This document shows positions 1 through 64,000 of a stretch of DNA of 64,000 bases, one piece after another. The notes beneath the pieces were generated by a model. That model made no database searches, was not told the origin of the DNA, and worked only from the letters and a program-made list of their open reading frames with translations. The stretch's first letter is position 1; every line of letters starts with the position of its first letter. The translations under genes were made by a program, and so were the position numbers. Origin of the DNA: Prostheceraeus crozeri (lineage: Eukaryota > Platyhelminthes > Polycladida > Euryleptidae). The stretch spans positions 24,954 to 88,953 of the forward strand of contig CAJQUW010014405.1 of the NCBI GenBank assembly GCA_907163375.1, written 5' to 3'.

Positions 1-479
1 CACCATTGAATCATTTCTCTCAATTGAGATTTCACTTACCCTTGCAATACCTCGGCTAACTGCAGCAATTTGAAATATAATTATTCCACACTGAGTGAAT
101 ATAATTGCAAATTCAACAAGAATTCGACCGAATCTTCCAAACGCAAATTCTGCCAAATCCGTTGTTAGAAGATTGCGATGCAGACGAGCATTTAACCTTT
201 CTTGAGTGGCTTCACTAATTGCGTAGCGATTTTTAACACTTGACATCATTCTTGTCACAGTATTGATCAATACGTGTTTTGTTCGAATCAGGAGGAATGC
301 GCAGTGAATATTGATCAATACGACAAAAATAACAGCTCCAAAAATAAGCTGAAAAGAGAAGTCAGCGAGATTAAACATGGAATGTCTAGAATTGGTTGTA
401 GCACATGTGATTTCATTTATACCTTACATTTTTTGAAGAATATTATTGAAATTGCAAATTTCCCTACATTGGTATTGAG
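1..479. other. AT-rich non-coding DNA
   Basis: No gene supported. Short open frames here lack recognisable motifs. The sequence runs into the foldback repeat that follows. Confidence 0.4.
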
Positions 480-1440
480 CCGCGTAGCGTGTCTCCAGGC
501 TTTCGCTACACAGTGGACTCCTAACACACCCGGCGAGAAGCCGTTTAAGAAGTGAAAAAAAGTGCAGCCAAAAGTATTGGTATGTTTCGATAATGATTGT
601 CTAGTGGTGTTTGAAAATGCATATCTTGAAAATCTTCTCTGCCCTTCTTGCCAGAAAATCACAGATATCGAATTTTCATACGAAGTATTCTATTTTTCTC
701 CCGATATCAATATCTGATTGGTTTGTGTGGGCAGTGTAAAAAAGTGCAGTCATAAGTAACAATAAATATCCCTGCTCAGAGGTGTTTAAAGATGCATATC
801 TCAAGATGCTTCTATGCCCTTCTTGCCAGATAAACATAGACATCGAAATTTCATAATATGCATTTTATTTTTCTCCAATAAATCAACATTTGATTGGATT
901 GTGTGGGCATAGGAAATAACATATATTGTCTATGCCTACTCAGAGGAATCTGAAAATGTATATTCCTAAAATCCTCTATGCCCTCCTGTCTAGAAAATCA
1001 TAGATATCGAACTTTCATACTTAGTAGGCCTATTCTGTGTGGCTATATAAATGAACATTTGAATGAATATTGTTCGGGCAGCGAAAATGTCGATTCTCGA
1101 AAAAATTTCGATGCCTGTGTTTGGCAAGAAGGCCATAGAAGCCTATTGAGATATGCATTTTCAATTACCTCTGAGCAGGCATAGTTCAAATTTATTTTTA
1201 CCTAGATATTTAGATGGGCAGCGAAAATGCGCAGACAAAGGTAATGATATATTTCACACATGATATATCATATATCGTGTTCCAAAAATTTTAAAATATT
1301 TTTTTTTGAAAATTTTAGAGATGTGCATTTTCAAACACCACTAGACAATCAGCATCGAAACATACCAATACTTTTTGCTGCACTTTTTTCACTTCTTAAA
1401 CGGCTTCCCGCCGGGTGTGCTACTGTAATTATACACCAGA
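480..1440. repeat. Foldback (inverted-repeat) element with degenerate internal repeats
   Basis: An arm at about 525-640 is repeated in inverted orientation at about 1318-1420. Shared blocks include the CACACCCGGCG end, a run beginning AAGCCGTTTAAGAAGTG, and the GTGTTTGAAAATGCATAT block. Between the arms a unit of about 180 bp recurs in decayed form (around 600, 780, 940 direct and around 1110-1180 inverted), each copy with a 'ATGCCCTTCTTGCCAGA'-like core. It has no coding potential and is best read as a MITE or foldback element. Exact ends and target duplication were not found. Confidence 0.6.
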
Positions 1441-1936
1441 AAACTTGAATTTTGACATTCTAATGACTACATAGACGCTGATGTCAATTTCAATGAATTT
1501 TTGAACTTGAGATATGCATTCATATTCAACATTATGGTAACTACACAATGAAGTGAAAGCAGGAGATTTCTAAATGAAAATTGCTTTGAAGTCCATGGAC
1601 TACCCAAAATGTATTGACTTACAATTATATGCGCATTCATTCACTTTAAGTTCAATATGACAGATTCATGGCAAAAGCAAAAGCAATCGGACTTTGTTTA
1701 AAAGTCGATTCTCTATTGAATTAAAAAGTAATACACTTGAACAGTATGCGTTCTTCTGCGTTCCACGCTTTCAACGGTCGATGTAAACGTGGACAGCGAG
1801 ATGTCATCATGTGAAGCTTTATGTAAAGAATGTAGCACTCCATTGAATGAAATCGCATATGTAGGCTGCTTCAAGTGATCATCGCAGTAAAAAAGTTGAC
1901 GACATTGAGATTATCGGAACTGCTTCAATAAAATGT

Positions 1937-2340
1937 TTGACTTGTGTTCTGCCGAGAAATGTTCACGTCAGCTCAATTTCGAGAATTTGCAAACATTTGA
2001 AGCTGAAAAAATTATGGACTATCAATTCAACTCCACACAGTTGCCAGATTTGCGAACAGCATCAAGAGACGCAAGCTGAGGTTCTTTGGTCACGCATGCA
2101 GACACTCAGTGCTAGCAGCAGTGGCAGTACAGGGACGCATCAATGCGAAGCGACGACGTGGACGCCTAAGGATGCAGTGCACCGGCAACATCACCAATTA
2201 GACGGAATACGGCTCCCAGAGCGTGTAAGAAGTGCTTAGGAAGTAGAGTGGCGTCACCTCGTGATGCAAAAAGTCGGCTTTCAACGGGGCAGCCAATCGT
2301 CAAACGCGACGCTCTGAGAAGAAGGGAGGACAACTTATTA
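1937..2340 (+). pseudogene. LINE remnant (reverse transcriptase 3' end), decayed
   Basis: Conceptual translation in shifting frames gives the basic 'RRKLRFFGHACRHS' block followed by a 'GRINAKRRRGR' block and then 'EVEWRHLV'. This is the familiar C-terminal signature of non-LTR retrotransposon ORF2 proteins, where an R-rich FGH segment is followed by a GRxxRGRPR segment and a WRxLV end. Frameshifts and stops interrupt it. Clade not assignable (RTE/L2/jockey-like). Confidence 0.45.
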
Positions 2341-2399
2341 TGTAGCATCGTAAAAGTCGTTAAACTAAATGACTTCACTAGTTCAGTACAGAACATGAG

Positions 2400-4690
2400 A
2401 TGAAGTTGTGTTTCCTTATGTGCTGCGCACTTGACTGTTCAAATGATATCAATAAAAAGTTTACGCAAATTTAGTAGAATAGGACTCGTAATACTAAGTC
2501 TGAATCGATTTGAATACCCCAATCAGCTGAAGACAATGGATTAACGATATTCGAAATGAGAAAATTAGAACAAATTAGACAACAAAATTAGAAAGACGAG
2601 TGAACCTACAATGAACTAATACTATGCCTACAATTCTCCCTGCAAGTCTGATGTCAAAGACCTTTCCATGCATCAGTATCTTTCGAAAGGAAATATCTCC
2701 CATTTGACAATCAATATCAGATTTTAGGTTATGAAACAGACTGTTCATAATCAAAATATTTTCTTATTGCACTGGTGCTTACGACCAGCTACGCTGGATA
2801 GTCGTCTGATTACTGAATATTTTGAATACTGAATAATAATAATATTTTGACTACGAACAGTCTGTTCCCTAACTACGAAACATGTTGACTACGAAACTTT
2901 GTAACAAAGTTTGACTTGCGTTGATCATGTTGCTTCAAGTGCAGCTTTTAATGTGCATCATGATAATATTTTCTTGGTGGTACAGTTTTTGCCGAAGAAT
3001 ATGAATCGCACAAATTCTTACCCATCTTGCGTATCCATAAAAGAACGGCACGTTGATGTAAAATCCTCCAATAAAGGTCGCCAAAAGATTGATGAAATCG
3101 ATGAAAACTATTGTGGCCGGAGACATTCTGAAAATACAGTTAATTTACTATACTCATAGAAATCCAAGTTTACTCTCCGTCTAAGTTGTTGAGACTAGAA
3201 TGGACAACAGCTGTTTGTTGACAGTCATCTCATTCGATCATTTAGACACATATCTAAGTCAATGTTGCTAGATCGCGCAAATACGCAAACACCCACAACA
3301 AACCATGAATGAAGATATCCAACATAGACTGATTGGCATGCCGTGAGCAGACTTTGCACGATTTCACAAAATGATTTGCCGTCAATGTAAGTTCACGAAT
3401 TAAAAATTTAAATGCAACTGGACGCATTTTTTCGCTTAGCACTTCTGAACGGAGCTAATTTTGTATCTTAAGTTCTCATCATTAGGTAAAAACACAGAAT
3501 TAGATTCATCTGTGCGCGCTTCGGTTTCCTAGATAGGAAGAATTGTATGTAACCTTAATTGAAGGCACATCGCAGAATTAGACAACTTGCGCCTTCTCGA
3601 ATGGAAAATTCGTCTATCACTTGCTATTGGAAATGGCAAACAATAAGCTGTCAGTCGAGGACACCAGAGCCAGTGAGAGATGCGTGCGTGCTGTAATATC
3701 ACTTCACCCACACCAAAACACACATCGATGCCTGGTTAACATTCGATTGTATGCACTAATCAGTGAGAAATGGTGATGAGAGGATGGTGAAAACATCAAG
3801 TGAACTAATTTTCGTACGCCTGCTACTTTTTATAACAATGATCGAAAGGGCCAACATTATCGAGAAAACTTGTGCGCAATGATCTGAATTCTTTGAATCT
3901 GAAGGAATTTTGGCAATCGAAGCACTTTGCTGGAACTCACATTAATCCGCAAGCGACGCACGACTTTTTTCCTGTCTCTGTAAGGTATTGGGAATTCCTT
4001 TTTGCCCACTTGATAGGTCCCTCGATGTGCAGTCAATTTCGCATTAATCACACTTCTAGCAAACCGAAGCAGATAAACAAAATATTTAATTCTGTGGGTA
4101 GAAATCGTTTAAAGGCCTTTTGAAAATCGTGGATCTATTTCCAATAACAAGTGGCAATATCACAGAAATCTGACTCTACGATAATAAAGGAATGGACCGG
4201 CCATGGACATTGAAAACAATAGAGCGTCGTGAACATTGTGTTTTCATAGCAATAGTGCCTATGCGATGGCTGCTTCCAGTAGGAAAATGCCGACAGCTTT
4301 GTAAATATTCACGATTTCTGTTCCTAGTATTTATTTTCGTAAATAAAGACATTTTGATAAAATATCTTACAATAGATCGCCTTGCGGCACAGTTGTTGCA
4401 TGCTCCACTAATTTGCTTCTTCTAAAGATCTAGTAATCGGCGCTAAACGATCAGCTGAAATGACCATTAGCAAGCAGCAGCAGCTGTTGTCCATTACACT
4501 GTCACTAACCTGAACAAATAGTCCAGGAAAACCAAGCTTTAACCCGGACAAAATTTGCGGTACCCTGAAAATTGGCAAACATGCAGTTTAGATTCTGCTT
4601 ATTAACATATCAAAAGTTACCGTAAATACGTCATGTGCTCTCTGAGTAGCAGCCTCCCAAAGATGACATACTGCATGAGGTTTTCCGAGG
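2400..4690. other. Non-coding DNA
   Basis: No gene, RNA gene or clear repeat supported. All open frames are short, without motifs, and on both strands. AT-rich throughout. Confidence 0.4.
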
Positions 4691-5109
4691 TCTATTTTGA
4701 TGATATGTTTCCCTATTGGTGCGTGCGTAAATCAGCTGATGCTCTCAGCCAATGAGCGTGCTGCTTGCAATGAGTGAAAACTTGACTTGCAAAATATTTT
4801 CATGATCAAACGTTTTTTGGAGTGTTTATCATAGCCTAAACCTTTCAATGTGACATCTAATGGATTGGGTAGCTATCATCAAGATTAGTCGCGGAAATGA
4901 AGTAATTGTGACAGTATATTAATCGTCCATCGGTCATTTATCAAGAAAGCTATTGGTCAACAACGCTTTTTAAAACTATGTTGCATCAGTGTCGCTTCAC
5001 AACTTCTAGAGCTGTTTTTTCATCGAATGGTCTGTGTGTCTAAGGCACTTAATGACCTGAAATCATATTTCCATCATGTGTTAGCTTCTAGCCTTCCGTC
5101 TCTTTTTGA
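4691..5109. repeat. Left arm of a long inverted repeat
   Basis: The reverse complement recurs at 7674-8150 with high identity. Shared blocks include TTTCCCTATTGGTGCGTGC, ATCAGCTGA, TTTGATCATGAAAATATTTT, a block around 'GTCGCGGAAATGAAGTAATT', and the outer 'TCTCTTTTTGA' end. Together the arms enclose about 2.56 kb. The pair could be the long termini of a decayed DNA transposon or two oppositely oriented copies of a repeat. Confidence 0.7.
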
Positions 5110-7673
5110 CGATGTTTCCTTAAGAAAGAGAACTAAAAATAAAGAAATATTCATAATTTGATGAATATCCCAAGACATCAATCAGAAGAAATGTCGACGA
5201 ATCACATATGGAATTGCTCCTGATATAATATTTCGTGAAGACGTCTATGTTATTTCACCACAAAGCCAATTCATCGGAAACGCAAAATATAAGACCAGAT
5301 AGATCGAATATCTAAAGGCAAAGGTTTTGATGGCTGAAATTGCCTACATAGCAATGCAAGCTGAAGACTACAGCCTGATTCCGATCGCGTTATTGTTTAT
5401 TCTATATTTTAAGGATGTGAGAATCATTTAATAGTTGCGCTTGTAGAATACGGTAGTGAGCAACGGCGTCTTCTCCGTACCTGCGAGGCCTTCGGCGCAT
5501 CCTCAAAATTAATTTTCCAACAATTATAAAAATGAAAAGTGTCATCATACATTTAAATTCCATAGCTTCTCGTGACAGCTGTGCACAGCTTTCCGTCTCA
5601 AAGTCAACCTCATTGAACAGTTTTGCAGCACGTTCTCGAATCACAGCTGTTATCTTAGAACAATTAGACACACAAGCTGTTCGTGTGTTCAGACGGAGCA
5701 TTGATGTTCAGACAGAGCGAAGGAGAGTTGTGTGCGTGTGAGGCAGTAAGCGCACGCGCCCGCGCCAATATTGGCTTTTCCGATAGACATGATGCTTTGC
5801 CTTCTCCAATTTTTGCAATGAAATTCTACGCGATTCTTGATCGAGGCGCGGTATTTAAATATAGTAAGGGAAGCGCACCCCAATTGTTCCTGGATTCGCT
5901 TTATGTCAGAGAGACCAATACGTCAACTGTAGCAGATGGCTGACGGTCAGACAAGACTGCGATCAGATGATGAGCGTTCTCCAATGAATGCAGAGTAATG
6001 CATCTGACTCGAACACCCAGATCCGGTAGAATTCCATGATTTGTTTTTATGTGATTAATGTGAGACTATATGTTTAGTACTGCAGATGAGATCACAACCA
6101 CGCCTTTCGTCCGAAGGGAATATACTGAAAAGATGACAGTCGTCAAGCGAACACCTGATATGAAAATTGAAAGTGCTCACAGAGAAAGAAATAAGAAATA
6201 CACAAGACATTTTAATGTATCAAAATTTCAAACATGTGTGCGGCTGACCGGTCGTGAGAAACTGTTGACCTTGCTTCCTTATTTCTCGAAAAAATGTGGT
6301 CTGGACAGAGAGGGATATAGTAATCAGTTCCATGAGTAAGGCGGTTAAGAGACATGAGCAATCACTTCTCATGTGCACATTCACTTGGCATTAAAAAATG
6401 TTCGGGAAATGGTTATTAAAAATTCAACTTTTATGAAAATTAGTGTTGTAACATAAAAAATGTCTGGTATAGAAATAGTATTCCAATGCCGAGTGAAGGC
6501 CTATGGTCTGGGCGCACGCGACGCCACTGGTGCTGAACTATTATAGCCAACTATTAATTTAGTATCTTTTATATGTACCGGTATGTAATATCTTGCTGCA
6601 TTCCTAGCAAAAGACGATGTAATATTGCATTGTCTTTGTTCGCAGCTGGTAATTGATTCACTCATCTTTCTGATGCAAAATGAACTATACTACGATCAGC
6701 TATAGGTTGTGCAAGTCTAGAGGCAATTATTAACCGATAAATTCTGGCTTATATTCCGAGATATTCATCAAATACTATGGTCGCGCTACATCCAAAGCTA
6801 CTAATCTTAGCTCCTGAAAACGAACTACCCTAGCTTTTAAGCATATATGTCTCTTGTTTATTAATTCATGCATCAAATTTTGTAGCGATCGGTTGAGTTC
6901 TACGGTTCCTAGAATGGACTTCAGCATTTGTGGCCAAAAATCTTAAGTCTCGTTAGTCTCTCCGATTGGCATGCCTGCTAAGCTGATGTGAGACATTCAT
7001 GAAAAATATTTCTTCTTTCAAGGACAGAATGATGATGCATTACGGAATGATGAATTTAAAATCAATCGACGTGCACTAGAGTAAATAGACTTCAGTTATG
7101 GAATTAAGATGCATATAATTTTAGCAATAGGATAAAATTCCGGCGATCAGACCGGTGCAGCTGAAAAAAATATTTTATGATCACCTACTTTTATGCACGT
7201 ATGCTTCAATCCTCTTCGGCTTCTTTATTAGTATTGAATGTTAGTATTTATCCTCAAAGCTTAGAAAGAGAAAGTACATCGTACAATAAATTGTTAAGCC
7301 TACTATTACACATCATTCAAAACATTTTCTAGTATGCATTTTTTTGCTTCAGCTAAGGTGCCTGATCGTTATACATCGCTCTGTGGATGAAGACAGGCAT
7401 ATTTCAATTCCATAATTGAAGGTTATTCAATGCTCAAAGTTATTCGATTGACCTTGACTTTATCATCCAGTAATTCAGAAAATAGTTATTTCATTCAAAT
7501 GATTTTAGATATTCAAAATGTCAAATCACACGCAAATGTTGTATTTTTCCATTGATTTTCGAGCTGTAATTGGAAATCTGTCGGTATACATCGGCCCATG
7601 AGTCCAAGTTCTCGTCGCCGGCCCCATCCATGGCGATGGGCCCTACCCTTTGGCCCCATCCAACTGGCTAATC
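5110..7673. other. Spacer between inverted-repeat arms, non-coding
   Basis: Interior of the inverted repeat. It holds short open frames only (for example 5402-5701 minus, 6070-6339 plus), with no recognisable transposase or other domain. A small GC-rich block lies at about 7605-7665. Confidence 0.4.
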
Positions 7674-8150
7674 TCAAAAAGAGACGAAAGACTAGAAGCT
7701 AACTCTTGATAGAAATATGATTTCAGGTCATTAAGTGCCTTAGACACAGAGACTATTCGATGAAAATGTAGTTGAGAATTGATTGTGACTATATCATCAC
7801 ATGTTTTTATTAGGCTATTCTGTGCTTAGTTAGAAGTTGTGAAGCGACCCTATGCAACATAGTTTTGAAAAGCGTTGTTGACCAATAGCTTTCTTGATAA
7901 ATGACCGATGGACGATTAATATACTGTCACAATTACTTCATTTCCGCGACTAATCTTGATGATAGCTACCCAATCCATTAGATGTTACATTGAAAGGTTT
8001 AGCCTATGATAAACACTCCAAAAAACGTTTGATCATGAAAATATTTTGCAAGTCAAGTTTTCACTCATTGCGAGCAGCACGCTCATTGGTTGAGAGCGTC
8101 AGCTGATTTACGCACGCACCAATAGGGAAACAGATATCATGAAAATAGAT
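7674..8150. repeat. Right arm of a long inverted repeat
   Basis: Inverted copy of 4691-5109. It is longer by an insertion of about 60 bp around 7775-7840 (the 'TGACTATATCATCACATG' stretch) absent from the left arm, so the arms have diverged by both indels and substitutions. Confidence 0.7.
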
Positions 8151-9480
8151 TAACTTGATAGGTGAAATCGCCGTTGAAACAGACCTGTGAAATTATCATT
8201 GAGATTTGGAAATTATCAAGTCTTCTTATCCTATATAAGTAATAATCACGAGAACGGCTATTAACAGTCCGATGTAACGGATGGAACTAATATTCGATAA
8301 TTCTAGTTTTATCATCATCGTGATATTTATAAGCCCATAAGTAATCCCAGCTTTTTTTAAACGCACACACTGAAGAGATGTGGAGATTGTCACACATTCA
8401 CACAGATCGGTAGTGGAAATTCCATTTGCACTTGCTACGATGCGAAAGTCAAAAATCAAAGTATTAGTGTGAAACATCTTGATGCAAATCACATGTTAAG
8501 GCTCAATTCTGGTCTAATTTAAATACTAGGTATTCAGCCACGAATGCATCTTCGTTGTGCCAACACGTAATATTGTCATTAATAAAACCTCAAGTGATTC
8601 CATAACTTCACCGTCATTAGATGATCGCGAAACGAACATTTTAATGCAACTGGACACAAGCTTTCGGCTAGCATTTCACAACGGAAGTATTTATTTATAT
8701 CTTCATTCCCTCTCAATAAGTCGAAATAATGTTGAGCAAGATAATTGAGCAATGTCCGAGGAAAGTGCTTGATGATTAGGTCATGTGACTGATATGCATT
8801 CCTCCCAGCAAGAGATTATCCGTACATTGCCGGCTAGTCATGGTCATCCATTTCAGTTCGCAAAAGCCCGTGGAACGCGGGTTTCGTAATGAAGTGAAAT
8901 GTAAATTCCAAATTTGTGGATAGTGCAGCAACATCATTGAGATATCCGTTTTCTAAATGACAACGAACGAACTTCGTTTGGATATCAGGCTTATTCCCTG
9001 AGAAGATACGGATCTCTCGGGGATAAAAGTCTGTTTTCTGCGGAGATATCCAAACGAAGAAATACATGAGGGTATACATCCTTTCAACTGTGAAGATCCG
9101 CGAATATCCGGAGAAAGGATGAAATGCGGATATCGATCGGACATCCGTTTGCTCGGAGGGTTATTTTGCATAATATCACGGTAGTACTATGCTGTGGAAC
9201 ACACTGACCAAGATTTTCTTCTATTCCAACTTCCAGCTAAGTTAAAGCTTCAACCTTTGATCTCCAACCAACACCTCATGGCGGGGGCATGTCGACCAAA
9301 TCGAATAAATTATTCGCACGACCTCTCTAAATCTGAAGAGGTATGGCGAAGAGGACAATTCAGTGCGAACTAAAGTAGACATTCTAGAACTACAAAACAG
9401 CATAAAGATAAAAGTATCCAAACTTGGAGACAAGAAATTTATTTCACTGAAAGATTTGATACAGGAAATTAATTCTACTT
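8151..9480. other. Non-coding DNA with a small inverted repeat
   Basis: No gene supported. At 8971-8986 and 9044-9059 the sequences ACTTCGTTTGGATATC and GATATCCAAACGAAG are inverted copies of each other, and further ATATCC/GGATAT blocks lie at 9100-9150, so the segment can fold. The 63-90 residue open frames carry no motif. Confidence 0.4.
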
Positions 9481-9519
9481 AAAACCTCTTTTCTTCGACA
9501 CACTAAATTTGTTGTAAAG

Positions 9520-10125
9520 GACATGAAAGCTGATGCATTTGAAGAAATTTTAGCAAATATGATCAGCAGGGCTGCAAAGATAATCAAATCAATATTAATT
9601 TGCATATTGCTTTCAGGACAGATGCAAAACTGGGAAATTCAGCTCGTGAACCTGCAGCGCAAGTTAATATTTGGTAGCAATAGAGATGCATGGGATACAC
9701 CTGACCATCGTTCATAAATGACTGTCGCATAGAACAAGGTGAATATATTAACATTTTAGGGTGTATGCTTTTCTCATACGATCTTTCATGGACTAGACAA
9801 GTGTCTGAGCTGTATAAAAAGTGTTGCAAATTTATCTTTTGTCAAAAGACTTAAGGATAACAGAAACCCAGATTGCATTGTTTGGAAAAGTTATCAAAGT
9901 TTAGTGTTTTGTAATATATCTCACTGCTATCCTGCGATGTGTGACATCAGCCAGCACTTATTCAACAAACTCGACCGCATTGATCGTATTTCCTTAAGAT
10001 GGACTGAACAAAGTCATATGAAAAACCATGTCTTCAATTACATCTTGACAAACTGTGTATTAGACTCACCAGCAAATTTGCTCGAAACAAGAACTCACAT
10101 CTCTTGTCTACCTTTTTCTCATTGA
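9520..10125 (+). pseudogene. LINE reverse-transcriptase C-terminal remnant
   Basis: Consecutive short frames contain a 'WKSYQSLVFCNISHCYPA' block followed by 'LFNKLDRIDRIS'. These resemble the part of CR1/L2-type ORF2 downstream of the catalytic motif, where a hydrophobic 'Y..L....  YC.PV..' block precedes 'L.KLd+iq+ra'. Stops and frameshifts break it throughout. Similarity is judged by eye. Confidence 0.35.
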
Positions 10126-10726
10126 GAGAAGCTCGGAGTGACATTAGACACTCAAGAATCCATCTCTCATCGCCTTTGAAATCCACTCTATATCGCAAAT
10201 CTGTTGTTAAATATTCATCATTCTCGTGATCATGTTATGTGCAGACGTTTTCATATTATGCACCGCTTTTGTAATCAAGAATTATCATTATTATTATTGA
10301 AGAGTACAATGGATCTGGAGGCGATTCCGCCTACTCATTCACTTCTACTGCATCGCATCTAGTTACTTTTTGTCACGATTGAAGCAGGTGGCACTCGCTC
10401 ATCCCTGCTATAAATGGCAATTCGAAATTTAAAATCAACTATTTTGCAGATTTTCAAAAGTCCTGTAATTTTACCGAAGTTATATTGTGTATATGCGTTA
10501 CCAAAGTGTCTAAATGCACAGAAAAACAGCTCATGAATGCGAACATTGATTAATAAGATTGATTAGGAAGATTTGCCTTCAAAAGTAGCCATTCCGATCT
10601 GTAAAATGGCTTTCTGTGCAGTCCTAAGCAATTAAAATGTGGCTATAAAGAAGATGACTTGCAGATACCTCCCGGAAAACGACTACTTAGATAAGCCATC
10701 GTTGCTTTCTAACAAGAGTTAAATAA
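10126..10726. other. Non-coding flank of the Polinton
   Basis: No feature supported up to the 6-bp target duplication at 10727. Confidence 0.4.
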
Positions 10727-10732
10727 GTAATA
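10727..10732. repeat. Target-site duplication GTAATA, left copy
   Basis: Identical to 30972-30977 on the other side of the element. The 6-bp length matches Polinton integrase activity. Confidence 0.9.
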
Positions 10733-11122
10733 AGTAGTGAAAACTGTGCCCTACTTGCCACGGATAGGTACATGGATAGGTACATGTAAAGTTTAGTGTT
10801 ATCAATAGGTACATGGATAGGTACATGTAAAGTTTAGTGTTGTCAATAGGAACATGGATAGGTACATGGATAGGTACATGGATAGGTACATGTATACTTT
10901 AGTTATCGATAGGCACATGGATAGGTACATGTATAATTCAGTGTTATCAATAGGAACTTGTATGAGATCTGTTTTACTGGATAGGTACATGTGTTTGGTA
11001 CACTGTGTTTCGGAACGTCTATGATCGAACTTATGTGGTTTCGTTCTGAGCACTTGGGTACGTACCGATAGACGTCCGTTGTTTGATTTTGAATGGGTTT
11101 GCTCAATTGCGACTATTGTGAC
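10733..11122 (+). repeat. Left terminal inverted repeat of the Polinton
   Basis: About 390 bp, nearly identical to the reverse complement of 30580-30971. The outer 160 bp are built from repeats of GGATAGGTACAT. The left end has three consecutive copies at about 10855-10885 where the right has two, and the right end has a short extra block near 30702-30720. The inner part ends at CGACTATTGTGAC. Open frames on either strand here are by-products of the repeats. Confidence 0.92.
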
Positions 11123-11183
11123 TATTGCAACCATTGTAATCAAGATGACACATTGATTTTCCTTTTACGTAGACAAACTATGC

Positions 11184-11190
11184 TATAAAT
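11184..11190 (+). promoter_or_regulatory. TATA box of the UBA-RING gene
   Basis: TATAAAT just inside the left terminal repeat. With a usual 25-30 bp spacing transcription would begin near 11215, which favours the ATGs at 11218 or 11221 over the one at 11206. Confidence 0.5.
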
Positions 11191-11205
11191 ATGAGATAGT
11201 TTTTG

Positions 11206-11715
11206 ATGACATACATAATGATGACTAGTATCCCAACGTCGTGGGTTGTCGCAAGAGACCTTGGATATTCGTTCAAAGCCATAGAAACTGTAACAAATCT
11301 CAGTGAAAATATCAACGCTGGTGATTTAGTTGATCGACTAATGGATCTAGATGAGCATGCTATGAATCACAATTTGGATCGTAGGTGGATAGAGGATTTC
11401 TCCATGCTACACTGCAATGATAGTGAAATTAGGAGGATCAAATTGGAACGATATGGAAAGAAGGAGACATCTGACAGTGTTTTAATAAAAAGTTCTCCCA
11501 ATAAAAGTGACTTCAGAAGGAAATTAGAACAAGAGACATTTAAATTATTATGTGAACGGAACTGCGTTAAATGTTTTAAACAGGAACGATCCCTTCTCTT
11601 TTTGCCATGTTCTCATAGCGTTATGTGTTCTACATGTTATGTACCCTTTGAAACTTCATCTTGTCCCCTTTGCGATGAAGAAATATCTTCAACAGTCACT
11701 GTATATCGTGCATGA
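11206..11715 (+). CDS. UBA-RING protein, putative E3 ubiquitin ligase (IAP-like tail)
   Basis: The C-terminal 50 residues form a C3HC4-type RING: CxxC, then a CSH block, CxxC, and a final CPLC. This is the arrangement at the C-terminus of inhibitor-of-apoptosis and related viral ligases. Residues about 10-45 ('ARDLGYSFKAIETV' to 'DLVDRLMDLD') look like a UBA domain of the ARxLGY...DLVDxL kind seen in cIAPs. No BIR domain is present. Such a protein would transfer ubiquitin to host or element proteins and could modulate apoptosis or innate responses; this role is inferred from the family. It is the first gene after the left terminal repeat. The start is uncertain among 11206, 11218 and 11221. 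Confidence 0.75.
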   Translation: MTYIMMTSIPTSWVVARDLGYSFKAIETVTNLSENINAGDLVDRLMDLDEHAMNHNLDRRWIEDFSMLHCNDSEIRRIKLERYGKKETSDSVLIKSSPNKSDFRRKLEQETFKLLCERNCVKCFKQERSLLFLPCSHSVMCSTCYVPFETSSCPLCDEEISSTVTVYRA

Positions 11716-11770
11716 TGAGTCATCATGCAGGTCTGTGATTGGTCACTATTGTGTCTTTGTGTGACTTTTC

Positions 11771-11778
11771 TATATAAG
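11771..11778 (+). promoter_or_regulatory. TATA box (TATATAAG)
   Basis: Lies 55 bp before the ATG at 11826, preceded by an ATGAGTCATCAT block and ATTGGTCA. The TATATAAG(G) form recurs before several genes of this element. Confidence 0.6.
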
Positions 11779-11825
11779 GAGGACATTGTACCGTTCTATT
11801 TCAAGCATAATTTGAGGCTAATACA

Positions 11826-12449
11826 ATGTCAATCAGCATGTCGTTCACTACCAACATTCCCATTTCAATAATTTACCGAAGTCAACTCTTCACGGGCAAT
11901 ATATTTTATTCTGCCGTGAATATAACTGGCTATAAAGCGGATTTGGTGGATCTGATGGAGGAAATAGTGAAGTATTTCCGCTGCGGAGAGGACGTTGTGG
12001 TGCAGAGAATGTTGATGAGAGTCGTGAACAACGCTCTTACACGAGTTGCAAGATTCTGGCTCAACGAAGTATTTCGCCCACTATCTCAAACGGAGATTGT
12101 ACCGGAATACTCTCGCTGTTGGTGCAGCAGTATCCAACGGAAACTCAACACATGTCTCCATGACATTATCACCTCCAGCTACTATGATGAGAAGGGTGAG
12201 AAGTGCAAACTGGACTTGTTCAGTGGACCGCCATCAGTAAGCATCAATGTGGCTGCTCAAGGACATTCTGAGGTGATCAGTTTGCGGGCATACTATGCCA
12301 ATATTTTAAAGACTTTCCATTTAAAGCCTTGCTGTATGTGTTGTCCTATTTCAAAACATCTAATGAAAGACATTGAGCAGCTCATAACTGCTACAAATGA
12401 GACTCTAGCCGATGTGAGTGTATATCAGTTTCCCTCTACAACTTGCTAA
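11826..12449 (+). CDS. Unknown Polinton protein, 207 residues
   Basis: Not recognised. The ATG follows GCTAATACA, a block also found before other starts of this element. The protein has an N-terminal hydrophobic/threonine segment, a middle helix-rich part with a CWC pair, and a late CCMCC cluster followed by a helical segment, so metal binding is possible but unproved. No transmembrane segment is evident. Its own TATA box and a downstream AATAAA at 12571 make it look like a self-contained transcription unit between the RING gene and the next small basic protein. Confidence 0.7.
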   Translation: MSISMSFTTNIPISIIYRSQLFTGNIFYSAVNITGYKADLVDLMEEIVKYFRCGEDVVVQRMLMRVVNNALTRVARFWLNEVFRPLSQTEIVPEYSRCWCSSIQRKLNTCLHDIITSSYYDEKGEKCKLDLFSGPPSVSINVAAQGHSEVISLRAYYANILKTFHLKPCCMCCPISKHLMKDIEQLITATNETLADVSVYQFPSTTC

Positions 12450-12511
12450 GTGTTTTATGTAATTTTATACGTACCAGCAACAAACTCTGTGTGAATGCTT
12501 GTAAACTTTTG

Positions 12512-12519
12512 TATATAAT
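12512..12519 (+). promoter_or_regulatory. TATA box (TATATAAT)
   Basis: 59 bp before the ATG at 12578 of the small basic protein gene. Confidence 0.45.
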
Positions 12520-12570
12520 GTTGTAAGTACTAAGCAAAAATTGTAATTGTATTATCTATTTCCATATTAG

Positions 12571-12576
12571 AATAAA
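12571..12576 (+). terminator. Polyadenylation signal AATAAA
   Basis: 122 bp after the stop of the 207-residue gene and directly before the next ATG at 12578; plausible but AT-rich context weakens it. Confidence 0.35.
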
Positions 12577-12577
12577 A

Positions 12578-12970
12578 ATGTCTGTAAAACGGAAGGCATC
12601 TTCTCGTCAATCGAAACGGTCCTTCAAACCTTCAAGTCAGTTTAAAAAGGCGTTGCGAAAGTTAAACAGGATACATGATAATAAGAAGAAGTGTAAATTG
12701 ATTCAAAATTCAAGTGATGATTTCATTCGTGATTTAGCTTTTGCAATACACAAATGTCTACCTATTTACAAGCCTCTGTTGAATGCTGGCTCTTTGAATA
12801 GCATAAAAAAGTTTTCAAATCCAAGGAGTAGTGATAAGAAAAGGCGAAACTTAATTCAGCGCGGTGGTGGTGGGTTTCTAAGTATGTTAAATGATATTGG
12901 AAACAATATTAATGGTGTAATCAATAGTCCGCTTGGAAGGATTGCAGCAACTGCTGCAATGTTAATATAA
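12578..12970 (+). CDS. Small basic protein with Gly-rich hydrophobic tail, possible virion component
   Basis: 130 residues. Residues 1-45 are very basic (KRKASSRQSKRS and more). Residues 94-99 read QRGGGG and are followed by a hydrophobic/amphipathic tail to the C-terminus. QRGG-G fits the adenain-type cleavage rule [MILNQ]-x-G-G|x, and this element encodes such a protease. A basic body with a releasable amphipathic peptide recalls adenovirus minor virion proteins, but there is no direct similarity I can claim. Its position just before unknown and packaging genes fits a structural role. Confidence 0.6.
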   Translation: MSVKRKASSRQSKRSFKPSSQFKKALRKLNRIHDNKKKCKLIQNSSDDFIRDLAFAIHKCLPIYKPLLNAGSLNSIKKFSNPRSSDKKRRNLIQRGGGGFLSMLNDIGNNINGVINSPLGRIAATAAMLI

Positions 12971-13028
12971 GGTTAGCGAATCATAAAGTGACACGTCATC
13001 ACTTTGATTGATGAGTCATATATAGGTG

Positions 13029-13037
13029 TATATAAGG
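13029..13037 (+). promoter_or_regulatory. TATA box (TATATAAGG)
   Basis: About 90 bp before the ATG at 13122, preceded by TGATGAGTCATATATAGG. It has the same TATATAAGG form as the boxes at 11771 and upstream of PolB. Confidence 0.6.
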
Positions 13038-13121
13038 AAGACGCTTTAATGATATTTTACCACTTTCAAGTGACAATTCATTTGCGCTGGTTGAAAGCTC
13101 CGAATTAGTACTTGTTGAAAC

Positions 13122-13856
13122 ATGACTCAGAAAATGTATACAATCAGAGAGGAAGGTGACGCTTTTGAGCAAGATCTCTTGAAGCTTCGTCCGACACGAA
13201 AGGTGCAAGGGATTGGAAATACGTTCTACTTTCAAACCTTGAATTATGGTGATGATGGCTTTTATCTTCAAGTTCCATTCTTCCACAGTAATGGTATGTC
13301 TACATCAGGGTATAGCAATATGAGACAAATGCGAGTGACTTTTCCAAAATGGCAACAGGTGATTCTTAAAACTATTGACTCTTTCGCGAAAGAATGTGTT
13401 GAGCTGCCTGAAAGTGCTCCCACTCATTGGAGAAAGGCATTAGAGGAAGGAGTTGGTTATAAGGAATTGCCGGAATTCGATACACTGTTTTTAAAACTAT
13501 CTGATCATTTTCAAGCATTCGATCTCTTTACAAACGCGATGGAATGTGAGGATCTCAAACGGGGCCGCTATATGGGCTTAGTTCACGTTACAGGACTTTA
13601 TATTGGCTCACATGGTTCGACTGGTAAAGTCGCATCTTTACAAATGAAGGTTCTTCAACTAGTCTATGAACCACTACCAATTGATAAATGTTTAATTAAC
13701 ATTGATAAGACTGCTTCAAGTGATGGGAAGGAAGAGAGCAAAAAGCGAGGTCGGAAATCTAAAGATGGGAATCCTAAATTGAAGTTGAAGCGCCAAGATG
13801 CTGACTTGAAAACTTTCTATAATCCTAATTGTGATGAGGAAACACAAATGTTTTAA
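13122..13856 (+). CDS. Unknown Polinton protein, possible ssDNA-binding-like fold
   Basis: 244 residues, not assigned with confidence. Residues about 25-190 are a globular domain with alternating strands ('FYFQTLNYGDDGFYLQVPFF', 'GLVHVTGLYIGSHGSTG', 'MKVLQLVYEP'). The strand pattern suggests an OB-fold-like single-strand DNA-binding protein, which protein-primed replicons usually need. This is inference only. Residues about 205-235 are a lysine/arginine-rich tail (KKRGRKSKDG), followed by an acidic end. It has its own TATA box, and AATAAA follows at 13911-13916, so it is probably monocistronic. Confidence 0.7.
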   Translation: MTQKMYTIREEGDAFEQDLLKLRPTRKVQGIGNTFYFQTLNYGDDGFYLQVPFFHSNGMSTSGYSNMRQMRVTFPKWQQVILKTIDSFAKECVELPESAPTHWRKALEEGVGYKELPEFDTLFLKLSDHFQAFDLFTNAMECEDLKRGRYMGLVHVTGLYIGSHGSTGKVASLQMKVLQLVYEPLPIDKCLINIDKTASSDGKEESKKRGRKSKDGNPKLKLKRQDADLKTFYNPNCDEETQMF

Positions 13857-13910
13857 TTTGTAAATGTTTTAATTTGTAAATGTAACTTGAAAGTTTCTAT
13901 TCTGAATGTA

Positions 13911-13916
13911 AATAAA
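13911..13916 (+). terminator. Polyadenylation signal AATAAA
   Basis: 55 bp after the stop of the 244-residue gene and before the ATPase gene, with a GT-rich stretch (TGTGTCTGTTTTGTTG) just downstream, as expected for a cleavage region. Confidence 0.55.
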
Positions 13917-13997
13917 CTTGATCTGGAACATGTGTCTGTTTTGTTGTTCTAAGCAAAATTAGCGGGATGATGAGTTTAATGTTAATGGAATTATAAG

Positions 13998-14633
13998 ATG
14001 ACAGATTTTCGTCTATTCACTGATCGCACAATGTGTGTCGCTGGACCAAGTCAGTCCGGTAAAACTACATTTGTAACTGAATTGCTACAATATAGAAATG
14101 AAATGTTTAACAAGGAAATTAAGAGAGTCAAATGGTATTATGGAATATTTCAACCACAACTACATTCTGCACTTCGCCAGAAAGGTTATGAGGTGAAGCA
14201 AGGGTTGCCATCAACTGAGGATATCAAAGCAGGTGACTTACTAGTATTAGATGATCTATTACGAGAAAGCAAATCTTCAAAGGATGTAACTGAAATGTTC
14301 ATTCAAACTGCACATCATAGGGAAGCTTTTATTATCTACATCACCCAAAACATCTTCGATGGAGGGAAAGAGCAAAGAACTAGAAGTTTGAATACACATT
14401 ATTTGGCAATATTTAAAAATCCAAGAGATAGCAGTCAGATACATCATCTCAGTAGACAGATATTACCTCAACAACCTAAAGTACTTTCAAAAATATATGA
14501 AGATGTAACAAAGAAACCACATGGTTATCTATTTATTGATCTAACCCAGGAATGTCCGGAACGACTTCGATTTCGAACAAATATCATACCTAATTCCGCT
14601 GAACCAATGACAGTTTTCTCGGTTCACAGTTAG
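13998..14633 (+). CDS. DNA-packaging ATPase (A32/FtsK-HerA type)
   Basis: 211 residues. Walker A is GPSQSGKTTF at residues 16-25 and Walker B is DLLVLDDLL at about 80-88 with tandem Asp. A third block, 'IIYITQNIFDGG', corresponds to the sensor/glutamine region of A32-like packaging ATPases (poxvirus A32, adintovirus and Polinton ATPases). Length is typical. It would power DNA translocation into the capsid. The gene begins the compact rightward structural block, followed after only 9 bp by the next gene. Confidence 0.9.
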   Translation: MTDFRLFTDRTMCVAGPSQSGKTTFVTELLQYRNEMFNKEIKRVKWYYGIFQPQLHSALRQKGYEVKQGLPSTEDIKAGDLLVLDDLLRESKSSKDVTEMFIQTAHHREAFIIYITQNIFDGGKEQRTRSLNTHYLAIFKNPRDSSQIHHLSRQILPQQPKVLSKIYEDVTKKPHGYLFIDLTQECPERLRFRTNIIPNSAEPMTVFSVHS

Positions 14634-14642
14634 TTTTAAGCA

Positions 14643-15323
14643 ATGTACTTTGTTGCCTTATTATTTTCAAACATGTCGTATTCAAAGATGGTAGTCATTC
14701 CTCAAGAGGAGTATGTACAATTGACTACATTACAAAGTGCACAGGAAGTCAAAAATATAGATCAACCTATTACGAATCAACTTAAGGAACTAACACAAAA
14801 GGATATGGAAATTCAGAAGATTAAGGATCCCTATCGACGAATGCAGTTAGCAGCTGAAAACATTGACGAGAGGCGACAGATTCGTGACAAGTTGCGACGA
14901 TTTATAACCTTGTCAACACCTCGACCATATCGTGTGCGCGCTGAGCGATTATTTGACTTCATTGATCCACATGTGAAGTTCAATGAGAGAGGGGAGATAA
15001 TAGATGAAACAACTGGTGATGTTATTAGAAATAGTCACATAGATGACCTTCTACAATATGCTGTCAGAGATGTAAGGCGAAAACTAGGTGCACCACAAGG
15101 GTGGACATATTTTCAGAAAATTTTATCTGATCAAAATGTACCTCACAATATTATTGGAGGACCGACTGTGAATGAATTGGATAAGGGTCACTTACAAGAT
15201 GGATCAAAGAGTAAAACACCCACGATGGCGGTCAAGCGAGAGCTTGCAGATCCCGATGATCTGCAACCAAAAAGAGCTACTAGGCGCTCAATGCGTGTTG
15301 CGAAGGAGTATAGTAAATATTAA
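14643..15323 (+). CDS. Conserved Polinton protein of unknown function, 226 residues
   Basis: The 5' ATGs at 14643 and 14673 are both possible; the second removes a hydrophobic leader and begins MSYSKM. Residues about 60-100 are charged helix ('QKDMEIQKIKDPYRRMQ'). A C-terminal globular part contains 'IDDLLQYAVRDVRRKLGAPQGW' (residues about 143-164) followed by 'LSDQNVPHNIIGG'. I recall this W-containing block with a late NVP motif from proteins adjoining the ATPase and integrase in other animal Polintons, but no function is known to me. The tail is basic (KRATRRSMR). Confidence 0.7.
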   Translation: MYFVALLFSNMSYSKMVVIPQEEYVQLTTLQSAQEVKNIDQPITNQLKELTQKDMEIQKIKDPYRRMQLAAENIDERRQIRDKLRRFITLSTPRPYRVRAERLFDFIDPHVKFNERGEIIDETTGDVIRNSHIDDLLQYAVRDVRRKLGAPQGWTYFQKILSDQNVPHNIIGGPTVNELDKGHLQDGSKSKTPTMAVKRELADPDDLQPKRATRRSMRVAKEYSKY

Positions 15324-15357
15324 GCAAATATGAATTAAGCCTTGCCTCTCTCATATT

Positions 15358-15684
15358 ATGTCGTTACAAAAATTTTGCTGTTGTTTGAAATCTGCGCTCG
15401 AAGGCAAAGGAGAAGAGGGCATAGAGGTTGATATCAATTGTGTTAGCAGTTGCTGTGCGAGTAATACGCGTGCAAATCAGAACAAAGACGATGAGTACAG
15501 CAGTGAAACTCAGAAAGATTTATTACGACTTAAATCATCCCGCAAGTTTCAGTCGTCCGGAGGTTCTAGCTCGTGCAGCAGGTGTGGGAATAGAGAAAGT
15601 CAAGAAGTGGTTGAGGAGTCAACCGACTTACACTCTTCACAAAAATGCGAGAAAGCGGTTTCCAACAAGAAAATATGTTGTTAA
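15358..15684 (+). CDS. Doubtful Cys-rich open frame overlapping the integrase start
   Basis: Begins with an ATG 34 bp after the previous stop and ends in CC. It has about ten cysteines (CCC, CC, SCSRCG, ICC). The last 194 bp overlap the integrase N-terminal coding sequence in another frame, and that part, where integrase homology is clear, is certainly constrained by integrase. It may be a short upstream frame or a chance reading. I see no family. Confidence 0.2.
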   Translation: MSLQKFCCCLKSALEGKGEEGIEVDINCVSSCCASNTRANQNKDDEYSSETQKDLLRLKSSRKFQSSGGSSSCSRCGNRESQEVVEESTDLHSSQKCEKAVSNKKICC

Positions 15685-16579
15685 CAATATAGATAGTCAA
15701 TGGCAAGCGGACTTGGCTGACATACAACAGATATCACAGTACAATGATGGCTATAAATACATCTTAACCGTAATAGATATTTTATCTCGCTATGCTTGGG
15801 CACGTGCGCTGAAATCTAAACGAGGACCAGAAGTTGAAGCGGCTTTTCAGAGCATTTTCGATGAGGGGCGTGTTCCGCAAAGAATACAGACCGATCAAGG
15901 GAAGGAATTCGAAAACTCTCATGTTCGAAGTCTCCTTAAAAGTCATAATGTGGAATTGTTTAGTGTCAAAAGTGCTTATAAAGCTGCCATGGTTGAGAGG
16001 TTCAATCGCACACTGAAGACAAAAATATGGCGCTATTTCACTGCAAAAAATACACATGTTTGGGTAGGTGAGCTGCAGAAATTTGTTAAGAATTACAATG
16101 AAAGCTACCATCGAATCATTAAGATGAAACCAGTTGATGTTACCCCAGATAATGCGATGGATGTATGGCTTCGATTGTATGATAAGAAAGCGAAAAACAT
16201 TTCCAATGAAAAGAAAATTAATGTTGGTGATAGAGTTCGGATTTCAAAGGTTAAGTCTACATTTGAGAAGGGGTATCTACCTAATTGGACTGAAGAAGAG
16301 TTTTTTGTGGATGAAGTAAATACAAAATTTAGACCCACCATGTATAAATTAATAGATTACCATGGCAATCCAATTGAAGGAAAATTTTACTCTTATGAAT
16401 TGCAAGTAGTAGACAGAAGTGAAGAGGTGTATATGATTGATAAAATAATTAGGAGGAAAGGTCATGGCAATCAAAGGAAATATCTAGTTAAATGGAAAGG
16501 ATATCCTGATTCATTCAATAGCTGGATAACGCACCAGGATCTACAAAATGTGGAGATGGGAGACACTCGTAACTTTTAA
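15491..16579 (+). CDS. Retroviral-type integrase with C-terminal chromodomain
   Basis: 362 residues from the first ATG of the frame. Residues about 15-62 form the Polinton-type N-terminal helix-turn-helix/basic region. The catalytic core (rve) follows with Asp74 in WQADLADI, Asp135 in TDQGKEFEN and Glu169 in VERFNRT, the DDE triad. A linker with 'VGDRVRISK' resembles the SH3-like region. Residues about 312-352 are a chromodomain ('KYLVKWKGYP', 'NSWI'), a common add-on in Polinton and chromovirus integrases thought to guide integration to modified histones. The enzyme joins the termini to host DNA and accounts for the 6-bp duplication seen here. Confidence 0.93.
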   Translation: MSTAVKLRKIYYDLNHPASFSRPEVLARAAGVGIEKVKKWLRSQPTYTLHKNARKRFPTRKYVVNNIDSQWQADLADIQQISQYNDGYKYILTVIDILSRYAWARALKSKRGPEVEAAFQSIFDEGRVPQRIQTDQGKEFENSHVRSLLKSHNVELFSVKSAYKAAMVERFNRTLKTKIWRYFTAKNTHVWVGELQKFVKNYNESYHRIIKMKPVDVTPDNAMDVWLRLYDKKAKNISNEKKINVGDRVRISKVKSTFEKGYLPNWTEEEFFVDEVNTKFRPTMYKLIDYHGNPIEGKFYSYELQVVDRSEEVYMIDKIIRRKGHGNQRKYLVKWKGYPDSFNSWITHQDLQNVEMGDTRNF

Positions 16580-16619
16580 GCTAATATAGCATGTGACTTC
16601 TTCCATATATGACTTTAAC

Positions 16620-17552
16620 ATGTCTACTAACTTCAATATCATTCTTCCAAGCAATAGCAACCCCAAGATATTCCCAAGTAACAAACCATCTCTATACTCT
16701 GTTGAATTCGCTAATCCAATTACTCTGCATGGACCCCATGAAGTTGCTCTAACTGAAATTACTTATTACAACGATATCAGTTTGCTAAAGAACAACTATT
16801 TTGAATTACATAAAGAAGTGCGAGAGAAGGATGATTGCTTTCGCATATTTCAAAATAGTCTACATGGTACATGGGCTTTTCATCATCTAACTTTACATCC
16901 TTTTTCAACATCTTTACCATCTGTTCAAAACATGATTAAAATTCAAAAGGCATTTGCAACGTCAACTTTTGATTCTAAGGTTCCCACAATGAGCTTGCAA
17001 GATACAGAAAAGGAAATCGGTAGAATGTTTGAACGAATAAATGATCTCTTCAAGCTGACTTTGAATAAATTCTACAAACCAGCCATAAAGGGGTCAACAA
17101 AATTGATGAAGGAAGGGAAGCATGTTCTTCTTGTATTAGGTAAGGATTTGAGTCATACTTTTGGGTATTCCAGAGCAACTTTCTCATCAAGGTATTGGTA
17201 CAATGGACGTGGGTGGAATTCGGAGAGGAAAGTCACTGATTTTAAATGTAGAATTGTGCCATTGTATGCATTACAAAAAAGGAGCATCCGAGTAAAAAAT
17301 AAATTTGAGGTCATTAGAAGTGTTGAAGACTTTGCAAGAAAGTTTCAAGGATCAGTGCCAGAAACGTTAATGACTTGTGAATATAAGAAAGAGAAAGTAA
17401 CTTTATTTACTGTTGAAACGGAGGCAGAATTTATTGTTTTTACTAAAAAGACACCATTGGAAAAGTCTGAGTCCGCTGTTATTGAATTTGGATCTGAAAT
17501 GATTGGGATGTTTAAGGGCCTTGAAAGCGCACCTTGGTTGACAATTAAATGA
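16620..17552 (+). CDS. Minor-capsid (penton-like) protein, N-terminal part
   Basis: From the first ATG of the frame (MSTNFN). The opening 'FNIILPSNSNPKIFPSN' then 'GPHEVALTEITYY' is the recurrent N-terminal pattern of a conserved Polinton virion protein, and 'LVLGKDLSHTFGYSRATF' fits its middle. The conserved C-terminal half is absent here and continues in the next frame (17542-18195), after a TGA at 17550. The pair sits between integrase and core protein, where minor capsid genes usually lie. Which capsid protein this is (penton or another minor protein) cannot be settled by eye. Confidence 0.7.
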   Translation: MSTNFNIILPSNSNPKIFPSNKPSLYSVEFANPITLHGPHEVALTEITYYNDISLLKNNYFELHKEVREKDDCFRIFQNSLHGTWAFHHLTLHPFSTSLPSVQNMIKIQKAFATSTFDSKVPTMSLQDTEKEIGRMFERINDLFKLTLNKFYKPAIKGSTKLMKEGKHVLLVLGKDLSHTFGYSRATFSSRYWYNGRGWNSERKVTDFKCRIVPLYALQKRSIRVKNKFEVIRSVEDFARKFQGSVPETLMTCEYKKEKVTLFTVETEAEFIVFTKKTPLEKSESAVIEFGSEMIGMFKGLESAPWLTIK

Positions 17553-18195
17553 TACATTCAAGGTTCAATTGTCCTCTTCTAAACTCAAAGCATCAACAAA
17601 TGCTTCATGGGATATCCACGTATACAGCGAAGACATATCGGGTGATGAATTGTCTACTTCCAGTGAACTTGTAAAAAGAGTTAATTTGAACATTGAAAGC
17701 TTGAAAACGCCATCTGAATTGTGTACAAAGTTAAATGAGTTTGGTGTAGATTACCTTGATGCAGATGAATATCACTTTTCTTATGACCCACATAAGAAAC
17801 GCATGATTCTAAAGGTAGGGAAGAACTCTCTTATCAAGCTGGATAGCGTGTTAACGACCACATTGGGATTCTCAAAATCAACTATTTATGAAGGTACATC
17901 AATAGGCGATACAGCCCCATCACTAGAGCGTGATATAAGTAACTTATACGTCTATTGTAACATCATTGAATATACAAGGGTTGGCGACATTGAGGCCCCA
18001 CTTCTGCGCACATTTCCTCTCTCATCCGTAAGGAAGCAACTAATCAATCGAGAATTTTTTAACACAATGTATCTACCAATCAGCCGAAATTTCATCAATA
18101 GAATTGACATATCAATTCATGATGATGCAGGAGAAGTAGTACCGTTCTGTGGTGGTGTTACTGTTTTGACCCTACATATTAGGTCACGAGAATAA
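17542..18195 (+). CDS. Minor-capsid (penton-like) protein, C-terminal part in the +1 frame
   Basis: Open from 17542, but with no ATG before a methionine well inside the conserved region. It contains 'LTTTLGFSKSTIYEG', 'NLYVYCNIIEYTRVGD' and 'IDISIHDDAGEVVPFCGG', the conserved C-terminal pattern of the family whose N-terminal pattern is in the preceding gene. It must therefore be expressed by a +1 shift from the upstream frame (window 17542-17550), or the gene is broken by a 1-bp insertion. Confidence 0.7.
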   Translation, partial: QLNDTFKVQLSSSKLKASTNASWDIHVYSEDISGDELSTSSELVKRVNLNIESLKTPSELCTKLNEFGVDYLDADEYHFSYDPHKKRMILKVGKNSLIKLDSVLTTTLGFSKSTIYEGTSIGDTAPSLERDISNLYVYCNIIEYTRVGDIEAPLLRTFPLSSVRKQLINREFFNTMYLPISRNFINRIDISIHDDAGEVVPFCGGVTVLTLHIRSRE

Positions 18196-18238
18196 GGCTT
18201 TACGCTATTGTGACTTCCATAGTTATTCAATAGTCATA

Positions 18239-18721
18239 ATGACAGGCATTTACAGTAGACCATCATATCAGAGCGGTTATCCCGTGTTTGTTGGAGGTAG
18301 ACGACAAGTTGGAGGAGGCATATTTGGTGCACTAAGACGTATGGTTCTTCCAACACTCAAAAAGTATGGCGTACCAATCATGAAGCGTGTTGGAAGCAGG
18401 GCTTTAGATTTTGGTGCAAATGTTGCAGCTGATGCGCTTCAAGGTGAGGATATCGGTGAATCTATGAAAATGCGCGCGCAGCAATCTGCCATAGACGCAT
18501 TAGATGATTTAACAAAGACGAGACGTACAGTTCGGAAGAAGCGTAGGAAGTCAAGACAAGTTGGATCAGGCCGAGTTACTAAGCAAAGACGCAGGAAAAG
18601 TAAAAAGCCGACTAGAGCAGCACGTTCTAAATCTAGACGTCGAGTGAAAACAAGAAAGCGCAAACGAAATTCCACAGCTACTAGAAACAAGTCAAAACGA
18701 AGGAAGACAACATATTTGTAG
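18239..18721 (+). CDS. Basic core/minor virion protein with Gly-rich cleavage-like motifs (adenovirus pVI/pX-like)
   Basis: 160 residues. The short N-terminal peptide ends in VGGRRQVGGGIFGAL. QVGG-G at residues 23-27 and QVGS-G at 107-111 both fit adenain cleavage rules ([MILNQ]xGG|x and [MILNQ]xGx|G). Between them is an amphipathic/helical region, and after residue 95 the protein is extremely Arg/Lys-rich (RRKSKKPTRAARSKSRRR), as in DNA-condensing core proteins. It lies directly before the major capsid gene. The exact counterpart (pVI, pVII or pX) is not assignable. Confidence 0.75.
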   Translation: MTGIYSRPSYQSGYPVFVGGRRQVGGGIFGALRRMVLPTLKKYGVPIMKRVGSRALDFGANVAADALQGEDIGESMKMRAQQSAIDALDDLTKTRRTVRKKRRKSRQVGSGRVTKQRRRKSKKPTRAARSKSRRRVKTRKRKRNSTATRNKSKRRKTTYL

Positions 18722-18731
18722 AGCTAATACG

Positions 18732-20015
18732 ATGCAGAGTATCAATTCGGCTTTGTGTTTCTTCGATTCTCCCCCTCATCAGACAGACATCATCTCCTCA
18801 ACAATTGTAGACATAGTCCCCACAACAAATATCGATGGTAACCAGCAGCCTATTCAGTTTGATATACCTGCCAATCCTCAAGATTATATTGACTGTCAAT
18901 CCATTGATTTAGAGTTGTGTATACAAATTAAGAAGACTGATGGTACAAATATCGATTCATCCAAGGATAAAGTGGGGTTAGCAAATCTTCCTATTGCCAG
19001 TCTGTTCTCAGATGTGTATCTAATATTGAATGACAAACAGATTGAAGGAGGGGATCGAGCATATCCATATGGAGCATATATACATACAATGACTCAATTT
19101 CAAAAGCAAGCTAAACAGTCACACTTGCAAGTTTCTGGGTGGTATGATGATCAGCAAGGGAAATTTGATGATGTCTCAAATACAGGGTTGAAAAGACGAA
19201 TGGATTTAACAGCGGATTCAAAGGAATTATACTTGAAAGGACCCGTCTATCTTGATTTCCTTCGTCAATCTAGATATCTGCTATCACAGGTTAAAATGCA
19301 AATAAAATTTATTCGTGCAAATCCTGAGTTCGCGTTAATGGCTTTTGGAGCTACAAACTATCAAGTCAACATAAGTAATGCCGTGCTCAATGTAAGGCGA
19401 GTAACAATGAACCCGTCAGTCATCAACGAGCATGCGACAGGATTGAGGAAAAACAATGCAATATATCCAGTTAATCACAGTGTGTTGACAAACTTCACAA
19501 TTGGTGCGGGATCATCCTCACATGCCTACCCAAATCTTTTTCCCACTGCAATGCCAAAGGCGGTGTATATCACATTTGTGGAAAATGAGGCATTCATTGG
19601 TGCTTTTGAAAAGAATCCATTCAATTTCCAACACTTTAATGTTAGCAAACTAGCACTCTATCAGGATGGGAAATTTGTATCTTGCAAAGCATATGAGCCT
19701 AATTTCAAAGATGGTAAATTCGCACGTGAATATGGTTCTATTTTCACCGCCCTCAACATGTTTAATACAGACGATTCAAATGGAATTACAATGGATATGT
19801 ACAAGAATGGCTACTTCTTCATTATGTACAACCTCACAGCAGATGCAGATCTAGGTGGTGAAAGCGGAGGAGTTACAAAGCCTGGAAATCTACGACTGGA
19901 GGTATCATTTGAGTCACCTTTGAAGAAAATAATTAGTTGTCTCATTTATGCTATCTATGATAGCAAAGTTGAGATAACAAGAATGAGAGACGTGACTGTC
20001 ACCTATCAGAGATGA
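18732..20015 (+). CDS. Major capsid protein (double jelly-roll type)
   Basis: 427 residues. 'IDLELCIQIKKTDG', 'NLPIASLFSDVYLILNDKQIEGG' and 'YPYGAYIHT' are the highly recognisable N-terminal block of Polinton/adintovirus hexon-type proteins. The second half contains 'PKAVYITFVENEAFIG', 'NPFNFQHFNVSKLALYQDG' and the conserved end 'VEITRMRDV'. Length fits two jelly rolls. Six capsomer subunits of this type would build the icosahedral shell. The ATG follows GAGCTAATACG. The stop overlaps the protease start (ATGA), implying coordinated expression. Confidence 0.88.
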   Translation: MQSINSALCFFDSPPHQTDIISSTIVDIVPTTNIDGNQQPIQFDIPANPQDYIDCQSIDLELCIQIKKTDGTNIDSSKDKVGLANLPIASLFSDVYLILNDKQIEGGDRAYPYGAYIHTMTQFQKQAKQSHLQVSGWYDDQQGKFDDVSNTGLKRRMDLTADSKELYLKGPVYLDFLRQSRYLLSQVKMQIKFIRANPEFALMAFGATNYQVNISNAVLNVRRVTMNPSVINEHATGLRKNNAIYPVNHSVLTNFTIGAGSSSHAYPNLFPTAMPKAVYITFVENEAFIGAFEKNPFNFQHFNVSKLALYQDGKFVSCKAYEPNFKDGKFAREYGSIFTALNMFNTDDSNGITMDMYKNGYFFIMYNLTADADLGGESGGVTKPGNLRLEVSFESPLKKIISCLIYAIYDSKVEITRMRDVTVTYQR

Positions 20016-20476
20016 GTAACTTAAGCAACATAGAAATCTTGAGGAAAATGAGGAAAGCTCATCCCTACTCCAAGACAATATTTCTCAATGTCTTTTCTAG
20101 AGATAATTTACCTGATTCAATTCCTTTCTATCCTTGTTCGCTTATCATCAATACGGATACCAACAATCTTCCCGGAAAACATTGGATTGCTGTATACATC
20201 AATCGTTATAAAGTTGCCGAATATTTTGACTCTCTTAATCAACCTCGTTTACATGATATCGCATTATGGATGAACAGGTTTTCCTGGACTGTTAGGAAAG
20301 TGACATCGTTCCCACTTCAAAGTAATACATCTCTAATGTGCGGTGGCTATGTACTCTATTTTGTCAACGAGAGACCATTGAAAAATAACTGTAAAAGTGC
20401 TTTAGAACTATTTTCAAAAAACTGTGATAAAAATGATGTAATTCTTACTAAATATGTTGAAACAGTTTTGAAATAA
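20012..20476 (+). CDS. Adenain-type maturation cysteine protease
   Basis: 154 residues. Catalytic His57 is in LPGKHWIAVYI, Asp73 in EYFDSLNQP, Gln103 in PLQSNTSLMCGG and Cys110 in MCGGYVLYF, in the order His-Asp-Gln-Cys of the adenovirus protease/Ulp1 fold (C5 family). Length is a little under adenain's usual 200. It would process capsid precursors; likely sites occur in the proteins at 12578 and 18239. Its ATG overlaps the capsid-gene stop. Confidence 0.9.
   Translation: MSNLSNIEILRKMRKAHPYSKTIFLNVFSRDNLPDSIPFYPCSLIINTDTNNLPGKHWIAVYINRYKVAEYFDSLNQPRLHDIALWMNRFSWTVRKVTSFPLQSNTSLMCGGYVLYFVNERPLKNNCKSALELFSKNCDKNDVILTKYVETVLK
20470..20475 (+). terminator. Polyadenylation signal overlapping the protease stop codon
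   Basis: The end TTGAAATAAAG contains AATAAA across the stop codon, economical for the end of the rightward block. Confidence 0.4.
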
Positions 20477-20541
20477 AGTTTTATGTTGTATCATTAACTT
20501 GCTCTCTTTTTTCCAAGACAAGGGTTTATAAGGAAAACAAA

Positions 20542-20625
20542 AACATGCTCATATTTCATTATCTATTCACATATATACAAAAAACATGTTCACATTTCAT
20601 TATCTATCCACATATATACAAAATC
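20542..20625. repeat. Tandem duplicate in the convergent intergenic region
   Basis: Two copies of about 41 bp with the core CATTTCATTATCTAT and CACATATATACAAAA, between the protease (plus) and TBP-like gene (minus) 3' ends. Confidence 0.6.
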
Positions 20626-21194
20626 TACAATTTGGTTTTCATGAAACATTTTTTCAAATCACATATGATGGGAGGCACATCACTTATGTCTTTAATGCCG
20701 GTTATCACAATCTTTCCATTATGGAACACATGAACATGATATGGATGCCAGTTAGTCAATTGAGCTGCTGGAAATAACTCCACTTCATAAGTTAGATTAT
20801 GTGATGATGTAACTTTACGGAAATCATTGTGATAGTGTAATTCACATAACACGGTCATTGTCTTCACTTTCCAATCAGATAATGAATCACCAAGTAAATG
20901 TTCCAAAGTTAAGTGTAGATATGAGAGATCACCCTCCATGACCCTTCCAATACATTGGATTGTTCCATTTGGAAAGAATAGGATAGTGAGAGATCTATCC
21001 TTCCTCTGAATCCTCCATGTTAACATTGAGGGTCTTCCAAGATGTAAGCTCGTTGTCGGCTTCAATTTGCGTTTTATCAGTAACCATTGTTTTCGGTTGG
21101 GTATATTCCTCTCGATCTCTTGTAGATTGAGTTTTGACTTTGCTTTTGTAGTTAACATCCGATTTACAACTTCCAACCGTTTGATGTCCTCCAT
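20625..21194 (-). CDS. TATA-binding-protein-like protein (two TBP repeats)
   Basis: 189 residues. Repeat 1 spans about 8-101, with 'SKLNLQEI' matching the 'KLDLKTI' position of TBP, 'TWRIQRKDRSLTILFFPNG' matching 'MRIREPRTTALIFSSG', and 'QCIGRV' matching 'VCTGAK'. Repeat 2 spans about 109-185, with 'YEVELFPAA' matching 'YEPELFPGL' and 'VHVFHNGKIVITGI' matching 'LLIFVSGKVVLTGA'. Three of the four DNA-intercalating phenylalanine positions are kept (F73/74, F141, F157); the first is replaced by Pro. It probably binds TATA-like promoters, either recruiting host polymerase II to element genes or competing with host TBP; that role is inference. ATG-start; the first 200 bp overlap the PC4-like gene. 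Confidence 0.75.
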   Translation of the reverse strand: MEDIKRLEVVNRMLTTKAKSKLNLQEIERNIPNRKQWLLIKRKLKPTTSLHLGRPSMLTWRIQRKDRSLTILFFPNGTIQCIGRVMEGDLSYLHLTLEHLLGDSLSDWKVKTMTVLCELHYHNDFRKVTSSHNLTYEVELFPAAQLTNWHPYHVHVFHNGKIVITGIKDISDVPPIICDLKKCFMKTKL

Positions 21195-21555
21195 CTTTAA
21201 TGAATGACGTTATCTGTGGTAGTATCTCCCTTGTAAAGGTTTCCCATGTGAAGTCACTGAAACGAAAAAATCGATATTCAACATCTTCACGTTTTGGTGA
21301 ACAGACGTATAGTTTGACTGATGAATCACACTTTATCCATACCTTGTCATCGAGAGGAATCTTGATCCGAGTCTTATGGTTGTCAATGAGATCCGCAAAG
21401 TCTTTCAGTGAAGGCAATGAGTCAATACTAATGCAAACGCCACGATGTTTTCGATCACTATTTGCTATTGAATGACGAAATGCTATTCTTTTAGAATTTG
21501 TTATGTGAACGTTTTGAACGTCACTAAGTTTCCATGTTCTAATGTAATGAGGCAT
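20995..21555 (-). CDS. PC4-like (p15 coactivator) ssDNA-binding protein, tentative
   Basis: 186 residues from the first ATG. 'NVHITNSKRIAFRHSIAN' followed by 'RGVCISIDSLPSLKDFADLID' follows the PC4 pattern of strands plus 'KGISLSxEQWxxLKxLI' helix. The middle 'EYRFFRFSDFTWETF' is distinctive but not recognised. The last 65 residues are low-complexity and overlap the TBP-like gene in another frame. PC4 proteins bind single-stranded or melted promoter DNA and act in transcription and replication, which would suit the neighbouring TBP-like and polymerase genes. A start further upstream (non-ATG) is unlikely. Confidence 0.5.
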   Translation of the reverse strand: MPHYIRTWKLSDVQNVHITNSKRIAFRHSIANSDRKHRGVCISIDSLPSLKDFADLIDNHKTRIKIPLDDKVWIKCDSSVKLYVCSPKREDVEYRFFRFSDFTWETFTREILPQITSFIKDGGHQTVGSCKSDVNYKSKVKTQSTRDREEYTQPKTMVTDKTQIEADNELTSWKTLNVNMEDSEEG

Positions 21556-21617
21556 GTTCCGAAAGCTATGTCTCAAATTTAAGTTTAATGTTTGCCTAAA
21601 GTTTGTTATTTTATTAG

Positions 21618-21788
21618 CTCAACATATCGGAATGATGTTGAGTACAAATTCTTCACATATTCATTCACATTAGGACTACCTATTTATTAGTAATCATTTC
21701 TACATATCGGAAAGATGTAGAAATTTCAATTTTAGTAAGACTACTTATGTATTAGTAAGTGTTGCTACATGTCGGAAGATGCAGCAAT
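21618..21788. promoter_or_regulatory. Three consecutive hairpins with common loop
   Basis: Hairpins at 21618-21642 (8-bp stem CTCAACAT/ATGTTGAG), 21696-21724 (10-bp stem ATTTCTACAT/ATGTAGAAAT) and 21763-21786 (7 of 8 pairs, TGCTACAT/ATGCAGCA). All share the loop (A/G)TCGGAA. Stem sequences differ but stay paired. They lie between the PolB 3' end and the PC4-like gene, so they may act as RNA elements, a promoter or an origin site. Confidence 0.65.
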
Positions 21789-21823
21789 CGCAAGATCTAT
21801 TACAAGTGGAATATTATATTGTT

Positions 21824-21829
21824 TTTATT
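21824..21829 (-). terminator. Polyadenylation signal of the polymerase gene (AATAAA, minus strand)
   Basis: TTTATT on the plus strand, 11 bp beyond the polymerase stop codon. Confidence 0.45.
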
Positions 21830-21839
21830 TAGACTTATT

Positions 21840-23558
21840 CTACATCACCTGTGACAGGAAGGCATCTCCTTCTCTTCGACGGTGATGACTGTCATAGTTT
21901 GAAGAGTCAAACTTTTCACCGAAGTATAGAAGTATATCTTCCAGACGGACAGATGGTGATGTGTATAAACATAGGAAGAAACTATCGGTATCACCTCCAC
22001 AAAGTCGCGTTCTATTTATCAGTGGACATCCTTTTAGATCATTGTAATATAATTGATACATTTCCAACTTACTATAGTCAAGTACTGCTTGACCAACATA
22101 TATTAATTTATTTAAAACTATTGAAGGTTTGTACATTTCCATACCAACCAGATCTTCATCAAATATTTTGTGTTGAACATAGAGAGGATGATTTGACAAT
22201 TTCAGTAGTTGTTTCTCATTGTTGACTAGTTTAAATTTTTTCCTTCTCCTTACATTTTCCATTGTTTTACCATATAAAGAATTATTTTTCAATTTGTAGA
22301 ATGACTTTTCGAAGTCAGTGTTTGATTGAGCCCTCTTTTGAGAGTTCATATCAATGTATGTTTTTAACCAAGGCTTTTGTGTGAATTTTATGCCACTATG
22401 AATCTTCTTGATTCTCATGCCCATGCTCAAGTAAAATTTTAAAATTGAATAGTGGACTACATAATTTTCCCTATCAAATTGATGGAGCAGAAGTTTCTTG
22501 ATAGAAGAAAAATGTGTATTTGGTCTTACTTTTTCATATAGATTTTTCATATAGTGTGAAAACATTCTCTTTTCAATCATCTGCATTTCTGGAGCTAATG
22601 GGAAATCGGCAGTGTCATCATGAATGGCTGCAGGATACTCTAAATCTAAATCAAAAATGTAGCCGATTTCACCATCATCATCTATATTTTGAACATTTTC
22701 TTCATTTAAAAAATTATCTAATTCACTTTCATTCAACCATTTGAAATTTGAGTGGGGTAGATTCCTACTGAGTGAAGAACCGTAAAGGTTATTAACATCT
22801 AAGTAGGTCAAATGTCGACTTTCATGTATATTATTTCCTAATTCTTCAATGCGTGCACGCGCTCGGTGAATGTTGGTGAAAGTCATACCCCCTCTAATTC
22901 CTCGTTCAAATAGATTGTACATATTTTCATCTTGTATGTAGTGTGGGGGATCATTGGAAGAGAAATTTAGTGCTGAGGTAAAGCTAAGATGTGGGAGACT
23001 GACAAAATGTACAGGGTCGACTTCATCCTCACGTTGACTCAATGCTCTAAACACTTCAAATATGTCTGCCAACAATAAAACATCTAACTTCAGATATGCC
23101 AGCATGTAATCACCAAATGTGCTACAATTAAATTCAATCCACGCCTTGTTAGCGTGTTCATATTCACTATCGGAACAGTGCTCACGAGTAAGATCATTAT
23201 AGAATTCAAATTGTGGTGGTAGACAGTCTTCCGTCAACGTGTTTAAGTTTTTGAAGTATGAATATGGAAACACTCCCTTCTGATATAAAACATTATCACT
23301 TAATTGTGGAAATTCTACCCTTAATGTCTCTACATGCTCATACGTTTGCAAGCCCTTGGCTAATTCACTCAAGGATGCACTTAGAAATTGATATGAGTCT
23401 AAGAATTTTAGTTTAAAGTATACTGTCTTCCCTTTGTATTCATTTACAGGGACACTGGCGGATAAAGTTATATATTTTTCAGCAGTTGCTGCTACAACAT
23501 CTAATTTCCAAGACTTCATTCTTCCAATCGCTTGTATAGCAAACGATGTGGCTATCAT
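21840..23558 (-). pseudogene. polB: Family-B DNA polymerase, C-terminal part (shifted frame, truncated end)
   Basis: 572 codons. Exo III is YLKLDVLLLAD (Asp159 of this frame), motif A YLDVNNLYGSSL (Asp254), motif B KLKNNSLYG (422-430) and motif C GGDTDSFF (523-525). These are the protein-primed PolB pattern of Polintons, with TPR insertions in between. The frame begins 80 bp inside the upstream part and needs one base to be skipped between exo II and MKSW. It stops about 40 residues after motif C, where relatives continue with a thumb domain, so the enzyme lacks its end. Confidence 0.85.
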
Positions 23559-25314
23559 AATTTTTAAAATTGTGGAAAAATATGGGGAGCTCCCGTCTGT
23601 TAAGTCTTAACCGGAGATTGCATTTCCTACATAATGTTTGCCTATATCGTCCGGTGATATGATCATGATCACGAACTTTTATGACTTCATCGCTGAATTT
23701 TGATTTACATTTGTTGCAACATTCTGCATTCTCGTGGCGTGCTTTTTCATCCGCTGACAGTGACATTGGCTGCCTAGTTGTTGCACATTGGTTGTCATAT
23801 AAGTCTTGGGCTACAGTTTCTAAGTGGTGCAAGAAACTAATAATGCAATTTTCTCCCTCAAAGAGGTAATACTTGTTTTCAAATTTTGATTGAAGGGCAT
23901 TATGCCAGACATGATAAGCTCCAATAGCCGCAGGTTTATGTATTTTATTATCAATGTAGCACTCTATATCTGCATAAATTACTAAAGGAGGACTTAGTTG
24001 ATATTCCATGCTACTTGTTAGTACTTTTAGATCTGTCGGCATTTTTTCTATTTGTGCTTTTCCTCGAATGCAAAACTGGAAATGTCGTTCTAGTGTTGTC
24101 TTATATGTGAATGACTGAGTGCATCTTTCGCAGAAGTATTTATGTCTTTTTAAAGTTCTCCTATACAATCTTGACAGCTTTGGAATTCCACAATAGTGTG
24201 CTGCTCCATTGTTTAGAATTAGCAAAATATTAACCGTTTGCCTACCAGTAAAGTTACTATTGTAACGAACACCTTTGAGTCCATTTTCATAAAAGTGAAT
24301 GTTAATTTTAATATCATTATTTTTCTCAAATTTTGGAATATCTTTGATTGATACTGGTGTGGAAATGCCTTCCATATTTAGCTCAGATGTCCACTCACTA
24401 TATGATTTTACTTCATTCCTTGAATAAGGTACTTCATTATAATGCAATATTGATAAAACTGCATATAGGAAGCAATCATTTGCATTTGAATTAACATTAA
24501 TGACAGCTTTAGAGTTTTTTAACTTCTTTGGTAGAGGAAATGATTGTCCACCTGACAGTATTGGACTTGTCATTACATTGAACTCTATATTTTGTACATC
24601 ATCTATAATCCAATTGCTACCCTTTTTTGTGAAGGCTTCAATATGATTTATTAGACTATTTAGATGATCCTGAAACCAAGCATCATAGTCATAAATATAG
24701 TTTGAGGATGATGAGGTAAAGTGTGCGAGAAAAGTTTCTTCTTCTTGAGGATTAGAACGGACATAACGAATTTGTGCAATCAGACGACCGCGCAATTGAT
24801 AGCTCCTTAGTAAGTCAGACACTAAATTCCCTAACATGGAACGCATGCTTTCTAAGAATGATGTTATGTCCACAGTAGGTGTTGTTGGCGTGATATCATA
24901 CACACGTGCATGGCCATTGAGTGCGCTTTCACTGAGACTAACAGTTCCATAGTTATAATGCATATTCATCTCACTATTTGTGTTATGTACATTCATATGC
25001 TGTCGAAATCTACTTATAGAGTTATACGTTTTGCCACACCGAGAGCAGTATTGCATAAAGTTTTGTATGTTAGTTGAAGCGCTGGTTGTTGGCTTAGAAG
25101 TAGATCTATTTTGATTATTTGAATTTGACTCTGTTATGCTATCATTCGGTTTATTATTGCATACAAGTCTATGCCTCTTAAGATTATCCATCCTATTCGT
25201 CTTATATGGACACTTGCTACATTGATACGTTTTTCCTAACTTACAAAATTTTTCATGTCGTTGCAAATTGCCTATGAGAGTGAACACTTTTCCACACTTG
25301 GTACAGACAACCAT
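23479..25314 (-). pseudogene. polB: Family-B DNA polymerase, N-terminal part with zinc fingers and exonuclease
   Basis: 611 codons from an ATG with a TATA box 31-39 bp upstream. C2H2-type fingers lie at about 4-24, 32-52, 90-110 and 395-415. Residues 278-380 hold a conserved domain starting 'NDCFLYAVLSILHYN' and ending 'HYCGIPKLSRLY', usual in Polinton PolB. Exo I is IYADIECYI (Asp449, Glu451), a CxxC/HDHITG knuckle follows, and exo II is HNFKNYDSH. The frame then drifts out of homology and stops at 23479; the polymerase domain continues at 23558 in another frame. Either a 1-bp insertion or a frameshift event is required. It would replicate the element from a terminal protein primer. Confidence 0.88.
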
Positions 25315-25344
25315 GATTATTGATGAGGATTGAAATTAGCAAGC

Positions 25345-25353
25345 CCTTATATA
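25345..25353 (-). promoter_or_regulatory. TATA box of the polymerase gene (TATATAAGG)
   Basis: Reads TATATAAGG on the minus strand, 31-39 bp before the ATG, so the 5' UTR would be very short. Confidence 0.6.
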
Positions 25354-25491
25354 CATCTACCATCTAATGACGTCAGCGTCATCACCAGCCAATACCATAT
25401 GTTCCGATCGGTTGTAAAGAGAAAACACATACAATTTTAACAATTATTTTTTTTTTCAAAATAGAAGAAAAAAGAAGTAAAAGTAATGAAG

Positions 25492-27577
25492 TTATAGTTT
25501 GACGCATTTAACAATGCCACTATGATAAAGTTTTAGGTGACTGCAGCTGTCACTACAGCCACCCAAATCGTCCATCCTTGTAAGGCGCACTTTTCTGATC
25601 ACATTTTGGGAACAGTCGAGGTGGACAAGTGTCTCTTTATTGTGCTGTTGACTGGTGGTTACTTGGGAGGCCAACAGGAGGTTTGATTGAGTAATATTTC
25701 TTAGAGACTCAATCAAACCTCTATTGTCCTCCTTCAACTTAGCCTCGCGGGCCTCAGCCTCCTTTAGGCGCTCTTGGCAACGACGGAGTTGCACCTCAAC
25801 GTCTTGTACCTCTTCTGCTGTCGCGTCGAGATCCACATTATACTGCCGGACAGGGAGAGCAGCTGGAGGTGCGGGGGCAGCAGCGTGAGGGGAAGGATCT
25901 GCGGCTAGGATCGGAGAGGAAGGATCTGCGGCTGGGATCGGAGAGGAAGGAGCTGCGGCTGGGATCGGAGAGGAAGGAGCTGCGGCTGGGATCGAAGAGG
26001 AAGGACGCAGTGGAGATAACGGAGCCAGTGTCATCATGGGCGATAAAGGAAGGCGCACACTCCAGCTCGGAGAAGCCCGGATGTGGCTGAACGAGACCTC
26101 CTCCTGAGATTCACACATCGCGGAGTCCTGTAATCGAAAGAAACAATTGTTTATCATCTATTTAGCATTTTACCATTGATGAGATATAAAAGTGAATTTC
26201 TCTTACCTCCGGCTGGATTGTGACCTTCTGATCGGTTCCAACCTCTGTCTGACGGGGCAACGAGTCATTCTAAAAGATAAATCAATCTATTACAAACAAA
26301 AAACATATTTTAATAGAAAATTCTGTACTCATGCAGTTGACCAACTTTGATACTTACATTTGTAACAGGATCATCATCCTCATCGGAAGAAGATGTCGGG
26401 GAAGAAGTCGCTGACGACGTTTCCTCATCAGATGAAGTCGCTGACGAGGTTTCATCGTCCTCTGATGAAGACTCCCGAATCGAATAGGGCTTTTCTTCAT
26501 TGTCTTCCACCGATGTACTTGTCGCTGGCGTCAAAAGGACACTGCGATGCTTCCTGAGGGACAGCGATCGCACAACCTGCAGAGAAAAATAATATAACAT
26601 GCTCGCAACTCATTGACGAAGTATGTATGTTTTTAAAAATACTTGATGCATTTTCAGTTATTGTTGACTGAGACCTATGTAATGACACTTACGGGACTCG
26701 AAGGTAGTCTGCTCCTCGGTGAAGATAAGCGCGGAATTTTCGGGCAGCCTTGAACACTGGGAAACAGCTGAAAGTAGGAAAAATTCATGTTTAATTTCAC
26801 ATTGAGAACTAATAAATAACTGAAATGCTTACATTTCGCAATTTTTCGGCCACTACATCCTCATTAGTCTTTGTCGGGTGAGGTAGCTCACTCTGAAATG
26901 TTTAAGCAATGTTGATTTACTTTATGTATAGAAATAATTAAATTAGTCAATAAATACTTACATCTTTAGCGAACAGTTTCTTCTGAACCAACACCTTGGC
27001 TCTCTTCGGTGGGGGCATCAGTACATCCTGAAATGTTTTACAACATATAATCATTTCATACATAATGAAGTAGTATTTTTTTATTTTTCTGCTGTGAGCC
27101 AGTTATCCGTTGAAACTAGCATGTAGAATTGATGGCACTCACCTCACAATCACTAAAAGTCTCATCGATGAACTCCCGAGACTTAGGAACTTTCCTCTTA
27201 GGAACTCGCGACTTTTGAGGCTTATCCTTTGGAGCAGGTTCATCCAACTGGGAAAGCACGCCTTCAGTCGGTCGATCCTTCCCAAAAAGACGCTCCAACT
27301 TCTTCTTCTCAACTTTGGAGGTTAAGTTCATCCCCTTTCTCCCATTTAGTTGAGCACAAGGGGTGTGCTTGGTAATAAATGCTTTCGCGGAGTCACTATT
27401 CACCTTTGCATCGCTCCTTTCATACCTCTTACACGTGAGGCAGTAGAGGTACGTGCAGTCCTCTCGGAAGGAGCATTCCTTATGCCCGCTTTTGTTCGCA
27501 TGTCGAACGGGCAGTTGGCAAGTCTCACAGAAATGGAAGATGAGACGTTGCCGTGCAATGCTTTCTTGTCGAACCAT
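25492..27577 (-). CDS. Intron-containing gene: Cys/His-rich zinc-binding plus coiled-coil protein, about 517 residues
   Basis: Seven coding exons: 27577-27143, 27027-26962, 26892-26833, 26767-26693, 26576-26358, 26269-26207 and 26127-25492. All six introns are GT-AG, 62-116 bp apart, and every one falls in phase 0. Exon 1 carries Cys17, Cys20, His26, His32, Cys35, Cys41, Cys46, Cys49, His71 and Cys74, probably zinc-binding. The middle exons encode basic, proline-rich and Ser/Asp/Glu-rich stretches. The last exon has a nine-residue Pro/Ala repeat (PAAAPSSPI) then a coiled coil ('EVQLRRCQERLKEAEAREAKL'). No known family. A TATA box and 5' UTR exon lie upstream. It sits between PolB and the right end, and a relative lies in the second element at 56.3 kb. 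Confidence 0.75.
25882..26005. repeat. 27-bp coding tandem repeat
   Basis: Four to five near-identical copies with the core GGATCGGAGAGGAAGGA, encoding the PAAAPSSPI repeat of the coiled-coil gene. Good site for length polymorphism. Confidence 0.8.
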
Positions 27578-28227
27578 TTCTGTAGAGGATAAAAAAATTT
27601 TATTATAATTTAATCTCTTTTTAAATGAGAAATCATTTATGTACCATCTTCAAACCTTTATTAAGTACTAGATTAATGTTTGACAAATCTTAAGAAGAAA
27701 TAAAATTTGAAGTTGAAATTGAAACCGAAAGTCGAAAATTAGATATTTATTCGAAAAGGGTTAGCTCATAAGAAGAGTTGAAATTTGGAAACAGCTGATT
27801 TACTATTATTTAATTTCGAAATTAATTTAATGAAATGAAAGTGAAATTTCGAAAATTTCAACCAATCCTCAATTTGTTTAATTAAACAAGCTTGAATTTT
27901 ATACATCTGTTAGCAGATGACAGACTGAATATTTAAAATGGATGAAGGCTTTATTTAGGTATCTTTTTATTTATTTACAAACTGTGAAAATCTTGTTGAT
28001 TCAAATACACTTACATTTAAACTGATATATTCATGTCTCTCGCTCAGTGACTTAATATAGGATGAAAAATTAAAATAAAAAAACATGGTTAATAATATAA
28101 CATAAAGTGTTCCTATCCTAAAAACCCAAGCTTCTATATTTAAAGCTATTTGGTTATAAAAACTTAATAATGTTCCTACTCCCGAATATCCTATAAAGTA
28201 GCAGAAAATGACAATGAAACTCACTTT

Positions 28228-28336
28228 AGAATTGTAATAAGAACCGGAGAACGGAGGAACGAAGAACGACGTCTGTTATGGACACTAAATAATTTGAAAA
28301 TGAGTGAAAATTCGTTGTGTACAACTTCTTTATATA
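28228..28336 (-). promoter_or_regulatory. TATA box and 5' untranslated exon of the coiled-coil gene
   Basis: TATATAAAG lies at 28336-28328 (minus). About 30 bp on begins a leader without ATG that ends at a strong donor, AAA|GTGAGT (donor at 28227). The matching acceptor is CTACAG|AAATGG (exon from 27579), two bases before the start codon. The intron is about 650 bp. Model is by splice-signal reading only. Confidence 0.5.
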
Positions 28337-28734
28337 TGAAATTGACAAAGCAACTATGAACAAAGACCTTATGACATCACATCTTGGAATTGGTACGGTT
28401 AAACAAAATTGATAACTCAAACAAGAATTGGAACAGCTGGTTTATTTTTAACCTTAGAAATGGAAGTGCCATCATATGTGTTGAAAGATTTCTACATGTA
28501 AACAGTAGAGTGAATTCAAAGTAATATGAACTGATGGACTGATGTATTATTTGATATACATGTTATTATTAATAGTCATATAATGATTCATATTTGAAGT
28601 TATAAAACGTGTGGTTTGAATAGAACATTAAAATTTGAATTAAGCGCTAAATTTCGAAAATTCAAATTTCGCGCCAAAATTCGAATAATCAAATTTAAAG
28701 ATTTTTTCGAAAATTTGAATTTCGCCCCCCCCGC

Positions 28735-28805
28735 CGTGTATGAAGTGTATGAAGTGTATGAAGGTCAAAGGTCAAGGTCAGGTCTAAGGTCAAGGTCAAG
28801 TGTAG
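28735..28805. repeat. Short tandem repeats
   Basis: Three GTATGAAGT units followed by AAGGTCA-type repeats, next to a run of eight C. Simple sequence. Confidence 0.7.
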
Positions 28806-28894
28806 AGGTTTGTATATTATGGTCATTTTTAGTTGTAAAACTTTAACTTTGAAAATTTGTAAACTTAGTCATTTTTGTAAAAAAACTTGGAATT

Positions 28895-29225
28895 TTTCAA
28901 GTTGCATACAGATGCATACAACTAGGATTTTTTCATCAAATGGGTACATACAATATATCATTCGAATGCTCTTTTCATGCTGATTCTAATGGTGTATTGT
29001 ATGACACATGTATGACATATAACTAGAGAGCTACATGTCTTTAAAGAATGGGCTAAAAACTTAGTGAATTTAAAAATCTAACATTTGTCTGCTTGCATAC
29101 AGTTGCATACAACTAGGATTTTCCCATCGAATAGGTACATACCTTATATCATTCTAAAGGTCTTTTCATTCTCATTCTTATGGTGTCGTGTATGACACAT
29201 GTATGATATCATCCTGGACTGCTAC
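28895..29225. repeat. Direct repeat of about 125 bp, two copies
   Basis: Copies at about 28905-29030 and 29094-29215 share GCATACA.TGCATACAACTA, ATAGGTACATAC-type and TATGACACATGTATGA blocks. They lie in the gene-free part of the Polinton between the coiled-coil gene promoter and the 153-residue gene. Nothing coding is seen. Confidence 0.6.
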
Positions 29226-29466
29226 AAGCATTTTAAAATTAACAACATAACTGTTTCTTTAAAAGTTATATGTTCCTATTTATTTCAAGTTGAAGTCTTC
29301 ATACTTGATTTTTTTGTTTCAATTCAGTTATTGAACATCATTAATTGTAGATAGTTATTCCCCTTTCCCATTCAGACCTTAATTGAAGACCGATTTGTGA
29401 AATGATAAAACAAGTCTGTTCATATATACAAATAAATATTAAATAAAGAGATTAAGAAAAAACACA

Positions 29467-29928
29467 CTAAATGTCATCAAGGTAAGGAAAGGGTACAAGT
29501 TTTTTCAAGTCCACTTGCACATGGATCCTGGTCTTCTTGGGCGCACAGGGACAGCGACGTGGTGTGTCAAGGTCGATGACCGAAAATTCGAGAGCGGTTG
29601 TGAGGTTCCGCTCGTTCGGCTCCATCCTCATGAACACCCGTTTGGTGTGATACTTTTTCGGGGCGTTCTTGACTTTGACCGTGACCCGTCCATAAAGTGG
29701 CGTTCGCATGGACTTCTTATTCATGTGACGCATCGTCTCAATTGATACGTCACTATCCTCATCACTCGAGTAGTCGGGCGATGCAGGGGCTTGGGTGAAC
29801 ACCACCGGCTCGTTTGGTGTTGTCGATCGCTCCATCGGAGATTGGGGAGGTGTACTGGTACGTTCCACTGGCGAAGTGGTACGATCAGCAGTAGCGTTCT
29901 CAACTGCGGCTTTCTGTTTGCGATCCAT
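29467..29928 (-). CDS. Unknown accessory protein, acidic/Pro-Ser-rich N-terminus
   Basis: 153 residues from an ATG; a minus-strand TATATAAG is at 30018-30011. The first 65 residues are disordered-looking (TSPVERTSTPPQSP) and end in SSDEDSDVS. The remainder is basic with a strand pattern ('RVTVKVKNAPKKYHTKRVFMRM', 'TRIHVQVDLKKLVPF') and a CPC pair. No family recognised. It is divergently arranged with the gene at 30153, sharing a 224-bp bidirectional promoter region. Confidence 0.6.
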   Translation of the reverse strand: MDRKQKAAVENATADRTTSPVERTSTPPQSPMERSTTPNEPVVFTQAPASPDYSSDEDSDVSIETMRHMNKKSMRTPLYGRVTVKVKNAPKKYHTKRVFMRMEPNERNLTTALEFSVIDLDTPRRCPCAPKKTRIHVQVDLKKLVPFPYLDDI

Positions 29929-30009
29929 TATGACTTGTAGATTTAAAATAGTTGTAACTTGTAAATGTGAGGATTAGAACCTTTGATAAGAATTGGTACA
30001 AACCTCGGA

Positions 30010-30098
30010 CTTATATACTTTTTAAACAAAGGAAATCCTAACAGCCAATCAGAGAGGTACCGAACTTCCCTAAAGAATATATATAACTATATAAAGGA
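30010..30098. promoter_or_regulatory. Bidirectional promoter with two TATA boxes
   Basis: Minus-strand TATATAAG (plus 30011-30018) serves the gene ending at 29467. Plus-strand TATATAACTATATAAAGG at about 30079-30096 serves the gene starting at 30153. Confidence 0.5.
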
Positions 30099-30152
30099 TG
30101 ACATTGTTCCAAACTGTTAAGTACTTATCCTCAACGTTCCATAACAAGAAGC

Positions 30153-30443
30153 ATGTCCTCAAAACCACTATTTTATTTTCAAAATGACAGCCAAGTCATT
30201 ATGGGAGGTCAGTTGGACATGACCATGCATCTGTCTTGCGGCTGCAAAGTGGCCCTATGGAAGACCTTGACTGTCTCTGCACTTCAAAGGCGGAATGGAC
30301 TACCGGTGAAGTGTCCGGTACACGAATGTGACCATGACTTTAGTAAAAATCCGACATTCCATGAGTGGTGTGATGACTTCTTGAAGATCATGGAGTCGCC
30401 TGAGGGACGTGATTTGCACCCGTCATTTATTTTTCACGCTTAA
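30153..30443 (+). CDS. Small Cys/His protein, possible zinc ribbon
   Basis: 96 residues, ATG start. 'LSCGCKVALW' then 'VKCPVHECDHDF' and 'HEWCDDF' give CxC...CxxxxC plus His/Cys residues that could hold zinc. No family recognised. It is the last gene before the right terminal repeat, transcribed toward it, with a TATA box about 60 bp upstream. Confidence 0.6.
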   Translation: MSSKPLFYFQNDSQVIMGGQLDMTMHLSCGCKVALWKTLTVSALQRRNGLPVKCPVHECDHDFSKNPTFHEWCDDFLKIMESPEGRDLHPSFIFHA

Positions 30444-30579
30444 ATTAAACTTACATTGTAAATCTCTTGTCTTTTCATTTTAAACATAGTTCTGGAATTG
30501 GTTTTCTTATTGGGGAGCAACTAAATCATAACTGCACAGTAAAGTTTCACATCTAAATAGTGCTACATTAAAAATAATT

Positions 30580-30971
30580 GTCACAATAGTCGCAATTGAG
30601 CAAACCCATTCAAAATCAAACAACGGACGTCTATCGGTACGTACCCAAGTGCTCAGAACCAAACCACACAAGTTCGATCATAGACGTTCCCAAACACAGT
30701 GTACTCAACTGAGTGTACCAAACACATGTACCTATCCAGTAAAACAGATGTCATACAAGTTCTTATTCATAACACTGAATTATACATGTACCTATCCATG
30801 TGCCTATCGATAACTAAAGTATACATGTACCTATCCATGTACCTATCCATGTTCCTATTGACAACACTAAACTTTACATGTACCTATCCATGTACCTATT
30901 GATAACACTAAACTTTACATGTACCTATCCATGTACCTATCCGTGGCAAGTAGGGCACAGTTTTCACTACT
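30580..30971 (-). repeat. Right terminal inverted repeat of the Polinton
   Basis: Inverted partner of 10733-11122, followed directly by the GTAATA duplication. High identity between the two ends argues for a recent insertion or for homogenisation during replication. Confidence 0.92.
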
Positions 30972-30977
30972 GTAATA
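30972..30977. repeat. Target-site duplication GTAATA, right copy
   Basis: Matches 10727-10732 exactly and marks the host boundary. Confidence 0.9.
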
Positions 30978-32740
30978 CTTGCAATTCGTTTGGATTCCCA
31001 ATGATCGATTCAATTTCTATGGTACAGCAGATGATTATGATATGAACAATAGATCTGTACGCACCTTCGAAAAGGTCATAAATTTGACCTTCCATTTGCT
31101 TGTGACAATTGTAAAAAAATGCACCAAAATCAAAAAAGTCACAGAAGCAGAAGGCGGCGTGGTTTTAAAAAGAACACAGCAAGAGTGCGATAGGGGTGAA
31201 TCTTCCCCGTTTGAATATCAGTGTACAGTTGGACTGATATTATTTTATTTTGATGATTTCGTTACCATCTTTGCGGCATCCAAACATTCTTCGAACCACC
31301 ACAGTTGAGCGACATTGCTAAATTCGATGACAATTAGTTTTTCTCGAATGCCATGAAACTTTTATTTCAGAATAAATTTCAGACTACACGATTTTTTGTA
31401 TTTTGAATTTAGCCGCTCATCAAATACTTAAGTATTCTAAAAACTGCTCTGAATGGATTTATCGCAATATTCATTTCTGAAAAGGTTACAACGTTGTCAC
31501 CTATAGAAGTAAATTGTCCACATCCATGATTCGGTGACTATACACATGGACGGCTAGATATCTATAATTTACTCATTAATATACTCACACTATTTTTTTC
31601 ACTCCTCATCAATAGAACAACTCATAGTAGAGCTGTCAAAGTTATTTAGAAGTCCATGCCATGCATGTACGTACATGTACTATACTCAGAGGCTGTCAAT
31701 CGCCACAAACATAGATGATATCTATATAAATTTCTAATTTACTGTTCTGTAGCTCACCTTGTAAGTTTCAACTAATCTCCAACAACTTGCTGACGTCCGT
31801 TTGTCTTGTATACTTTCAATCTCTTGAAGATAACATTGATAAGACGTTGGTGCAATTCCATTATAAATATATTCATTGCATGAATATTTATAGCATCAAT
31901 GTAGCTGAGATGCAAATATTAAGTTTTAATAACATTTCCAATGAATCATTATCGCAAATTAACTATATTTAATAATTTTATTTTGAGCTGATTTTATGTT
32001 CACTTTCCTTACTTTTACAACTTGATTAGACTATTCTCCGATTCAAACTCATGATTCTAAAGCATTTTGAAAATATTATGCGCTAATATATGAATGAATC
32101 GAAAGACAATTCACAACAAATATGGAGGCTAAACTAGGACTGCTGCATCAAAGATAAGACAAATAAGAAGAGATAACGAATTTTAATAATTGAATTAAAT
32201 ATTTTCATTTTTTTCTCAGTTCTTGTCTTTCAGTCCATGATCCATCCGCAAGCGTCTGCACTTCCCCAATCACCTCACCACTCCTTATGGATGTCTTTAT
32301 AGTCCTTGCATGGATTGCATACATTAATTCATAAATCTAAATATCTTAATACAGCGGGTCTACCATATAAAGGCCTACTGTCTATAAAACATTGTTATCG
32401 ATTTGTTTGAAATGAGCATAATGATTCTACGTTATTCATGAAATTTCATGAAGAAATTTTGTGTAGTCAGAGTACATGTATACTGCAGTAGCTTATCAAA
32501 TTGCATTGTCCATCATACATATCTAGGCTTAATGATCTATTGAGAGTGCCGGTCGAAATATCTACGTTTTCTACGACAAGGGCAATTATTCTTTTTGAGC
32601 TTCCATCAGACTTACTTGGTTTCCACCACCCATGTCCAATAGTTCTCCAAGAAGGCCTTCTTTCTTCAGTGTTTTACAATGACCTCATCATTCTCTTATG
32701 CCAGCAATATTACACAAGTTTGTAATTCTCGCGTAGTTAT
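30978..32740. other. Host flank, non-coding
   Basis: No gene supported. The 30979-31308 frame (109 codons) lacks motifs and begins at the insertion border; the rest is AT-rich. Confidence 0.4.
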
Positions 32741-32749
32741 GGATCATGA

Positions 32750-33830
32750 ATGAATGGCATTTCATCTCGTGAAATCTTTGGTCATGAATGTGAAATAGCA
32801 GAAAAAACATCTAATTATAAAGTCATACTTGAAGATAGAATAGCACGTCGGAAAGGAGGAACTGCTATTTACATTCGAGATTATTATCATTTCCGAGTGA
32901 TTAACAGTACGATAAATATCCTTGAAATCGACTGTCTGCTTCTCGAAGTACTTACCTGTAATACAGTAAGTAATGATATATGTTTGTACATCCCTCCATC
33001 CTTGAACGCTGACCTACTCAGAGAGACACATCAGAAAATTGTCGACGCAGCCAATAATTTGCGCGCTCGAAATCCCTCACTAAGCATAATTTTATCTGTT
33101 TATTTATCCGATAATGTGACGTATGACTCCCCGATGTCTACTTGAGACCATTTGATGATAACTGCCCATCCTAATACTTATCGCGGAGAAATGACAAGAA
33201 ATCAATGTACAGAAAGGAAGCACATCGTGTTTGATTCCCGGAGTTCCCATCTGTCGAAGTTTTGCGGGGAGCTCTCCGCCCAAGACCGTGATGGTCTCCA
33301 CAATAATGCTGACGATGTCAATAAACGATGGAATATATTTAAGAACATCATGAAGGAGAATATCAAGGTATGCATCCCGTAGCATCCCGTCACTTTAAGT
33401 AAAAGAGACGAATGCTGGACCACTGACAAATCAACCAACGATGGGATGCTTTCATTCAGGAATAAAGACTGGGAAAAGTGCTATCTAAAAATCAAAGTAA
33501 AGCATGAAATCTGTAAATCGAAATTGATAACCGCAAATAAAATGACCATTCACTTCGACAATAAGACCCGTTCTTGAGTACGCTTCACCTTGCTTCGTGG
33601 GTTTTAATGCCACTTTATCGAACATGCTTGAATCTGTTAACAAAAGAGCTCACAGAAGCATGCTCCCAGACGGAGAGGCAACTTGTCCGTGTACTGGTAA
33701 CGCCTTAAAGCATCGCCGATGTAATACCAGTTTAAAGGTATTATCAGACACTATTCAGCACGTGGATCACATTTTGAATTATCTGAAACCAAGGCAATTA
33801 TCATGCTCTCATCGACTGGCTACAATCTAA
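32750..33830 (+). pseudogene. Decayed LINE (endonuclease, linker and distal RT pieces)
   Basis: Three pieces in order: 'RRKGGTAIYIRDYYHF' and 'CLYIPPSLNADLL' typical of apurinic-endonuclease domains of CR1/jockey-type ORF2; a linker ending 'NIFKNIMKENIKVCIP'; and 'RTRSVLEYA'-like then 'CFVGFNATLSNMLESVNKRAHR', the distal RT region. Frameshifts, stops and a large internal deletion (no catalytic motif) show it is dead. Confidence 0.5.
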
Positions 33831-35020
33831 TACCGAACAGCAAAAAGACAGATGTCATTTTTGCCTTTTACCGTACGTCTCTTTAACGAATTAGCATGAA
33901 ATTTTATCTCTTCACATTTATTTCGAACAATGCTTTATTTCTTTATAAACGAAAGACAGCACAATTCGTGACAGTGGAGCAGAATCTGCATGTATGTTCT
34001 TACCTTTTGATTCCCATTCAAGAAATACAACACTTATCAATCTTCAAAAGGGGTACATAATTGTATAAAAGCTTCCTTAAGCGTCAATTATTGTCAATAA
34101 TCTCTATACACAGCATGTAAAAAATATTTGTAGGCCTTACGTCCGTCGATATAGTCAACCCAATGTCCAAGCTGCCCATTGTGTATTTAACAATACAAGC
34201 TTTTCATCGATCAAAAATAATTCATATTTTTGCACTTAACTTAGACAAGTCTCAGAATTTTTCAATCCCATATCTTTTTATATAGCCATCATTTTGCTCA
34301 GTTGCACCTACCTGGTCGCTAACTTTACACACGCCAACCAGATGTGTAGTATAGACGATAGCAGCAGCAAAAACTCGAATTTCGAATGTATTTTTTCCCA
34401 AATTACCAACTATACGAAGCGCGTGATATGGCAACATCAAGCCAGTGTCGAATAGTGATTGCTCTTCCTTTTCTTCCTTATAGATCGGCTGAAACCTGCA
34501 TCGCAATATTTGAATGACGGGCGAAGCAGCTTGTTCGTTATATTATATTAGACGTGGGCAGCTTAAAAGTATGTTAATTTTACAGTGATTCTTGCTTAGA
34601 GCCTTGCCAAGAAAGTTTTTATGATCTACTTTTAGAAATAATTTATGAATGATACAGGGTAGTCGCTGAAATCGTTAATAGCCTTGTACGGAAGGAAATT
34701 CCATTTTGTTGCCATTGAAATTGAAAACTGAAAACACTCCCTTGTAATGGCGATGTTTCAAATTTTTAAGATAAATAAAATTACAATCTGTAAACCGCCC
34801 GACGTTTCGTCCGCCGCGGACTTATTCATGGACAAACTGGCATTGGTGAGCGATGGTTTAAATATCAAAAATGACTTCTCGTCAATTCGTGTTTCCTATT
34901 CATGGATGGACAATGGATCCTGATGTAATTCGCTTCAGCCACCCTAGTATGAATAGGGTTGCTGAGGCGAGCGATGATATCGACATCAAAGTCGTCTATA
35001 GAAAAAGAACGATCAGAATA
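33831..35020. other. Non-coding DNA
   Basis: No gene supported; short open frames without motifs. Confidence 0.4.
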
Positions 35021-35029
35021 GTAGTATAT

Positions 35030-35082
35030 AGTGTGACATCCGGTGCGACGCTTCTCTTCGCTTCGCTTGCGCCGGATGTCAC
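35030..35082. repeat. Hairpin GTGTGACATCCGG ... CCGGATGTCACAC
   Basis: Inverted arms of about 17 bp (GTGTGACATCCGGTGCG against GCGCCGGATGTCACAC) separated by a CTTCGCTTCG-like loop; otherwise undistinguished. Confidence 0.6.
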
Positions 35083-35224
35083 ACTTTTGCGGGTTTTTTC
35101 AAAAAAAAAATTTCAAAAATTTAGGTAGACTTCAAATTTCACGTGGCCGAAGGGGCGAAAATTTAGGTAGTGACAAATTTTCAAAAAAATCAAAATTTCA
35201 AAAATTTAGCCGGTCTCAAAATAT

Positions 35225-35402
35225 CACGTAATCTCAAATTTGTGATTATGACATTTTGCTCCCAAAATCATGACCGTTCCAGGACACCGAAAATCATAAA
35301 AGTTAAGAATCTCAAATTTGTGAATTACAATTCTTACCTTGAAAATCATGACCGTTCCAGGACACCGAAAATCATAAAAGTTGAGAATTTCAAATTCATG
35401 AA
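35225..35402. repeat. Direct repeat of 78 bp, two copies
   Basis: The block beginning TCTCAAATTTGTGA, with ATCATGACCGTTCCAGGACA and CGAAAATCATAAAAGTT, occurs at 35230-35308 and again at 35308-35400. Confidence 0.75.
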
Positions 35403-35736
35403 TTTTATCCATCTTTCAGGTTTTTAAAATATATCATGTGACTAAAAATATTTCTTTAAGAATGTAACACAATCTCTTAGAATGCCTGTTATTGTTACTG
35501 CTTTGCACTCTGATGAACCACCCAATTGTAGGGAACAGCTGCTCCCGCATATATGATATAATTGCTGCTGCTCATCGCATTCCTCAGCCATTGAATTACA
35601 GAGTAAGCAGCTGCTACCCGTATTAAAGATTAAGGATCAAAAATGCCGTGGAATATATTGCAGCATATAGGAAGTAAGACTTCATTTGCAATTCCATTAA
35701 TCATAACTAGTGACTGTTTTCTTTCTTCATTGCAAA

Positions 35737-35988
35737 ATGCCAAAACGTACTGCCGCGGAAGCTTTTTCGTTTTACATGCCGATTTTACTAAACTTAATTA
35801 AAGAAGAGCACAAGGAAACTGCGAATAAATACTTTGAAGAGTGGAAGTTAGAAATTCAATCGAGAAAGAAGAACAAATTGGACTCTCAAAAACAAGTGGA
35901 GGATATTACAGTAAAAATAGAACAGTATCTGACCACTACTACAATTCCTCAGTTCAATGTTACAAATAACAACAATGAAATTAGATAA
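35737..35988 (+). CDS. Small open frame cut by the tRNA-like array
   Basis: 83 codons from an ATG (MPKRTAAEAF). Helical, charged sequence with 'LNLIKEEHKETANKYFEEWKL' and a Thr/Asn-rich end; not recognised. The last 22 bp and the stop codon lie in the first unit of the 298-bp array, so the original 3' end is lost or the frame is fortuitous. Confidence 0.35.
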   Translation: MPKRTAAEAFSFYMPILLNLIKEEHKETANKYFEEWKLEIQSRKKNKLDSQKQVEDITVKIEQYLTTTTIPQFNVTNNNNEIR

Positions 35989-38900
35989 ACGATAGATCAA
36001 ATTGCCATGCAAAAGATGTGCGGCTGGTAGGATTCGAACCTACGACCAAGGTTAACTAGACCTGTGCTCTAACCATCTGAGCTACGAGCCACTTACGCGA
36101 CTCTGTCAGTTGGCTGGATCAAACCCTCACCACCACACATCAGTTGTCAAGGCAATAATAATCAATGAATAAATAACACGTCACAATTGTGACCGCCGAC
36201 ATTAAGGCAAGTAGCGGGGATCCATTGTCCACCAAAGCATCTTAAACCATGTCGTGAATGCAATTAACAACAATGAAATTAGATAAACGATAGATCAAAT
36301 TGCCATGCAAAAGATGTGCGGCTGGTAGGATTCGAACCTACGACCAAGGTTAACTAGACCTGTGCTCTAACCATCTGAGCTACGAGCCACTTACGCGACT
36401 CTGTCAGTTGGCTGGATCAAACCCTCACCACCACACATCAGTTGTCAAGGCAATAATAATCAATGAATAAATAACACGTCACAATTGTGACCGCCGACAT
36501 TAAGGCAAGTAGCGGGGATCCATTGTCCACCAAAGCATCTTAAACCATGTCGTGAATGCAATTAACAACAATGAAATTAGATAAACGATAGATCAAATTG
36601 CCATGCAAAAGATGTGCGGCTGGTAGGATTCGAACCTACGACCAAGGTTAACTAGACCTGTGCTCTAACCATCTGAGCTACGAGCCACTTACGCGACTCT
36701 GTCAGTTGGCTGGATCAAACCCTCACCACCACACATCAGTTGTCAAGGCAATAATAATCAATGAATAAATAACACGTCACAATTGTGACCGCCGACATTA
36801 AGGCAAGTAGCGGGGATCCATTGTCCACCAAAGCATCTTAAACCATGTCGTGAATGCAATTAACAACAATGAAATTAGATAAACGATAGATCAAATTGCC
36901 ATGCAAAAGATGTGCGGCTGGTAGGATTCGAACCTACGACCAAGGTTAACTAGACCTGTGCTCTAACCATCTGAGCTACGAGCCACTTACGCGACTCTGT
37001 CAGTTGGCTGGATCAAACCCTCACCACCACACATCAGTTGTCAAGGCAATAATAATCAATGAATAAATAACACGTCACAATTGTGACCGCCGACATTAAG
37101 GCAAGTAGCGGGGATCCATTGTCCACCAAAGCATCTTAAACCATGTCGTGAATGCAATTAACAACAATGAAATTAGATAAACGATAGATCAAATTGCCAT
37201 GCAAAAGATGTGCGGCTGGTAGGATTCGAACCTACGACCAAGGTTAACTAGACCTGTGCTCTAACCATCTGAGCTACGAGCCACTTACGCGACTCTGTCA
37301 GTTGGCTGGATCAAACCCTCACCACCACACATCAGTTGTCAAGGCAATAATAATCAATGAATAAATAACACGTCACAATTGTGACCGCCGACATTAAGGC
37401 AAGTAGCGGGGATCCATTGTCCACCAAAGCATCTTAAACCATGTCGTGAATGCAATTAACAACAATGAAATTAGATAAACGATAGATCAAATTGCCATGC
37501 AAAAGATGTGCGGCTGGTAGGATTCGAACCTACGACCAAGGTTAACTAGACCTGTGCTCTAACCATCTGAGCTACGAGCCACTTACGCGACTCTGTCAGT
37601 TGGCTGGATCAAACCCTCACCACCACACATCAGTTGTCAAGGCAATAATAATCAATGAATAAATAACACGTCACAATTGTGACCGCCGACATTAAGGCAA
37701 GTAGCGGGGATCCATTGTCCACCAAAGCATCTTAAACCATGTCGTGAATGCAATTAACAACAATGAAATTAGATAAACGATAGATCAAATTGCCATGCAA
37801 AAGATGTGCGGCTGGTAGGATTCGAACCTACGACCAAGGTTAACTAGACCTGTGCTCTAACCATCTGAGCTACGAGCCACTTACGCGACTCTGTCAGTTG
37901 GCTGGATCAAACCCTCACCACCACACATCAGTTGTCAAGGCAATAATAATCAATGAATAAATAACACGTCACAATTGTGACCGCCGACATTAAGGCAAGT
38001 AGCGGGGATCCATTGTCCACCAAAGCATCTTAAACCATGTCGTGAATGCAATTAACAACAATGAAATTAGATAAACGATAGATCAAATTGCCATGCAAAA
38101 GATGTGCGGCTGGTAGGATTCGAACCTACGACCAAGGTTAACTAGACCTGTGCTCTAACCATCTGAGCTACGAGCCACTTACGCGACTCTGTCAGTTGGC
38201 TGGATCAAACCCTCACCACCACACATCAGTTGTCAAGGCAATAATAATCAATGAATAAATAACACGTCACAATTGTGACCGCCGACATTAAGGCAAGTAG
38301 CGGGGATCCATTGTCCACCAAAGCATCTTAAACCATGTCGTGAATGCAATTAACAACAATGAAATTAGATAAACGATAGATCAAATTGCCATGCAAAAGA
38401 TGTGCGGCTGGTAGGATTCGAACCTACGACCAAGGTTAACTAGACCTGTGCTCTAACCATCTGAGCTACGAGCCACTTACGCGACTCTGTCAGTTGGCTG
38501 GATCAAACCCTCACCACCACACATCAGTTGTCAAGGCAATAATAATCAATGAATAAATAACACGTCACAATTGTGACCGCCGACATTAAGGCAAGTAGCG
38601 GGGATCCATTGTCCACCAAAGCATCTTAAACCATGTCGTGAATGCAATTAACAACAATGAAATTAGATAAACGATAGATCAAATTGCCATGCAAAAGATG
38701 TGCGGCTGGTAGGATTCGAACCTACGACCAAGGTTAACTAGACCTGTGCTCTAACCATCTGAGCTACGAGCCACTTACGCGACTCTGTCAGTTGGCTGGA
38801 TCAAACCCTCACCACCACACATCAGTTGTCAAGGCAATAATAATCAATGAATAAATAACACGTCACAATTGTGACCGCCGACATTAAGGCAAGTAGCGGG

Positions 38901-41900
38901 GATCCATTGTCCACCAAAGCATCTTAAACCATGTCGTGAATGCAATTAACAACAATGAAATTAGATAAACGATAGATCAAATTGCCATGCAAAAGATGTG
39001 CGGCTGGTAGGATTCGAACCTACGACCAAGGTTAACTAGACCTGTGCTCTAACCATCTGAGCTACGAGCCACTTACGCGACTCTGTCAGTTGGCTGGATC
39101 AAACCCTCACCACCACACATCAGTTGTCAAGGCAATAATAATCAATGAATAAATAACACGTCACAATTGTGACCGCCGACATTAAGGCAAGTAGCGGGGA
39201 TCCATTGTCCACCAAAGCATCTTAAACCATGTCGTGAATGCAATTAACAACAATGAAATTAGATAAACGATAGATCAAATTGCCATGCAAAAGATGTGCG
39301 GCTGGTAGGATTCGAACCTACGACCAAGGTTAACTAGACCTGTGCTCTAACCATCTGAGCTACGAGCCACTTACGCGACTCTGTCAGTTGGCTGGATCAA
39401 ACCCTCACCACCACACATCAGTTGTCAAGGCAATAATAATCAATGAATAAATAACACGTCACAATTGTGACCGCCGACATTAAGGCAAGTAGCGGGGATC
39501 CATTGTCCACCAAAGCATCTTAAACCATGTCGTGAATGCAATTAACAACAATGAAATTAGATAAACGATAGATCAAATTGCCATGCAAAAGATGTGCGGC
39601 TGGTAGGATTCGAACCTACGACCAAGGTTAACTAGACCTGTGCTCTAACCATCTGAGCTACGAGCCACTTACGCGACTCTGTCAGTTGGCTGGATCAAAC
39701 CCTCACCACCACACATCAGTTGTCAAGGCAATAATAATCAATGAATAAATAACACGTCACAATTGTGACCGCCGACATTAAGGCAAGTAGCGGGGATCCA
39801 TTGTCCACCAAAGCATCTTAAACCATGTCGTGAATGCAATTAACAACAATGAAATTAGATAAACGATAGATCAAATTGCCATGCAAAAGATGTGCGGCTG
39901 GTAGGATTCGAACCTACGACCAAGGTTAACTAGACCTGTGCTCTAACCATCTGAGCTACGAGCCACTTACGCGACTCTGTCAGTTGGCTGGATCAAACCC
40001 TCACCACCACACATCAGTTGTCAAGGCAATAATAATCAATGAATAAATAACACGTCACAATTGTGACCGCCGACATTAAGGCAAGTAGCGGGGATCCATT
40101 GTCCACCAAAGCATCTTAAACCATGTCGTGAATGCAATTAACAACAATGAAATTAGATAAACGATAGATCAAATTGCCATGCAAAAGATGTGCGGCTGGT
40201 AGGATTCGAACCTACGACCAAGGTTAACTAGACCTGTGCTCTAACCATCTGAGCTACGAGCCACTTACGCGACTCTGTCAGTTGGCTGGATCAAACCCTC
40301 ACCACCACACATCAGTTGTCAAGGCAATAATAATCAATGAATAAATAACACGTCACAATTGTGACCGCCGACATTAAGGCAAGTAGCGGGGATCCATTGT
40401 CCACCAAAGCATCTTAAACCATGTCGTGAATGCAATTAACAACAATGAAATTAGATAAACGATAGATCAAATTGCCATGCAAAAGATGTGCGGCTGGTAG
40501 GATTCGAACCTACGACCAAGGTTAACTAGACCTGTGCTCTAACCATCTGAGCTACGAGCCACTTACGCGACTCTGTCAGTTGGCTGGATCAAACCCTCAC
40601 CACCACACATCAGTTGTCAAGGCAATAATAATCAATGAATAAATAACACGTCACAATTGTGACCGCCGACATTAAGGCAAGTAGCGGGGATCCATTGTCC
40701 ACCAAAGCATCTTAAACCATGTCGTGAATGCAATTAACAACAATGAAATTAGATAAACGATAGATCAAATTGCCATGCAAAAGATGTGCGGCTGGTAGGA
40801 TTCGAACCTACGACCAAGGTTAACTAGACCTGTGCTCTAACCATCTGAGCTACGAGCCACTTACGCGACTCTGTCAGTTGGCTGGATCAAACCCTCACCA
40901 CCACACATCAGTTGTCAAGGCAATAATAATCAATGAATAAATAACACGTCACAATTGTGACCGCCGACATTAAGGCAAGTAGCGGGGATCCATTGTCCAC
41001 CAAAGCATCTTAAACCATGTCGTGAATGCAATTAACAACAATGAAATTAGATAAACGATAGATCAAATTGCCATGCAAAAGATGTGCGGCTGGTAGGATT
41101 CGAACCTACGACCAAGGTTAACTAGACCTGTGCTCTAACCATCTGAGCTACGAGCCACTTACGCGACTCTGTCAGTTGGCTGGATCAAACCCTCACCACC
41201 ACACATCAGTTGTCAAGGCAATAATAATCAATGAATAAATAACACGTCACAATTGTGACCGCCGACATTAAGGCAAGTAGCGGGGATCCATTGTCCACCA
41301 AAGCATCTTAAACCATGTCGTGAATGCAATTAACAACAATGAAATTAGATAAACGATAGATCAAATTGCCATGCAAAAGATGTGCGGCTGGTAGGATTCG
41401 AACCTACGACCAAGGTTAACTAGACCTGTGCTCTAACCATCTGAGCTACGAGCCACTTACGCGACTCTGTCAGTTGGCTGGATCAAACCCTCACCACCAC
41501 ACATCAGTTGTCAAGGCAATAATAATCAATGAATAAATAACACGTCACAATTGTGACCGCCGACATTAAGGCAAGTAGCGGGGATCCATTGTCCACCAAA
41601 GCATCTTAAACCATGTCGTGAATGCAATTAACAACAATGAAATTAGATAAACGATAGATCAAATTGCCATGCAAAAGATGTGCGGCTGGTAGGATTCGAA
41701 CCTACGACCAAGGTTAACTAGACCTGTGCTCTAACCATCTGAGCTACGAGCCACTTACGCGACTCTGTCAGTTGGCTGGATCAAACCCTCACCACCACAC
41801 ATCAGTTGTCAAGGCAATAATAATCAATGAATAAATAACACGTCACAATTGTGACCGCCGACATTAAGGCAAGTAGCGGGGATCCATTGTCCACCAAAGC

Positions 41901-44900
41901 ATCTTAAACCATGTCGTGAATGCAATTAACAACAATGAAATTAGATAAACGATAGATCAAATTGCCATGCAAAAGATGTGCGGCTGGTAGGATTCGAACC
42001 TACGACCAAGGTTAACTAGACCTGTGCTCTAACCATCTGAGCTACGAGCCACTTACGCGACTCTGTCAGTTGGCTGGATCAAACCCTCACCACCACACAT
42101 CAGTTGTCAAGGCAATAATAATCAATGAATAAATAACACGTCACAATTGTGACCGCCGACATTAAGGCAAGTAGCGGGGATCCATTGTCCACCAAAGCAT
42201 CTTAAACCATGTCGTGAATGCAATTAACAACAATGAAATTAGATAAACGATAGATCAAATTGCCATGCAAAAGATGTGCGGCTGGTAGGATTCGAACCTA
42301 CGACCAAGGTTAACTAGACCTGTGCTCTAACCATCTGAGCTACGAGCCACTTACGCGACTCTGTCAGTTGGCTGGATCAAACCCTCACCACCACACATCA
42401 GTTGTCAAGGCAATAATAATCAATGAATAAATAACACGTCACAATTGTGACCGCCGACATTAAGGCAAGTAGCGGGGATCCATTGTCCACCAAAGCATCT
42501 TAAACCATGTCGTGAATGCAATTAACAACAATGAAATTAGATAAACGATAGATCAAATTGCCATGCAAAAGATGTGCGGCTGGTAGGATTCGAACCTACG
42601 ACCAAGGTTAACTAGACCTGTGCTCTAACCATCTGAGCTACGAGCCACTTACGCGACTCTGTCAGTTGGCTGGATCAAACCCTCACCACCACACATCAGT
42701 TGTCAAGGCAATAATAATCAATGAATAAATAACACGTCACAATTGTGACCGCCGACATTAAGGCAAGTAGCGGGGATCCATTGTCCACCAAAGCATCTTA
42801 AACCATGTCGTGAATGCAATTAACAACAATGAAATTAGATAAACGATAGATCAAATTGCCATGCAAAAGATGTGCGGCTGGTAGGATTCGAACCTACGAC
42901 CAAGGTTAACTAGACCTGTGCTCTAACCATCTGAGCTACGAGCCACTTACGCGACTCTGTCAGTTGGCTGGATCAAACCCTCACCACCACACATCAGTTG
43001 TCAAGGCAATAATAATCAATGAATAAATAACACGTCACAATTGTGACCGCCGACATTAAGGCAAGTAGCGGGGATCCATTGTCCACCAAAGCATCTTAAA
43101 CCATGTCGTGAATGCAATTAACAACAATGAAATTAGATAAACGATAGATCAAATTGCCATGCAAAAGATGTGCGGCTGGTAGGATTCGAACCTACGACCA
43201 AGGTTAACTAGACCTGTGCTCTAACCATCTGAGCTACGAGCCACTTACGCGACTCTGTCAGTTGGCTGGATCAAACCCTCACCACCACACATCAGTTGTC
43301 AAGGCAATAATAATCAATGAATAAATAACACGTCACAATTGTGACCGCCGACATTAAGGCAAGTAGCGGGGATCCATTGTCCACCAAAGCATCTTAAACC
43401 ATGTCGTGAATGCAATTAACAACAATGAAATTAGATAAACGATAGATCAAATTGCCATGCAAAAGATGTGCGGCTGGTAGGATTCGAACCTACGACCAAG
43501 GTTAACTAGACCTGTGCTCTAACCATCTGAGCTACGAGCCACTTACGCGACTCTGTCAGTTGGCTGGATCAAACCCTCACCACCACACATCAGTTGTCAA
43601 GGCAATAATAATCAATGAATAAATAACACGTCACAATTGTGACCGCCGACATTAAGGCAAGTAGCGGGGATCCATTGTCCACCAAAGCATCTTAAACCAT
43701 GTCGTGAATGCAATTAACAACAATGAAATTAGATAAACGATAGATCAAATTGCCATGCAAAAGATGTGCGGCTGGTAGGATTCGAACCTACGACCAAGGT
43801 TAACTAGACCTGTGCTCTAACCATCTGAGCTACGAGCCACTTACGCGACTCTGTCAGTTGGCTGGATCAAACCCTCACCACCACACATCAGTTGTCAAGG
43901 CAATAATAATCAATGAATAAATAACACGTCACAATTGTGACCGCCGACATTAAGGCAAGTAGCGGGGATCCATTGTCCACCAAAGCATCTTAAACCATGT
44001 CGTGAATGCAATTAACAACAATGAAATTAGATAAACGATAGATCAAATTGCCATGCAAAAGATGTGCGGCTGGTAGGATTCGAACCTACGACCAAGGTTA
44101 ACTAGACCTGTGCTCTAACCATCTGAGCTACGAGCCACTTACGCGACTCTGTCAGTTGGCTGGATCAAACCCTCACCACCACACATCAGTTGTCAAGGCA
44201 ATAATAATCAATGAATAAATAACACGTCACAATTGTAACCGCCGACATTAAGGCAAGTAGCGGGGATCCATTGTCCACCAAAGCATCTTAAACCATGTCG
44301 TGAATGCAATTAACAACAATGAAATTAGATAAACGATAGATCAAATTGCCATGCAAAAGATGTGCGGCTGGTAGGATTCGAACCTACGACCAAGGTTAAC
44401 TAGACCTGTGCTCTAACCATCTGAGCTACGAGCCACTTACGCGACTCTGTCAGTTGGCTGGATCAAACCCTCACCACCACACATCAGTTGTCAAGGCAAT
44501 AATAATCAATGAATAAATAACACGTCACAATTGTGACCGCCGACATTAAGGCAAGTAGCGGGGATCCATTGTCCACCAAAGCATCTTAAACCATGTCGTG
44601 AATGCAATTAACAACAATGAAATTAGATAAACGATAGATCAAATTGCCATGCAAAAGATGTGCGGCTGGTAGGATTCGAACCTACGACCAAGGTTAACTA
44701 GACCTGTGCTCTAACCATCTGAGCTACGAGCCACTTACGCGACTCTGTCAGTTGGCTGGATCAAACCCTCACCACCACACATCAGTTGTCAAGGCAATAA
44801 TAATCAATGAATAAATAACACGTCACAATTGTGACCGCCGACATTAAGGCAAGTAGCGGGGATCCATTGTCCACCAAAGCATCTTAAACCATGTCGTGAA

Positions 44901-46079
44901 TGCAATTAACAACAATGAAATTAGATAAACGATAGATCAAATTGCCATGCAAAAGATGTGCGGCTGGTAGGATTCGAACCTACGACCAAGGTTAACTAGA
45001 CCTGTGCTCTAACCATCTGAGCTACGAGCCACTTACGCGACTCTGTCAGTTGGCTGGATCAAACCCTCACCACCACACATCAGTTGTCAAGGCAATAATA
45101 ATCAATGAATAAATAACACGTCACAATTGTGACCGCCGACATTAAGGCAAGTAGCGGGGATCCATTGTCCACCAAAGCATCTTAAACCATGTCGTGAATG
45201 CAATTAACAACAATGAAATTAGATAAACGATAGATCAAATTGCCATGCAAAAGATGTGCGGCTGGTAGGATTCGAACCTACGACCAAGGTTAACTAGACC
45301 TGTGCTCTAACCATCTGAGCTACGAGCCACTTACGCGACTCTGTCAGTTGGCTGGATCAAACCCTCACCACCACACATCAGTTGTCAAGGCAATAATAAT
45401 CAATGAATAAATAACACGTCACAATTGTGACCGCCGACATTAAGGCAAGTAGCGGGGATCCATTGTCCACCAAAGCATCTTAAACCATGTCGTGAATGCA
45501 ATTAACAACAATGAAATTAGATAAACGATAGATCAAATTGCCATGCAAAAGATGTGCGGCTGGTAGGATTCGAACCTACGACCAAGGTTAACTAGACCTG
45601 TGCTCTAACCATCTGAGCTACGAGCCACTTACGCGACTCTGTCAGTTGGCTGGATCAAACCCTCACCACCACACATCAGTTGTCAAGGCAATAATAATCA
45701 ATGAATAAATAACACGTCACAATTGTGACCGCCGACATTAAGGCAAGTAGCGGGGATCCATTGTCCACCAAAGCATCTTAAACCATGTCGTGAATGCAAT
45801 TAACAACAATGAAATTAGATAAACGATAGATCAAATTGCCATGCAAAAGATGTGCGGCTGGTAGGATTCGAACCTACGACCAAGGTTAACTAGACCTGTG
45901 CTCTAACCATCTGAGCTACGAGCCACTTACGCGACTCTGTCAGTTGGCTGGATCAAACCCTCACCACCACACATCAGTTGTCAAGGCAATAATAATCAAT
46001 GAATAAATAACACGTCACAATTGTGACCGCCGACATTAAGGCAAGTAGCGGGGATCCATTGTCCACCAAAGCATCTTAA
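35967..46079. repeat. Tandem array, 298-bp unit, 34 tRNA-like copies (left block)
   Basis: The period is exactly 298 bp from 36018 to 45852 with no indel. The units look identical by eye apart from G to A at about 44237. Each unit contains one 75-bp tRNA-like gene on the minus strand and about 223 bp of spacer, including TTAAGGCAAGTAGCGGGGATC and a single TTAA in GCATCTTAAACC. The left edge (35967) joins unrelated sequence. The block ends at TTAA 46076-46079, the insertion point of the piggyBac element. Confidence 0.95.
36018..36092 (-). tRNA. tRNA-like gene (first of 34; repeats every 298 bp to 45852-45926)
   Basis: Minus strand: A box TAGCTCAGATGG, B box GGTTCGAATCC (perfect), D stem GCTC/GAGC, T stem GTAGG/CCTAC with loop TTCGAAT. 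The anticodon loop is CTAGTTA, giving AGT (Thr) by position. The T at position 37 is abnormal and the first anticodon-stem pair is a C-T mismatch. The acceptor arm (GTGGCT and G against CAGCCGC) pairs only if one C is bulged. TTTT follows 4 bases after the gene (minus strand), a pol III terminator. It could be a functional tRNA-Thr variant, a pseudo-tRNA or a SINE head. Confidence 0.7.
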
Positions 46080-46094
46080 CCTGTTGAGCCCCGA

Positions 46095-46188
46095 GGACGT
46101 GCAGAGCACGTCCTGTGATAATTGCTTCAATTGCCCAATATATCATTAACTACATGCTCTCAACTGACAAAGACGTGCAGTGCACGTC
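46095..46188. repeat. Left subterminal palindromes of the piggyBac element
   Basis: GGACGTGCAGAGCACGTCC (46095-46113) and GACGTGCAGTGCACGTC (46172-46188). The second is preceded by CAACTGACAAA, the inverse of the sequence following the right-end copies. Likely transposase-binding sites. Confidence 0.7.
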
Positions 46189-46802
46189 CTTTTCTCATTT
46201 CATCTAATTGACAATGTAGGAGATCGACTACACTCCGACAACTGACATAGACAAATGCAAAATCGTTTGATATGCTTTGCAATACATTCATGTTGCATAC
46301 AATAATGATTATTTATGCAATTATAGATTTTATGGATATTTAAATTCATCCGTACAGATATTTTACTTTAAGTTACTTTCATGAATAAAGTATAAGGAAC
46401 GATGAGTCAATTCCAGATTTTTATTCGAATCCTATTCAATTTTCAGATGATATTTAGAATCTTAATTATCCGTGCAGAATTGCTGTAAAAATACAGGCAT
46501 GAAGCATAATGATTTCGATCTCTATGATGCTTATCTCACAGTGAGTTATTCTAAGTATAATGCGAAACAATGCAAAGCGCTATTGATTTCAATGTCATTA
46601 AATTTGAATCCCGATTGACTTCAAATCATCCGAATGCGCAGATATCTATGAAATTCTTCTCACAGTTCTGTATAACATAATGAATGCGTGGCTAATATAT
46701 TTCAAAAATCGCTATTGGTTTCGCTGACGTCAATTATTCCAATTCAACATTGCATTGTATACTAAACTGTCGTAAAAACCTTTTTCTCAATTCAATCTCG
46801 TC
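46189..46802. other. piggyBac 5' non-coding region
   Basis: AT-rich leader between the subterminal repeats and the transposase ATG. I see no other gene. Confidence 0.5.
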
Positions 46803-48539
46803 ATGGAAAAGAGAAGGTACTTATCAGCGAAGCAAATTGCCGCACAGCTCAATGCTTTGGATGACAGTAGCTACTCTGAAGATAGTACAAGTAGTGATGA
46901 CGATGAAGACAACAATATTCCCAACAATGCAACTGACATAAGACAAGGAGAGTGGACTTTCGTTGAAGAGGGCCATGACTTTCACGAGATTCGTAATTTG
47001 CAATTCACCCAAGAAAGTGGAATAAATCTTACTTACGATGTGCCATCTGACGTGAATAATAACATTGAATTCTTCATTGATTTATTTCTTGATGACAATC
47101 TATTCCAACTGCTGTGCGACTGGACAAACAAGAAAGCTGAACTGACATTCGAAGAGTACGACGTGAGCCCCGAGAACAACCTACCGGCATCATTGGCGAA
47201 ATGGCGTCCTGCTACCATTATTGAAATGAAAAAGGTCATCGGAATTATGTTATGTATGAAATTGAACCAAAAGCCAGAAATTCGACATTATTGGTCAAGA
47301 AACATCCTATATAAAAGTGACTTTTTTCAGAGTCCGCATTGCCTTCCTCGAAATCGGTTTGAGGAGGTCGTGAAATTTCTTCGGTTTTGTGATTACAGTG
47401 ACTTGGATGATAATGACACTCTTCGAAAAATTCGCCCTTTTCTATCTTTTGCCCAAGAAAAATGTAAGACTGTCTATAAGCCGAAGCAAGACATTTGTGT
47501 TGATGAGAGTCTGCTATTATAGAAAGGCAGAATCCATTTTCGACGATACATACCTTCGAAGAGATCGCGATATGGTATGCTGACGTACTGCCTATGCGAA
47601 AGTTCTACCGGATATACTTGGAACATTGAGGTAGTAGCAGGAAAAAAGGAGAACGAAAACATACTGAAGGACGTCTCGGATGATGCTAAAAACTTTACTT
47701 TCAGCGAGAAAATTGTGATCGCTCTTCTTGCCGACCTATCAAATTGTGGATATCATCTTTACGTTGATAGCTTTTTTACAAGTGTCCGTCTGGCTGCGTA
47801 TCTTTACGAAAGGAATACTTTGCTTACGGGAACTATTCGTCCTTTCCGTGGTGTTCCACAGATTTTGCGAGATAAGAACGTTCCGGCAAAATCACACGCA
47901 TTCTGCAGAAAGGACGAGGTTTTGTGTGTGAAGGCAGTCGAGCGAAAGTCATCTGGCCTCAAAACAATTTACTTGGTCGACACTGCGAACACCGCTGGTA
48001 CTTTCTCGCATCAAAGGATTTTACGCGGAGGAGTTGAAGATAACATCAACAAATCATGGTCTGTCCTGGCATACAATAAAGGAATGGGTGGTGTGGACTC
48101 GCGAGACAGTAGTCTGCATCAATACAACATGGCAAGAAAGAACTACAAGTGGTTTACAAAACTTGGAATTCACCTGACACATGTCATGATCCGGAACTCG
48201 TGGATTGTATACAAAAGTTGTGGTGGAAACTGTGATTTCCTAAGCTATCAAGAAAAAGTCATTGAAAATTTTGTTGTGAAAAGTGGTCAAATTCGACGCT
48301 CTGGACCTTCGGGAGGTCGGTTGCCTCTCAACGCGAAAGATTCTAACAGTCTGCACGCCCTCAAACGACTTTCGCCTCGTCCGAACAAAGAACGCCCGGC
48401 AAAGAAATGCCGCATTTGCGCGAGTGATGGTCGCAGGAAGGAGACTGTTTTTGTGTGTCCGGATTGCCCAACAACACCAGCGCTATGCGTTGATCCATGT
48501 TTCCGCATATATCACTCAAAAGACGAGGAAGATTCATAA
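46803..48539 (+). pseudogene. piggyBac transposase with one in-frame stop
   Basis: One reading frame of 579 codons carries a TAG at 47520-47522 (codon 240), directly after the first catalytic Asp (D234 in CVDESLLL). The frame continues with piggyBac homology ('KGRIHFRRYIPSK' follows the stop). The second Asp is D322 in YVDSFFTS, the third D432 with D435 in GGVDSRD. The C-terminal Cys-rich domain (about residues 536-573, 'CRICASDGRRK', 'CPDCP', 'CVDPCF') is the zinc-binding piece that recognises element ends. Apart from the stop it is full length (about 577 residues). It would excise and insert at TTAA without footprint. Confidence 0.93.
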
Positions 48540-48985
48540 TGCGGCAATCATCCTGTTATGTTTAGTTTTTATTTGTTAAGTCCTTACTATGGATATTATC
48601 AGGATGCTATACATGTATATAATAATAATGTTTGATGCATTACATAGAAAAGTGTTTGTATATATTTACATGTAAAGAGGTCACGCTAATTACAGTTGAT
48701 TCAAGTTTTAATTGATTAATGAAGTTTCAGAGTACTGGGGCGAAGAATGGTTAGCATAATAATGGTTAGCAAATAATAGCTCAGCATTATTATGCAGGAA
48801 TTTTGCAATCTAATGATAATTTTATATAAAACGAAGTCTAGTTTAGAATAGCGTAAATTTATACATGTACAGTAGAAGTTCATCAGTTATTTGGCCTAAA
48901 TACATTTATTAAGTATAGTCCTAACCTACTACAGGTGTATTTTAGACATTAGTTTATTCATTTAAAGAATCCTAGGAATTCCAAG
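48540..48985. other. piggyBac 3' non-coding region
   Basis: AT-rich, no gene; a short duplicated AATAATGGTTAGCA-like stretch around 48750-48775. Confidence 0.5.
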
Positions 48986-49123
48986 GACGTGCTCTGCACG
49001 TCTTTGTCAGTTGGTGTAGTGTATCGCAGGACGTGCTCAGCACGTCCTTGTCAGTTGAGGTAGTGAAAGTTAATATATTGTTCTCAGAATCTGCCATACT
49101 CAATGGGACGTGCACTGCACGTC
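48986..49123. repeat. Right subterminal palindromes of the piggyBac element (three)
   Basis: GACGTGCTCTGCACGTC (48986-49002), GACGTGCTCAGCACGTC (49030-49046) and GACGTGCACTGCACGTC (49107-49123), each followed by a TTGTCAGTTG/TTAGTCAGTTA motif. Confidence 0.75.
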
Positions 49124-49171
49124 TTAGTCAGTTAGAGTCATGTATGATTTTAAAAACTGGGGCTCAACAGG

Positions 49172-51728
49172 TTAAACCATGTCGTGAATGCAATTAACAA
49201 CAATGAAATTAGATAAACGATAGATCAAATTGCCATGCAAAAGATGTGCGGCTGGTAGGATTCGAACCTACGACCAAGGTTAACTAGACCTGTGCTCTAA
49301 CCATCTGAGCTACGAGCCACTTACGCGACTCTGTCAGTTGGCTGGATCAAACCCTCACCATCACACATCAGTTGTCAAGGCAATAATAATCAATGAATAA
49401 ATAACACGTCACAATTGTGACCGCCGACATTAAGGCAAGTAGCGGGGATCCATTGTCCACCAAAGCATCTTAAACCATGTCGTGAATGCAATTAACAACA
49501 ATGAAATTAGATAAACGATAGATCAAATTGCCATGCAAAAGATGTGCGGCTGGTAGGATTCGAACCTACGACCAAGGTTAACTAGACCTGTGCTCTAACC
49601 ATCTGAGCTACGAGCCACTTACGCGACTCTGTCAGTTGGCTGGATCAAACCCTCACCACCACACATCAGTTGTCAAGGCAATAATAATCAATGAATAAAT
49701 AACACGTCACAATTGTGACCGCCGACATTAAGGCAAGTAGCGGGGATCCATTGTCCACCAAAGCATCTTAAACCATGTCGTGAATGCAATTAACAACAAT
49801 GAAATTAGATAAACGATAGATCAAATTGCCATGCAAAAGATGTGCGGCTGGTAGGATTCGAACCTACGACCAAGGTTAACTAGACCTGTGCTCTAACCAT
49901 CTGAGCTACGAGCCACTTACGCGACTCTGTCAGTTGGCTGGATCAAACCCTCACCACCACACATCAGTTGTCAAGGCAATAATAATCAATGAATAAATAA
50001 CACGTCACAATTGTGACCGCCGACATTAAGGCAAGTAGCGGGGATCCATTGTCCACCAAAGCATCTTAAACCATGTCGTGAATGCAATTAACAACAATGA
50101 AATTAGATAAACGATAGATCAAATTGCCATGCAAAAGATGTGCGGCTGGTAGGATTCGAACCTACGACCAAGGTTAACTAGACCTGTGCTCTAACCATCT
50201 GAGCTACGAGCCACTTACGCGACTCTGTCAGTTGGCTGGGGATCAAACCCTCACCACCACACATCAGTTGTCAAGGCAATAATAATCAATGAATAAATAA
50301 CACGTCACAATTGTGACCGCCGACATTAAGGCAAGTAGCGGGATCCATTGTCCACCAAAGCATCTTAAACCATGTCGTGAATGCAATTAACAACAATGAA
50401 ATTAGATAAACGATAGATCAAATTGCCATGCAAAAGATGTGCGGCTGGTAGGATTCGAACCTACGACCAAGGTTAACTAGACCTGTGCTCTAACCATCTG
50501 AGCTACGAGCCACTTACGCGACTCTGTCAGTTGGCTGGATCAAACCCTCACCACCACACATCAGTTGTCAAGGCAATAATAATCAATGAATAAATAACAC
50601 GTCACAATTGTGACCGCCGACATTAAGGCAAGTAGCGGGGATCCATTGTCCACCAAAGCATCTTAAACCATGTCGTGAATGCAATTAACAACAATGAAAT
50701 TAGATAAACGATAGATCAAATTGCCATGCAAAAGATGTGCGGCTGGTAGGATTCGAACCTACGACCAAGGTTAACTAGACCTGTGCTCTAACCATCTGAG
50801 CTACGAGCCACTTACGCGACTCTGTCAGTTGGCTGGATCAAACCCTCACCACCACACATCAGTTGTCAAGGCAATAATAATCAATGAATAAATAACACGT
50901 CACAATTGTGACCGCCGACATTAAGGCAAGTAGCGGGGATCCATTGTCCACCAAAGCATCTTAAACCATGTCGTGAATGCAATTAACAACAATGAAATTA
51001 GATAAACGATAGATCAAATTGCCATGCAAAAGATGTGCGGCTGGTAGGATTCGAACCTACGACCAAGGTTAACTAGACCTGTGCTCTAACCATCTGAGCT
51101 ACGAGCCACTTACGCGACTCTGTCAGTTGGCTGGATCAAACCCTCACCACCACACATCAGTTGTCAAGGCAATAATAATCAATGAATAAATAACACGTCA
51201 CAATTGTGACCGCCGACATTAAGGCAAGTAGCGGGGATCCATTGTCCACCAAAGCATCTTAAACCATGTCGTGAATGCAATTAACAACAATGAAATTAGA
51301 TAAACGATAGATCAAATTGCCATGCAAAAGATGTGCGGCTGGTAGGATTCGAACCTACGACCAAGGTTAACTAGACCTGTGCTCTAACCATCTGAGCTAC
51401 GAGCCACTTACGCGACTCTGTCAGTTGGCTGGATCAAACCCTCACCACCACACATCAGTTGTCAAGGCAATAATAATCAATGAATAAATAACACGTCACA
51501 ATTGTGACCGCCGACATTAAGGCAAGTAGCGGGGATCCATTGTCCACCAAAGCATCTTAAACCATGTCGTGAATGCAATTAACAACAATGAAATTAGATA
51601 AACGATAGATCAAATTGCCATGCAAAAGATGTGCGGCTGGTAGGATTCGAACCTACGACCAAGGTTAACTAGACCTGTGCTCTAACCATCTGAGCTACGA
51701 GCCACTTACGCGACTCTGTCAGTTGGCT
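49172..51728. repeat. Tandem array, 298-bp unit, nine tRNA-like copies (right block)
   Basis: tRNA-like genes begin (plus coordinates) at 49246, 49544, 49842, 50140, 50439, 50737, 51035, 51333 and 51631. The step 50140 to 50439 is 299 bp, from a GG insertion near 50238 and a single-G loss near 50341. A C to T change at about 49361 marks the first copy. The array stops inside a unit at GTCAGTTGGCT (51728), where unrelated sequence begins. Confidence 0.95.
49246..49320 (-). tRNA. tRNA-like gene (first of nine in the right block)
   Basis: Same 75-bp sequence as in the left block, with A and B boxes and the TTTT terminator on the minus strand. Confidence 0.7.
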
Positions 51729-52450
51729 AAAGTCAAAATTTTTTGTCCTTCGAAAAGATGTAGGCTATTTTTGATTACCAAATACGATCTTACATTGTGT
51801 ATTTTGATGGTAGAGCCTACTTGAAGAGCAGTTTAATTTCCATTAGATTTCATCGCTTCTAACAAATCAATGTTTTCTCAGATTGATGTTAGCAGTTGAA
51901 AAATATCGATTCCTGAACTGAAAATTCAGTAGGTAGGCCTATCCCGGGATAGGCCTATACCTACTGAATTTTCAGTTCAGGAATCAATGTTTTCAACCGT
52001 GTGTAATTAAGTGTTCGTAATGTAAACAAATTTGTTTATGCATTACGAAAAAGTAGCGATCATCGATGGCATATAAAGCACATAGAAAATCTTTAATCTT
52101 GAAAAAGTATAGGACGATTCATTTTATCGCTCGCGCTTCCATAACTTCCCATGATCAATGACAATTAACGTAATATCTGCAAGAGCACCCCGCGTGCGCT
52201 ATGAGAAAGTCTTGAACACCATATTCAGCTATATTCTCACCGATAAACGTCAAAAATGACCGGTAACTTACCGGTAACTTACCACCCCGTTAAAACCCTG
52301 AGGCTTATTAACGTTAGGGTACTTGAAAGGGTTGAATCCATTCATTTTTAGTTTTAGATCCATTTTAGTTTCACTATTTTCCAAATTGTTAGCGTCTGAA
52401 CAACGATTTTCTAGATATTTGTAACTATTGCTAACGAAGTTCGATTTTAT
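51729..52450. other. Non-coding DNA with a large palindrome
   Basis: A near-perfect palindrome at 51894-51999 (see separate entry); otherwise nothing coding. Confidence 0.5.
51894..51999. repeat. Palindrome of about 105 bp centred on CCCGGG
   Basis: Arms contain GATTCCTGAACTGAAAATTC, then CAGTAGGTA and GGCCTATCCC; the right arm has two extra bases (TA). The outer GTTGAAAA/TTTTCAAC continues the pairing. There is no spacer, so it would cruciform or snap back. Confidence 0.8.
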
Positions 52451-52881
52451 ATGAGACGGTGCCCAGCTATCTATATGCATAGAATTGCCGGAGTGATATT
52501 CTTTATTATACCAGGAAAGAAAGAAAGTGATTATGTAAAAAAGAATCCTAAATATAAGTACTGCAACAAAACTGTAAGTAAAACTAAATCATTCTTGAAA
52601 GAAAATAACTTACTAGCTGTTTCCTCTGATAAAACTAACCGTGTCGTTATTACTGAGAAGGATAAATTTATTTCTCGCGTCTTTCTCTATCTGAACGATG
52701 CTGCAACCTATAAGCCTGTAGCTAAGTCTGGATGTAAATCCATAGAAAAACAAGCGAATACACTAATAAGATCCAAATGTAAAAATATAGATATTGACAT
52801 TAACCGTTTGATATCTTGCGGTAGTAAACCGGTTAAGTTCTATTGCACGGTGAAAGACCATAAACCCCTAACAGCCACAGG
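52451..52881 (+). pseudogene. Penelope-like element reverse transcriptase, 5' fragment
   Basis: Contains 'VVITEKDKFISRVFLYLND' and 'KPVKFYCTVKDHKP', the region before the catalytic fingers of Penelope-like RTs. The frame is broken by insertion of the hAT element; it continues at 53953. Confidence 0.6.
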
Positions 52882-53952
52882 CAGTGGCGGCTCGTCAGAG
52901 GAGGCGAGGGAGGGATTGCCTCCCCATGATTTTCTGCGGCAAGATATTTTATCTTCCTGACATTTTTCTACTCTAATTTGTTTAATTCATTAAAATAGTA
53001 ACATTGATCACACGGTAACACGTCTCAGCCGAGCAGCGCAGATATCAAACTCGCTGTATCACAACACAGGGAGGTGTGCCTCACCTCACAGTGTTATACG
53101 CGGTAGAGAACCTTGATGACACGTGATTGGCTAATTCATTCAGCTGCTTGTTTACAATGTGAAAGGGAGGCATGTCTCAGCCATTATTCGCGTTCGACGT
53201 TCGGTGCTGCTGCTTCGATATGGCGTCCGCTCCGAATGAAATATGTACAGCAGAGGAGGTTTCCTATGTGGACAGCATTCTCGAAAAGCCGTTTTCACGT
53301 TTATCTATTCAGGAAAAGTTGGACATCAAGAGGAGAGGAAGAGAAACACAAAACTTATCTTCGGAATCGGGAAAAAAGGGTACTTTCAATGCTGCTTATT
53401 GGTACGAAAAAGTGTCATGCCTTACTGGAAGCGTAAAAAGACATAAGTTATTTTGCTGGCCTTGCCTTTTGTTTACTAGTGTATCTGTGGAACGTGCTTT
53501 TTCAGCTCTAAAACGTACGAAAAACTACCTGCGGAACACCATTGGACAAGAACGCTTGAGTGCGCTAACACTCATCAGCATTGAAAGTGAAAAACTTCAG
53601 GAATTGAAAAGACACGCCACTTTCTACGATGAAGTTATCGATGAATTTGCATCTATGAAGCAGAGACGAATAGAATTTTTCTACAAATAAATAAGCATTA
53701 CAATGCCATGCTAAACTCATTCTGTGTTGTCATTTTCAAAGTAGGCCCTATTTTACATTATAATTTATTAGGCCTATATTGCATGACTTATTTTGGCGAG
53801 AACATACCTTTAATTTTGGGAATTAATTGATTTTAAAATATCCATTTGTGAAGCGTGTCAAACTACTTTTAGCTTTTGCTTCATAGTTGAAATCTAATTT
53901 CTAATTTTTCATTTTTTGCCTCCTCATAGAAAATACCCACGAGCCGCCACTG
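52882..53952 (+). mobile_element. Short hAT element (1,071 bp) nested in the Penelope-like fragment
   Basis: Ends are inverted: CAGTGGCGGCTCGT at the left and the reverse complement ACGAGCCGCCACTG at the right. CACAGG lies directly outside both (52876-52881 and 53953-53958). Removing the element and one CACAGG restores an uninterrupted Penelope-like frame, so the duplication is 6 bp. hAT elements usually make 8 bp, though hAT lineages with shorter duplications are known. Confidence 0.8.
53172..53690 (+). CDS. hAT-derived fusion: TTF-type zinc finger joined to dimerisation domain
   Basis: 172 residues, ATG start. Residues about 75-105 ('AYWYEKVSCLTGSVKRHKLFCWPCLLF') match the N-terminal TTF/BED-like zinc region of a hAT transposase. 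It passes without interruption into the C-terminal hATC dimerisation domain at about 108-172 ('VSVERAFSALKRTKNYLRNTIG', 'RLSALTLISIE'). The central catalytic region (DDE) is missing, so an internal deletion has joined the ends in frame. The product could bind element DNA and dimerise but not transpose, as the KP repressor of P elements does; this is inference. Confidence 0.65.
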   Translation: MSQPLFAFDVRCCCFDMASAPNEICTAEEVSYVDSILEKPFSRLSIQEKLDIKRRGRETQNLSSESGKKGTFNAAYWYEKVSCLTGSVKRHKLFCWPCLLFTSVSVERAFSALKRTKNYLRNTIGQERLSALTLISIESEKLQELKRHATFYDEVIDEFASMKQRRIEFFYK

Positions 53953-54540
53953 CACAGGGTATCCCCTGAGACCGATCGCATCATCTATAGGCACTCCGAC
54001 GGATAAGATCGATTGGATGCTCAGCAAAATTATAAACCAACTTGTGAAATTGGTTCCCACTAATATTAGTAGTACCGATGATCTTATAGGTATTCTAAAT
54101 TCTCTTAAAACTTCACCTCATAATAATGTACATGTAACTTTCATATCTCTAGACGTGAAAAACCCATATGCCACCATTCCCATAATGGAAGGCATCAATG
54201 CTGTTGTTAGTTATGTGAGATCTAACTGAAATATCATCGATAACTATGGCTTCAAAGTAACCGATATTGACGATTTCTTAAGGTTTGTTTTAGCTATTAT
54301 GAAATCCAATAACAAGATAAAACTTATTTGCAAATTAGTGGCTGTCCAATAGGCTCACATTTTGCATCAGCGTTTGCGATTATATTCATGTTTACTATAG
54401 AACAGAGAGCGTTGGAAATACCTAGTTCGCATAATATTGCTCCTTGTCTTCACAAGCGCTATAGGCTATTGATGACATTATCCTGGGACCATTCCCTACT
54501 AACGATAGTGGGACTTTTAGTTAAATTTTAAGTACTTTCA
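53953..54540 (+). pseudogene. Penelope-like element reverse transcriptase, 3' fragment
   Basis: Resumes the RT with 'PLRPIASSIGTPTDKI', 'VTFISLDVKNPYATIPI' (catalytic Asp region) and 'GCPIGSHFASAFAIIFMFTIEQ'. Stops and frameshifts occur from 54230 on; a decayed AIDDIIL stands where the YxDD box is expected. No GIY-YIG endonuclease recognised. Confidence 0.55.
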
Positions 54541-54995
54541 ATTCGATTCATGATTCCATTCAGTTTACTCTTGAAGTGCCAAAGAACTACGTTCTCAATT
54601 TTTTAGATCTTAGTATAACTGTTAATATTCATCTTGTGAAGGAAGCCCAAAAAACTAGTTGATCTCTACTAAATTCCTCGAATTTCTATTGCGAGGCCTT
54701 TCAGCCAGCACAGCCGACTATCGTCAAGCGAATGACAGAAACAAATTAGATGAATAACATCACTCATACTGCAATGGTCAGACACAAATTACACAATAGA
54801 AATAGGAACGAGCAGAGAATAAAATTACATGACTTCAAAAGAAAAATCAGGTACGAAGATACTATCTACAAATACTGGAAAGCAACAGTAAAGAAAAGGA
54901 AGAAAATACAAAGGAAACCAAAAATCACTGAACACAATCAACAAGAAAAAGGCTTGGATCAGTAGGAAGACGAGTATCAGCAGACGGTGATGTGG
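54541..54995. other. Non-coding or decayed repeat tail
   Basis: The 54750-54965 frame has a basic Lys/Arg composition ('KKRKKIQRKPKI') and probably belongs to the decayed element 3' region; no function claimed. Confidence 0.3.
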
Positions 54996-54997
54996 TG

Positions 54998-55072
54998 TCT
55001 AGGTTGGCGTGGTGTGCCGGCCAGGTTGGCGTGGTGTGCCGGCCAGGTTGGCGTGGTGTGCCGGCCAGGTTG
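54998..55072. repeat. Short tandem repeat, unit of about 22 bp
   Basis: Units of GTTGGCGTGGTGTGCCGGCCAG repeated about three times; GC-rich island in AT-rich DNA. Confidence 0.8.
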
Positions 55073-55094
55073 GGAGGGTGGACTGTCGTAGCTC

Positions 55095-55640
55095 ACCTGA
55101 AAAAATCCTAAGTGTCAGAGTGGAATTTTGAAAATTTTCCAAAGTGTGGAATTTTGACCTGGGACCGTCACCAAAACATTTTTCATCAAATTTCACTGAC
55201 CTCCCCCCCCCTCTGGACAGCTAGCTTCGATCTTGGCTTCTAGTGGACGGATTTTGTCGTGCAATAGCTCGTTTGAAAGCTAAGAGTGAAACAAATTCAG
55301 TAAAAGAAACGGCTTGTTCATATCTGTCTTCGTTCAAAAGTTAGAGCGGTTACAAGATTTTAGGTCGGAGCTCGCTCACCTGAAAAAATCCTAAGTGTCA
55401 GAGTGGCTTTGTATGGGTAAAATTTTGAAAATTTTCCAAAGTGTGGAATTTCGACCTGGGACCTTCACCAAAATATTTTTCATCAAATTTCTCTGAACGA
55501 GGGAGGGGAGGGGGGGTAGTCAGTGAAATTTGATGAAAAATGTTTTGGTAAAGGTCCCAGGTCGAAATTCGGAAGTTTTAAATTTTTCAAAATTTTCACC
55601 ACACTGGAGCTCTCACACTTAGGAATTTTTTCACTTGTGG
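55095..55640. repeat. Direct and inverted repeat cluster
   Basis: The block CACCTGAAAAAATCCTAAGT...AAAATTTTCCAAAGTGTGGA...ATTTTTCATCAAATTT occurs at about 55095-55195 and 55377-55495 in direct orientation, and again inverted at about 55518-55635. A G-rich spacer GAGGGAGGGGAGGGGGGG at 55497 separates the last two. Could be a foldback unit or the decayed edge of the second Polinton-like segment. Confidence 0.65.
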
Positions 55641-55805
55641 CATGTTAGATGGACATGTGCTGACGCACCGACTTCCCGTGGTCATATGAGAATGGTTCAG
55701 GTGTCATATGATAGAAAATGATGAGACGAATCGTTTGCAACAAACCGCATGTCGCTACAATGAATACTTTCGGAGATAGAGCCATTTTAAGTTTTCTTCC
55801 GAGCA

Positions 55806-55813
55806 TATATAAA
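55806..55813 (+). promoter_or_regulatory. TATA box (TATATAAA) and 5' untranslated exon, second element
   Basis: TATATAAACCCC; about 30 bp downstream begins a short exon ending GACGAG|GTAAGC (donor 55855). The acceptor TTACAG at 56300-56305 precedes the ATG at 56323 by 17 bp. This repeats the promoter/leader/intron layout of the coiled-coil gene in the first Polinton. Confidence 0.55.
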
Positions 55814-56322
55814 CCCCCGACAACGTAAGTCTGATCACTTCATCGAAAGACGAGGTAAGCGACGGTCGTCGCTCTGAGCTCCCGATATCGGTGTGTTTCA
55901 AAGGACTCTATCTTTTGAAGTAGGCAAGCTATCTTCTTACTTCAAAGTTTGTGTGATAGAGTTTGATAGTGTCTTTACTACTGATAATTTTTTTAAAAGT
56001 AGTATGAGTAGTAAAATGCGGAATTTTTTAAAAATTCTTAATTTTCACTTTTTTCAAAGTTTTAACATATAGACTAAGGTTTTCAAGTATCCTGAGTTCA
56101 AATCTGCTATCAGATTTGACATTTAACTAAGTCTAAGGCAGCTTTGAGGGGTTAGATCCCAGCTACTGATCACCACCTTTGACTCGGCGTTCCTGTTACC
56201 ACTTCGGGGCAGTGACAATGATGTCTTCAGCTGTAAAGAGCGGGTATCGGGGAAGATCTCTCACTTCCCTAGTGATCAGTACAAGGCCTTCGGGCTGTCT
56301 TACAGTTAACAATAAATCAGGC

Positions 56323-57486
56323 ATGGCAAACGATAAGAATCGTAAATATCACATCAAAATGTGCTCATGTGGGCAAATTAATCGCAGTGCGGACGCCAAG
56401 GCGCATGTGAAGAAGGCGGGCACCGGCCACATGATTATCTTGAATAGGGTTGCGTGTGTGAAGTGCAGAGTGCTGAAGGGTGATGAGGATGAGGCGCGTT
56501 TTTACAGAGTGCATGCTGACTGTAGTGGTGGTTTAGTGACTGATTTGAGATTTACGCAGTTGATTGTTGACGAGAGGGAGCGAATGTTGGCGATCGAGCG
56601 AGAGGGTAAGGCTGAGAATGTTGTTGAGAATGATGAGTTGGCGAGAGCGGTTGCGTCGTTGGAGGGTGAGATTGAGCGAAAGAGAGTGCTTGAGAGTGAT
56701 GTTGAGGATGATGTGGATTTAGATAGGGAGCGTGTGAGGAAGCGTGTGAGGAAGGTGAGCTCTTCGTCGTCGGAGGTGTCAAACATTGTCATCACCGACC
56801 CCCCGAAGAGCTCATCTTCCCCAAAAGTGAAGAGTGGGATTCGTGTGCAGTCGGCGAGGTGGTTGAAGGATGAAGAGAAGAGGCATGTTTCGCAGCAGAT
56901 GGCGCATGATTTGTTGGTTAATAAGTATGAGAGTTTGAAGAAAGTGGAGGATGAAGTTGTGAAGGAGTTGGATGAGTTGAAAAAGAAGGAACTGAAGTCG
57001 AAGGAGGTAGCGGATGAAAATATTAGAATGAGGCGTAGTCTGACTGATTTGAAGAAAAAGACGCGAGAGTTGGAAGAGAAGAATGATGAGTGTGAGAAGA
57101 GGGCGAGTGCTGCGGAGAGAAGAATGAGAGATGCAGAAGCGAAGTTTGAGGAGATGATGAAGGAGATGAGTGTGTTGAGAGCGAGGAATGTTGAGTTGGA
57201 GAGGACTGTGGGTCGGCGGGGTGATGAGAGGCAGGCGTATGAGAAGTTGGAGCGCATGAGGGATGAGTGGGAACGTGTGAATGAGGATCGTTTGTTTGAG
57301 TTTCACATCCCTATTCGGGATAATCATTTGGCCGGCGAAGTACTCATAAACCAGAATTTAGACGAGTCAATAATTTGTTACAACGGCCATCCGACCAAGA
57401 AATGTTTGCATGCCAGCCTACGAATGCGCGGTCACTTGCACAAATTTTCTATTCGGAAGCGCGCGAGACTGCCAAAGGATGGCTAA
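56323..57486 (+). CDS. Cys/His-rich coiled-coil protein, relative of the spliced gene of the first Polinton
   Basis: 387 residues from the ATG after the splice acceptor. Cys14, Cys16, His28, His36, Cys45, Cys48, His64 and Cys67 match in order the zinc-type residues of the protein at 27577-25492, including CxxC then HxxC. Residues about 75-220 are charged with Ser-rich runs, and about 210-370 are long heptad coiled coil ('ELKSKEVADENIRMRRSL', 'MSVLRARNVELERTVG'). The final 45 residues ('HLAGEVLINQNLDESIICYN') look like a globular cap. A 60-bp intron (57491-57550, GTAAGT...TTGCAG) follows the stop, then the histone-like 3' stem-loop at 57603. No function known. Confidence 0.65.
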   Translation: MANDKNRKYHIKMCSCGQINRSADAKAHVKKAGTGHMIILNRVACVKCRVLKGDEDEARFYRVHADCSGGLVTDLRFTQLIVDERERMLAIEREGKAENVVENDELARAVASLEGEIERKRVLESDVEDDVDLDRERVRKRVRKVSSSSSEVSNIVITDPPKSSSSPKVKSGIRVQSARWLKDEEKRHVSQQMAHDLLVNKYESLKKVEDEVVKELDELKKKELKSKEVADENIRMRRSLTDLKKKTRELEEKNDECEKRASAAERRMRDAEAKFEEMMKEMSVLRARNVELERTVGRRGDERQAYEKLERMRDEWERVNEDRLFEFHIPIRDNHLAGEVLINQNLDESIICYNGHPTKKCLHASLRMRGHLHKFSIRKRARLPKDG

Positions 57487-57585
57487 CTTGGTAAGTGAAA
57501 AGTAAATAAGACAGTATATCCTGTTCTAATACATATCATTTTCATTGCAGATCTTTGCCCGCCTTCACCACCCCATCAATTCACT

Positions 57586-57725
57586 CCCGAGAACGAACCA
57601 TCGGCTCTCTTAAGGGCCACCATGGGGCAAGACATGATAGAACCTCCACGCGGTTTGCCCTGGGCAGTCTTCGGAGTGGCGAATACTATCATTAAGTTGA
57701 ATCTGCTATCAGTCAACTTGAACGT
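57586..57725 (+). terminator. Histone-type 3' end module, copy 1
   Basis: GGCTCTCTTAAGGGCC at 57603-57618 folds as a 6-bp stem and 4-base loop followed by ACC, like replication-dependent histone mRNA 3' ends (consensus GGYYCTTTTMAGRGCCACC). GCAAGACATGATAGAA downstream resembles the U7 site (CAAGAAAGA). The next 80 bp are also conserved in all copies. Confidence 0.6.
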
Positions 57726-57743
57726 TGCATTGTGTTAGAGGGG

Positions 57744-57751
57744 TATATAAA
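57744..57751 (+). promoter_or_regulatory. TATA box (TATATAAA)
   Basis: 39 bp before the ATG at 57783 in GAGGGGTATATAAACC; short leader. Confidence 0.6.
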
Positions 57752-57782
57752 CCACTGCCTCTCATTTCATTTCATTTCAATC

Positions 57783-58049
57783 ATGCAGACGCCGAACAGT
57801 CAAGTCAGCTCTCCTCGCGGACCGCAGTTAAGGCCGCGAAATTTATTTGAGGAGTTTGTCAGGCTAGAGGAGCAAGACAGAATTTTTAATAATCTTGCTC
57901 GGATTGGCAATCCGATGACAGCAACTGCTGTCAATCCAACGGAATGGCGCTACATTCCACTTTTTAGCCATGTACCAGTTAGTGTGGAAGTCGACAGTGC
58001 TACCAAAGAGAGAGTCAAAGACTCTCTCAGCAGAATTGGTAGGGTGTAA
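57783..58049 (+). CDS. Small gene with histone-type 3' end, 88 residues, unknown
   Basis: From the ATG after the TATA box. The N-terminal 25 residues are basic/Pro-rich, then 'NLFEEFVRLEEQDRIFNNLARIG' helix, ending 'SATKERVKDSLSRIGRV'. No family. The stop is 31 bp before a histone-type stem-loop (58080). Transcripts ending this way lack poly(A) and are usually expressed in S phase. Confidence 0.6.
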   Translation: MQTPNSQVSSPRGPQLRPRNLFEEFVRLEEQDRIFNNLARIGNPMTATAVNPTEWRYIPLFSHVPVSVEVDSATKERVKDSLSRIGRV

Positions 58050-58062
58050 GATGACGTTACTC

Positions 58063-58199
58063 CCGAGAACGAACCATCGGCTCTCTTAAGGGCCACCATG
58101 GGGCAAGACATGATAGAACCTCCACGCGGTTTGCCCTGGGCAGTCTTCGGACTGGCGAATACTATCATTAAGTTGAATCTGCTATCAGTCAACTTGAAC
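58063..58199 (+). terminator. Histone-type 3' end module, copy 2
   Basis: Stem-loop GGCTCTCTTAAGGGCC at 58080-58095, then ACCATGGGGCAAGACATGAT. Identical core to copies 1 and 3, about 137 bp in all. Confidence 0.65.
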
Positions 58200-58267
58200 A
58201 TTATGCAGTCGATTGCTATCCCTGAAGCATTCTGATTCGCTGTTGAGCAATTCCTTGTTGAAAACCC

Positions 58268-58275
58268 TATATAAG
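58268..58275 (+). promoter_or_regulatory. TATA box (TATATAAG)
   Basis: 48 bp before the ATG at 58316. Confidence 0.6.
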
Positions 58276-58315
58276 CCAGAAGATTGTAGCGCTTCTCATT
58301 CAATTTGAAGTCACG

Positions 58316-58570
58316 ATGGAAGCGACATCTGCCGACAACATTCCCGTCTTCATCGATGAAGACAACGCCATTCCCGACTTCATCATCCTCGACGAGTGGG
58401 ATGAAGAGGATGAGAAGAAGGGGAAGATCAAGAGGATCGTTTGGACGGATGAGGTGTGGACTCCTAAAACCACCCGCATCCGAAAGGTGCCAGATGCACC
58501 AGTACGACCTCGGCGGTATAGGGTCTATGACAACCTAACCGTCATACCCATTGACTATTCCAGCCAATAG
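58316..58570 (+). CDS. Small acidic-to-basic gene with histone-type 3' end, 84 residues, unknown
   Basis: ATG start. An acidic N-terminal half (FIDEDNAIPDFIILDEWDEE) is followed by a basic half (KTTRIRKVPDAPVRPRRYRV) and a hydrophobic end. No family. Stop 30 bp before the stem-loop at 58600. Confidence 0.6.
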   Translation: MEATSADNIPVFIDEDNAIPDFIILDEWDEEDEKKGKIKRIVWTDEVWTPKTTRIRKVPDAPVRPRRYRVYDNLTVIPIDYSSQ

Positions 58571-58581
58571 TCAAATTCACA

Positions 58582-58719
58582 CCCCGAGAACGAACCATCG
58601 GCTCTCTTAAGGGCCACCATGGGGCAAGACATGATAGAACCTCCTCGCGGTTTGCCCTGGGCAGTCTTCGGACTGGCGAATACTATCATTAAGTTGAATC
58701 TGCTATCAGTCAACTTGAG
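58582..58719 (+). terminator. Histone-type 3' end module, copy 3
   Basis: Stem-loop at 58600-58615 with the same flanks; no clear gene follows with its own TATA box. Confidence 0.65.
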
Positions 58720-59062
58720 CGTTGCAAATGAAGTTCGGTGTAATACTTCCTTTCGACCGGCGTTCCTGTAAAGGGCGGCGGTGAAACCCGTAGCTATGTA
58801 TACCGCAAGGGACATTCGGCAATGGTCAATCTTGTTAAACCTCTCTGCGTCATGTTTGCAAGTGATTGCCTCTGTCTCAACGCAGTATGCATTCGCGCCA
58901 GGGCGACATTTAGCCAACTGTCGAAGGTTGCCTAAAACTTTCCATTGCATACGTTATGAGAACCATGAGTTCTACCTGTCTCTATCAATGAGACGAATTG
59001 ATGAATGGAATGAAATGGGAGGACACTCACCTGCCACGCGCAACATAACACACTTCTCTCTT
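58720..59062. other. Unassigned stretch, possible remnant coding
   Basis: A plus-strand frame 58735-58930 (contains KGGGETRSYVYRKGHSAM) and another with RDIRQW; neither has a clear family, and no TATA or convincing start. See rejected items. Confidence 0.25.
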
Positions 59063-59470
59063 CCGTAGTCTAACAAGCTCTTTACACATGGATCGCAGTC
59101 GATTGCTATCCCTGTATCAGAAGTGTAAGCTATCTTAATTTTATTTGACACTATTTCTTCTATCATCATCGTCCATATGAAATGTTTTAAGATTTACAAG
59201 TTAGACTAAGCGTGCTACTATTTCCAAATGAAAAGTATACATGGTTAAATCATCCACTTAAGCCCATCCGTAGTCTAACAAGCTCTTTACACATGGATCG
59301 CAGTCGATTGCTATCCCTGTATCAGAAGTGTAAGCTATCTTAATTTTATTTGACACTATTTCTTCTATCATCATCGTCCATATGAAATGTTTTAAGATTT
59401 ACAAGTTAGACTAAGCGTGCTACTATTTCCAAATGAAAATGTATACATGGTTAAATCATCCACTGAAGCC
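59063..59470. repeat. Tandem duplication, 205-bp unit, two copies
   Basis: Copies start at 59063 and 59268 with TCCGTAGTCTAACAAGCTCT and both contain CAGTCGATTGCTATCCCTGT; differences are a few indels. A piece (CAGTCGATTGCTATCCCTG) also lies at 58207. Confidence 0.85.
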
Positions 59471-59520
59471 CCATTCAAGTACGTCAGTATGAAAGCAAAG
59501 ATAATACGAAATAAAAATTT

Positions 59521-59916
59521 ATTATGGCATGTATTTCAAAAGGTCTTCATCGTCAATATCGTCCCAGAGTCTGGCTTCACATAGATAGCAAAAACAGTTC
59601 AGTTGCCTTAATCGTTCTTCCACTGCGAGCCTCACTTTGTCAATATACTCCCACTCCTCCATAGTTCGTGGCTGGGAGTTAGGGTGTACCACTCCCATAA
59701 TTGGTGGAGGAATTTCGTGCTGGTAATCTCCATCACATCGTCAGTATCGTACTGAAGATACTTCCACCTCACGCCTGTTAAGTCGGGACACTCCTTCTCA
59801 CATACACTCTCTTCGTTGTCCGCTGGTAATAACACCTTCTCTACCTTCGTTGGAGCGTTTGGTGTTGAGGATGGAGAAGAGAATTTTGTGTTTGATGTTG
59901 TCGGAGGGCTTGTCAT
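59521..59916 (-). pseudogene. Small accessory gene broken by one frameshift
   Basis: ATG at 59916 (minus). The first about 65 residues read 'TSPPTTSNTKFSSPSS' then 'LTGVRWKYLQYDTDDVM'. At about 59710 the frame changes, and a coherent C-terminal part follows to the stop at 59521: 'PNSQPRTMEEWEYIDKVRL', 'CFCYLCEARLWDD', 'DLLKYMP'. Total about 131 residues. The acidic/Pro-Ser start and position near the second element's polymerase resemble the gene at 29467-29928, but homology is not shown. Unknown role. Confidence 0.5.
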
Positions 59917-60367
59917 GTTGACTGTGAATAATAACTTTGAAATGTTTTCTAATTCTTAAGTATCAACAAGCAACCAATCAGAATGAACAGCCAATGAATG
60001 ATGAATATGAAAGTATATATGTAAAGTGACATTCGTGTCATTTCACTCTGTCTTTGAGACGCATAAGTGAACTGTTGTCTAGCGAATTCTGTTATTATTT
60101 GAGGCGTACAAGTGAATTCCAAATTTGAGACGTATTATTTGAGTGAAGTCTCTATCTTGTTGAAGTATCAAGCTTAAACATAATTTCGTTGAAATGGGAA
60201 GTTGAAAATTTCTTCACTCATCTCCCTCAAACGTGTGGCTAATAGCATCTTCCTCAATTTCAGGCATCAACTTCATCACCAACACCCTCCCTTCTCGAGG
60301 AAAGTTTAGAGTTGTTGAGTCAAGGTAGGTTGTAACAATACACTGAGACTTGAACAGAGATGAAAGA

Positions 60368-63300
60368 ATGATTTCTCTTTCAGGTGATGTGAGTTCCAGC
60401 TCAGGACTCTCGCGGCAAGGCAACGAGTGGGAATGTGCCGCCTGCGGACATATGTTTACAAGGAAGCACAGTCTCCTTCGACACATCAAACAACGTGTGT
60501 GTCAACGCAAAGCGGCGTCAATCTCCGGAGGTGAAGTTGATTCTGACGATGACATCTCCTTTCCTTGCGATTTGTGCCCTCTTTCTTTTGATAGTCACTT
60601 TCAGCGATCTTCGCACAGACTTCAACACACGCATGCAAATGATCACTACACCAACGGTACCTCTACCATCTCCCTCATTAATGTTTCAAATAATAATTTA
60701 GTACGCGACTACTGCATGGAGTCCAATACTCAAATAGTAGATTTTCCTGAGTGGCTCCTTCAAAATTCAAACATTATCGAAGCGCTCTTCAACAATTTAG
60801 ACAATTTTAGAATGAAGGCGCTCATCTACCTTAAACTAAAATATATTAAGATAGATTTTCAAACGGGTCAAGTGACGGAGAGAATACAGTTTCATGTTCC
60901 TTCCTCTTCTGCAACCGAAGTTGTAGACTGCGAGTCTTGGCTAAATTTTCACATTCAATGTTTTAAAATCAAATGTAGATAAATTCAATCAACGCGACAG
61001 CGCTCTCATTTCTCATGGTGTGGACTCAGCCATATTCAAAATTTCACTATTAGAAAGTCATGCAGCTCGAGGTACATTTAAACTACCAAAAACGTTGTAT
61101 AATAAGAAAGCTGTCATCAATGTCGATTGTAAATCACAGTGTTTCAAATATGCAGTCCTATCCATCCTTCACTATAATGATATCAACGCGAATCGAAATC
61201 ACACCTATAGCTATAGACAGTGGGAGGATGAACTAGACTTTGAAGGTTGTGATAGTAACAACATGAAAATCAAAGATGTAGAAACGTTCGAAAAAAATGA
61301 TAAGATTAAAATTGTCGTTCACGTGTGGGAGAAGGGGTTGAAGGGTGCCGCTATAATTCACGTTCAACTTGTTATGAACGTGTAGTCAACCTCTTATTAG
61401 TAAAACAAGATGATAGCGAGGAATGGCACTACTGTGGTATTCCCAAAATCTCTCGCTTGTACACTCACTTGGGGCACTCTAAAAGAGGTGAACATTTTGT
61501 ATGCGACCGCTGCATCCGCTCCTTTTGGAGTAAAGATAAATTTGAAACTCACTATGAATGGTGCAAGCGAGGTAAATTACAAATGGAACGCATGCCCAAA
61601 GATAAAATATTTTCACATAGGGATAATGGTGACGAATTAAGTCCCCTGCGTGTCATTTACGCAGACATAGAATGCTACATTGATGATATCATCCACAAGC
61701 CAGCAGCCATATCCTGCTATGAAGTATGGCATGACCACTTTAGGAATAGACAAAACAAAATGCATACTTGGCAAGGTAAAGACTGCATTTCAAAATTTCT
61801 AGAATTTCTCGATAAAGCTGCTAAATTTCAACAATCATATGATTCCCAATTGCAGCGTAAGTCACTACATATGACAGATGAAGACAAACAAAAATTTCAA
61901 AGTTGCACATCCTGTCCTAAATGTCATAAAACGTTTGATGACGATAAAATTAAGAAAGTGCGTGATCATGATCACATCACTGGTAAATTTAGAAACGCAC
62001 TCTGCTCCAAATGTAACTTTTCACTTAGGTTGAGACGTCCGTCATTGTTCATAACTTTAAGGGCTATGACAGTCATATGCTCATAAAAGGAGGGTTGAGC
62101 CAGATGAAATCGTGGCAGTTTAATGTAATAGCACAAACGAGAGAAAAATTCATGGCAATGACAGCAAAAGTACCAGTAGATAAAACTAAAGAAAATAAGA
62201 CAGTCTTCTTCGAAATAAAATTTTTAGATTCATTCCAATTCATGTCAGCGTCACTAGCTTCTCTCGTTCGAAATCTCAAGTTTCTTCCCCATAGTCAAAC
62301 TTTGAAGAAACACTATCCAAACTTAACGGATGAAATAATCACTCGCAAAGGAGTCTTTCCCTATGCGTATTTTAGCTCAATGTCTAAACTAAATGAAAAA
62401 ACCCTTCCTTCCATTGACAAATTCAAAAACGATTTGACGGGTGAAGATTGTCCAGTAGAGGACTATGAACATGCTCAAGAGGCATGGTTAAAATTTGAAT
62501 GTAAAACGTTTGGCGATTATATGATCGCTTACTTAGAATTAGATGTCATTTTGCTGGCTGATGTCTTTCAGGAATTTCGACGAGTGGCATTAGAAGAAGA
62601 CAAATTAGATCCTGTCCACTTTGTCAGTCTACCAGCCATGTCCTTTAAATCAGTCTTTAAAATGACTGGTGAGACCATTCATCTCTTACAAGACCCGGAG
62701 ATGTATAATATATTTGAGCGCGGAATACGCGGTGGTCTCACATTTGTAAATAAACATCATATAAAATCTGATACAGTAGGTGATGATCATATCCACCTAA
62801 AGTACTATGACCAAAATAATTTATATGGCAGTTCACTGTCTAAACCACTACCTCATTCCGAGTTTAGTTGGTTAAATCAAGATGAGCTTGCGTATTACTC
62901 AACCCTTCAAACATACTGAAGATTCCAGATGAAGATGATTGGGGATATTATTTTGAAGTGGATTTGATTTATCCAAATAGTATTAAAAATAAAACTGCTG
63001 ATTTCCACTCGCACCTGAATTGGTGAAGTGGACTGAAGATATGTTTTCACCATTCATGTCACAATTTCATAATACTTAACAGAGTGTGGACAGCCAAGGT
63101 ACAAACCATGCGCAAACTTTTGCTCACCCAATATGATTTTTAGAAGATCAGAGAAAATTATCTCCGTGCACTTCTGCATACTAGAAATAGCTCTATTTAG
63201 ATATTTATGGGCATGCTTCTAAAGTCAGTTTCACGCGCATTATCAAATTTAGACAGAAAGCCTTCCTCTCAAAACCGTCTTTCTACATTAGATTAGAAAC

Positions 63301-63990
63301 AGTCAAAAACTGTGCTCACTTCGCCCAAAATAATTTTGAAAAGGAATTTTTATAAAATATAAGAATAACAGTGCTTTTCGGAAAGACCATGGAGGATGAT
63401 TTAGAAAAAAACGTATGAACTACAAAACTAGTCGTTGATGAACAAAAAATATCACAAATGTGGTACCTCATCACCTCTTTTCATTGATAGAGGACATCAC
63501 GATGGAGGATCTTGTAGGTGTTAAAATGATAAAATCAGGAAGTGAGTTGTTGCAAACCCATCTATATTCCCGGCAAGCCGTTTTAGATTATTCAAGCTTG
63601 AAATGTATCAACCTCTTCTACCAAAATATTTAAAAACCATGCCCTCTCGTAAATAAGAGGTTCGCTTGCTGGGTGGTGATACAGATAGTTTCCTTTTTAG
63701 GAGATTACCACTTAAAAAGATTTAAAATTTAATGAAAGTAGGCACGTCATTAGAAAATATTTCGACACATCTCTAACTACAATCCCAGACTACATCCAAT
63801 CTCTATTCCATACCAGTGAATAAAGCGCAAACTTGGTTTTGTATTTAAGGATGAAATCTGAGCATGGAAAGGAGAAGATAGTATGAAGTGAAATGATTCT
63901 CCTCCGTTCCTGTCTAAAAATGTATTACCATGAAATTGTAAAAGAATGTGCAGATACTTGAGTATTAAGCGTGCTATGTATATCAAAATC
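60368..63990 (+). pseudogene. polB: Decayed Polinton family-B DNA polymerase (second element)
   Basis: Same domain order as 25314-21840. C2H2 fingers ('CAACGHMFTRKHSLLRH'), 'KYAVLSILHYN' through 'HYCGIPKISRLY', exo I IYADIECYI, knuckle 'VRDHDHITGKF', exo II HNFKGYDSH, exo III YLELDVILLAD, motif A YDQNNLYGSSL; motif C decayed but visible as GGDTDSF at 63675. Frame changes at about 60965, 61345, 62035 and 62895, and heavier decay after 63000. About as long as relatives and runs to the window edge. Older than the first copy, which has one frameshift. Confidence 0.85.
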
Positions 63991-64000
63991 CATTGTTCAT

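Follow-up and report, generated by a model that had tools for sequence, protein, structure and literature searches.

Crystal structures of cellular TATA-binding protein (TBP) have its second repeat reading the 5′ half of the TATA box and its first repeat the 3′ half, and the E-x-E-L stirrup of the protein contacts TFIIB, while K138 has been linked to TFIIA. TBP-like proteins also occur in viruses, among them African swine fever virus, a large virus of the cytoplasm that has an RNA polymerase of its own. The available part of PMC5825884 describes several TBPs that have three intercalating phenylalanines, four not being universal. The beta- and gamma-herpesviruses encode a TBP-like protein that binds the TATT boxes of late genes, according to the accessible portion of PMC4893493. 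In the available sections of the papers concerned, TBPs are reported from giant viruses (PMC11464507, PMC12085832) and from mirusviruses (PMC10132985, which gives TBP in 59% of mirusvirus genomes versus 0% of Nucleocytoviricota genomes) and, more sporadically, from endogenous viral elements of an alga (PMC10675990). An earlier sequence-only reading of the DNA described here had pointed to TBPs in some giant viruses, for example asfarviruses and phycodnaviruses. For Polintons (Mavericks) we found no report of a TBP in the full-text literature searched, most subscription journals lying outside its coverage, and neither TATA nor TBP occurs as a term in the Polinton, adintovirus or related papers PMC11071296, PMC11071308, PMC8097293, PMC10120064 and PMC4642659. 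The gene we describe is a real, conserved Polinton gene of the TBP family, apparently unreported so far.

The window (the whole stretch of 64,000 nucleotides analysed here, from Prostheceraeus crozeri) contains a Polinton with complete ends at 10733..30971. The element is 20,239 bp long, is bounded by long terminal inverted repeats that begin AGTAGTG (left repeat 10733..11126, right repeat 30576..30971) and by a 6-bp target duplication, GTAATA, and carries both a DNA polymerase B (PolB) and a retroviral-type integrase. On the plus strand lie genes for a RING-finger protein (11206..11715; PF13920, E=1.6e-10), a P-loop ATPase that is presumably the packaging ATPase (13998..14633; a weak AAA_14 match, E=6.7e-5, below the cut-off), the integrase, which has a chromodomain (15491..16579; PF00665, E=2.9e-13, 50.4 bits against a cut-off of 32.6; PF00385, E=1.3e-9), a capsid-like protein named by position and by eye (18732..20015; no match in Pfam, PDB or PHROG), and an adenain/Ulp1-like protease (20012..20476; a weak PF02902 match, E=0.033, below the cut-off). 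PolB occupies two overlapping frames in this copy, on the minus strand (21840..25314), the second of which matches PF03175 (E=2.1e-19, 70.2 bits against 25.8). The TBP-family gene (P0001) lies between the protease and PolB genes, at 20625..21194, on the PolB strand. Among the 19 element ORFs scanned, none matched an RNA polymerase. Outside the element, the window holds parts of a second Polinton-like element at its right edge (60368-62919; a C2H2 finger, an endonuclease VII-like domain and PolB domains). It also holds two arrays of a 298-bp unit (35963-46079, 33.9 copies, and 49172-51728, 8.6 copies; the copies are 99% alike and give 43 tRNA matches), three units of which were checked by ARAGORN and are tRNA-Thr (AGT). 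Between the two arrays lies a PF13843 transposase in two frames (46803-48536), a family that we take to be of piggyBac type.

The TBP-family gene has an ATG start and encodes a protein of 189 residues with two TBP repeats, identified by Pfam, PDB and profile comparisons and by its residues; its frame measures 194 residues from stop to stop, leaving little room for an upstream extension. The protein matches PF00352 with E=1.3e-12 and 47.8 bits, against a curated cut-off of 22.9. Taken alone it draws most of this score from its second repeat, and its best stretch, residues 109-173, is the only one to pass at E≤0.01. The NCBIfam TBP match extends over residues 6-177 (E=6.9e-7) and so takes in the first repeat too, but the best score with any of these models, 28.9 bits, is far below the cut-off of 181; by the NCBIfam models, the element protein is a relative of TBP and not an orthodox archaeal-type TBP. 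A PDB search with the protein returned 38 sequences at E≤10, of which the best 35 are TBPs or TBP fusions (including one entry labelled only 'ECU04_1440 protein', which we take to be a TBP) and the remaining three have E≥0.32. A profile built from the window's protein and 92 of the 120 public relatives listed, 93 members in all, found 35 PDB sequences at E≤1, all of them TBPs or TBP fusions (E 2e-25 to 2.2e-17), and aligns across both repeats of the solved TBPs. Profile comparison of the relatives with four cellular TBPs gave a probability of 99.4 over 167 columns at 20% identity, and every one of the 93 aligned members matches PF00352 singly at E≤0.01. From these comparisons, membership of the TBP family is about as sure as sequence allows. 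The sequence-only reading had called the product a two-repeat TBP-like protein and had proposed a profile comparison with TBP (PF00352) as the check; with a Pfam match above cut-off, only TBPs at the top of the PDB matches and both repeats covered by the profile of relatives, that reading was sound. Its placing of the gene in an animal Polinton, beside PolB, is confirmed as well, by the PF00352 match, the ends of the element, the PF03175 match of PolB and the genes that neighbour TBP in other loci.

The gene is not confined to this copy. We searched the genome (2.05 Gb in 14,165 contigs) with the window's TBP protein and found at least 150 places that are 99-100% identical, none with a stop among the matches listed; a second TBP lineage, for which a public relative served as query, occurs at no fewer than 150 places, five with a stop among the matches listed. 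These place numbers are lower bounds, and best-match listings overstate intactness. Such near-identical copies suggest that the window's lineage spread very recently or is still spreading. The capsid-like protein was found at 98 places, of which 57 have a TBP place within 4 kb among the TBP matches listed, always on the opposite strand (57/57) and with 1141-1899 bases between the lower coordinates. All ten places sampled from the other 41 have a TBP gene as well, which is interrupted by a stop in one of them and diverges in its central stretch in another.

For other lineages we sampled 17 loci of differing frame length from the 150 PF00352 places listed (four of which are host exons), with about 4.5 kb on each side. 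Polinton genes (homologues of PolB, the capsid-like protein, the protease, the integrase or the ATPase) adjoin TBP in all 17. Ten have a homologue of the capsid-like protein that is 35-46% identical to the window's by piece, which argues that the lineages are old. Identity between the window's protein and the TBPs of other lineages in this genome is no more than 27-33%. Of the 17 TBP copies, six or more are broken, and in one a fusion joins TBP to the frame of the companion gene described below. Four loci of other PolB lineages had no TBP-profile match in the 4.5 kb past the polymerase palm, and Polintons may thus do without a TBP. Two loci, L137 and L139, represent other Polinton lineages with PolB frames of 1207 and 1416 residues, in which the genes past PolB follow a different order; the 4.5 kb read there showed no TBP. 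Host genes for TBP, a TRF2-like protein, TFIIB and PC4 were also found in the genome.

Beyond this genome, the 189-residue protein alone found 16 public proteins, and an alignment of relatives found 188 at E≤0.001, of which we examined the best 120. These relatives come mostly from metagenome sources, where their Polinton setting is presumed. Scans of IMG/VR returned no relative, whether the query was the 189-residue protein, PolB, the host TBP or either of two alignments of relatives; the viral-collection scans are low in reach (the host TBP query found none and an alignment of cellular TBPs found two), and misses in them are weak evidence.

The residues of the family were compared, in yeast TBP numbering, over 99 Polinton-type rows: the window's protein, five more from the same genome and 93 public proteins. 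Most groove residues of the second repeat are preserved. F190, P191, F207 and G216 are present in 99/99 rows and T215 in 97/99, and V213 is Val or Ile throughout. N159 is Asn in 78 of the 99 rows and another residue in 21 (Thr in the window's protein), and V161 is kept in 78 and replaced by Thr in 21, the window's protein among them. Changes in this repeat that are common to the whole table are L205, which is Ala, His, Ser or Thr in 99/99 rows, and G192, which is Ala in 99/99. The stirrup residues are E186 in 97 of the 99 rows, E188 in 96 and L189 in 92. The sequence-only reading had given ELFP-x15-FxxGKIVITG as the signature of this repeat; the spacing after ELFP is 14 residues, versus 15 in yeast TBP.

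In the first repeat, N69 is found in all 76 rows that have a residue there, and F116 and G125 in 99/99. At F99, an intercalating phenylalanine, 79 of the 81 rows that have a residue show Pro, so the family does not have the full set of four; the window's protein retains three (F116, F190 and F207, with Pro at F99), as had been read from its sequence. The groove of this repeat is changed: V122 is Gln in 99/99 rows, and so in all 93 public ones, T124 is never Thr, and L114 is Gln in 78/99, the window's protein keeping Leu. K138, on the convex side, is Glu in 74/99 rows. Judged by these residues the family is lopsided, its second repeat keeping most groove residues and the TFIIB stirrup and its first repeat being altered family-wide. 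The gene is best described as a divergent, Polinton-specific, two-repeat member of the TBP family. Since each repeat of TBP reads its own half of the box, this pattern predicts a target site in which the 5′ half is largely kept and the 3′ half changed; an altered first-repeat groove across the family favours a changed rather than a canonical target.

Between lineages the gene has evolved under constraint. dN is below dS between lineages B and C (0.42 versus 1.47, and 0.43 versus 1.06), deeper lineage pairs being near or beyond dN/dS saturation. Within the window's lineage there are 12 replacement codon variants (one of them a stop) and two silent ones, which neutral drift fits (p=0.83), in a sample made up of the window and nine copies chosen by their capsid-like gene; L129, the tenth copy sampled, was dropped for its divergent central stretch. 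Taken together, dN below dS between lineages and neutral variants within one argue that the gene was kept during lineage divergence and that single inserted copies drift. A bias towards silent changes within the window's lineage was seen in the 10 best-matching copies, but these had been chosen by protein score, and we do not use it.

The sequence-only reading had also reported TATATAAG boxes upstream of many genes of the element. There are four, at 11771..11778 (plus strand, upstream of the gene at 11826), 13029..13036 (plus, upstream of the gene at 13122), 25346..25353 (minus, upstream of the PolB frame) and 30010..30017 (minus, upstream of the gene at 29467-29928), and each of the four lies upstream of a gene on the same strand. 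Beyond the element, two TATATAAG and 11 TATATAA occur in 33,700 nt of the window. Of the 19 element genes, 6 have the shorter TATATAA no more than 120 nt upstream, against a mean of 0.47 in shuffled sequence, with 0/1000 shuffles reaching 6. It also ranks first among 7-mers upstream of genes in an unbiased ranking (6 genes, 9 occurrences in the element), and TATAAA is not enriched (2/19 genes, 1.91 expected by shuffling). The boxes are thus correctly placed, but 'many' amounts to about a third of the genes. On their sequence the TATATAAG boxes are real and look readable by the host TBP. The six genes with TATATAA are PolB and outer genes; the box is upstream of none of the ten genes made up of the ATPase-to-protease block, TBP and the companion, versus six of the nine others (p=0.003, with groups made post hoc).

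Upstream of mechanically listed ORFs in seven loci of the TBP-bearing lineages B, C and D, TATATAA was found at 0/9, 0/17 and 0/23 respectively. The agreement with the window is no more than rough, as the B and D stretches cover mainly the same block and those from C cover PolB and TBP. With a looser TATA pattern the counts in these lineages were 0, 4 and 2. In the four loci where no TBP was seen, TATATAA preceded 0/17 ORFs. The TBP start has a TATAAA some 50 nt or less upstream in 14/17 loci, the window's copy being without it; this cannot be weighed, because the same letters also code for part of a motif conserved in the companion protein. GCTAATA, first seen by eye as a candidate late-gene box, occurs in the element at 11817, 16580 and 18723 (plus) and 21612 (minus), each time within about 65 nt upstream of a same-strand start codon (4/4), which is not significant after correction; random windows equal its best fraction in 28/300 cases, and we rejected it. 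No significant alternative promoter motif was found in the element.

What, then, would the Polinton TBP recognize? One reading is that it binds the element's own TATATAAG boxes and boosts PolB and the outer genes. The leading rank of TATATAA in the 7-mer ranking and the correct placement of all four TATATAAG boxes speak for it. The boxes are, however, canonical and readable by the host TBP, the TBP gene and its companion are without one, the altered first-repeat groove would fit a canonical 3′ half poorly, and the seven loci of other TBP-bearing lineages have no such boxes upstream of their ORFs. We consider this reading unlikely. The same points bear on the suggestion, made from the sequence alone, that the element brings its own promoter-recognition factor: the factor is plausible and belongs to our own preferred reading too, but its link to the TATATAAG boxes is weakened by their canonical form, by the altered groove, by the ten element genes without an upstream TATATAA and by the lack of TATATAA upstream of the ORFs listed in those seven loci.

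The reading we prefer, and hold to be moderately probable, is that the Polinton TBP starts transcription by host RNA polymerase II via host TFIIB with an altered specificity, the likeliest beneficiaries being the capsid and packaging genes. The protein would bind a TATA-like minor-groove site, reading the 5′ half much as the host TBP does and the 3′ half differently. It would then dock host TFIIB on its YExELFPA stirrup, as the alignment and the contacts known for cellular TBP suggest, and host polymerase II could start on element promoters that the host TBP reads poorly, while PolB and the outer genes, with their canonical boxes, would be served by the host TBP. Host TFIIB and polymerase II are proposed as partners because the stirrup is kept, because genes of TFIIB type lie away from TBP places (PF00382 has only four matches in the genome, on two contigs absent from the TBP matches listed) and because no element ORF matched an RNA polymerase; an element TFIIB, if divergent, might go unnoticed by PF00382. 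Changes in the second repeat, at L205 and G192 in every row and at N159 and V161 in the window's protein, count somewhat against this reading. Capsid and packaging genes are the likeliest targets as genes that lack TATATAA and by analogy with the late factors of beta- and gamma-herpesviruses, and the late-promoter reading, which is founded on that absence and that analogy, is a testable guess. A role in transcription of some kind is likely.

The contrast between the two repeats also admits a decoy, a protein that draws TFIIB or other factors away from host TBP and dampens transcription of the host, leaving element promoters unserved. Keeping the TFIIB stirrup while part of the DNA-binding groove is altered would suit such a protein, but it would have no need of three intercalating phenylalanines, of P191 in 99/99 rows or of T215 in 97/99, and we regard it as distinctly unlikely. 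Less probable still is an architectural protein that bends DNA in replication or packaging, with the terminal repeats as one conceivable place: the position of the gene next to PolB and its overlap with the companion gene would suit this, but the conserved TFIIB stirrup would be purposeless.

The companion gene (P0002; 20995..21555, minus strand) encodes 186 residues beginning MPHYIRTWKL, and its 3′ end and the start of the TBP gene share 200 nt (20995-21194), read in different frames. An open companion frame precedes and overlaps the TBP start in L020, L022, L024, L026 and L032, of lineages B, C and D; none was seen at L025. P0002 has no Pfam match and no significant PDB match, only two stray weak Pfam matches arose among nine aligned relatives, and profiles of its relatives found nothing in the PDB under E=0.3. 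The idea, reached by eye, of a tandem PC4-like coactivator was abandoned, as Pfam, PDB and hhalign do not support it: hhalign of the relatives with the host PC4 domain gave under 1%, and one further comparison with PC4 had a member common to both sides, hence is no independent test. A public protein, P0123, is 99% identical to P0002 and lies on a contig of 5,989 bases, which would be the same element, or DNA of its host, in another data set.

Trees were built from 48 and 47 rows, comprising 28 Polinton-type proteins (six from this genome and 22 public), 14 archaeal TBPs, three eukaryotic ones and two TBPs from viral contigs. In both, the 28 Polinton-type proteins form one clade (100/100) apart from the archaeal, eukaryotic and viral-contig TBPs, the archaea standing apart at 98/99 in the best tree. 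The host TRF2-like row is a long branch near the Polinton clade in the 48-row tree and was omitted from the 47-row tree. The Polinton clade sits on a branch of about 2.9 changes per column, 1.35 of them on one side of the midpoint root and 1.53 on the other. Trees constrained to hold the clade with the host TBP (AU test, p=0.388), the viral TBPs (0.435) or the archaea (0.437) are none of them rejected. That the gene is a recently captured host TBP paralogue, or resembles TBP by chance, is extremely improbable: the AU result with the host TBP leaves room for an old capture from a eukaryote, but a recent one does not fit the length of the branch or the divergence of the lineages within this one genome, and chance is excluded by the Pfam match, by the profile of relatives against the PDB and by the 93/93 members that match PF00352.

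Returning to initiation by the Polinton TBP on host TFIIB and polymerase II, we would extend it, tentatively and as something a little short of probable, to the whole branch: Polintons of this branch may carry an old, lopsided TBP subfamily that forms an element-specific initiation complex on host TFIIB and polymerase II at non-canonical boxes, giving a viral early/late programme without an RNA polymerase of their own. The presence of TBP copies at hundreds of places, those checked being beside Polinton genes, suggests that the elements have a part in steering how their own genes are read. To our knowledge, the control of capsid genes in animal Polintons is an open question, one that bears on whether these elements still make virus particles, and an element-coded TBP that is kept across deep lineages, with open frames at hundreds of places, offers a concrete handle on it. 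For TBP evolution the family is also a natural experiment: half of the saddle has been largely kept and the other half reshaped.

Set against the cellular TBPs of eukaryotes and archaea (PF00352), the Polinton protein shares two repeats over the core, N69, F116, F190, P191, F207, T215 and the E-x-E-L stirrup. It differs in its 20% identity, in the change of F99 to Pro and of V122 to Gln, in the loss of T124 and L205, in an L114 that is mostly Gln, in a second-repeat loop one residue shorter, and in being encoded on a mobile element. The host paralogue of TRF2/TBPL1 type (G000:C3829, L035; named by reading) is likewise a TBP paralogue with changed intercalating residues, but it is a host gene, and F116, F190 and F207, which are Phe in the Polinton proteins, are replaced in it by Trp, His and Tyr. 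The two viral-contig TBPs are 52% identical to cellular TBP and fall outside the Polinton clade. Among described viral proteins, pB263R of African swine fever virus is, in the available part of PMC5825884, also a TBP-like protein with three kept intercalating phenylalanines. The giant viruses and mirusviruses with TBP are likewise DNA viruses that carry the gene, but are much larger, and the giant viruses of PMC11464507 and PMC12085832 have, in the portions available, TFIIB genes of their own too. A functional analogy, and one of function only, is offered by BcRF1, ORF24 and UL87 of the beta- and gamma-herpesviruses, virus-coded TBP-like factors that act at host polymerase II promoters and provide a model for late genes (available text of PMC4893493); these differ in having only about 10% identity to TBP (same source) and in belonging to a viral set of six proteins, as described in the accessible part of PMC7162547.
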